Position numbers and translations under genes: made by a program. From assembly GCA_014654035.1 (NCBI GenBank), contig JACWDQ010000011.1, positions 1-34,748 on the forward strand: a DNA stretch of 34,748 nucleotides, read 5' to 3'. This stretch comes from Pelagibacterales bacterium SAG-MED19. Lineage in GTDB: Bacteria; Pseudomonadota; Alphaproteobacteria; Pelagibacterales; Pelagibacteraceae. Positions 1 through 34,748 of this stretch are shown here, piece after piece (the first letter of the stretch is position 1; each line of letters starts with the position of its first letter). The notes beneath the pieces were generated by a model. The model did not search any database and was not told the DNA's origin. It saw nothing but the letters and a program-made list of their open reading frames with translations.

Positions 1-838
1 AGAAATACAAAATATGATTGAAACACATATAATAGATGGGGTAGCACTAACAAAATTTATTTATTGGATTAAAAATATAAATAAAAATCAAATTACAGAA
101 ATCAAGGCACAAAAGAAATTAGAAAGCTTAAGAAAGCTAAATAAAAAATATCTTTTTCCAAGTTTTAATACTATTGCTGGAACAGAGTCTAATGGAGCCA
201 TCATCCACTATAGGGCTAATAAAAATACAAACAGAATAATAAAAAAAGACCACATTTTTTTATGTGATTCTGGTGGGCAATATAAGTACGGCACAACTGA
301 TGTAACGAGAACAATTTGTTTTTCAAAACAAAAAAATAGTTTGAAGGATAAATATACTAGGGTTCTTAAAGGGCATGTTTCTGTAGCTTTAACAAACTTA
401 AATAAATTTAATACAGGGAAAAAAATTGATTACATGGCAAGAAAACATTTAAAAGAAGTTGGCCTCGATTATGGTCATGGGACAGGACATGGAGTTGGTT
501 TTTTTCTAAACGTTCATGAAGGACCCCAATCAATTTCAAAGCACAATTCAATTAAACTTAAAGAAGGAATGATCCTTAGCAATGAACCTGGGTATTACAA
601 AAAAGGAAAATACGGAATAAGAATAGAAAATCTAGTTTTTATAAAAAGAGATAATAATGAATTAAAATTTGAAAATTTAACATTAGCACCTTTAGAAATA
701 GATCTAATAAACTTAAGTCAGCTTAATAAAAAAGAAAAAGATTATTTATTTAATTATCATTTAAATATTTATTCTAAACTTTCAAAATTCCTAAATAAAA
801 AAGAGAGGAAATGGCTAGCTAATTTTCTAACATTTTAA
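1..838 (+). CDS. M24 metallopeptidase (Xaa-Pro aminopeptidase-like), 5'-truncated by window edge
   Basis: C-terminal catalytic part of an aminopeptidase P-type enzyme, which removes N-terminal residues preceding proline. The frame is open from the first bases (codons before the first ATG at 14 read E-I-Q-N), so the gene starts outside the window. The pita-bread metal ligands are all visible: Asp in CDSGGQY, Asp in GTTDVTRT, His in GHGTGHGVG, Glu in SNEPGYY and Glu in GIRIENL. The order and spacing fit the family C-terminal half. The last ~70 residues match the small C-terminal extension of PepP-type proteins. The 3' end overlaps the 3' end of ligA by 20 bp (convergent), leaving no room for a separate terminator. 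The catalytic family is secure; the exact substrate is not. Confidence 0.93.
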   Translation, partial: EIQNMIETHIIDGVALTKFIYWIKNINKNQITEIKAQKKLESLRKLNKKYLFPSFNTIAGTESNGAIIHYRANKNTNRIIKKDHIFLCDSGGQYKYGTTDVTRTICFSKQKNSLKDKYTRVLKGHVSVALTNLNKFNTGKKIDYMARKHLKEVGLDYGHGTGHGVGFFLNVHEGPQSISKHNSIKLKEGMILSNEPGYYKKGKYGIRIENLVFIKRDNNELKFENLTLAPLEIDLINLSQLNKKEKDYLFNYHLNIYSKLSKFLNKKERKWLANFLTF

Positions 839-2843
839 CTAATTCTTTTTGATTTAAAATTTTAATATTCAAATCATTTGCTAAATTAATTTTTTTTTTA
901 GTTGGTTTTTCTCCTATAATTAAAAAATTGAGTTTTTTAGAAACACTGCTTACGATTGTACCTGAATTTTTTTCAATTAACGATTTTGCTTCAGCTCTAC
1001 TCATCCCAGTTAGTTTTCCAGTAATCATAAATGTTTTATCTCTTAAATTGCCTGTTTTTTTTAGTTCAATTGAATCTTTGATTTTCAAAACTCTATTTAA
1101 TTCATTTAAAACAATCAAATTTGTTTTGTTATTAAAAAAATTTTTAATCGATTGTATCTGCGTATCCCCAATACCATCTATATTTAAAAGATCATCAAAT
1201 TTATTTTCTTTTGAAATTAATAGAAAGTTATTTATAGATTTTAAATTTTTTGATATTATTTTAGCATTCTCGAGACCTATATGTCTTATACCAAGAGAAA
1301 AAATGAATTTTTCTAAGGAGATATTCTTTTTTTCTTCTATAGAATATCTTAAATTAGCAACAGATTGTTTCCCCCAACCATCTAATTTTTCTATTTTCTT
1401 ATAATCTAATTTAAAAACATCTTGTGGAAATTTTATAAAATTCAATTCCCAAAATTTTTCAACTATTTTTTTTCCAAACCCGTCAATATTTAAAGCTTCC
1501 TTGGATACAAAATGTTTAATTTTTTCTATTGAAATTTTTTCACACTCAAAACCTTCACTTGAACATCTCCTCACAGCATCTTTTTTTTTTGTGATAGAAT
1601 TATATTCTTTAATAGTTTCTGATCCACAAGATGGACACTTTGTTGGAAAAATAAATTTTTCAGATACTGAATTTCTTTTTTTTAAATCTACAGAAATTAT
1701 ATGTGGAATAACATCTCCTGCTCTTTCTATAAGAACTGTATCATTTACTCTAATATCTTTTCTAATTATCTCATCTTCATTATGCAAGGTTGCATTTGAA
1801 ACAACAACACCTCCTATATTAACAGGGTTTATTTTAGCAACTGGAGTTAAAGCTCCAGTTCTGCCTATTTGAATGTCAATATCAATAATTTTAGATATAC
1901 CACTGTTAGCAGAAAATTTATGTGCTATTGCCCATCTAGGAGCGTTGGCAACATTTCCCAATCTTTTTTGTAGTTTAAAATCATTTACTTTATAGACTAT
2001 GCCATCTATATCAAAATCTAAATCACTTCTCTTATTTTCAATTAGATTATAATTTTTGATTAAATTTTTTATACCAGTAATTTTTTTGTTTAGCGGGTTT
2101 ACCCTAAAACCCCAATCACTCAATTTTTTTAGAAATTCACTTTGATTTTTGACATTTAATCCTTTTTCATAACCATAAGTATAAGCAATAAACTTAAGAG
2201 GAATTTTTTTTGTTTCTTCTGAATTTTTTTGTCTAAGTGAGCCTGAAGCAGCATTTCTTGGGTTTGCAAATTTTTCGTTAAGTTTTTTAAAATCGCTATT
2301 TTGAATAAAAACTTCACCCCTTATTTCAATATCATTTGGAAAATCTTTTTTATTTATAAAAAAAGGAATATCCTTTATTGTTCTTAAGTTTTCAGTAATA
2401 TCCTCTCCTTCTTTTCCGTCCCCTCTTGACAACCCTTTAAAGAATTTTCTATCTCTATAAGATAAAGAGGCCGAAATTCCATCTATTTTTGGCTCTGCAC
2501 TATATTCTATTTTTTTTTCATCTTTTTTATCTAAATAATTTACAATTCTTTTTTCAAAATTTATCAAATCCTCTTCGTGGAATGCATTCCCCAAAGATAA
2601 CATTGCAACTCTATGAGAAAATTTTTTGAAAATTTTTGAAGGTTTAAAGCCAATTTTAAACGATGGAGAGTCCTTATCTTTTAGAAAATCATATTTTTTT
2701 TCCAGAGAAAATATTTCATTTTTAAGCTTATCATATTTAGCATCACTTACCTCAGATATATTTTCATCAAAATATTTTTTATTATAATGATTAATTAATT
2801 TGATTTTTTCCTTGTATCTTTTTTTTATCAAATCTTTATTCAT
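819..2843 (-). CDS. ligA: NAD+-dependent DNA ligase LigA
   Basis: Seals nicks in duplex DNA using NAD+, in replication and repair. From the ATG at 2843 it is 674 aa, the usual LigA length. Domains in order: N-terminal Ia helices; adenylation domain with the KxDG nucleophile at about K119 (AEPKIDGIS); OB fold; four-Cys zinc finger (CPSCGS then RRCSSEGFEC); tandem helix-hairpin-helix (LNIDGFGKKI, LDGWGKQS, IGLENAK, IDGIGDTQ); C-terminal BRCT (TFMITGKLTGMSRAEA). A TTG at 2852 would overlap the bamD stop by 4 nt, giving 677 aa; I prefer the ATG, 5 nt after that stop. It is last in the dcw-lpxC-bamD array. In many alphaproteobacteria recN sits between bamD and ligA; here they are directly adjacent. 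Confidence 0.97.
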   Translation of the reverse strand: MNKDLIKKRYKEKIKLINHYNKKYFDENISEVSDAKYDKLKNEIFSLEKKYDFLKDKDSPSFKIGFKPSKIFKKFSHRVAMLSLGNAFHEEDLINFEKRIVNYLDKKDEKKIEYSAEPKIDGISASLSYRDRKFFKGLSRGDGKEGEDITENLRTIKDIPFFINKKDFPNDIEIRGEVFIQNSDFKKLNEKFANPRNAASGSLRQKNSEETKKIPLKFIAYTYGYEKGLNVKNQSEFLKKLSDWGFRVNPLNKKITGIKNLIKNYNLIENKRSDLDFDIDGIVYKVNDFKLQKRLGNVANAPRWAIAHKFSANSGISKIIDIDIQIGRTGALTPVAKINPVNIGGVVVSNATLHNEDEIIRKDIRVNDTVLIERAGDVIPHIISVDLKKRNSVSEKFIFPTKCPSCGSETIKEYNSITKKKDAVRRCSSEGFECEKISIEKIKHFVSKEALNIDGFGKKIVEKFWELNFIKFPQDVFKLDYKKIEKLDGWGKQSVANLRYSIEEKKNISLEKFIFSLGIRHIGLENAKIISKNLKSINNFLLISKENKFDDLLNIDGIGDTQIQSIKNFFNNKTNLIVLNELNRVLKIKDSIELKKTGNLRDKTFMITGKLTGMSRAEAKSLIEKNSGTIVSSVSKKLNFLIIGEKPTKKKINLANDLNIKILNQKELVKMLEN

Positions 2844-2848
2844 GTTAA

Positions 2849-3676
2849 TCAAAAAAGTTTTTTAAACTTTTGAATTACACCTTTTTTCTCTTTTTTGATC
2901 TTTTTAATCCCATAATTTTTGTTAAATACTTTATAAGATTTTTTATACCATTCGCTTGAAAGATAATTATAACCTAATAATCCAGCAAATTTTTCTGACT
3001 CTTCTACTAATCCAATTCTGTAATTTATTTCAACCAACCTGTGAAGAGCTTCCTCTATAAATACAGTTTGGTCATATTCTTCAATTACATATTTAAATCT
3101 ATTTATAGCTGCCACCCATTTACCTTTTTTAATATAATGTCTTCCTAAATACATTTCTTTAGAAGCACTAATATCATTAATTAATCCAATTTTGAATTTT
3201 GCATCAATATAAAAATCTGTGCTTGGAAAATTTTCCATAATATATATAAATTTATTTTTTGCTTTAATTAATGGAGCAGAATCTCTTTTCTCATCCTCAA
3301 TAGTCTCATAATAACACATCGCAATTAAGTAATGAACATAGGCTAAGTTTTTATCTTTTGGATAAGTAATCAAAAACCTCTCTAAATTTGATAACGCCTC
3401 AGAATAAAAGTTTTGTAAATAAAATGAATAAGCTGCCATAAGTGCTGACATTGATGCCCATTCAGATTGAGGAAATAATAGTTCTGCTTCTAAAAACTTT
3501 TTTGCAGCGAAATATGGATCACCATCATCTAATGCTTTGTAGGCTTCTTGATAGGCTGTTGCTATCTCCAAGTCTTGTCTTGTTTCTTTAATTGTCGAAA
3601 TTTCCTTTTCTTGATTTGAGCATGAATTAATAAAAAATATTGAAAAAACTATAAGTAAAAAGTGAATTCGATTCAT
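2849..3676 (-). CDS. bamD: Outer membrane protein assembly factor BamD (ComL)
   Basis: Lipoprotein subunit of the BAM complex that inserts beta-barrel proteins in the outer membrane. The 275-aa product starts with a short basic/hydrophobic signal and a lipobox-like stretch (FFINSCSN), with Cys19 as the expected lipidated residue. The rest is TPR-like helical repeats (AYKALDDGDPYFAAKKFLEA, then FPQSEWASMSALMAAYSFY), typical of BamD/YfiO. It lies between lpxC (45-bp gap) and ligA, the usual alphaproteobacterial position. The C-terminus is strongly basic (KKIKKEKKG), which is lineage-variable. The 5' gap to lpxC is too short for an obvious separate promoter, so co-transcription is likely. Confidence 0.93.
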   Translation of the reverse strand: MNRIHFLLIVFSIFFINSCSNQEKEISTIKETRQDLEIATAYQEAYKALDDGDPYFAAKKFLEAELLFPQSEWASMSALMAAYSFYLQNFYSEALSNLERFLITYPKDKNLAYVHYLIAMCYYETIEDEKRDSAPLIKAKNKFIYIMENFPSTDFYIDAKFKIGLINDISASKEMYLGRHYIKKGKWVAAINRFKYVIEEYDQTVFIEEALHRLVEINYRIGLVEESEKFAGLLGYNYLSSEWYKKSYKVFNKNYGIKKIKKEKKGVIQKFKKLF

Positions 3677-3721
3677 AACTATTTTATATAATTTAAATTA
3701 ATGATTATAAAGATCTTTAAT

Positions 3722-4630
3722 TTACGCTATGGATCTTAAAAGACTTCTATTAATAACTGTGTGGGGTAAATTTCTCTCTTGTATTTCAACTATTGAGAAA
3801 TTATCTTTATTTTCAAATACTTTTCTTAATAATTTATTAGTTAAATAATGGCCACCCTGAGAACATTTAACATTTGCTATCATTCTATATCCACATGTAA
3901 ATAGATCTCCTATACAGTCTAATATTTTATGATTTACAAATTCTTTTGAATTTCTAAGACCATCATTATTTAAAATGTTGTTTTCTTTAACAACAATAGC
4001 GTTCTCCAAGCTTCCACCTCTTGCTAAACCATTTTTTTTTATTGCTTCAATATCCTCATATAAACAAAAAGTTCTAGAATTAAAAATTTCATTTAAATCA
4101 TCTTCGAAAACATTAACTTTATTTTTTTGATTGCCTATTACAGGATTGTTATACTTTAATTCAAATTCTATTTCTAAGCTTACTCTAGATGGCGAAATTG
4201 AAATAACTCTATCACCATCTTTAAATTCAATTTTTTTATTTATCTTAATAATTTTAATTGGAGCATTACTCACCGTCAGTCCAACTGCATATATTTTTTC
4301 TATAAATTCTTTTGCAGAACCATCTAAAATAGGAACCTCTTCATTATCAATTTCAATTAAAGCATTATCTACCCCTAAACCAAACAATGCTCCCATTAGA
4401 TGTTCAATTGTAGAAACCTTTACACCAAACTCATTTGATATTGTTGTATTTAAAGATGTATTACTTACATTTGAGAAATTAGGTAATACCAAATTATTAT
4501 TTTTTAAATCTATTCTTTTGAAGATTATTCCAGAGTTCGGTTCCGAAGGTTTGATAGATATATTTACTGTTTTACCACTGTGAAGCCCTACTCCGGTAAA
4601 AGTAATTTTATCTTTAATAGTTTTTTTGAT
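3722..4630 (-). CDS. lpxC: UDP-3-O-acyl-N-acetylglucosamine deacetylase LpxC; start codon unresolved
   Basis: Zinc deacetylase for the committed step of lipid A synthesis. Zinc ligands are present: His in VSTIEHL, and His and Asp in NHKILDCIGD; the later GGHYLTNKLLRK is the conserved general-acid His region. The first normal start codon in frame is a TTG at 4492, but the essential N-terminus is encoded upstream in the same frame (TIKDKITFTGVGLHSGK, about 4621-4571), so the TTG cannot be the true start. Between the in-frame TAA (4633-4631) and that motif there are only ATC (4630) and ATT (4618) as possible rare starts. Alternatively a GTG at 4643 would give SALNQK and join in frame if one A of an A7 run (4627-4621) were removed. 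I list the open frame from 4630. Function is certain; the 5' end is not. Confidence 0.85.
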   Translation of the reverse strand: MKKTIKDKITFTGVGLHSGKTVNISIKPSEPNSGIIFKRIDLKNNNLVLPNFSNVSNTSLNTTISNEFGVKVSTIEHLMGALFGLGVDNALIEIDNEEVPILDGSAKEFIEKIYAVGLTVSNAPIKIIKINKKIEFKDGDRVISISPSRVSLEIEFELKYNNPVIGNQKNKVNVFEDDLNEIFNSRTFCLYEDIEAIKKNGLARGGSLENAIVVKENNILNNDGLRNSKEFVNHKILDCIGDLFTCGYRMIANVKCSQGGHYLTNKLLRKVFENKDNFSIVEIQERNLPHTVINRSLLRSIA

Positions 4631-4708
4631 TTAATGCAGACACTGGAAGCTTTTAGTACTTATGGGAGAAAACTTAAAAACAAGAAATATTACTATAAAA
4701 TACAGCTT

Positions 4709-5407
4709 TTAATTAAAAAAATTGAAAAATTTCTCAAAAAAACCCTCATTTTTAGTTCCTTTATCAACTATCATTGCCTCATTTGGATTATGACCATTAA
4801 TTATTTTTTTAGTTGCTAGAAAAATATCTTTTTGTTCATCTGATAAAAATTTCTCAATATAATTAAAATTCACAACCCGGTTTACAGAAATATGATATTT
4901 TTTAAAAGTTTCCTCTAATTTTTGAAAAAAATTATTAGTAATACAAAAAAAACTAACATCTAAAGAGAAGGTTCTACATGAAGTTTTTTCTGGTAAATAA
5001 GAGTAATAATCCTCATCAACTTTATACTTATTTATTATTAAATGAATTATTTTTTTTTCATTAAGAGTTTTTCTGCAATAATCTTTGGCATCATATAATA
5101 GCCGGCTTACATTTTCTGAATTTAAAACACTTTCATAATTATTCTTTACAGACATATCAAATGTAAAAAAGCTTTTTGAGTCTAATAAAACGTAAATTTT
5201 GGTTATAAAATTTTGAATTTGTTTCTCAATTTTAAATACATTTTGACTTAAAAACAAATCTACTTTTTGAAAATCAATCTCACTTGTATCGTTTTCAATC
5301 TTAAGATTATTCTCATAAACTTTTTCATCAAGTTCAGATTTAACACAAATGATTAACTTCTTTGGACTTATATATATGTAGGTTGAGTGATTAGTGCTAT
5401 CTTGCAT
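4709..5407 (-). CDS. ftsA: Reduced FtsA (mini-FtsA, 232 aa)
   Basis: FtsA is the actin-like protein that tethers FtsZ to the membrane, usually about 410-430 aa. This 232-aa product sits exactly where ftsA belongs (after ftsQ, before lpxC). Its first ~190 residues follow the FtsA 1A-1C pattern: a short beta start (STYIYISPKKLIICV), an NVSRLLYDAKDYCR helix, HLIINKYKVD (FtsA 'hvipqeyrvDg') and FSLDVSFFCITNNFFQKLEE ('evdvhvvta'). No second-half phosphate or adenosine motifs (GGGT/D type) are seen. After LSDEQKDIFLATKKIING, which resembles the last FtsA helix, it ends in an amphipathic tail (GFFEKFFNFFN) like the FtsA membrane-targeting helix. Only ~65 nt follow before lpxC, so there is no hidden second half. 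The start overlaps ftsQ by 11 nt. The assignment rests on synteny and pattern, not an alignment. Confidence 0.75.
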   Translation of the reverse strand: MQDSTNHSTYIYISPKKLIICVKSELDEKVYENNLKIENDTSEIDFQKVDLFLSQNVFKIEKQIQNFITKIYVLLDSKSFFTFDMSVKNNYESVLNSENVSRLLYDAKDYCRKTLNEKKIIHLIINKYKVDEDYYSYLPEKTSCRTFSLDVSFFCITNNFFQKLEETFKKYHISVNRVVNFNYIEKFLSDEQKDIFLATKKIINGHNPNEAMIVDKGTKNEGFFEKFFNFFN

Positions 5408-6071
5408 CTATAATAATTTGATGTGGTTGACGTAAATCGATTATCTTAACCTTTTTTTTTTCATTTTTTTCAAAAAAAATTAAAACCATCTCTAAAGATT
5501 TTTTAATATTTTCTCTAGGTAATTTAATTAAAAGTCCATCATTAGTTTCTATGTCCCATCTTCCTGATTTAAAAAAAAATAAATTCTTTATTTCTTTATA
5601 ATTAAAATCAGACTCTTTAATGGCTTTTTTTAAATCAAAAAAATTCATTATTTCGAAATTTCCAAATATAAAAGGAATGTCATAATTTTCATAATTTACT
5701 TTGGTAAACTTACCATTTGATCCTAACAAAAAAGTATGGTCATCTTTTTTTGTTCTTGCCAAAAAATTTGTTTTATCTATTTTAATACTTAATGATGATG
5801 GATATTTTTTAAAAACTGAATATTTTTCAACTAAACTATTCTCATTAATTATATCAGTAACTTCAATTTTATTTAAAAGAAATAAATTTCTATTTTTTAA
5901 AAAATCTAAATTTTTAAGCAATTTATAATTATGCTTTTCATCTAAGCCTGTAATTGAAATTTGGTCCAATTTCACTGAACCTAGCTCATTTAAATCTTTA
6001 TTATGAAACGTTCCAATTATCAAAAATAAAAAAAAATAAATTAAAACTTTTTTACTTTTTCGTTCTTGCAT
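5397..6071 (-). CDS. ftsQ: Cell division protein FtsQ
   Basis: Bitopic divisome protein linking FtsA/FtsK to FtsL, FtsB and FtsW/FtsI. At 224 aa it is short for FtsQ. A basic N-terminus (MQERKSKK) leads to one membrane segment (VLIYFFLFLIIGTF, about 9-22), then a POTRA domain (LDQISITGLDEKHNY through PSSLSIKIDKTNFLAR) and the beta domain with the conserved GRWDIETNDGLLIKLP and IIDLRQPHQIIID strands. The cytoplasmic N-terminal tail is only about 8 residues, far shorter than in most FtsQ proteins. It overlaps ddl by 20 nt and ftsA by 11 nt, implying coupled translation. Confidence 0.9.
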   Translation of the reverse strand: MQERKSKKVLIYFFLFLIIGTFHNKDLNELGSVKLDQISITGLDEKHNYKLLKNLDFLKNRNLFLLNKIEVTDIINENSLVEKYSVFKKYPSSLSIKIDKTNFLARTKKDDHTFLLGSNGKFTKVNYENYDIPFIFGNFEIMNFFDLKKAIKESDFNYKEIKNLFFFKSGRWDIETNDGLLIKLPRENIKKSLEMVLIFFEKNEKKKVKIIDLRQPHQIIIDAR

Positions 6072-6966
6072 CTTTTAAAATTAATTCAATAAGTTTTATG
6101 AAATTTATACCATTATAAGCTGCAATCTCTGGTACTAAAGAAAGACTTGTCATTCCTGGTTGAGTGTTTAATTCAAGAAGATAAAATTTTCCTTTATAAA
6201 ATTTAAAATCTGATCGAGTCACGCCCTGACATCCAATAATTTTATGTGCCTTTAGCGCTAAATCCATTACCTTTTGATAGTCTCTTTTATTTATATCAGC
6301 TGGCATTATATGTTGCGTATTTGATTTGGAATTATATTTTGCCTCATAATCATAAAATTTTCTTTTTGGTTTTAATTCTATTGCACCAAGTTTTTTTGAA
6401 CCAATAATAGCAGCTTGAATTTCTTGCCCTCCTATAAATTCCTCTATAATTATTTGCTTATAATCTTTTAGTAATTTCAAATTTTTTGTAATATTCAATT
6501 TTGAACAAATAAAAACATTTACACTTGATCCTTCATTTAACGGTTTTATAACTACCGGAAATTTTAATTTTTTATCAATTAATTTTTTTAACTCATGTTT
6601 TGATCTATCAAAAGAATATTTAATATATTTTGGAGTTAAAATTTTATTTTTTATAAATATTTTTTTTGATAAATATTTATCCATTGCTATAGCAGAAGGA
6701 ATAACTCCCGAATGAGTATAAGGTATTCCGGTAGTCTCTAAAATACTCTGTATATAACCATCTTCTCCAAACTGGCCGTGTAAAGCATTAAAAATTATAT
6801 TTGGTTTAAATAATTTAATTATATGTAATAGTTTAGAATCTGGTTCAGCAATCTTTGTTCTATAATTATTTCTAATTAGTTCTCTAGCAACTTGTTTTCC
6901 TGTATCAAGGCTTATAATTCTCTCTTTTGAAATACCACCAGATATAATTAATATTTTTTTTTTCAA
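6052..6966 (-). CDS. ddl: D-alanine--D-alanine ligase
   Basis: ATP-grasp enzyme joining two D-Ala for the peptidoglycan stem; cytoplasmic. The 304-aa protein has the Ddl N-terminal GGISKERIISLDTG motif, the LHGQFGEDGYIQ loop, ATP-grasp strands (FPVVIKPLNEGSSV, IIEEFIGGQEI) and the C-terminal metal/substrate motif LLELNTQPGMTS. The only start keeping the conserved N-terminus is a TTG at 6966, 1 nt after the murB stop. The 3' end overlaps ftsQ by 20 nt. The murB-ddl-ftsQ order is standard for alphaproteobacteria. Confidence 0.96.
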   Translation of the reverse strand: MKKKILIISGGISKERIISLDTGKQVARELIRNNYRTKIAEPDSKLLHIIKLFKPNIIFNALHGQFGEDGYIQSILETTGIPYTHSGVIPSAIAMDKYLSKKIFIKNKILTPKYIKYSFDRSKHELKKLIDKKLKFPVVIKPLNEGSSVNVFICSKLNITKNLKLLKDYKQIIIEEFIGGQEIQAAIIGSKKLGAIELKPKRKFYDYEAKYNSKSNTQHIMPADINKRDYQKVMDLALKAHKIIGCQGVTRSDFKFYKGKFYLLELNTQPGMTSLSLVPEIAAYNGINFIKLIELILKDARTKK

Positions 6967-6967
6967 T

Positions 6968-7876
6968 TTATTCTAAAATTTTGATTTCTTTTTCTAAACT
7001 AATTCCAGTTTTTTCCAAAACACTTTTACTAACAAAATTAATTAACTTGTTCATATCATCAAAAGATGCGTGACCTTTGTTAACAAAAAAATTACAATGT
7101 TTTTCTGAGATACATGCGTCACCAAAGTTTTTATCGAGCGGAACTGACTCTTTAATTAATTCCCATACTTTTTTATGTGTTTGTGATATTGGGTTTTTAA
7201 ATGTACTACCACTTGTTTTAATCTTTGTTGGTTGATTCTTTTCTTTTTCTTTTTTTAATTTATGTATTTGATCTGATATTTTTTTTTTATCACCTTTTAT
7301 ACCTTTAAAAGAGGCACTTAAAAAAATTAAATCATCAGGTAAATCATTTTTTCTGTACTCAAAATCAATGTCCTTAGATAAAGTTGTTTTTACGTTTCCA
7401 AGTCTATCAATTGCCTGAACTGATAATAAGATGTCTTTAAATTCCTTTCCAAAACACCCTGCATTCATTTTAATTCCTCCTCCGATACTGCCAGGTATAC
7501 AGGATAAAAATTCAAACCCACTTAAATTATTGTTCATAGCGAAATCAGATAAAGACTTATCGGACACTGCGCTTCCAGCAATAATCACATCTTCACGAAG
7601 GAGAGAAATATTATTAAAATTTTTACTTAATTTGATAACTATACCATCATATAAGCTGTCCTTTACCAAAGTATTTGAACCAGCTCCAAGAATAAATATT
7701 TTTTCTTGATTATTTATTTTTTTTAATAAATTTACTAATTCTTTAAGATTGTTTGCTTTAAAAAAAACTTTTGCCTTACCACCAATGTTAAACCAATTTT
7801 TTTTCTTGAGATCATGTTCAAATTTTACATTATCTCCAAATTCTTCTAATACTTTTTTTAATTCTTTTATTTCCAT
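6968..7876 (-). CDS. murB: UDP-N-acetylenolpyruvoylglucosamine reductase MurB
   Basis: FAD enzyme that reduces UDP-GlcNAc-enolpyruvate to UDP-MurNAc with NADPH. At 302 aa it has the FAD-binding signatures NIGGKAKVFF, FILGAGSNTLV and GFEFLSCIPGSIGGGIKMNAG, the YRKNDLP region, the catalytic-Ser motif SGSTFKNP, and the C-terminal EKHCNFFVNKGHAS. The lack of an extra loop points to the short (type II) MurB. The ATG at 7876 overlaps the murC stop by 1 nt (TAATG). Confidence 0.97.
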   Translation of the reverse strand: MEIKELKKVLEEFGDNVKFEHDLKKKNWFNIGGKAKVFFKANNLKELVNLLKKINNQEKIFILGAGSNTLVKDSLYDGIVIKLSKNFNNISLLREDVIIAGSAVSDKSLSDFAMNNNLSGFEFLSCIPGSIGGGIKMNAGCFGKEFKDILLSVQAIDRLGNVKTTLSKDIDFEYRKNDLPDDLIFLSASFKGIKGDKKKISDQIHKLKKEKEKNQPTKIKTSGSTFKNPISQTHKKVWELIKESVPLDKNFGDACISEKHCNFFVNKGHASFDDMNKLINFVSKSVLEKTGISLEKEIKILE

Positions 7877-9270
7877 TACATTAATTTAGGAAGTTCTCTC
7901 AACCAATTAGATATAGTGCCTGCTCCCATTCCAATCACTATTTTTTTACCATACATATTTTTTTTTAAAAATATTGCTAATTGGTCTCTGTCCTTAACAT
8001 AAAACAACTTTACTTTTGAATTTTTAATTATTTCTTTTGCAAAATTAATGTATTTAAATCCTAATTTAATTTTTTCACCAGCTGTATAAATTGGACATAA
8101 AATAACAGTGTTTGCATCCTTAAAAGCAAAAGAGAATTCTTTTTTTAAATCTTTTAATCTGGAAATTCGGTGGGGCTGAAATATACATACTTTTTCATAA
8201 TCGGAATAAACATTCTTGACAGCTTCAAGAACAACTTTAATTTCTGTTGGATGATGAGCATAATCATCATAAAAATTTATATTATTGTATGTAAAAATTT
8301 TGTTAAAACGTCTTTGTACGCCTTTAAAATTTAGCAATCCTTTTTTAATATTTGAAACTGATATTCCAACTGTCAAAGCAACAGCGGCGGATGCAACAGA
8401 ATTTCTTATATTATGAATTCCAATTAATGGGATTTTGATTTTTTTGATTATAAGTTTTTTTTTATTAGGTAAATTTACTAGTAAATCAAATTCTGAGTAT
8501 AGTTTATTTTGTTTTATATTTCTAATTAAAAAATTTGATTTTTTATTTTGTCCGTAAGTATAAAAATTTTTACTTTTCACCTTTTTAATTAGTTCAGCAT
8601 TTATTTTATCATCTATACAAATAAATGATTTTCCAAATGAAGGAACTTTTTCAATAAATTTAATGAAATAATTTTTAAGGTCATCAATAGACTTATAAAA
8701 ATCCATGTGCTCTCTATCTATATTTGTAATTATAGAATATGTGGGTGGTATGTGAATAAAACTTCCATCAGACTCATCTGCCTCTAATATTGACCAATCA
8801 CTTTTACCCAGTTTAGCAGTATTTTTTAATGAATTTATTACTCCTCCATTAATTATTGTTGGATCTAATTTAGTTTTTTGAAATATAGAAGCCACTAATG
8901 AAGTTGTAGTAGTTTTACCATGGGATCCTGCTACAACAATATTTTTCATCAGAGAAACTATATGGGCTAACATTTTTCCCCTTGAAATAATTGGTAAATT
9001 TTTTCTTTTTGCCTCAATAACTTCTGGATTGTTTTTTTTAATAGCGGATGAGATTACAACAATAGTGGCATTTTTTAAATTATATTTTTTTTGTCCAATA
9101 AAAATTTTTATTTTTTCTTTTTTTAACCTTTCAATATTTTTATTTAAATATAAATCACTACCCTGAACTTTAAATCCTTTTCCCTTCATTATTAATGAAA
9201 GCCCACTCATGCCGATACCCCCAATACCAACAAAGTGAATTATTTCAGTTTTTGCTAATTCAATTTTCAT
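7876..9270 (-). CDS. murC: UDP-N-acetylmuramate--L-alanine ligase MurC
   Basis: Adds L-Ala to UDP-MurNAc, the first Mur ligase step. The 464-aa protein shows the N-terminal UDP-binding loop HFVGIGGIGMSG (about 12-23), the ATP P-loop GSHGKTTTTS (115-124), the central ligase motif LEADESDGSF, and DDYAHHPTEI at the start of the C-terminal domain. Length and motif order are standard. The start overlaps murG by 11 nt and the stop overlaps murB by 1 nt, so murG-murC-murB are very probably translated in a coupled way. Confidence 0.97.
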   Translation of the reverse strand: MKIELAKTEIIHFVGIGGIGMSGLSLIMKGKGFKVQGSDLYLNKNIERLKKEKIKIFIGQKKYNLKNATIVVISSAIKKNNPEVIEAKRKNLPIISRGKMLAHIVSLMKNIVVAGSHGKTTTTSLVASIFQKTKLDPTIINGGVINSLKNTAKLGKSDWSILEADESDGSFIHIPPTYSIITNIDREHMDFYKSIDDLKNYFIKFIEKVPSFGKSFICIDDKINAELIKKVKSKNFYTYGQNKKSNFLIRNIKQNKLYSEFDLLVNLPNKKKLIIKKIKIPLIGIHNIRNSVASAAVALTVGISVSNIKKGLLNFKGVQRRFNKIFTYNNINFYDDYAHHPTEIKVVLEAVKNVYSDYEKVCIFQPHRISRLKDLKKEFSFAFKDANTVILCPIYTAGEKIKLGFKYINFAKEIIKNSKVKLFYVKDRDQLAIFLKKNMYGKKIVIGMGAGTISNWLRELPKLM

Positions 9271-10324
9271 TTATAATTTCTAATATTTTTTGATTAACAT
9301 TTATCCAAGTATTTTGATAATTGAATTTTTTTAAATTTTCCTTTTTATTTAAATAGTTGCTTTTATCATTTAAAATATCCTCTAAAATTTTTTCAATTTT
9401 ATCTTCAAATTGATGTTGTTCAATCAACCAGCAACAATTATTATAATTGTAAAAATTAGCATTTTCAAATTGATGATTGTCTCTAGATGTTGGAAGAGGT
9501 ACTGCTATAAAAGGAATATTTAAAACTGATAATTCCGCTAAAGTTGAAGCACCTGCCCTTGTAATACAAAGATCTGCTTGATGAATATTAGTTGAAAAAT
9601 TTTTGTCAAAATCAAAAATTTTATTTTCAACATTATGTTTTGAATAAAAGTTACTTAAATGAGTGATATTTTCCTTATTAGTTTGTTGAATTATTTTAAT
9701 CGGTATTTTTTTTGAAATATTCAAAATTATATTTTTAAGATTTTTATCAAAAATATTAGCACCTTGGCTACCACCTACTACCAATAAAGTAAATTTACTT
9801 TTATTTTTATTTAAAGAATTTAGTTTATAAATATTTTCTTTAACAAGAGGGTTAATTACTACAATCTTATCTTGAAAAATTTTTGGAAAATTTTTAATTT
9901 TCTTGGTATAACAAAAAATATTTTTACAAGAGTTTAAAAAATATCTATTTGCACGACCCAAAACATGATTAGGCTCAATTAAATAAATTTGTAATTTTAA
10001 TAATTTAGCAGCAAGTATTATGGGTAAAGACATGTAACCACCAGTAGAAAAAATTTTTTTAATTCTTTTATTTTTTAATAAAAAAAAAGATTTGAATATT
10101 AAAAATAATATAATTGTAAGACTTATTGGTAAAAAAAATATGTTATTTATTTTTGGTGTATTTATAATTTCAAATTGATAAATATTTTTATCAAAATATT
10201 TTAATCCTCTTTTGTCAGTTGAGATTATTATATTTGCATCTTTAGACAAATGTTCATAGAGGATGGTTGCGGGGATTACGTGGCCTCCTGAACCACCAGT
10301 AGTAATTAAAAAATTTTCTCTCAT
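9260..10324 (-). CDS. murG: Undecaprenyldiphospho-muramoylpentapeptide GlcNAc transferase MurG
   Basis: GT28 glycosyltransferase that converts lipid I to lipid II on the inner face of the cytoplasmic membrane. At 354 aa it has the N-terminal glycine loop TTGGSGGHVIPA, the second loop LVVGGSQGANIF, and the UDP-GlcNAc site ITRAGASTLAEL followed by IPLP-type PFIAVPLPTSRDNHQ. A hydrophobic stretch near residues 66-83 (FFLPISLTIILFLIFKSFF) fits the membrane-docking region. The ATG at 10324 is 1 nt after the ftsW stop. Confidence 0.97.
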   Translation of the reverse strand: MRENFLITTGGSGGHVIPATILYEHLSKDANIIISTDKRGLKYFDKNIYQFEIINTPKINNIFFLPISLTIILFLIFKSFFLLKNKRIKKIFSTGGYMSLPIILAAKLLKLQIYLIEPNHVLGRANRYFLNSCKNIFCYTKKIKNFPKIFQDKIVVINPLVKENIYKLNSLNKNKSKFTLLVVGGSQGANIFDKNLKNIILNISKKIPIKIIQQTNKENITHLSNFYSKHNVENKIFDFDKNFSTNIHQADLCITRAGASTLAELSVLNIPFIAVPLPTSRDNHQFENANFYNYNNCCWLIEQHQFEDKIEKILEDILNDKSNYLNKKENLKKFNYQNTWINVNQKILEIINEN

Positions 10325-10325
10325 T

Positions 10326-11450
10326 TCACCTAACTTTTCTTTTAGTTAAATTTAAAATTATTCCTGACAAAATTGAAATACTTATTATTGAAGAGCCTCC
10401 GTAGCTTATAAATGGAAGTGTCATTCCAGTGGTTGGAAATAACCTAATGTTTACTCCAATATGTATCATTGCTTGGACTAAGATTAGACTGACACTTCCA
10501 ACTAAAATTAATTTTATTCTTTCCTCGTTTTCCATAAAAACTTTTTTAAAAACAGCATAAACAAATATTAAAAAGATCAAGATGATTAAAATGATTGCAA
10601 TTACACCAAATTCTTCCGAGATAACAGATATAATATAATCTGTATGAGCCTCTGGCACACTATTTTTCAAAGTACCCTCTCCTATACCTTTCCCAAAATA
10701 TCCACCACTACTTATAGAGTCGATTGCTTTTTCTGATTGTGCATTATGAGTTCCGGTTTCTGAGTTAAAAAAAGATAAAATTCTATTTTTTATATATGCA
10801 AATTTTGGAACAAACCTGATCAAAAAATAAAGTGTTATAAACAAAATTAAACTCGAAAAAATTAAAAAAATAACATTAATACCTGATATAAAAATTAAGA
10901 CAGACCAACTAAAAAAAACTAGTAAAGTTTGTCCTATATCCGGTTGAGCTGCTAACAATAGACCTATCATTAAAGTGATCAAAAATGAGGATAAATATTT
11001 AAAGTAAATGTTATTGTATTTTTCATTACATAAAATTAAGCTTATTAAAATAATCAAAAATGGTTTAACTATCTCAATTGGTTGAAACCTGGGTAATAAA
11101 TATAAATCAATCCAACGTTGGGCACTATTTACTTCAACACCTATGATTGGAACTAGAAATAAAGATATTAATGATAATAAAAAAATTAATGGAGAGATTT
11201 TAAAAAGTCTTACCTCATTGATTGATGATAAAATAAAAATTATTATTATTCCTAAAAAAACAAAAGATAAATGTCTAAAGAAAAAAGCATAATCATTAGT
11301 ATCTAATTTATCTGAAACTAATAAAGATGTTGAAACAAGTGAAAAAAATAACCCTGTAGCAAACAATAAAATTATTAGAGAAAAAATAAATTTATCAATG
11401 TTTTTCCACCAGTCATAGTACAAATTATATATTGGTTTATTGTAATCCAT
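10326..11450 (-). CDS. ftsW: SEDS peptidoglycan glycosyltransferase FtsW
   Basis: Septal lipid II polymerase working with FtsI. The 374-aa protein is almost all membrane segments after a short N-terminal tail, with SEDS signatures AQPDIGQTLLVFF, GGYFGKGIGEGTLK (extracellular loop, with EAHTDYIISVISEEFG) and PTTGMTLPFISYGGSS near the C-terminus. The position between murD and murG argues for FtsW rather than RodA. It overlaps murD by 14 nt and murG follows after 1 nt. Confidence 0.96.
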   Translation of the reverse strand: MDYNKPIYNLYYDWWKNIDKFIFSLIILLFATGLFFSLVSTSLLVSDKLDTNDYAFFFRHLSFVFLGIIIIFILSSINEVRLFKISPLIFLLSLISLFLVPIIGVEVNSAQRWIDLYLLPRFQPIEIVKPFLIILISLILCNEKYNNIYFKYLSSFLITLMIGLLLAAQPDIGQTLLVFFSWSVLIFISGINVIFLIFSSLILFITLYFLIRFVPKFAYIKNRILSFFNSETGTHNAQSEKAIDSISSGGYFGKGIGEGTLKNSVPEAHTDYIISVISEEFGVIAIILIILIFLIFVYAVFKKVFMENEERIKLILVGSVSLILVQAMIHIGVNIRLFPTTGMTLPFISYGGSSIISISILSGIILNLTKRKVR

Positions 11451-12729
11451 TCAGATGTTTCTTAATTAATTTGTCAAAGTAATAACCTCTATCTTCAAAG
11501 TTTCTAAAAGTATCAAATGACGCTGCACTTGGACTAAACAATATGGTTTTATTTATTGTTTTATCTAATTTAATGATTGTGAAAACTTTTTTAACAGCAT
11601 CTTTTAAATTATCAAAATTTTGATAAACTATTCTTCCTTTAAGCTTTTCTTTAAAAAATCTTTTGTTCTTGCCATATACAAAAGCTTTAATATTACCAAA
11701 GTATTTTTTTGACAGATTAAATTTATCTTTCTCTTTATTAACACCACCCAATAACCAATATATATTTTGATTTGCTTTTAAAGCTCCAATTGATGATGAA
11801 AAACTAGTGGATTTTGAATCATTTATTATCGTCAAATATTTTTTTTTGAAAATAATTTGTTGTCGATATTTTAACCCTTTAAACTTTTGAATTGTTTCAA
11901 TTAACAAACGTTTTTTAATATTAAATTTTTTTGATATTTCTAAAACAAAAGATAGATTTTCTTTATTTGTTTCAGTTGAAAAATATTCATTATTAATATT
12001 TTTTAAGAAATTATTTACCTTTTTTGTATTAATTTTGATAATCTTACTTTTAAACTTATTTAATTTTAGTTCTTTATTGATAAGAAAATCATCTTTCTTT
12101 ACAAATGCTGAATGACCTTTGAGTTGGCTCTTTAGTAACTTAAATTTCGCTTTAACATATTTGTTTAAAGTTTTATGCCTTTCAATATGATCTGGTGATA
12201 AATTTAAAATTACCGCATATTTAGATCTAAAAATTTTACTATATTCCAACTGATAAGAAGAAGCTTCAATAACAAAAATTGTTTTTTTTTTAATATTTTT
12301 TGCTGATAAAATTGGATTCCCGATATTTCCTACCAATTTAACATCAAATTTTTGGTTTAATAACACCTCATACATAAGTTGTGACGTGGTCGATTTGCCA
12401 TTTGTTCCTGTAATTGTAATACAAACATTTTTAAAAAACGTATAAAATACATCTAAATCAGAAAATATTTTATTATAATTTTTCTTCAAAAATATAGATA
12501 ACTTACATTTGTTGATATCAATACCAGGACTAATGATTATTTGATCAAATTTTTTTTTGATAACAGTCTTGTAATTAATTAATCTTTTTTTAACTTCAAA
12601 TGTTTTAATTTTTGATTGAGAATCATCATATAAAAAAACATTACTTTTATCTTTTAAAAAATTGAAAGCAGATAAGCCACTTTTACCTAAGCCATAAATT
12701 AATATTTTTTTATTAGAAAAGATATTCAA
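11437..12729 (-). CDS. murD: UDP-N-acetylmuramoylalanine--D-glutamate ligase MurD
   Basis: Adds D-Glu to UDP-MurNAc-L-Ala. At 430 aa it has the N-terminal UDP loop ILIYGLGKSGLS, the P-loop TGTNGKSTTS (about 107-116), central IEASSYQLEYS, NLSPDHIERH, and NDSKSTSFSS in the C-terminal domain. It starts with TTG at 12729; a perfect AAGGAGG at 12742-12736, 6 nt upstream, fixes that choice. The 3' end overlaps ftsW by 14 nt. Confidence 0.96.
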   Translation of the reverse strand: MNIFSNKKILIYGLGKSGLSAFNFLKDKSNVFLYDDSQSKIKTFEVKKRLINYKTVIKKKFDQIIISPGIDINKCKLSIFLKKNYNKIFSDLDVFYTFFKNVCITITGTNGKSTTSQLMYEVLLNQKFDVKLVGNIGNPILSAKNIKKKTIFVIEASSYQLEYSKIFRSKYAVILNLSPDHIERHKTLNKYVKAKFKLLKSQLKGHSAFVKKDDFLINKELKLNKFKSKIIKINTKKVNNFLKNINNEYFSTETNKENLSFVLEISKKFNIKKRLLIETIQKFKGLKYRQQIIFKKKYLTIINDSKSTSFSSSIGALKANQNIYWLLGGVNKEKDKFNLSKKYFGNIKAFVYGKNKRFFKEKLKGRIVYQNFDNLKDAVKKVFTIIKLDKTINKTILFSPSAASFDTFRNFEDRGYYFDKLIKKHLNGLQ

Positions 12730-12735
12730 ATTTGG

Positions 12736-12742
12736 CCTCCTT
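12736..12742 (-). promoter_or_regulatory. Strong Shine-Dalgarno for murD
   Basis: AAGGAGG overlapping the last base of the mraY stop and 6 nt before the murD TTG. Most genes in this array have no recognisable ribosome site, so this consensus copy is notable and may compensate for the weak TTG start. Confidence 0.8.
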
Positions 12743-13827
12743 TATCTTAGTTTCAATGTGGCCAAACCAATCATTGCTAAAATTATTGAAATTATCCAAA
12801 ATCTAATAACAACTGTAGACTCGGGCCAACCTTTTTTTTCAAAATGATGGTGTATTGGAGCCATTTTAAATATCCTTTTTCCAGTTAATTTAAATGAAAT
12901 TACTTGTACCATTACTGACAATGCTTCAAGAACAAACAATCCTCCAGTTATAGCTAAAACTATTTCGTGTTTGGTAATAATTCCAACCGCTCCTAAGGAG
13001 CCTCCTAATGAAAGAGAACCTGTGTCTCCCATAAAAATTTTAGCAGGTGGTGCGTTAAACCATAAAAAACCTAGACAAGCACCAATTATTGAACCACAAA
13101 ATATAGCTATCTCTCCAGTCCCCTCGATATATAGAATTTGAAGATAATCAGAAAAAACAATATTGCCTGTAACGTAACTGATAAATGCAAAACATCCAGC
13201 AACCAAAATTACTGGTACTGTGGCTAAACCATCCAGACCATCTGTTAAATTTACAGCATTTGAAGAACCTACAATGACAAAAATTGAGAAAGGGATAAAA
13301 AACCATCCTAAATTGATTATTAAATTTTTAAAGAATGGAAAATAAAGATTTTTGAATTCGTTGTACTCAACAAAAAAAGTTAAAACTAATAAGCCAACAG
13401 TAGCAAGAAGTATTTGCATAATTATTTTAAACTTAGATGAAATACCAAAAGAACTACTATTTCTAATCTTTTTGTAATCATCATATGCACCAAGTAGTCC
13501 AAATGATGAAACGATGAATAAACAAAATAATATATATATATTTGTTAAGTCAGCCCATAATAAAACAGAAATAATTAGTCCTATTAATATAATTACGCCC
13601 CCCATTGTTGGCGTTCCTATTTTTTTAACAATATGATCAGATGGACCATCTTCTCTTATAGGATTAAAAATTTTTTTATTTGAAAATAATCTTATAAATG
13701 GTTCACCAATTAAAAGAACTATTAACAATGATGTAAAAAAAGCTAATCCAGTTCTAAAAGTAATATATTTAAAAACATTTAAAAAAGTAAAAGTCTCAAC
13801 ATAGTTGAGTAATAATTCATATAGCAT
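12742..13827 (-). CDS. mraY: Phospho-N-acetylmuramoyl-pentapeptide transferase MraY
   Basis: Integral membrane enzyme that transfers phospho-MurNAc-pentapeptide to undecaprenyl phosphate, giving lipid I. The 361-aa polytopic protein has the family's acidic and His motifs: GAYDDYKKI (paired Asp), [22 protein letters not shown] and [15 protein letters not shown]. Length is standard. The ATG overlaps the murEF stop by 11 nt. Confidence 0.97.
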
Positions 13828-16669
13828 TAGAATTTCTTTGTTTTAAATTATTTGTTATTTTATAAAGACCTGTAGAATTAGATCCTTTAATCATTAAGTA
13901 ATCATTATTATTCAAATTATTTTTTATCAAATCAATTATCCTAAATTTATCGTTCAACACTTTTCCTTTTTTATTTTCATTTAAACCATCAAAAGTGTTT
14001 TTAATGTATTTTCCTACAACATAAACTTGATTTATCTTCGTTTTATTGATGACTTTACTGATTAATTTATGTTGTTTAATTGAATGTTTTCCTAATTCGA
14101 GCATATCACCTAGAATCAAATATTTTTTAGATTTTTTTGATTTAATTTTTTCATAATTTTCTATTGCAGTTTTTAATGAAAGTGGATTTGAATTATAAGA
14201 CTCATCTACTAAAAAAAAATTTTTATTTTTAAGTTTTATTTTTGAAATATCTCCTCTGCCATTTGGAGTCTTTATATTTAAGAAAATATTTTTTTTTATT
14301 TTTTTTATATCTGAGTATAAGTTAATTACAGCTACAGTAGCTAGTATATTATATAAGTTACTTTTATTATCATTATTTGAATAGAAAGAAATAGTTGAAC
14401 TACCAAGTTTAATAAATAGCTCATACATATTTTTAATTTTTTTTATCTTAATCAATTTTATCATTGAAGATTTATTTTTGATACCAAAAGATATAACTTT
14501 TAATTTTTTCTTATGTGCTAAATTTTTATGATAAAAATAAAAATTATCATCCATATTTAGGATGATAATACCATTTTCTTTTATATTGTTCATTATCTCT
14601 GCTTTAGCATCTGCTATCTGGTTTATATTTTTAAAATTCTTTGAGTGAGCATAGCTAATATTTGTTATAATTCCTAAATCAGGTTTTATAATTTTTGTTA
14701 AATTATCAATCTCACCTTTTTTATCCATACCTACCTCTAAAACGCCAAATTGATCATCCTGTTTTAAATTTAATAGGCTTAGAGGCACTCCATATTTGTT
14801 ATTATAAGATTTTGGAGAGAAGGTTGTTTTTGATATTTTTTTTAGAGTAAGTCCAATCATTTCCTTTAAAGTAGTTTTTCCACAACTTCCAGTAATTGAG
14901 ATTATTTTTGCGTTGATATTTTGTCTAAAAATAGATGAGCATTCAGTTAAAAAACGCAATGTATTTTCAACCTTTATTTGTTTAAAAGTAGAAAAATTAT
15001 TATTTATTCGATTAACAATTGCTAAACTTGAATTTTTTTTTAAAGCTTCTGAAACAAATTTATTTCCATCAATCTTTTCTCCTTTAATTGCAAAAAAAAC
15101 ATCATTTTTCTTAATCGTTTTTGAATTAATTGAAACTTCTTTAATGATTAATTTTCTAGATAATTTTGAATTAGATTTTTCTTTAATGATATTTAATTTT
15201 AAATCATTTGATAAAGATTTATTTTTTAATTTTATTGATTTTAAAATTTCTTGTTTATCAGAAAAAAACAATTTCCTTTTTCCATAATCTTGAATCTTTT
15301 CATGACCTTTACCGGCTACTAACAGTAAATCTCCCGTATTAAGATTGCTGATTGCTTCTTGAATTGCTTTTTTTCTACTTGGAATTTCATAAATTTTAGT
15401 TTTATTTATTCCTTTTTTAATATCTTTTCTGATATCAGATGGATTTTCATTTCTTGGATTGTCATCAGTTAGATAAATTTTATCAGAGTACTTTTGTGCA
15501 ATCTTTCCCATAATTGGTCTTTTTTTAAAATCTCTATTACCACCACAACCAAAAACTAAATTAATTTTACTAAATTGAAATTGTTCTTTAAGGTTTGACA
15601 AAACTAATTCAAGAGCTTCGGGCGTGTGAGCGTAATCTAAGATAACCGTACTATTATTTTTAATTTTTCCAATAATTTCAAAGCGACCTTCTACTGATTT
15701 GAGCTTATGAACAACATTAATTATTTTATTAAATTGAATACCAGTATTATAGGCAGCTAAAATTGCCATCAAAACATTCTTAATCTGAATCTTACCTATT
15801 AAATTTAATTCAATACAGTATGAATTATTACCAAACCTTATATCTAGTATTTGTTTTTGCCCTACAAATTTATGGGAAATTAATTCTATACCTTTTTTTT
15901 TATCAAAAATTAAATTTATATTTAATTTTTTTTTTAAAGCAATTTTTTCTATTTCTTTTCTTTGTGGAATATTTGCATCAGTAATAATGTATTTGTTTTT
16001 TTTAATCAATTTATCAAATAAATATAATTTTGATTTTAAATAATTTTTCATATTTTTATGATAATCCAAATGATCATGAGACAAATTAGAAAAAATTCCT
16101 ACATCAAATAATAATCCGTCCAATCTATTTTGATGAAGTCCATGGCTAGATGCTTCCATAACAATATATTCTATTTTTTTTTTAATAAGATCTTTTAATA
16201 TAGAGCTCAATTTTATTGGATCTAATGTTGTGTTTGTTATATCTTTTTTTTTATCTTTATACTTGATACCTATAGTTCCAATGGAGGCAACTTTTTTTAA
16301 ATTATATTTTAAAATTTGATAATAAAAATCTGCTATAGACGATTTACCATTAGTGCCTGTTACAGCAATTAATTTTTTTGGTTTTTTGTGTAAAAGTTTA
16401 TAAGAAACTTTTGCCAACAATTTTCTAACATTAGGAAAATTTAAGTATAATATATTCTCTGCTTTTTTTTTAATTTTTTTTTCTGATATTATTACTTTAG
16501 CGCCGTTTTTAATGGCATCATCAATATAGTTATTACCATCGAGCTTACTTCCTTTAATCGCAAAAAATATATGATCTTTTCTAACTTTTGAACTATTAAA
16601 AGAAATTCCTGCAAAAAATACTTTACTAAATTTTTTATTCAAGTTTGGAATATAATCTTTGAGCTGCAT
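13817..16669 (-). CDS. Fused MurE-MurF ligase (950 aa)
   Basis: One open frame with two complete Mur ligases. MurE (about 1-480): N-terminal domain [22 protein letters not shown]-loop TGTNGKSS (104-111), [24 protein letters not shown], and the DNPR motif (403-406, in DDNPRNENP) that marks meso-diaminopimelate-adding MurE, then [11 protein letters not shown]. MurF (about 500-950): a second [20 protein letters not shown]-type N-domain, P-loop [11 protein letters not shown] (593-603), [33 protein letters not shown]. The ~20-residue junction is Lys/Ser-rich with no stop or start signal. The product should add mDAP then D-Ala-D-Ala to UDP-MurNAc-dipeptide. No catalytic motif is missing. It overlaps mraY by 11 nt; ftsI ends 3 nt upstream. 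Confidence 0.96.
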
Positions 16670-16672
16670 TTC

Positions 16673-18361
16673 TTAATTAGCTTCACTATATTTTGTGGCT
16701 AAAATAGGCCCGATTTTTTCGACAATTTGACCAGTAACCTCAACAGCAGTCCAGCCAGCAGTATTATATGGTGTGCCTTTAAACTTAATATTAGATCCAT
16801 CTCTATAATGATAAATATAGTCTTTATTGGTTTTTGGCTCATCAAGCATTACAGCTAAAACAAACTTTGGTTTGGATGTAGGAAATATAGATATAAAAGT
16901 ATTTATTTTTTTTTTTGAGTATCCGCCTATTGAACTTTTTTGAGCGGTTCCTGTTTTACCTCCAATCTCATATCCAGGAACATTAGCTAAAGATGCTGTA
17001 CCCTCTTTTGTAGATACAATTTTTCTTAAAATAGGTAAAATTTTTTTAGATACATCTTCATTTAAAATTTTTTCTTTTTTTAACTTTTTTTTTTCTTTAA
17101 TTAAACTTGGAGTAATATTGAATCCTCCATTAGCTATAATTGAATATGCTTTGGCTAATTGGAGTAATGTTGTTGTAATACCATGTCCAAAAGAGGCTGT
17201 TGCGAGTGGGCATTTTCCCCAATTAAATTTTATTGGTTCACCCACTTCTTCAATATCAAAATTGGTTTTTTCAAGAACATCTATTTTTGACAAGAACTTT
17301 TTAAATTTTTCTTCTCCAATTTTTTGTCCTATTCTTACAGAACCAATATTTCCTGATCTTATTAAAATTTGTTCAGCAGTTAAATTTGAAGGTATTTCCA
17401 TATCGTATTCTCTAATTGGAAATCCTGCACAAGTAAGTGTTTTTGGTAAATCAATAAATTCAGTATGTGGTTCAATAAGTTTTTCATGTAATGCTGCGGC
17501 TAAAGTAAATGTTTTGAAAACTGAACCAAATTCATAAACTCCTTTAGTTGCTCTATTTATCAAGTTTAAATCATTTATTTTTTCTCTTCTATTAGGATCA
17601 AAATCAGGTAAAGAAACGAGAGATAATATTTCTCCGTTATTCACATCCATTAAAATAGCAGCACTTCCTAAGGTTTTAAAAATTTGATTAAATTTAACTA
17701 GTTCATTTCTAATTAAAAATTGAACATCTTGATCTAAAGTTGATTGAATAGGTTTTTGCCTATTTTTTAAATTCTCATCTAATGATTTTTCTAAACCTGA
17801 AATACCATTATTATCATTATCTATTTGACCGATAATATGGCTAAAAAGATTCTTTTGAGGATATATTCTTATTAATTTTTCCTCTGGTTGAATAGATTTA
17901 TCACCTAATTGCATTATTTTTTCATAATTTTCCTCTGATATTTTTTTTTCAAAATAAAAAAAATTCTTATTATCTAATTTCAGTTTAATTTGTTCATAAT
18001 TTTTATTAGGAAAAATATATTTTAAATTAAGAATAAGTTTTTTTTTATCAATTACTTTTTTAGTGCTTATACCAATATCTATTGAACTTACTGTTTTTAC
18101 CAAATATTTTCCATTTCTATCAACAATATCTGCTCGGTAAAGTTTATTTGATGGTTGTTTGATATTTTTATTAATTTCATTTTCCACTTTTCTTGATCCA
18201 AGATGTATTAGATGAATTGAATAAATTAATGAAACGACAAAGAAAACAAAAAATATAAAAGCTACTCTATTAAATATAACATTTAAATTTGATCTATTTT
18301 TTTTAAAAGAAAAATCATGTCGATGATCTTCTAAAATAATTTTTGTGTTTCTGTCACTCAT
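16673..18361 (-). CDS. ftsI: Septal penicillin-binding protein FtsI (PBP3)
   Basis: Monofunctional class B transpeptidase that crosslinks septal peptidoglycan with FtsW. The 562-aa protein has a cytoplasmic tail, one membrane anchor (about 33-50, FIFFVFFVVSLIYSI), the PBP dimerisation domain starting YRADIVDRNGKYL, and the transpeptidase triad: SVFK (nucleophile Ser280), SGN (336-338) and KTGTAQ (469-474). The order ftsL-ftsI-murE is canonical. Length is normal. Confidence 0.96.
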   Translation of the reverse strand: MSDRNTKIILEDHRHDFSFKKNRSNLNVIFNRVAFIFFVFFVVSLIYSIHLIHLGSRKVENEINKNIKQPSNKLYRADIVDRNGKYLVKTVSSIDIGISTKKVIDKKKLILNLKYIFPNKNYEQIKLKLDNKNFFYFEKKISEENYEKIMQLGDKSIQPEEKLIRIYPQKNLFSHIIGQIDNDNNGISGLEKSLDENLKNRQKPIQSTLDQDVQFLIRNELVKFNQIFKTLGSAAILMDVNNGEILSLVSLPDFDPNRREKINDLNLINRATKGVYEFGSVFKTFTLAAALHEKLIEPHTEFIDLPKTLTCAGFPIREYDMEIPSNLTAEQILIRSGNIGSVRIGQKIGEEKFKKFLSKIDVLEKTNFDIEEVGEPIKFNWGKCPLATASFGHGITTTLLQLAKAYSIIANGGFNITPSLIKEKKKLKKEKILNEDVSKKILPILRKIVSTKEGTASLANVPGYEIGGKTGTAQKSSIGGYSKKKINTFISIFPTSKPKFVLAVMLDEPKTNKDYIYHYRDGSNIKFKGTPYNTAGWTAVEVTGQIVEKIGPILATKYSEAN

Positions 18362-18384
18362 TAATTAATCTAAGTTTTTTAGTC

Positions 18385-18657
18385 TTAAAAATTACTGATT
18401 TTTTTTATTTTCTTTATTTCTTGAATATCCTTTTTTATTAATTCATTATCGAAATATAAATTTTGAAATTTAAGCAATTTTTCTGCAGAACTCAGGTATT
18501 CATATTCTAATTTGATACTTTCAAATTCCTTTTTTAAACCTCTTATATTTTCGCTTATAATATAGATTTCATCATCAATTCGTTTTGTTGAATTTTTAAT
18601 AAAAGCTGTAAAAAAAATTAAGGATATTATTAAAAAGATAATTGAAATTTTCTTCAT
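18385..18657 (-). CDS. ftsL: Cell division protein FtsL
   Basis: Small bitopic divisome protein of the FtsQLB subcomplex. The 90-aa product has one N-terminal membrane segment (about 4-20, [17 protein letters not shown]), then a coiled-coil stretch of charged heptads ([20 protein letters not shown]), ending with [14 protein letters not shown], the conserved 'e..yLssp.rl..la' FtsL motif. The call rests on size, topology, that motif and the position between rsmH and ftsI. The start overlaps the rsmH stop by 4 nt (ATGA). Confidence 0.88.
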
Positions 18658-19664
18658 AATTTATTTCCAAAATTCTCAATTTCTATGAGATGTTCAAATT
18701 TTTTTAGAATATCTGTTTCAAAATTATAAATATTATCTTTTTTAATTAAATATCTAAGTTTAGCAGACCTTGATGAAATATTTTCTTTTAATTCTTTTTT
18801 TGATGGAGTTATTGGTTTTTTTTCCAACATCTTAAATAATGTGTCTGGTTGATTAATTTTTGGGACGTAACGAGAAATACTTTTGTTTTCTGAAAGACTT
18901 TTAAAAAAATATTTGACTATCCTATCTTCTAAAGAATGAAAAGTAACAACTACTAAAATTCCGTCTTTTTTTAAAACTTTTGAGGCAGCTAATAATCCAT
19001 TAATTAACTCCGTTATCTCTTTATTTACAAATATTCTTAAAGCTTGAAAAACTTTTGTGGCACTATGCGTTTTAAAATTTTTTTTTCTTTTTGCTTTTTC
19101 TACAATTCTTACTAGGCTCTGAGTATCTATTTCTTTTTTTTTTCTTTCTTGCACTATTTGTTTTACAATTTTTTTTGCTTCTCTTTCTTCTCCAAAAAAT
19201 TTAAATATTTTCTCTAATTCTATTTCTTCTAATTCATTTATTGCTTCTTTTGCCGAAAATTCATTAAAACCTAATTTCATATTCAAATCTCCATCAGAAT
19301 TAAATGATAAACCTTTTTTAGGATCTTTAATTTGATTAGTAGAATATCCTAAGTCAAAAATTATTCCCCTAATATTTTTATCTTTAAGTTTAAGATTATC
19401 TAATTGGCTAAATTTTTTATTTTTGAAAAAAAATCTATTTTGAAATTCATCTAAAATTTGATCAGCTTTTTTTTTTGTTTCTATATCCCTATCTAAAGCA
19501 ATTACATTTGTATTTTTATAACTTAGAATTTTTTTTGTATATCCGCCTTGTCCAAATGTGCAGTCAATAAATGTGCCACCATATTGAGGGGTGATAATGC
19601 TAATAACTTCTTTTAGCAGTACCGGATAATGTTTTAAAGTATCCGATACCATGGTGGCTTTCAT
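18654..19664 (-). CDS. rsmH: 16S rRNA (cytosine1402-N4)-methyltransferase RsmH (MraW)
   Basis: SAM-dependent methyltransferase for 16S rRNA C1402. The 336-aa protein shows the N-terminal [12 protein letters not shown] motif [38 protein letters not shown] and [13 protein letters not shown], all RsmH signatures. An alternative ATG 12 nt downstream (19652) would remove four residues (MKAT); nothing separates them clearly. It follows ftsZ by 18 nt and overlaps ftsL by 4 nt. Confidence 0.97.
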
Positions 19665-19682
19665 TTATTTTTTTGAAGACCA

Positions 19683-21140
19683 TTAATTCTTTTGTCTTCT
19701 TAAAAATGCAGGTATTTCAAGATCATCCTCTTCATGATCATTTTCGGTAGATCTTAATAAATCTTCTGAAGATGAGTTTTCATCATTTGAATTAAATAAG
19801 TCTGGTTCGTTAGTATCAACCCCAAACTCTTTTAGATCAACAGAGTTTTCTTCTTCAACTTGTGGTTCTATTGCTTCTTGAGAAAAAGACGTTTCATTTT
19901 CTTCAAGGGTATTTTCAACAATATTTTCTATATCTTGATTTTTTAATAATTCCTCATGATATTGATTATTAACATCATTTACTGAGTCATTAAAATTTTC
20001 GGTAACAACTTCATTTTCTAGTTTTAAAGCGTTCGCTCCATGTGTAACTGGATTTGAAGTATTGTTAGAAAATTGAAAAGATGCTGTAGTGCTATTTGTT
20101 CCAAAATCTGAATATCCTGGATTTCGATTTTGTATTCTGTGAACCATGTTAACTACTGATTTTGATTCAGGCTGCTGATTATCTAAAGATGTGGCAACTA
20201 TAGAAACTCTTATTTTTCCTTCTAAAGAAGGATCGGTTATAGCACCTATAATTACTTCTGCATCAGCTTCTACTTCCGATCTTATTTTGTTAACTACTTC
20301 ATCAACCTCAAATAATTTTAGGTCTTTGCCTCCAGTAATATTTACCAATAGTCCCTTAGCACCTTTTAAAGTATAATCATCAATCAAAGGATTGCTAATT
20401 GCCATTTCAGTAGCTTGCATAGCCCTTCCATCTCCATCAGCTTCTCCTGTTCCCATCATTGCTTTACCCATTGATGCCATAACAGTTTCCACATCAGCAA
20501 AGTCTAAATTGATTATACCAGGTCTTACCATTAAATCGGTAACACTTTGAACTCCATGCATTAAAACATTGTTTGAAAGATTGAATGATTCTTGAAATGT
20601 AGTTTGCTCATTTGCAATTTTAAACAAATTTTGATTTGGTATAACTATAATAGTATCAACGTGTTTTCTTAATTCTTCAAGACCAATTTGTGCTCTTTGC
20701 ATTCTTGATGGGCCTTCATATAAGAAGGGCAGAGTCACAACTCCCACTGTTAAAATATTCAATTCTTTTGCAGCTCTGGCTATAACATGTGCTGCACCAG
20801 TACCTGTGCCTCCGCCCATTCCAGCTGCAATAAAAACCATATTTGCTCCTTGTAGAATATTTATTATTTCATTCAAAGACTCATCAGCTGCAGCTTGACC
20901 AATATCAATTTTTGCACCAGCACCTAAACCCTTAGTTAAATTAAGACCAATTTGTACTTTTGATTTTGCTTTACTGTGTTTTAAATCTTGCGCATCAGTA
21001 TTTACTGCAATAAATTCAACTCCTTGCATTCCATTTTCAATCATTTCATTGATAGCGTTTCCACCTGCTCCACCAACTCCCATGACTAAAAGTCTTGGTT
21101 GCAACTCTTTTATCTCTGGTGTTTTAAAGTTAATCGTCAT
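19683..21140 (-). CDS. ftsZ: Cell division GTPase FtsZ
   Basis: Tubulin-like GTPase forming the Z-ring. The 485-aa protein has GVGGAGGNAINEM (21-33), the GTP signature GMGGGTGTGAAHV (107-119), NLDFADVETVM in the T7 region, a long acidic/Asn-rich linker from about 330 to 470, and a classic C-terminal peptide (DDLEIPAFLRRQKN), the docking site for FtsA and other Z-ring partners. That tail is intact although the FtsA candidate here is reduced. The gene lies between mraZ and rsmH instead of its usual site between ftsA and lpxC. A weak purine-rich GGGGGAT precedes the ATG. Confidence 0.98.
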   Translation of the reverse strand: MTINFKTPEIKELQPRLLVMGVGGAGGNAINEMIENGMQGVEFIAVNTDAQDLKHSKAKSKVQIGLNLTKGLGAGAKIDIGQAAADESLNEIINILQGANMVFIAAGMGGGTGTGAAHVIARAAKELNILTVGVVTLPFLYEGPSRMQRAQIGLEELRKHVDTIIVIPNQNLFKIANEQTTFQESFNLSNNVLMHGVQSVTDLMVRPGIINLDFADVETVMASMGKAMMGTGEADGDGRAMQATEMAISNPLIDDYTLKGAKGLLVNITGGKDLKLFEVDEVVNKIRSEVEADAEVIIGAITDPSLEGKIRVSIVATSLDNQQPESKSVVNMVHRIQNRNPGYSDFGTNSTTASFQFSNNTSNPVTHGANALKLENEVVTENFNDSVNDVNNQYHEELLKNQDIENIVENTLEENETSFSQEAIEPQVEEENSVDLKEFGVDTNEPDLFNSNDENSSSEDLLRSTENDHEEDDLEIPAFLRRQKN

Positions 21141-21153
21141 TTTTTATCCCCCG

Positions 21154-21609
21154 TTATTTGTTAAGTTGAAGCTCCCACTTAAGGCTAGCACGATTTAAAT
21201 TTGATTTTTTCTTCGCATTAACCTTAAATTTTTCAAAAGCTGTTGGCTCCCATATTTGAAATGTTTTACCTTGGCCAACAAACAACATACTATTTTTTAT
21301 CTTTGCATGTTTTAGTAATTTTGATGTAAGTGATATTCTTCCTTCACTATCAAACTGTAAATTAACACTTTCAGATAATATCGATGTTGCAAAATAATCT
21401 CTTTTTTCCTCGAAAGGATTTAATGAGTCAATTGTATTTGAAATCTTTTCTATTCTATCTTGTGGCCATGCCTCTATTGATTGGTGATTGAAAGATGGGT
21501 AACAAATTACTCCATTATACCCAAGGTTGGATAAATAAGACCTATAAGTTGCAGGCACTGATACCCTTCCTTTCTTGTCTAATTTGTTTTCGTAACTTGA
21601 TAAAAACAT
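21154..21609 (-). CDS. mraZ: Transcriptional regulator MraZ
   Basis: DNA-binding regulator of the division/cell-wall cluster. The 151-aa protein carries two SpoVT/AbrB-like half-domains: residues 7-22 (ENKLDKKGRVSVPATY) and about 83-100 (LQFDSEGRISLTSKLL), the usual MraZ arrangement, ending LNRASLKWELQLNK. It is the first gene of the array, 13 nt before ftsZ, and three TGGG repeats typical of MraZ binding sites lie 28 bp upstream. MraZ often autorepresses; here that is inferred from site position. Confidence 0.95.
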   Translation of the reverse strand: MFLSSYENKLDKKGRVSVPATYRSYLSNLGYNGVICYPSFNHQSIEAWPQDRIEKISNTIDSLNPFEEKRDYFATSILSESVNLQFDSEGRISLTSKLLKHAKIKNSMLFVGQGKTFQIWEPTAFEKFKVNAKKKSNLNRASLKWELQLNK

Positions 21610-21636
21610 AAACCATAATTTCTATATACCCTTATT

Positions 21637-21660
21637 TGGGAATATATGGGATATTATGGG
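21637..21660 (+). promoter_or_regulatory. Putative MraZ-binding repeats (three TGGG at 10-bp period)
   Basis: TGGG occurs at 21637, 21647 and 21657 with exactly 10-bp spacing, the spacing described for MraZ boxes (TGGGN separated by 5 nt). TGGG is read on the strand opposite to mraZ transcription. The repeats cover the region from the -10 box past the predicted start site, so MraZ binding there would block initiation. Confidence 0.75.
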
Positions 21661-21679
21661 TTTTTTAGAACAGAGTCAA
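21651..21679 (-). promoter_or_regulatory. Sigma70 promoter of the mraZ-ftsZ-mur array
   Basis: TTGACT (21679-21674), exactly 17 nt, then TAATAT (21656-21651) on the minus strand, 42 nt before the mraZ ATG. It is the best promoter match seen in the window and would start RNA around 21644. Confidence 0.8.
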
Positions 21680-21768
21680 TACCCTCAATTTTTTACTATT
21701 TTTAGTAATTTGACGTAAAAAAGTGAATCAAAACGTGAACATTTGTTTAGAAGATTTTAGATAAGATT

Positions 21769-22125
21769 TGCCAGATAAACTATAAGCCGGGTTCTGTCAT
21801 TTAAACTTATCATTTGTCTAGGCTTAAGATCACTCTTAAGCTCAAGCAACTAACCCTGATGACTAGCCAAGGATGGCTTTTAGTTTTTAAACAATGTCAT
21901 CTCTACTTAGTCTTGCTCCCAGTGGGGTTTTCCAGCGTTCATTGTTACCAATAGAACCGGTGTGCTCTTACCACACCTTTTCACCCTTGCCATGTTATGG
22001 CGGTTTATTTTCTGTGGCACTATCCCTAGGGTTGCCCCCGCCAGGTATTACCTGGCACTGTATCCTTGCAGAGTCCGGACTTTCCTCTTTAAATTAAAAT
22101 AAAGCGATAAGTCATTTATCTGGCA
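21769..22125 (-). ncRNA. rnpB: RNase P RNA (class A)
   Basis: Catalytic RNA of RNase P, which matures tRNA 5' ends. The minus strand holds the conserved 5' core AGAGGAAAGTCCGGACTC (about 22087-22070), a CAGGTAATACCTGGCGGGG stretch with GGCAACCCTAGGGA, and the 3' core ending AGAACCCGGCTTATAG. The ends pair as a P1 helix: GCCAGATAAA (22124-22115) with TTTATCTGGC (21779-21770). About 355 nt is normal for class A. It sits between the amidase gene and mraZ, same strand. Apparent open frames inside it are not genes. Confidence 0.95.
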
Positions 22126-22132
22126 GATTCAA

Positions 22133-22161
22133 TCTATAATTTAAAAATTAAATTTCAAGAA
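22133..22161 (-). promoter_or_regulatory. Possible rnpB promoter
   Basis: TTCTTG (22161-22156), 17-nt spacer, TATAGA (22138-22133), placed so that RNA would start near the P1 helix 5' end. The -35 is poor; in such AT-rich sequence this is only a moderate match. It lies just after the amidase stop. Confidence 0.4.
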
Positions 22162-22170
22162 TATTTTTTG

Positions 22171-22911
22171 TTAATTTGAAAGATTTTTGCTAATTAATAA
22201 GCATTCTTGATCAATTTTACCATTAATCAAGCTTTGCCTAAATTTTCTTTGGAAGGCTTTTATGAGATTTATTTTCTGATTTTTATATTTATTTTTTACA
22301 ATTCTAGAATAACCAATTTTATACAAATTATTTATAAAGATTTTTTCTTCAAAACTTGTCGTTTTTAAACTTCTTTTTCCATTTATTTCTTTTTTTGACA
22401 AATTGTGCCATTTGCATAATGATTTTTTTGCTAATTTGTACCAGGGAAATTTTTCTCCAGGATCTTTTTTACGATTGGGCGCTATATCTGAATGTCCTAA
22501 TATATTTTGTTTTTTTATGTTGTATTTTTTACTTAAAAATTTCAATAATTTTATAATAGCAGAAATTTGTTTTGATGAAAATTTTCTGTAACCATAATCG
22601 TGTCCAGGATTGCTAATTTCAATACCAATAGAATATCTATTAAGTGATTTTAATTTTTTCCAAGATGATTTACCAGCGTGCCAAGCTTTATATAGATCAG
22701 GGACTAAATTTAAAATTTCGCCATTTTTTTTAACGAAATAGTGGGCACTAACTTTTGACTTTGAGTCGCAAAGTTTTTGAATTGCTTTAGATTCTTTTTT
22801 CATACCCGTATAATGTAAGATAATAAAAATAATTTCTTTTTTACTTCTTTTAGGAAAATCAAAATTGATTGAGTAGTATCTAATCATATTTAAGGCTAAT
22901 TTTGAGCTCAT
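22171..22911 (-). CDS. N-acetylmuramoyl-L-alanine amidase, AmpD/Amidase_2 family
   Basis: Zinc amidase that cleaves the MurNAc-L-Ala bond of peptidoglycan or anhydro-muropeptides. The 246-aa protein has the first zinc His in IIFIILHYTGM, the HYFVKKNGEILNLVPD strand, WHAGKSSWK, SIGIEISNPGH, and the second ligand set in LGHSDIAPNRKKDPGEKFPW. A C-terminal helical part (about 175-246, FEEKIFINNLYKIGYS, LIKAFQRKFRQ) looks like a peptidoglycan-binding type 1 domain. No signal peptide is seen, so a cytoplasmic recycling role is likely. A second ATG at 22887 would give MIRYYSINFDFPKR, closer to typical family N-termini, and may be the real start. Confidence 0.9.
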   Translation of the reverse strand: MSSKLALNMIRYYSINFDFPKRSKKEIIFIILHYTGMKKESKAIQKLCDSKSKVSAHYFVKKNGEILNLVPDLYKAWHAGKSSWKKLKSLNRYSIGIEISNPGHDYGYRKFSSKQISAIIKLLKFLSKKYNIKKQNILGHSDIAPNRKKDPGEKFPWYKLAKKSLCKWHNLSKKEINGKRSLKTTSFEEKIFINNLYKIGYSRIVKNKYKNQKINLIKAFQRKFRQSLINGKIDQECLLISKNLSN

Positions 22912-22963
22912 TTAAAGTAAATAGTTAATTTACATTACTTTTTAATATATTATAAGGACTACA

Positions 22964-23752
22964 ATGATTAAAAAAATTGGAATTATTCTAATTACAACCC
23001 TTGCGTTAATAGTAAATTCTAATGCAGCATCAGATGGAGATTTAATTTTAAAAAAAAATAACCCTTCTGAAATAGAAGATTGTTCTGAGGGATTTAATAG
23101 GGCTAGTTTTACTTTTAACCAAGGTCTAGATAAAATAATATTTAAACCTGTTGCAAGTGCTTATAGGGTTTTGCCATCTCCTATAAAGACTGGGGTAAGT
23201 AATTCTTTAGATAATTTAACCAACCTTGTCACTATACCTAATAATATTCTTCAAGGTGATTTTAAGATGGCAGGAGTGAATACAGGTAGATTTGTAATTA
23301 ACACAACAGTTGGTATTCTTGGTTTAGTTGATGTTGCACAATATCTTGGTTTCACTGAGTACGAAAAAGAAGATTATGGACAATCATTAGCAAAAGCTGG
23401 TGTCGGTCCAGGATGTTACATAGTTTTACCTGTTTTAGGGCCTAGTACAGCTAGAGATACTGTATCAACATTTGCAAATTTTTTAGGTGGTGATGCTTGG
23501 TACAATGTGACAGTCAAAAATGATACACAACATTTTAGTGATATTGATTACTATAGTTCAAAAATTACTGGTGGTGTAGACTTTAGAGCGAAAAATTTTG
23601 ACTCTATAGAAAATCTGGAAAAAAATTCGTTGGATTTTTATGCTTCAGTCAAAAGCTTATATTTACAGGATAGACAACAAAGAATACTAAATACAAAAAA
23701 AATTATTAATACCCAAGACGATAGTGACTGGGAAGAAATAGAAAATCAATAA
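22964..23752 (+). CDS. mlaA: MlaA (VacJ) family phospholipid-transport protein
   Basis: Outer-membrane partner of the Mla system that keeps lipid asymmetry. The 262-aa protein has a signal peptide (MIKKIGIILITTLALIVNSNA) and the family core: EGFNRASFTFNQGLD, KPVASAYRVLPSP, NNILQGDFKMAGVNTGRFVINT, DYGQSLAKAGVGPG, YIVLPVLGPSTARD. Unlike E. coli MlaA there is no lipobox Cys at the signal end, suggesting ordinary signal-peptidase I cleavage. AAGGA lies 5 nt before the ATG. It is divergent from the amidase with a 52-bp gap; mlaC follows 17 nt later in one operon. Confidence 0.93.
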   Translation: MIKKIGIILITTLALIVNSNAASDGDLILKKNNPSEIEDCSEGFNRASFTFNQGLDKIIFKPVASAYRVLPSPIKTGVSNSLDNLTNLVTIPNNILQGDFKMAGVNTGRFVINTTVGILGLVDVAQYLGFTEYEKEDYGQSLAKAGVGPGCYIVLPVLGPSTARDTVSTFANFLGGDAWYNVTVKNDTQHFSDIDYYSSKITGGVDFRAKNFDSIENLEKNSLDFYASVKSLYLQDRQQRILNTKKIINTQDDSDWEEIENQ

Positions 23753-23769
23753 TCAAAATCAAGAACTAA

Positions 23770-24360
23770 ATGAAGATAAATAAATTTTTTATTATCATTT
23801 CAATTTACTTTTTAAGTATTAGCAATCTTTATTCTATTGAACCTGATGTATTTGTTCAGTCGACTGTAAATAGAGCTTCCAAAGTATTATCTGAAAACTT
23901 GTCTAAAGATGATAAAATAAAAAAACTTAAACAAATTGCCCTTGAAACAGTAGATATAGCTGGAATAGGATTTTATACATTGGGGCCAATAAGAAAAACT
24001 TTAAATCAAGACCAAAAAGATGAATATGCAAAAATATTTCAAAAATACTTTCTTAAAAGTTTTTCCAGCAGATTGTCAGAGTACACAAATCCAGAAATTG
24101 ATGTTTTAGGAAAAGAAATATTAAATCAAAAATACACAATCGTTAACAGTTTATTAAAAGAAACGTCAGAAAGACCTGAAATAAAAATTGATTGGCGTAT
24201 TTACACAAAGGATCCTGAAAATCCATTAATCAGAGACTTAATTATAGAAGGTCTTAGTCTAGCTAGAACTCAAAAAGAAGAGTTTTCATCAATTTTAAAA
24301 TCTAATAATGATGATATAAATGTTTTATTCAAAAGTTTAAAAGAGTTTTACAATAATTAA
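23770..24360 (+). CDS. mlaC: MlaC/Ttg2D family periplasmic phospholipid-binding protein
   Basis: Periplasmic shuttle that carries phospholipid between MlaA and the inner-membrane Mla transporter. The 196-aa protein has an N-terminal signal (FFIIISIYFLSISNLYS) and the MlaC pattern: SENLSKDDKIKKLKQIALETVDIAGIGFYTLG, LNQDQKDEYAKIFQKYF, IKIDWRIY and RDLIIEGLSLARTQKEEF. The mlaA-mlaC pairing supports the call. The inner-membrane parts (MlaD, E, F) are not in this window. Confidence 0.92.
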   Translation: MKINKFFIIISIYFLSISNLYSIEPDVFVQSTVNRASKVLSENLSKDDKIKKLKQIALETVDIAGIGFYTLGPIRKTLNQDQKDEYAKIFQKYFLKSFSSRLSEYTNPEIDVLGKEILNQKYTIVNSLLKETSERPEIKIDWRIYTKDPENPLIRDLIIEGLSLARTQKEEFSSILKSNNDDINVLFKSLKEFYNN

Positions 24361-24377
24361 GTTATCAAAATTTTTAC

Positions 24378-24454
24378 TGGTGGGCCCGCCAGGACTCGAA
24401 CCTGGGACCAATACATTATGAGTGTACTGCTCTAACCAACTGAGCTACAGGCCC
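24378..24454 (-). tRNA. tRNA with CAT anticodon (Ile2 or elongator Met)
   Basis: 77-nt cloverleaf on the minus strand including encoded CCA: acceptor GGGCCTG/CGGGCCC, D-arm AGCTCAGTTGGTTAGAGC, anticodon loop CTCATAA (anticodon at 24420-24418), T-arm CCAGGTTCGAGTCCTGG. CAT serves initiator Met, elongator Met and lysidine-modified Ile2. The acceptor has a normal G1-C72 pair, so not initiator. The GGGCC acceptor resembles bacterial tRNA-Ile, so I favour tRNA-Ile(CAT), but Met cannot be excluded by eye. It separates the conserved genes from the accessory region. Confidence 0.95.
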
Positions 24455-24585
24455 TTCTAAATAGATTAGGTATTACACCAATTTTAAAATTCATACAAGT
24501 TAACTTTACAAACGATAGATTGTATTTTTCTAAAATTTTAGACACAAACTTTGCATTCGTTGGTAAATCCGTTGGTAAAAATTTT

Positions 24586-26673
24586 TTATAAACTTTTAAG
24601 GGTTTTTTCAGAAATTCCATTTATTCTTAATTTCTTATGTTTTAAAATTTCTTTCGCAACCTTTAAGAAAGAGGTATTTTTTAATTCTTCTGCTTTTTTG
24701 AAGTCATAACCATAGATCCAAATATCTTTTAATTTCTTTAATTTTTTGAATGTATTAAAATCAGTATAACCATTCACTAAACGACTTATTACACCACCCT
24801 CTTGATTATTCTTAGTAAAGTAATTGTAATATCTTAATTTTTCAAATGTTTTAATTTTTTCAAAATTAGGGAAATCGTCTACTTGTAAAATCCTATGCAT
24901 AAAATATAGGTCATCATAGCTTCCAGCATATCCTTTATGATGAACATGCTCGTCTTTAGGCTTATCATCCTTTACTTCTTTGGGAACAACTATTTCAAAA
25001 TCTTTAAGTTTTTTAGGATATAGATTTTTTGGAAATCCATCACTTGGAGGAGATCTTAAATAACTATCAGCATTTAAAGTAAATCTTTCTAGGTTCGGTA
25101 ACTTATATAAGTTTTTGAAAAAAGACGTAGCTGTTTTCCAGTCAATGATACAGGTATCTAAATGTAAATGTTTCAGTTTCTTTAGTTTTGATAGTGGTGT
25201 CCAATCTTTGATATACTTCATATTGGCTAAGACCAATTGTTCAATATCTTTAAGCTTTTCGATTTCTTTTAAACTTTTTGAATCCCTTAGATCTATTTTA
25301 TCAATCTGAGCGTACTTAAGTTTTTTATCAACTGCATTTCTTAAATATGGACTTTCCTTATTTAACTTATTCGCTATTAATTTTCCTTTTTCACTTTTGT
25401 TTAAATAACAACCTTTAATACCTTCAACTACGATTTTGACATATGCATTTTCATAACCATCAGAATCTTTAGTATCATAACAATGTAAATATACTGGGTA
25501 AGAACCTTTGTTCACTGGAAAAATTATTTTAGTTAAAGAAAAATCGATATCATTTTGAAATTTATAACCATCGAATAGTTCTGATACTCCTGCTGATAAT
25601 ATATCGGTTGATATTTCCAACTTCTTGTCACTGATTTCAATCTTTTTTGTTTTTTTTCTAAATTTTGGTAAATCTAATTCTTGGGGCTCAATATCTTTAA
25701 TTATACCAATAATGAAATCTTCAAATTGCTTTTTTCTAATTTTAAAACCTTCTTTAAAATTTTCTTTGAACAAAATTTTTGACTGTTTTTTTAGTATTTG
25801 AATAGCTTTTGGTAGTCGACTAGATATATATTCTCCCGAAAGTTTTGCATTATCTTTTATTTTTAAATTAGTCTCCCAACGCTTATAATGTTCATTTTCA
25901 TCTTTGATTTCCAAATAATCCTCAAAAATATATTTAGTAGGATAACAATTTTCATCTAATTGATGGTTAAATAATTCAGTGTAAGAATAATTAATTGGCT
26001 CCTGATGAGGTTTTAATTCTTTGTGTATAACTGATGAACTAAAATTAGATGACTCAGGTTTATTTATAAGACCATACGAAAATTTAACACTAAATATTGG
26101 TATAGAGTTTTGAAAAACTCCATCCTTTCTAAAATAATCTAATTTAATAATTTCATTTAAATCCCCATTCTCATCTAATGTATCATTATCAACACCTAAT
26201 AAAGATCTTAAAGGTCCACCAAAATCTCCAACCGCTATCAAACCTGATTTAGTATTTAGATCAAATAACTTAATTCTATTTTCTTTTAACTTTCCAAAGA
26301 ATTGATCGTTATAGTCTTCTTTATCCCACCACCAGGATAAATAACTTTGCCTATCTTTAGGGTGCTGAGCATATTCTGCAACTGTAGCATCAGCGAATAT
26401 TTTTCTTATTCTATTTTTAGCATCTACACCAATATAGACAGAATAACCGCCATCTGCTCCATTTCCAAAAGATATAGAGTTATATTTTGATGCATCATTT
26501 TTTTTGAAATCATCAATGAATTCTTTTACAGAGCCACCGTATCCCCATCCAGTATCAAAATCATTTGTTAATCGCTCACATAAATCTCCAACTGTAACAG
26601 TTGCAGCATCAACAGCATTCATTTCCAACAAATAAACATCTGTTATTGGAAATGGATCTCTAAGTTTTTTCAT
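24586..26673 (-). CDS. Leucine-rich-repeat protein with repeated GxYxVY modules (695 aa, unknown function)
   Basis: I do not recognise this gene. The N-terminal ~160 residues include ISFGNGADGGYSVYIG (67-82) and the middle has FPVNKGSYPVYLHCYD (385-400); both resemble the 'gDGsYpVy' motif of DUF4241-like beta domains, suggesting two related modules. From about 450 to 690 are irregular leucine-rich repeats (IDLRDSKSLKEIEKLKDIEQ, LVLANMKYIKDWTPLSKLKK, LKHLHLDTC, LPNLERFTLNADS). No signal peptide or membrane span; probably cytosolic. It is the last gene of the overlapping operon, 7 nt after the 146-aa gene. LRRs usually bind protein partners; a sensor or inhibitor role would be inference only. 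Confidence 0.8.
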   Translation of the reverse strand: MKKLRDPFPITDVYLLEMNAVDAATVTVGDLCERLTNDFDTGWGYGGSVKEFIDDFKKNDASKYNSISFGNGADGGYSVYIGVDAKNRIRKIFADATVAEYAQHPKDRQSYLSWWWDKEDYNDQFFGKLKENRIKLFDLNTKSGLIAVGDFGGPLRSLLGVDNDTLDENGDLNEIIKLDYFRKDGVFQNSIPIFSVKFSYGLINKPESSNFSSSVIHKELKPHQEPINYSYTELFNHQLDENCYPTKYIFEDYLEIKDENEHYKRWETNLKIKDNAKLSGEYISSRLPKAIQILKKQSKILFKENFKEGFKIRKKQFEDFIIGIIKDIEPQELDLPKFRKKTKKIEISDKKLEISTDILSAGVSELFDGYKFQNDIDFSLTKIIFPVNKGSYPVYLHCYDTKDSDGYENAYVKIVVEGIKGCYLNKSEKGKLIANKLNKESPYLRNAVDKKLKYAQIDKIDLRDSKSLKEIEKLKDIEQLVLANMKYIKDWTPLSKLKKLKHLHLDTCIIDWKTATSFFKNLYKLPNLERFTLNADSYLRSPPSDGFPKNLYPKKLKDFEIVVPKEVKDDKPKDEHVHHKGYAGSYDDLYFMHRILQVDDFPNFEKIKTFEKLRYYNYFTKNNQEGGVISRLVNGYTDFNTFKKLKKLKDIWIYGYDFKKAEELKNTSFLKVAKEILKHKKLRINGISEKTLKSL

Positions 26674-26680
26674 ATTTAAT

Positions 26681-27121
26681 TTACTCTAATTCAGTTAACC
26701 ATTTAGGCCAAGACCTTGAATTCAAATCTCTATCAAGTTTAAATTCATTGATTATCTTTCTTAAAATCTCAGATTTTGAATATCCATCTTTATATAGATC
26801 TTTTGCTCTTTTGATTTTAGCATCTTTAAGTTTTTGAACTTCTGGACTAAATTGAACTAAATTGGATTGATCTCCACCAGAATTCCCCAACGCTCTTTTA
26901 TTTCCTTGCATAGATTTAGCTCTTTTTTCCTCAAGAATTTTTGTAAGCTTTTTTCTTTTCCTTAATGCTTCCTCAGCTAAAAATTTACTATTATAAATTT
27001 GTAACCCTCTAAACTCCATTGGGATATTGCTATTTTTAGTTTTGGGTGTAGAAAATAAAATTTTATATTTTCCATTTGGATTATTTTTATCAACAGGTCT
27101 GATTTTATTATGATTGCTCAT
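26681..27121 (-). CDS. Hypothetical protein, possible C-terminal helix-turn-helix (146 aa)
   Basis: Family not recognised. The protein is highly basic. The N-terminal part is short strands (GKYKILFSTPKT, EFRGLQIYN), then a charged helix (AEEALRKRKKLTKILEEKRA), a low-complexity Gly/Asn/Gln stretch, and a C-terminal segment (AKDLYKDGYSKSEILRKIIN) whose 'LY.dGySk.eIl..i' pattern resembles helix-turn-helix recognition regions of recombinase or terminase-small-subunit proteins, ending SWPKWLTELE. The ATG overlaps the nuclease stop by 4 nt (ATGA), so the two are probably coupled. Nucleic-acid binding is plausible from charge and pattern only. Confidence 0.7.
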   Translation of the reverse strand: MSNHNKIRPVDKNNPNGKYKILFSTPKTKNSNIPMEFRGLQIYNSKFLAEEALRKRKKLTKILEEKRAKSMQGNKRALGNSGGDQSNLVQFSPEVQKLKDAKIKRAKDLYKDGYSKSEILRKIINEFKLDRDLNSRSWPKWLTELE

Positions 27122-28014
27122 AATTTATCAATTATAGACCTCTGTCTTGCATACGCACAATTTTTACAAAGTTTATTTGATTCGGGTATATTATAAGAAT
27201 TAAAAACATCTATCATTTCTTGTATTTCATTTTCAAGATAATCATCCTTTACTTTAGTATGAATAAGCTTCGACTGAAATAAAAGTTTATTATCAAATTT
27301 ATCCTCTAAACCTCTTGCGTTCACTACAAGTAGATAAGCATCATTAGAAATTGTTTCTTTAAAATTTTGTTGTTTTAATAAATAAAAGTAAAAATCTAAT
27401 TGTGTTTGATAGCCTGTTTTAAAATCTCCATCCCAATATGTTTCTTGACTCACTTCTTTTTCATTAGCTTGCGATTTATAATCAACTAGGATTAAGTAAT
27501 TATTTTTTGTATCTAGCCAAATATCATCAACTGAGCCATATAAAATAAAATTCGTTTTTTTAAACCTTGCTTGTAGTCCATGATAATTTGATCTCCAAGC
27601 CTCCATTTTTTCATAAGGTTTTTTAGAATTAGAGGAAACAATAGGATCTCCATAAATATTTATAGCGGTCTCTTCATTTTTATATGGGATGATATTATCA
27701 AGTTTGTTCTCAATTAAAATTTGATGTGACTTTTGATCTTTACGACACAAGTCAAATTCTTTTTTTAATAGCTTGTCAGTAGTGCTATTCATAGTAAATT
27801 GAGGGGTGCCTGGAGCAACAAACCCCTTTTTTCTAATAAGATAAAAACACCTTTTGCATTTCTTAAATTCATCAAAAGCTGATCGACTTAGCCAAATATC
27901 ATCGGTATTTCCATATTTAGAAAACGTGATTTCATCTTTAATTCCTAGAGCAACTTTTTGCTGACCCTTTCTTTTACCTCTTTTGTGAACTCCAGGTTTT
28001 TCTAAATCTATCAT
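27118..28014 (-). CDS. Cas4/RecB-like PD-(D/E)XK nuclease with putative iron-sulfur cysteines
   Basis: 298-aa nuclease of the PD-(D/E)XK superfamily (PDDEXK_1, Cas4-like). Visible active-site pattern: GSVDDIW (Asp163/164), LILVDYKSQ (Asp178, Lys180), and YQTQLDFY (Gln205, RecB-type QxxxY). Two CxxC pairs, FKKCKRCFY (C53, C56) and KLCKNCAYAR (C283, C286), bracket the domain as in Fe-S cluster exonucleases such as Cas4 and AddB. The N-terminal LSRSAFDEFKKCKRCFYL and the TPQFTMNSTTDKLLKKEFD block match a known family of stand-alone nucleases. No Cas1, Cas2 or CRISPR is seen. It overlaps neighbours by 4 nt on both sides. Nuclease fold confident; biological role unknown. Confidence 0.88.
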   Translation of the reverse strand: MIDLEKPGVHKRGKRKGQQKVALGIKDEITFSKYGNTDDIWLSRSAFDEFKKCKRCFYLIRKKGFVAPGTPQFTMNSTTDKLLKKEFDLCRKDQKSHQILIENKLDNIIPYKNEETAINIYGDPIVSSNSKKPYEKMEAWRSNYHGLQARFKKTNFILYGSVDDIWLDTKNNYLILVDYKSQANEKEVSQETYWDGDFKTGYQTQLDFYFYLLKQQNFKETISNDAYLLVVNARGLEDKFDNKLLFQSKLIHTKVKDDYLENEIQEMIDVFNSYNIPESNKLCKNCAYARQRSIIDKL

Positions 28015-28292
28015 TTGTTTCTAAATTTATTTAGTTGCTTATTTAAAACTTTCATCTCAATTTCATTTTTTTTATAATCATGTCTTATCCTTACATACCT
28101 AACTAATCTTAATAGATTGTATGGTAAAAAATAAACATTTAAAACAAGTTTTAAGAATGGTCTTGTTTTATAAAACTCTTCATCAGCTTGTTTTGTAATT
28201 TCCTTGTTAGCTAAATATATGTCAATATCATGTTTCCAGCTTTGACAGTAAGTTAGACGATCTTTAAGTTTATTTTTAAAATAGTTACTCAT
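28011..28292 (-). CDS. Small protein with amphipathic/hydrophobic segment (93 aa)
   Basis: Not recognised. An upstream in-frame ATG (28322) exists, but the ATG at 28292 is preferred: it has GAGG 8 nt upstream and forms an ATGA overlap with the stop of the 53-aa gene, like every other junction in this operon. The product has a charged N-terminus, a hydrophobic stretch (FLKLVLNVYFLPYNLLRLV) that could be a membrane helix or a buried amphipathic helix, and a basic coiled-coil-like end (IEMKVLNKQLNKFRNK). It overlaps the nuclease start by 4 nt. Confidence 0.7.
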   Translation of the reverse strand: MSNYFKNKLKDRLTYCQSWKHDIDIYLANKEITKQADEEFYKTRPFLKLVLNVYFLPYNLLRLVRYVRIRHDYKKNEIEMKVLNKQLNKFRNK

Positions 28293-28450
28293 TTTACATA
28301 CCTCGCAATTTGTTTGTAACATTGTGGTTTAACTGAAGATTTACCTATGATTTTTACTTCTTCATTTTTAAAATAGTAAATCCAATAATAGTGTTGATCG
28401 TTTTCTTCATCAAAAACTTCTTCAATTCTTATTTCTGTAATTTTATCCAT
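28289..28450 (-). CDS. Very small acidic/aromatic protein (53 aa)
   Basis: Short frame from ATG at 28450 to TGA at 28291-28289, encoding a 53-aa protein starting MDKITEIRIEEVFDEENDQH, then YYWIYYFKNEEVKIIG, and ending CYKQIARYVK. The predicted pattern is beta strands rich in Tyr and Glu. Its ATG overlaps the previous stop by 1 nt (TAATG) and its stop overlaps the next ATG (ATGA). These junctions fill an otherwise unexplained ~130-nt gap and make it very likely real. No family recognised. Confidence 0.72.
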   Translation of the reverse strand: MDKITEIRIEEVFDEENDQHYYWIYYFKNEEVKIIGKSSVKPQCYKQIARYVK

Positions 28451-28719
28451 TAGTGAAGAACCCTTTCTTTTTGAATTAATTCAAAATAAATACGATAAAA
28501 AGCTAGTCGTGATTTTCTCATGAAATCATCCCACTCTTTGTCAGTATTAGTGTTTAACCAGGGAAGTTCAGATTCTTTTAGATTAAATAATTCAATAAAA
28601 ACTTTATCTATTGAACTGAGTAACTTACCGATATCTTTCTCACCCTGAACTGCTATTAAATTAATAAGCTTTTCATGATCTGTGAGCGATTTTATCTTTC
28701 TTGATTTTTTGACCTTCAT
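28450..28719 (-). CDS. Small hypothetical protein, first gene of nuclease-LRR operon (89 aa)
   Basis: Not recognised. The start at 28719 is chosen because AGAGAGG lies 5 nt upstream; an in-frame TTG at 28746 lacks such a site. The protein is basic at the start (MKVKKSRKIKSL) and helical after (HEKLINLIAVQGEKDIGKLL), with a C-terminal helix DDFMRKSRLAFYRIYFELIQ. No signal peptide. It heads the six-gene overlapping operon running down to 24586. Confidence 0.7.
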   Translation of the reverse strand: MKVKKSRKIKSLTDHEKLINLIAVQGEKDIGKLLSSIDKVFIELFNLKESELPWLNTNTDKEWDDFMRKSRLAFYRIYFELIQKERVLH

Positions 28720-28763
28720 ATTTACCTCTCTGAACTTTAAGCTCAAAAAAGATAAATCCGTCT

Positions 28764-28967
28764 ATTTTACTGACCATATATATTTTACCATTTAGAACTT
28801 TCGTTCTTAGTTGTTAGTTTTAGGTAAAAAGATTTATAGATTGTGTACACCAATTCCAATTAAGTCTCAGATAAAACTATAAGTTTTACCTCTTAAAAGG
28901 TCGGCAATGCACTGAAGGCAGGAAATATACACTGGTCAGTAAAATTTATGTATATATCTTGCCTTCA
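28764..28967. repeat. Cluster of inverted repeats in a 400-bp non-coding region
   Basis: The gene-free stretch 28720-29122 holds: a perfect 12-bp inverted repeat ATTTTACTGACC (28764-28775) / GGTCAGTAAAAT (28934-28945); TTTTACC (28782-28788) / GGTAAAA (28823-28829) enclosing AGAAC-TTTC-GTTCT; the palindrome AAAACTATAAGTTTT (28873-28887); and a 19-bp near-perfect stem (17 of 19 pairs) 28913-28931 / 28949-28967 whose loop contains the second GGTCAGTAAAAT arm. The arms could form a pseudoknotted RNA or mark a 182-bp MITE-like element with 12-bp terminal inverted repeats. No target-site duplication or transposase is seen. Confidence 0.75.
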
Positions 28968-29080
28968 ACAAACATTTAAACCTTACCTAAAAACATTATA
29001 TAAAATTTTAAATATTTTTTCAATCAATAAATATTTCGTAAAAAACATACAAAAGTCATAATCAATCTTTAAATTAATAA

Positions 29081-29112
29081 TTGTTAAAGTTATTTATTCT
29101 AAATTTTAACAA
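29081..29112. promoter_or_regulatory. Operator-like inverted repeat before the 111-aa gene
   Basis: TTGTTAAA (29081-29088) and TTTAACAA (29105-29112) are perfect 8-bp arms with a 16-bp spacer, ending 10 bp before the ATG at 29123. Arm centres are 24 bp apart, a little over two helical turns, which suits a dimeric repressor. No regulator is identified. Confidence 0.45.
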
Positions 29113-29122
29113 CCCTTAATAT

Positions 29123-29458
29123 ATGCAACAACTAGAACTGTTTGAATACAGAAGAAATTGTCTGTTTGATTCAAAAAATCAAATAGCTCATTATTTCGAT
29201 ATCTTAAAAGAAACTAAAGATACCATTAGTTATGCAGAACATATTGAGCCTAATTCAGGTTTTGCAATTGCTGGTATGTCTTATGAAGAATACGTTGATA
29301 TTAATAAAGATGAATTAAATGGTCTAACTTATGACCAAATACTTAAATTTCTCAACAATTTTAAGAAAGAAGAACGACTTGAAAAATACAAAAAATTATT
29401 AAAGTTTAGAAATATTCCTTTTGAAGCTGATTTATTTACTTGGAATGATGTTGATTAA
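29123..29458 (+). CDS. Hypothetical protein (111 aa)
   Basis: Family not recognised. An acidic/helical protein beginning MQQLELFEYRRNCLFDSKNQ, with the segment SYAEHIEPNSGFAIAGMSYE and a Lys/Glu-rich helix (LNNFKKEERLEKYKKLLKF). No signal peptide or membrane helix. It is the only plus-strand gene in the left part of the island. Its stop is 2 nt from the stop of the convergent 125-aa gene. No clear ribosome site; the upstream inverted repeat suggests control. Coding status is likely from length and composition but not proven. Confidence 0.6.
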   Translation: MQQLELFEYRRNCLFDSKNQIAHYFDILKETKDTISYAEHIEPNSGFAIAGMSYEEYVDINKDELNGLTYDQILKFLNNFKKEERLEKYKKLLKFRNIPFEADLFTWNDVD

Positions 29459-29460
29459 AT

Positions 29461-29838
29461 CTAATTAATATAAGCAGACACAACTGTGCAGGCATAGTGT
29501 TCTAAAAACTTATTATTCTTAAAATCATATTTAGACATTGTCATTCGAGGTTTTTCTTCACCTTCAAACAAGATTATTTGAAATCCTAGTTCATAATCAT
29601 CAAATCTGGCAGTAAAATAATCTTTACCTGTATCTAACTCATTAGTTTTGATAGTTTGAAATTTACCTTTTTTATCATCAAAATAATGAAATGTTGTCGC
29701 CTCTAACTTGAAATTAAGTGGTTTATACTTTTTTCCATACAAAGCTGATTTTAAATTCAGACAACTAATTTCAAGTCCTTGATCAGCAAAAGATACATTA
29801 GGCAACAAAATTAAGATTAAAATTATTATTTTTCTCAT
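29461..29838 (-). CDS. Small exported protein (125 aa)
   Basis: Signal peptide MRKIIILILILLPNVSFA with cleavage expected before DQGLE, leaving about 107 residues in the periplasm. The mature part is beta-rich (LNFKLEATTFHYFDD, YFTARFDDYELGFQIILFEG) with two Cys (in LEISCLNLK and HYACTVVS) that could form a disulfide. No family recognised. Third gene of a minus-strand operon; its start overlaps the 65-aa gene by 4 nt. Confidence 0.7.
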   Translation of the reverse strand: MRKIIILILILLPNVSFADQGLEISCLNLKSALYGKKYKPLNFKLEATTFHYFDDKKGKFQTIKTNELDTGKDYFTARFDDYELGFQIILFEGEEKPRMTMSKYDFKNNKFLEHYACTVVSAYIN

Positions 29839-30032
29839 TTTTTAAAATCATAGAAATCACTGATTTCTCTGTATTTATGTCTATCTCTTCGCCATAAATA
29901 AAAAAAAATTAGGATCAATAAAGGTTGAAAAATAACAAAAATAAGGATGTTAATTAACTCGTAAGATATCCCGATATATTCAGCCATAATTTCAAGAACT
30001 AAAACACACCAATTAAAAAAATCATTAATCAT
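29835..30032 (-). CDS. Small membrane protein (65 aa)
   Basis: Two hydrophobic stretches: N-terminal FNWCVLVLEIMAEYIGISY and a strong membrane span INILIFVIFQPLLILIFFYL, followed by a basic tail (WRRDRHKYREISDFYDFKK), suggesting a cytoplasmic C-terminus. Not recognised. It overlaps both neighbours by 4 nt, implying coupled translation with the two exported proteins. Confidence 0.65.
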   Translation of the reverse strand: MINDFFNWCVLVLEIMAEYIGISYELINILIFVIFQPLLILIFFYLWRRDRHKYREISDFYDFKK

Positions 30033-30586
30033 AATTTTTTATGAGATATTTCGTTACAGAGTTTGTTGGCTTCTAATACTGAGGGTACAAGTTCATCTAA
30101 TTTCCAACTATTGGTTCTGATATCGAAATATTTTGATGATTTAAAATCAATCCCATCGACAATTTCAATTTCATATTTTTGAAACTCATCATAAAATTCT
30201 TTAAGAAAATAAACATACTCCTTGATAGGAAAGGAGCCTAAACTAAGATGAACACGGTAACCCATTAAAAAGGGGGATATATCTTGAACTTTTGCTGTGA
30301 GTTCTGCACCATTTAATTTGATTGGAATATTCTTATTTATTAATTGTTTAATATCTCCTGGTTTCTCATAGGTATAAACGGTAAATGTATTATAAACTTT
30401 TGCACAATTATCGTCTGCCCTTATCCAAAAATTGAGATTATCACCGTGGGTAACTTCCCCGCTTACACGAGCATAAGATAATGTTTTATGTTTATCTATA
30501 GTCCACTCAGAAGCTTGAGCTTGATAGACTATAACTAGTAAAAATAGAAATAAATGTAATGAAATGAAGATAAGAAAACGCTTCAT
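30029..30586 (-). CDS. Exported hypothetical protein (185 aa)
   Basis: Signal peptide MKRFLIFISLHLFLFLLVIV, cleavage probably after YQAQA, then SEWTIDKHKTLSYARVSGEV. The mature ~160-residue protein looks beta-rich at first (NFWIRADDNCAKVYNTF, PIKLNGAELTAKVQDI) with a helical middle (YFLKEFYDEFQKY). Two Cys may pair. An AAGGAG 8 nt before the ATG is a strong ribosome site. First gene of the three-gene exported/membrane operon (4-nt overlap with the next). No family recognised. Confidence 0.72.
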   Translation of the reverse strand: MKRFLIFISLHLFLFLLVIVYQAQASEWTIDKHKTLSYARVSGEVTHGDNLNFWIRADDNCAKVYNTFTVYTYEKPGDIKQLINKNIPIKLNGAELTAKVQDISPFLMGYRVHLSLGSFPIKEYVYFLKEFYDEFQKYEIEIVDGIDFKSSKYFDIRTNSWKLDELVPSVLEANKLCNEISHKKL

Positions 30587-30871
30587 GATTTAGGCTCCTT
30601 TAATTATTATTGTTAAAACGGTAGTAAACCCCATGCTTTTTGCGCATAAATGAAAGTATATGTTCCAACCACTTTTGTTTTATATATTAACCAAGACACA
30701 GTTCTCCTTTTTGTTGATTATTATTGAAAATGGCTTCACTCCTCTTATCAGGAGGTCTACGAACTAAGGAAGATAATGAAAAAAATCGTAAACGTGAGAA
30801 AAGGAATGAAATCCAATGCATTCATTGTTGGTAACATTTCAATTTGTTATTATTTAGACTCTAATGTGTTC
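30587..30871. other. Intergenic region between the Z1 gene and the exported-protein operon
   Basis: 285 bp with no confident gene. It holds the ribosome site of the 185-aa gene (30600-30595), a hairpin CTCCT-CTTATC-AGGAG (30739-30754) without a T-tract, and a 28-codon minus-strand frame listed separately. No convincing terminator for the Z1 gene. Confidence 0.6.
30613..30699 (-). CDS. Possible 28-aa leader or small protein
   Basis: GTG at 30699 preceded by AAGGAG with a 4-nt spacer, then 28 codons to TAA (30615-30613), 26 nt before the next ATG. The translation starts MSWLIYKTKVVGTYTF and ends AWGLLPF, hydrophobic and aromatic. The strong ribosome site is the main support; length alone is not significant. 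Confidence 0.3.
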   Translation of the reverse strand: MSWLIYKTKVVGTYTFIYAQKAWGLLPF

Positions 30872-33859
30872 TTATTCTGAATAAATTGAATTTACCATGT
30901 ACTCTATGGATGCTTTTTCTCCCATTTTAGAAACTGGAAAACTTAATTGAAAACCTATCAAGGGATGTTTTGTTAAATGATTAGGATCAATTTTTTTAAT
31001 GTCATGATGTCCCTCAATACTATTTCCCTTACTATCTTTGTAACCTTTGTATTTTTTATAAGATGATAAATTAGTAACACCTAAAATTGGGTATAAATTT
31101 AATAAACCACGTTTTTCAGTTCTATGATATCGTGCAAGCTCTCTTCTAGCTTGCATTATAGTTTTTTCATCAGTAACTGGGTCATGAGTTTTTGTAAAGT
31201 TTTGAAGACTTTTTTTATATTCCTCTATCTCAGAGTCTTCTAACCCTATAAGCTCATCCCTTGGTTGAGTTATTACTTTAAGACTAATTTTTGAATCATT
31301 TTTTTGATTTGAAGGTGTTCTTAATAAAAGCTCGACTTTATATTTTTCGGCAAAAATTTCACTCATTTTAGAAGAACCGCTCCCATGTAAGCAAATTGTC
31401 CAATTAGTCAGTTCTTCAAAAGAATTTAAATTTTTTATATAATCCACATATTCTTTGCAGCCTAAGCTTCTTGAGTCTTCGAACTTTTTATAGTTCTTTA
31501 AAAATGTAATCACATTTTTAGGATCAACATTTTTCCATATGTAAGAATTTTTCCATTTTTGAAGACCATTATCAAACTCTCCAGAAATAGTAGGTTTGTT
31601 TATATTCAAAAGAAATTTATTTGCTGCCTCGAAATTAGATTTAATTACTTCATTATTTTTTTCAAAAGTAATTATTTCCTCTACCCCTCTTGAAAATGAA
31701 GTTCTTTCTTTACGTGCACTCCTCATTTTAGTTTTAGATGTAATAATTAAATTTGGATTAGTTCTTACTTTTAGACCAAATTCTAATGGAGTTGCTCCCT
31801 GTTGGGCCATAATTCTAAATGAATTTCGCATTTCCTCAGTTGCAACTGAAATGTGGAAAAACCACTTAATCACGTTATCTGTAGTATATAATCTACAAAG
31901 ATCTTCGTATCCCATTCTATACCCGAACCACCTACCCATCTGCATTAACGTGTCATACATTGGCATTTTTGCTGAACGAAGAAAGTAACTTATGCTTAAT
32001 CCCTCTAATGTTATTCCTCTTGATAATTTATCTCCACCAATTATGATTGTATGTAAGCCAAAATCATTTTCGTTAACAAAATTGTCATAATCAAGGGTAT
32101 CGTCACTCTTTCCATTTAAAACTTTAATATTTCGACATACTTCATTCACAATAAATTTTAGACTATACTTGTGATCTAGTAGATCTTGCCATGTTGGCAT
32201 TTTTTCTTCAGTTTTATCTTTATGAATATAAAAATTCTTATGCCAAATTTCCTCAAATTTAGAAATAGTTTCATCATGAAGATAATGACCAGCTTGCATA
32301 CGAGCTCGTAAAGTATCCATAAAATCACTAACTTGTTTGAAAACTATATGTTGAACGTCTTGGAATTTGCTAACATGAATTAACATTGATTTTCCATCTT
32401 CAACGTAGCCCCTGTAGTTTCTACAAGCTGAAGTGAGAATAAAAGACATTATCGCTTCTCTTAAAGAAGGTGGAATAGGAACTTCATCTTCTTTTTTATA
32501 CTCATATTTAGGCACATGATAACGGTTATGACGAGGGGGCATCCATCCTTCAGCGCAATCAGGATCATCATGATATAAAGAATTATCTTTGACAATATTA
32601 AAAAAATAATTGTCTTCTATTTCTCTATCCTCAACAACATCACCATCAACTTTTTCTATATTAAATATTTTTTCTAAACCACTATGATTGGACGGAATTG
32701 GCAAATCAATAATATAATCCTTAGGAAAAAGATCTAAACCTTCTTCTTTAGTTTTTTTTTCGTGATGGATAAAAATATTAGCAAATGGTGTTGCTGTGTA
32801 ACCAATATAAACTTTTTTTTCAAATATATTTAAAATTTGTCTAATTCGTGAATTGATCGTTTTAGGATCATATTCAGGATCAAATTCACCTTTTTCATCT
32901 AATTTTTGTTCACCTGTATCTACAGATCCATTATCTACCTCATCATCGATAACCAATATTGGTCTATCTTTAATAAAGGAATTATAATCTCCATGGTGTC
33001 CTTTAATTCTAAATGGTTTGGGATCAACACTCACTCCAGAAACTGAAGGAGCATTTAAAAAATATTTTATGACACTTTCTAAAATACTTTTATTTTTTTT
33101 AACAACGAATACAGTTGGTTCATCTGTATGAATATTCATGAAGTGTTCTGCAGCTTTAAATTTAAAATCACCATTAATTTTACTATTAGTTGCTGAATGA
33201 ATAGGTTTTAGATTAAGCATCATTCTTTTTCTTGCTAACGGTCCCTTTAAATCTCTTACTCCATTTTTCATAAATGCAGTATCATAGTTAAGCAAACCTT
33301 CATCGACTCTTAATTGCGTTTGTTGCCTTAAATTTTTATTTAACCCTGAAAGAATGATAATCTTCTTATAACCAGCATCTATAGCCTTATTCAAAAATCC
33401 AATGAAGTTAGAAGTTTTTCCAGATTGGACACTTCCAACTATCAAGCCTCTTGAATCCCATGCTCCCTCTCTATTTGGGTCTTCAATATTTCTCATCATT
33501 ATATCAGTAGTTTTATCAAGAGCTGATACTGCATCGGGTGGAAATTGTTTGTCGTTTTTTAAATATTCTCTATATGTTTCCCAATAAGGTCTATCTCTAT
33601 TATTATCATACCAATCAATGTGATCATTATTGCTTTTAATAATTGCAGAACTAGAGCTTTTGACAGTAATATTTTCAAATAGTTGCAAAATTAATTTATC
33701 TTTATAAGGAAAATCTTTTGATATACCTAAAAATTCTAGAGCCTTTTCAACAGAATATTTTATGCGTTCAATTGATTTATCTTCTGGTCTCTCACTTTCG
33801 ATATTTAAAAGAGCTGCATTAAAAAGTTTTCTATACGAAGTTTCTTTTAAATCAGCCAT
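30872..33859 (-). CDS. Z1-domain superfamily II ATPase/helicase-like protein (995 aa)
   Basis: Z1-domain protein, a family found in restriction-type and phage-defence loci. Helicase-like motifs: Walker A GLIVGSVQSGKTSNF (about 138-152), motif II VIDDEVDN (303-310), TAT motif YIGYTATPFAN (351-361), motif V IIGGDKLSRGITLEGL (606-621) and motif VI QMGRWFGYR (640-648), then the conserved EEMRNSFRIMAQQGATPLEF of the Z1 region. The N-terminus (about 80-110, WYDNNRDRPYWETYREYL) is typical of the family. The product should use ATP to act on DNA; direct nuclease activity is not evident. It is divergent from an HNH endonuclease gene 111 bp away. Confidence 0.92.
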   Translation of the reverse strand: MADLKETSYRKLFNAALLNIESERPEDKSIERIKYSVEKALEFLGISKDFPYKDKLILQLFENITVKSSSSAIIKSNNDHIDWYDNNRDRPYWETYREYLKNDKQFPPDAVSALDKTTDIMMRNIEDPNREGAWDSRGLIVGSVQSGKTSNFIGFLNKAIDAGYKKIIILSGLNKNLRQQTQLRVDEGLLNYDTAFMKNGVRDLKGPLARKRMMLNLKPIHSATNSKINGDFKFKAAEHFMNIHTDEPTVFVVKKNKSILESVIKYFLNAPSVSGVSVDPKPFRIKGHHGDYNSFIKDRPILVIDDEVDNGSVDTGEQKLDEKGEFDPEYDPKTINSRIRQILNIFEKKVYIGYTATPFANIFIHHEKKTKEEGLDLFPKDYIIDLPIPSNHSGLEKIFNIEKVDGDVVEDREIEDNYFFNIVKDNSLYHDDPDCAEGWMPPRHNRYHVPKYEYKKEDEVPIPPSLREAIMSFILTSACRNYRGYVEDGKSMLIHVSKFQDVQHIVFKQVSDFMDTLRARMQAGHYLHDETISKFEEIWHKNFYIHKDKTEEKMPTWQDLLDHKYSLKFIVNEVCRNIKVLNGKSDDTLDYDNFVNENDFGLHTIIIGGDKLSRGITLEGLSISYFLRSAKMPMYDTLMQMGRWFGYRMGYEDLCRLYTTDNVIKWFFHISVATEEMRNSFRIMAQQGATPLEFGLKVRTNPNLIITSKTKMRSARKERTSFSRGVEEIITFEKNNEVIKSNFEAANKFLLNINKPTISGEFDNGLQKWKNSYIWKNVDPKNVITFLKNYKKFEDSRSLGCKEYVDYIKNLNSFEELTNWTICLHGSGSSKMSEIFAEKYKVELLLRTPSNQKNDSKISLKVITQPRDELIGLEDSEIEEYKKSLQNFTKTHDPVTDEKTIMQARRELARYHRTEKRGLLNLYPILGVTNLSSYKKYKGYKDSKGNSIEGHHDIKKIDPNHLTKHPLIGFQLSFPVSKMGEKASIEYMVNSIYSE

Positions 33860-33900
33860 AAGATTTGTGTATTTTGTGATTAAACCATAAATTTATCGTG

Positions 33901-33914
33901 AAATACATGTATTT
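33901..33914. promoter_or_regulatory. Perfect 14-bp palindrome between Z1 and HNH genes
   Basis: AAATACATGTATTT is its own reverse complement and lies in the 111-bp divergent promoter region. A second ATACATG half-site follows at 33949-33955. Such sites upstream of restriction genes often bind controller proteins, but no regulator gene is visible in the window. Confidence 0.5.
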
Positions 33915-33933
33915 TTGAACGTATATAATCTTT

Positions 33934-33962
33934 TTGAAGCAAATTTATATACATGACATAAT
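33934..33962 (+). promoter_or_regulatory. Putative promoter of the HNH gene
   Basis: TTGAAG (33934-33939), 17-nt spacer, CATAAT (33957-33962). The ATG at 33971 is only 8 nt past the -10, so the message would be leaderless or nearly so. Confidence 0.5.
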
Positions 33963-33970
33963 TCGACAAT

Positions 33971-34748
33971 ATGAGTTTCTATGTAAAAAAATTATACGAT
34001 AATGAATTAGGATATAGAAAAGGAATACCTAATAAAGCTGGAAAATTTTTACTCGTTTCAAAAAAAAGAGCTGATTTTTTCCCTCTTCATAAAGCTGACG
34101 AAATAGATCCAAGTATGTCCTTAGGAATCATAATTGATGAAATGAAACATTTAGTACATGCAGAGTATACACATGATAATGATCCATCTTCAGGACATAG
34201 AGGCAATGATAGAAGAATTTATTTAAACGAAGAAATTGATCAAAATGGCGAATTTTTTAAACCAGGATATTATATTGTATTTTTTAAGTATCTTGACACA
34301 GAAGATAAAGAGACAAAATATATTTTATACAGATTCACTCCTGATCACAAACAATATGATTTACTAGAGAAAATAACTAATCAAACAAACCATTTAATAT
34401 TTGATAATTTAGATTTTATTAACACTGAAGATAGAACTTATAAAGAAGCCACAATATCAAAAAAAACTACAACTAGAATTTCTGATCGCTTAGCTAGAAA
34501 TATACATGACATATACTCTAATCAGGCAGAATTCAGATATGCGATAAGAGATATTTATGATCATAAATGTTGTATTACTGGTGAGTCTATTGACACAGGT
34601 GAAACTATAAACTGTCAAGCAGCACATATTAAACCTTGGCAATTTAATGGAAATCATTCTACAGATAATGGTATGCTCATGTCCCTAGACTTTCATTGGG
34701 CTTTTGACAGAGGCTGTTTCACAATTGATCAAAGTTATGAAATAAGAG
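33971..34748 (+). CDS. HNH endonuclease with N-terminal recognition-type domain, truncated at window edge
   Basis: Open from ATG at 33971 to the window end (259 codons seen). The C-terminal part is an HNH_2-type nuclease: YAIRDIYDHKCCITGESID, CQAAHIKPWQ (His219), NHSTDNGMLMSLD (Asn233) and FHWAFDRGCFTID (His242). Residues 1-110 form a separate domain (LYDNELGYRKGIPNKAG, FFPLHKADEID, RRIYLNEEID, FFKPGYYIVFFKYLD), a pattern I associate with the N-terminal DNA-recognition domains of some restriction enzymes; B3/EcoRII-N-like is a guess. Divergent from the Z1 gene. No methyltransferase is in view. Confidence 0.87.
   Translation, partial: MSFYVKKLYDNELGYRKGIPNKAGKFLLVSKKRADFFPLHKADEIDPSMSLGIIIDEMKHLVHAEYTHDNDPSSGHRGNDRRIYLNEEIDQNGEFFKPGYYIVFFKYLDTEDKETKYILYRFTPDHKQYDLLEKITNQTNHLIFDNLDFINTEDRTYKEATISKKTTTRISDRLARNIHDIYSNQAEFRYAIRDIYDHKCCITGESIDTGETINCQAAHIKPWQFNGNHSTDNGMLMSLDFHWAFDRGCFTIDQSYEIR

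Follow-up and report, generated by a model that had tools for sequence, protein, structure and literature searches.

Genomic islands integrated at tRNA genes exist, tycheposons being one example. Among nucleases of the type considered here, solo-Cas4 proteins are described in the accessible text of PMC5704561 as over-represented among environmental microbes with small genomes and as occurring in viruses too, with no function assigned and an evolution that is mostly vertical. A Cas4-family nuclease has also been associated with pAgo (PMC6299218, accessible text), and in the Shield system an RmuC (PD-(D/E)XK-like) effector is combined with variable partners (PMC10270631, accessible text). Here, we analysed the whole contig JACWDQ010000011.1 of the SAR11 member Pelagibacterales bacterium SAG-MED19 (34,748 nt, hereafter the window), which carries a six-gene unit that we compare with these systems. 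The unit and its surroundings are as follows:

P1: 28450..28719, minus strand; 89 aa, no Pfam family above cut-off
P2: 28289..28450, minus strand; 53 aa, family not recognised, kept beside P1/P3
P3: 28011..28292, minus strand; 93 aa, small, family not recognised, the cassettes' anchor gene
NUC: 27118..28014, minus strand; 298 aa, Cas4-like PD-(D/E)XK nuclease
P5: 26681..27121, minus strand; 146 aa, basic, family not recognised
LRR: 24586..26673, minus strand; 695 aa, LRR-family protein
tRNA-Met: 24378..24454, minus strand
Neighbouring Z1 gene (MzaC-like): 30872..33859, minus strand; 995 aa
Neighbouring HNH nuclease ORF: 33971..34747, plus strand; open at the contig end
Conserved leader hairpin upstream of P1: 28917..28963, minus strand

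The junctions from P1 to P5 overlap by 1, 4, 4 and 4 nt and a gap of 7 nt separates P5 from LRR, so that all reading frames and junctions of the operon-like unit lie where the first-pass annotation had placed them; longer alternative starts exist for P1 (TTG, 98 aa) and P3 (ATG, 103 aa). The setting proposed for it, between a tRNA and a Z1/HNH locus, was likewise located in the window, and the tRNA site had rightly been called hypervariable. The HNH neighbour also matches PHROGs. The leader hairpin is present in a single copy per genome wherever its pattern was found; in the RNAalifold alignment, both partners vary in three pairs of the main stem, yet the covariation term is slightly unfavourable (+0.67). 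Two Rfam matches of the leader, far under the gathering scores, were taken as chance.

When P1, P2, P3, P5 and LRR were searched against PADLOC 2023, 0 families were matched at E ≤ 1, nor did any of the five have a Pfam family above cut-off, in agreement with the earlier statement that no named system of such a composition was known to its author. None of the six proteins matched the Mza models of PADLOC and NCBIfam, and a Pfam search of the six for RmuC gave no match. P5 had been put forward as a possible HTH protein, which could not be upheld (best match HTH_7, E 0.079, under the Pfam cut-off), and a PDB profile match suggesting that P3 is Cas4-related (E 0.73 over 37 positions) was taken as chance. 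Relatives of P1 in loci L059, L061 and L137 have an additional N-terminal stretch, ribbon-helix-helix-like by eye and with no database match; in L063 and L132 this stretch occurs alone.

NUC matches PDDEXK_1 (E 1.1e-11, above the Pfam cut-off) and, marginally, Pfam Cas_Cas4 (23.2 bits, cut-off 22.7); its score against NCBIfam cas4 is 14.2 (cut-off 65), and in PADLOC 2023 it matches Cas4 models only (best E 2.7e-6). Residues C53, C56, E86, D163, D164, D178, K180, Q205, Y209, C283 and C286 are invariant in each of two sets of 14 sequences that have only the window's sequence in common, and comprise the PD-(D/E)XK catalytic residues (E86, D163/D164, D178-x-K180, Q205, Y209) and four cysteines spaced 2+2 (C53-x2-C56, C283-x2-C286). 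The four cysteines are candidates for the Fe–S module named at first reading; the Cas4 cysteine pattern is 1+3. The modelled fold is predicted to be Cas4-like PD-(D/E)XK, with structural matches including AdnA, RecE and MGME1 as well as ACE1 (PDB 9iac/9iab; Z 9.9, sequence identity ~10%), and the NUC profile found no convincing relative among PDB sequences. The original identification as a Cas4-like nuclease, one with four invariant cysteines, is borne out. Besides NUC, the PADLOC scan covered the rest of the operon's proteins, Z1, HNH and two further neighbours, and detected no cas gene among these.

For the terminal protein, the model predicts an LRR solenoid over residues 431–695, resembling 4tzh (Z 10.7, rmsd 4.0, 175 aligned) and SHOC2 9btp (Z 10.8, rmsd 3.9, 177 aligned), while the N-terminal part (residues ~1–430) has low pLDDT, no assigned fold and weak DUF4241 similarity. 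The fold in the model agrees with the LRR assignment made at first reading; the sequence matches, LRR_4 (E 4.6e-4) among them, all lie under the Pfam cut-offs, and against PDB sequences the profile found only generic LRR chains (E 0.017 and worse). Relatives were absent from the viral_contigs, phages and plasmids sets, and a thin sample of 398 genomes of the phylum, used to look for LRR beyond SAR11, gave one 71-position generic match besides the window; the genome_contigs scan used seed patterns.

Within Pelagibacteraceae, the terminal LRR family occurs in eight nuclease settings, namely Cas4-like, RecB-DEDD-helicase, RmuC, DUF2130, ExoI+RmuC and another three PD-(D/E)XK types; some of the types may belong, as remote relatives, to a single superfamily. 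The types were assigned by Pfam for reference members and by BLASTP for the others, labels outside the Pfam-scanned members being our own (best match at E ≤ 1e-3). The nuclease of L059 (PDX4) is 23% identical to NUC and was labelled NUC under an earlier reference set. Among 21 LRR-family loci, 19 were informative (>1 kb upstream), and a nuclease was found in the same gene run in 17 of these, a fraction that overstates independent events because L066, L067, L068 and L072 are close relatives, their LRR being 87–100% identical to the L042 copy (genome of L068). Fifteen were identified by script, and L063 and L075 were added; in both, the P3 frame is open between PDX3 and P5 (profile matches) and absent from the script's ORF list, the simple ORF picker having overlooked P3 in some loci (including L063, L075, L132, L140 and L150).

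The pairing of a nuclease with an LRR-family protein, as first described, is thus upheld by 17 of the 19 loci, but the fixed six-gene composition is not, since both the nuclease and the small genes are swapped; the interchangeable small genes behind the nuclease are P5, NRNP and s195 (our labels). Co-occurrence of homologues of NUC itself and LRR elsewhere holds narrowly: among the 21 loci it was found only in L137, where NUC shares 35% identity with that of the window and the terminal protein consists of the N-terminal part without repeats. An obligate nuclease–LRR pair was rejected, as G182, G015, G026 and G046 have LRR without a NUC match in a 247-genome sample; G015, G026 and G046 carry other nucleases and the LRR locus of G182 carries none.

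The distribution of P3 was assessed over 399 genomes of the genus, 63 of which gave profile matches at E ≤ 0.001; leaving out three partial matches (~40/96 positions) yielded 60 P3-positive genomes. P1, P2 and P3 were found in that order in many mapped loci. Of 58 P3 loci, 30 have a nuclease on either strand no more than 100 bp away, another 16 have one no more than 2 kb away and 12 have none inside that distance, compared with 4 of 315 control genes more than 5 kb from P3. Z1 is present in 12/60 P3-positive vs 13/339 other genomes (p 5e-5) and within 10 kb of P3 in 10 of the 12 genomes with both, a linkage that may reflect shared hotspots only. The LRR family is also commoner in P3-positive genomes, with 7/60 against 4/160 of those lacking P3 (p 0.011; 6/59 and p 0.025 when the window's genome is left out). 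The P3-negative set sampled 160 of 339 genomes, and its matches in G343 and G400 are on contigs of 3.2 and 4.5 kb (by L069 and L064) with <350 bp upstream, the one in G281 begins at the contig start and the one in G346 is the repeat part only. G182 has P3 and LRR on separate contigs.

These counts bear on the best-surviving alternative, namely that the nuclease and the LRR protein are independent defence or fitness genes stacked in one tRNA hotspot, with overlapping starts that reflect compact SAR11 genomes and co-expression and no joint action. Such stacking would be consistent with L060 and L065, where LRR stands alone and without a nuclease between tRNA-Met and a 43-bp repeat, with the small share of P3-positive genomes that have the LRR family, and with L151, which has a P1-like RHH ORF, P3 and P5 and no labelled nuclease. 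Against it speak the recurrent nuclease in the LRR gene runs and the enrichment of LRR with P3, as well as the rarity of PDDEXK_1 genes in the genomes examined (6 matches in 10 genomes), where the sole match of G000, G015 and G026 falls within the LRR gene array and G013 also has a single match. We regard independent cargo as unlikely, albeit a serious contender.

Comparison of the window with related loci delimited two blocks:

Front mosaic block: 28044..29056, minus strand; leader, P1, P2 and nearly all of P3
Back mosaic block: 24378..27121, minus strand; P5, LRR and tRNA-Met

The front block is 91.5–92.2% identical to L124/L129, whose nuclease is only 34–35% identical to NUC at the protein level. 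The back block shares 92.4% identity with L063 across 2744 bp, with its boundary at exactly the P5 start codon, and the P5 protein is 91–93% identical in L061, L063, L075 and L132, all of which have another nuclease type. Judged by these identities, the window operon is a mosaic of a differently related front and back, joined at or near gene boundaries. As the flanking core genes are only 64–73% identical to those of the back-block loci, against 92% for the block itself, the cassette must have moved. The 5' 43 nt of tRNA-Met (24412–24454) are repeated in direct orientation at the island's far end in six other genomes (L060, L063, L065, L075, L124 and L151; 95–100% identical, 40/43 bp in L065), while the window, ending at 34748 before the island's far end, holds one copy only. 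Inspection of the mapped ORFs by eye revealed neither an integrase nor a mobilisation gene.

Relatives of NUC were sought in viruses and plasmids. A single-sequence scan of viral_contigs found nothing and an alignment scan 16 matches; phages gave none, and plasmids one record, a Flagellatimonas plasmid (27% identity) on which most genes of the surrounding run are hypothetical and one nearby is helicase-related. In 10 of the 16 IMG/VR contigs, with L081 weak (E 7e-10) and L078 counted by likeness to L077, the relative is on the same strand as, and adjacent to or at most two genes from, a PADLOC-matching gene (CBASS, Gabija, Ppl-like, HerA, type II RM and others). As for the remaining six, no neighbour of L083, L089 or L091 was put through PADLOC, the one neighbour of L076 scanned there had no match, and an SNF2-like gene in L079 (E 4e-12) and a C5 methyltransferase in L090 were not counted, both being on the opposite strand. 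Neighbours that look terminase-like by eye in L083, L090 and L091 suggest that the NUC family is also carried by true phages. The operon's only weighty PHROG match is that of NUC to phrog_31195, of unknown function; with this single match, no phage relatives of NUC and no viral or plasmid relatives of LRR, the window offers no support for a prophage replication module.

A second alternative is that NUC serves in DNA repair or recombination, as a solo-Cas4 or AddB-like enzyme, and is now and then caught up in islands. In genus g5, where 15 genomes have NUC matches, the gene looks like a stable chromosomal one, lying in the gltX interval (gltX by eye) in 6/6 mapped genomes and alone in 5 of them; the sixth, L045, combines NUC with MTase, MzaD-like, Z1 and P2. 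The fold matches to AdnA, RecE and MGME1, and the mostly vertical history reported for solo-Cas4, would also suit such a role. However, only 10 genomes of the window's own genus matched in the 247-genome order sample, relatives adjoin CBASS, Gabija and Ppl-like genes, and the same position is taken by other nucleases in loci whose front or back is nearly identical, making a repair enzyme improbable. Equally improbable is a selfish addiction module, in which a P1-like regulator and a toxic nuclease would maintain the island with no host benefit: the 43-bp tRNA repeats, the high identity between divergent hosts and the ribbon-helix-helix-like P1 relatives fit it, but a toxin–antitoxin pair would be smaller than a unit of six genes that includes a large LRR protein, Z1 is linked, and the mapped ORFs show no mobility gene by eye.

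A recurring P1–P3, an interchangeable nuclease slot and an LRR-family gene that is terminal in some copies are evident at the level of sequence. On balance, we favour the reading that the operon is one version of a mobile, modular and most likely anti-phage Pelagibacteraceae cassette residing at tRNA-Met and other hotspots. The defence module proposed from the window's sequence fits this, as independent evidence (the P3–Z1 linkage and the defence genes beside NUC relatives) points the same way, although we infer the anti-phage role. More tentatively, the cassette may be a previously undescribed SAR11 defence system in which a chassis of P1–P2–P3, small genes and a terminal LRR-type protein accepts whole nuclease genes from several families by horizontal exchange at gene boundaries, giving one sensor architecture with many DNA-degrading effectors. 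A literature search, with subscription papers mostly outside it, returned no description of the cassette.

In such a cassette, the nuclease would be the effector that degrades invading DNA, P1 might regulate the operon, as its ribbon-helix-helix-like relatives suggest, and P3 could be the partner that accepts different nucleases. The repeats of the terminal protein may recognise some component of the phage or bring the nuclease to its target. A nuclease swap on a kept chassis would then alter the range of phages that are blocked, or allow escape from phage inhibitors. SAR11 are abundant ocean bacteria, in which the nuclease of the cassette varies by strain with its neighbours kept. If this is a defence system, a modular arsenal is retained even in streamlined genomes, and the loci form a natural nuclease-swap series on one chassis, suited to studying how one sensor acts together with different effectors. 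Gene-level recombination in the ocean could readily be tested at the mosaic break points.

The cassette resembles, and departs from, each of the known systems. Like solo-Cas4 and MGE-Cas4, NUC is a PD-(D/E)XK nuclease with four conserved cysteines outside CRISPR loci, but its 2+2 spacing differs from the 1+3 of Cas4 and it belongs to a swappable cassette. With the Argonaute-associated ACE1 it would share the position of a Cas4-family nuclease as partner of a defence protein, although no Argonaute is among the ten window proteins scanned. As in tycheposon-like islands, a duplicated tRNA fragment bounds the island in six relatives; here, however, the repeat is the 5' half of tRNA-Met and an integrase was not noticed by eye. 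The MZA system is echoed by the Z1 domain 3.7 kb from P3 (score 694.7 vs an equivalog cut-off of 1500) and by the L045 row of MzaD-like, Z1, NUC and P2, whereas the operon itself has no Mza match. Finally, Shield is similarly a lineage-restricted system, and RmuC, missing from the window operon, is one nuclease option of the SAR11 cassettes. In Shield, as described in the accessible text of PMC10270631, the ShdA nuclease is constant and the partners vary, whereas in the SAR11 cassette it is the nuclease that varies.

Re-examination of the sequence bore out the six minus-strand reading frames proposed by the first-pass annotation at 24586-28719 (small proteins P1, P2 and P3, the 298-aa Cas4-like PD-(D/E)XK nuclease NUC, small protein P5 and a 695-aa terminal LRR protein), together with their lengths, their overlaps and the 7-nt gap. 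The window is one complete 34.7-kb contig of a 1.01-Mb genome in 50 contigs, and its host can be called SAR11-type since 17/17 named relatives are labelled Pelagibacteraceae or Candidatus Pelagibacter. By eye, ordinary core genes lie left of the tRNA-Met (24378-24454); to the right of the operon come a Z1 protein and then an HNH ORF, the latter truncated at the contig end. A 950-aa ORF at 13817-16669, within a cell-division cluster, resembles a MurE-MurF fusion by eye.

Pfam placed NUC in PDDEXK_1 (E 1.1e-11) and also gave a marginal match to Cas_Cas4; the catalytic residues and four cysteines of NUC were invariant in two alignments of 14 sequences each. Its structure model (mean pLDDT 76) matched, in a list where many rows tied in rank, type I-C Cas4 (Z 11.2, rmsd 4.4, 187 aligned), AdnA (Z 11.0, rmsd 4.0, 191 aligned), SSO0001 Cas4 (Z 10.8, rmsd 3.9, 163 aligned) and ACE1 (Z 9.9, rmsd 4.2, 191 aligned). 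The terminal protein has an LRR fold at residues 431-695 of its predicted model (mean pLDDT 69.5), and its N-terminal part bears only a weak resemblance to DUF4241 (E 0.011; E 0.0055 for the terminal protein of L137, L-numbers being mapped loci of relatives). Family-profile searches with P1, P2, P3 and P5 returned no family above the cut-off. A long LRR protein form of about 1430-1456 aa occurs in L042, L064, L065, L067, L068, L070, L071 and L072. At L063 (10001-12086) the gene is broken into 305- and 344-aa ORFs, each >91% identical to the window copy, unlike the intact copies known elsewhere.

Nucleotide comparison gave 91.5-92.2% identity between window positions 28044-29056 (the leader, P1, P2 and nearly all of P3) and L124 and L129, where the gene after this front encodes a NUC relative that shares only 34-35% protein identity with that of the window, and DUF2130 comes next. 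The best nucleotide alignment of the window NUC gene spanned 159/897 bases at 70% identity (L045). Positions 24378-27121 are 92.4% identical to L063, in a block beginning exactly at the P5 start codon, although L063 carries PDX3 (our label) as its nuclease. Blocks that the window shares with L040, L059 and L060 have their edge at 26680-26681, seven to eight bases upstream of the LRR start, and the mosaic joints fall at gene boundaries or ≤33 bp from them. Adjacent core genes, named by eye, show lower identity between the window and L060 and L063 (mlaA 64-66%, mlaC 73%, amidase gene 70%); the similarity of the cassette parts thus greatly exceeds that of the chromosome alongside, which indicates recent transfer.

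At the far end of the island, L060, L063, L065, L075, L124 and L151 carry a direct repeat of the 5' 43 bp of tRNA-Met (95-100%); for L075 and L124, where the retrieved sequence stops short of tRNA-Met, the repeats were paired by position beside rpoD. The smallest repeat-bounded unit types hold LRR alone (L060, 2.4 kb) or a P1-like ribbon-helix-helix ORF, P3 and P5 (L151, 1.6 kb). The window has a single copy of the segment because the contig is cut.

Scanning the LRR alignment against 84,980 species genomes gave 17 loci which, with the window, L040, L041 and L137, make 21 distinct loci after second copies from a genome already counted were dropped. L064 and L069 have <350 bp upstream; among the other 19, a nuclease lies in the same-strand gene run in 17 (15 by script, plus L063 and L075, where an open P3 frame and then P5 come after PDX3), and LRR stands without one in L060 and L065.

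Nuclease settings of the LRR-family loci (labels ours; Pfam on reference members, BLASTP to those for others)
Cas4-like NUC: window, L137
RecB-DEDD-helicase protein: L040, L062
ExoI and RmuC, the same array also holding another PDDEXK_1 gene: L041, L066, L067, L068, L072
Two other PDDEXK_1 types: L059 (first); L061, L063, L075 (second)
RmuC: L070, L073
DUF2130: L071, and L137 as well
PDDEXK_3: L074

The L137 order is P1-P2-P3-NUC-DUF2130-NRNP (the last our label), then a 423-aa terminal protein in which the N-terminal part is present and the repeats are absent.

Within the genus, P3 was found in 60/399 genomes (leaving out three with partial matches only) and Z1 exceeded the cut-off in 25/399. 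Both occurred in 12 genomes against about 4 expected (Fisher p 5e-5), ≤10 kb apart on one contig in 10/12; in G184 and G291 they are on different contigs. LRR was present in 7/60 genomes with P3, including G182 (P3 on another contig) and G413 (repeats absent), versus 4/160 without (p 0.011); minus the window's genome, the former became 6/59 (p 0.025). A nuclease lay ≤100 bp from P3, on either strand, at 30/58 loci and ≤2 kb away at 16 more; 12/58 had none within 2 kb, six of these being arrays with RmuC 4.4-5 kb off. For control genes >5 kb from P3 the count was 4/315. Across ten genomes, PDDEXK_1 gave six matches spread over five: G000, G015 and G026 each have a single match, which falls within the LRR gene array (in G026, about 3 kb away from LRR), both matches of G024 are within a P3 array, and G013 has one. 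G046 has none at threshold, and its LRR array holds a 227-aa relative of the L041 PDDEXK_1 gene.

Upstream of P1, a minus-strand hairpin at 28917-28963 (z -4.06) may be an operator, an RNA leader or a recombination site. Its exact pattern occurred once each in 6/36 genomes with P3 and 0/36 without, all six times ahead of an operon of P1 or P3 type (G000, G258, G378, G384, G464, G534). Three main-stem pairs are altered on both sides, though RNAalifold gives a slightly unfavourable covariation term.

P3 also occurs in a second array type (L055, L057, L126, L128, L142, L149, L162 and others; beside trx-folC in several), with F17, often a WGR-like gene, a 530-aa protein (GHKL/metallopeptidase-like by eye) and RmuC, plus ExoI, TM0106-like and NUC genes. 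In L166 and L168-L172, P3 is in arrays with a GHKL-like ATPase (no Pfam match) and a Vsr-like ORF, both named by eye, and a C5-methyltransferase-like gene near hisG. In L054, eleven ORFs of one pilin-like family (prepilin motif by eye) lie in the vicinity of a NUC relative at 6908-18970, nine of these ORFs in tandem at 14393-18970.

That the cassette has the architecture of a P1-P3 front, an interchangeable nuclease, small genes and sometimes a terminal LRR-family gene is, taken alone, almost certain, and its modularity and horizontal exchange are well supported. Linkage and the company kept by NUC relatives make a defence locus likely, and it is plausible that the nuclease and the LRR protein act together; the entire chain, defence included, we hold at barely better than even. 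Against defence-linked company stand the relatives in genus g5 (15 genomes with NUC matches in the order sample): in six mapped genomes NUC lies between gltX (by eye) and one constant downstream gene, alone in 5/6, the sixth (L045) having a methyltransferase, an MzaD-like gene, Z1 and P2. Among 16 IMG/VR contigs with NUC relatives, a PADLOC-matching gene adjoins the relative or is two genes off, on the same strand, in 10.

PADLOC-matching genes near NUC relatives on IMG/VR contigs
L080: CBASS cyclase and 2TM effector, beside
L086: Gabija, beside
L082, L085: Ppl-like, beside
L084: SNF2 helicase, two genes upstream
L087: HerA, near
L088: type II methyltransferase and restriction endonuclease with ThsB, near
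L077: type IIG/I-like gene, two genes downstream
L078: type IIG/I-like, next gene (assigned by likeness to L077)
L081: weak type III-like match, near

The PADLOC scan covered some of the remaining six (L076, L079, L083, L089, L090, L091), three of which have terminase-like neighbours by eye. On L080-L082 and L084-L088, the Cas4-like relatives look as if they served defence operons as a general add-on nuclease.
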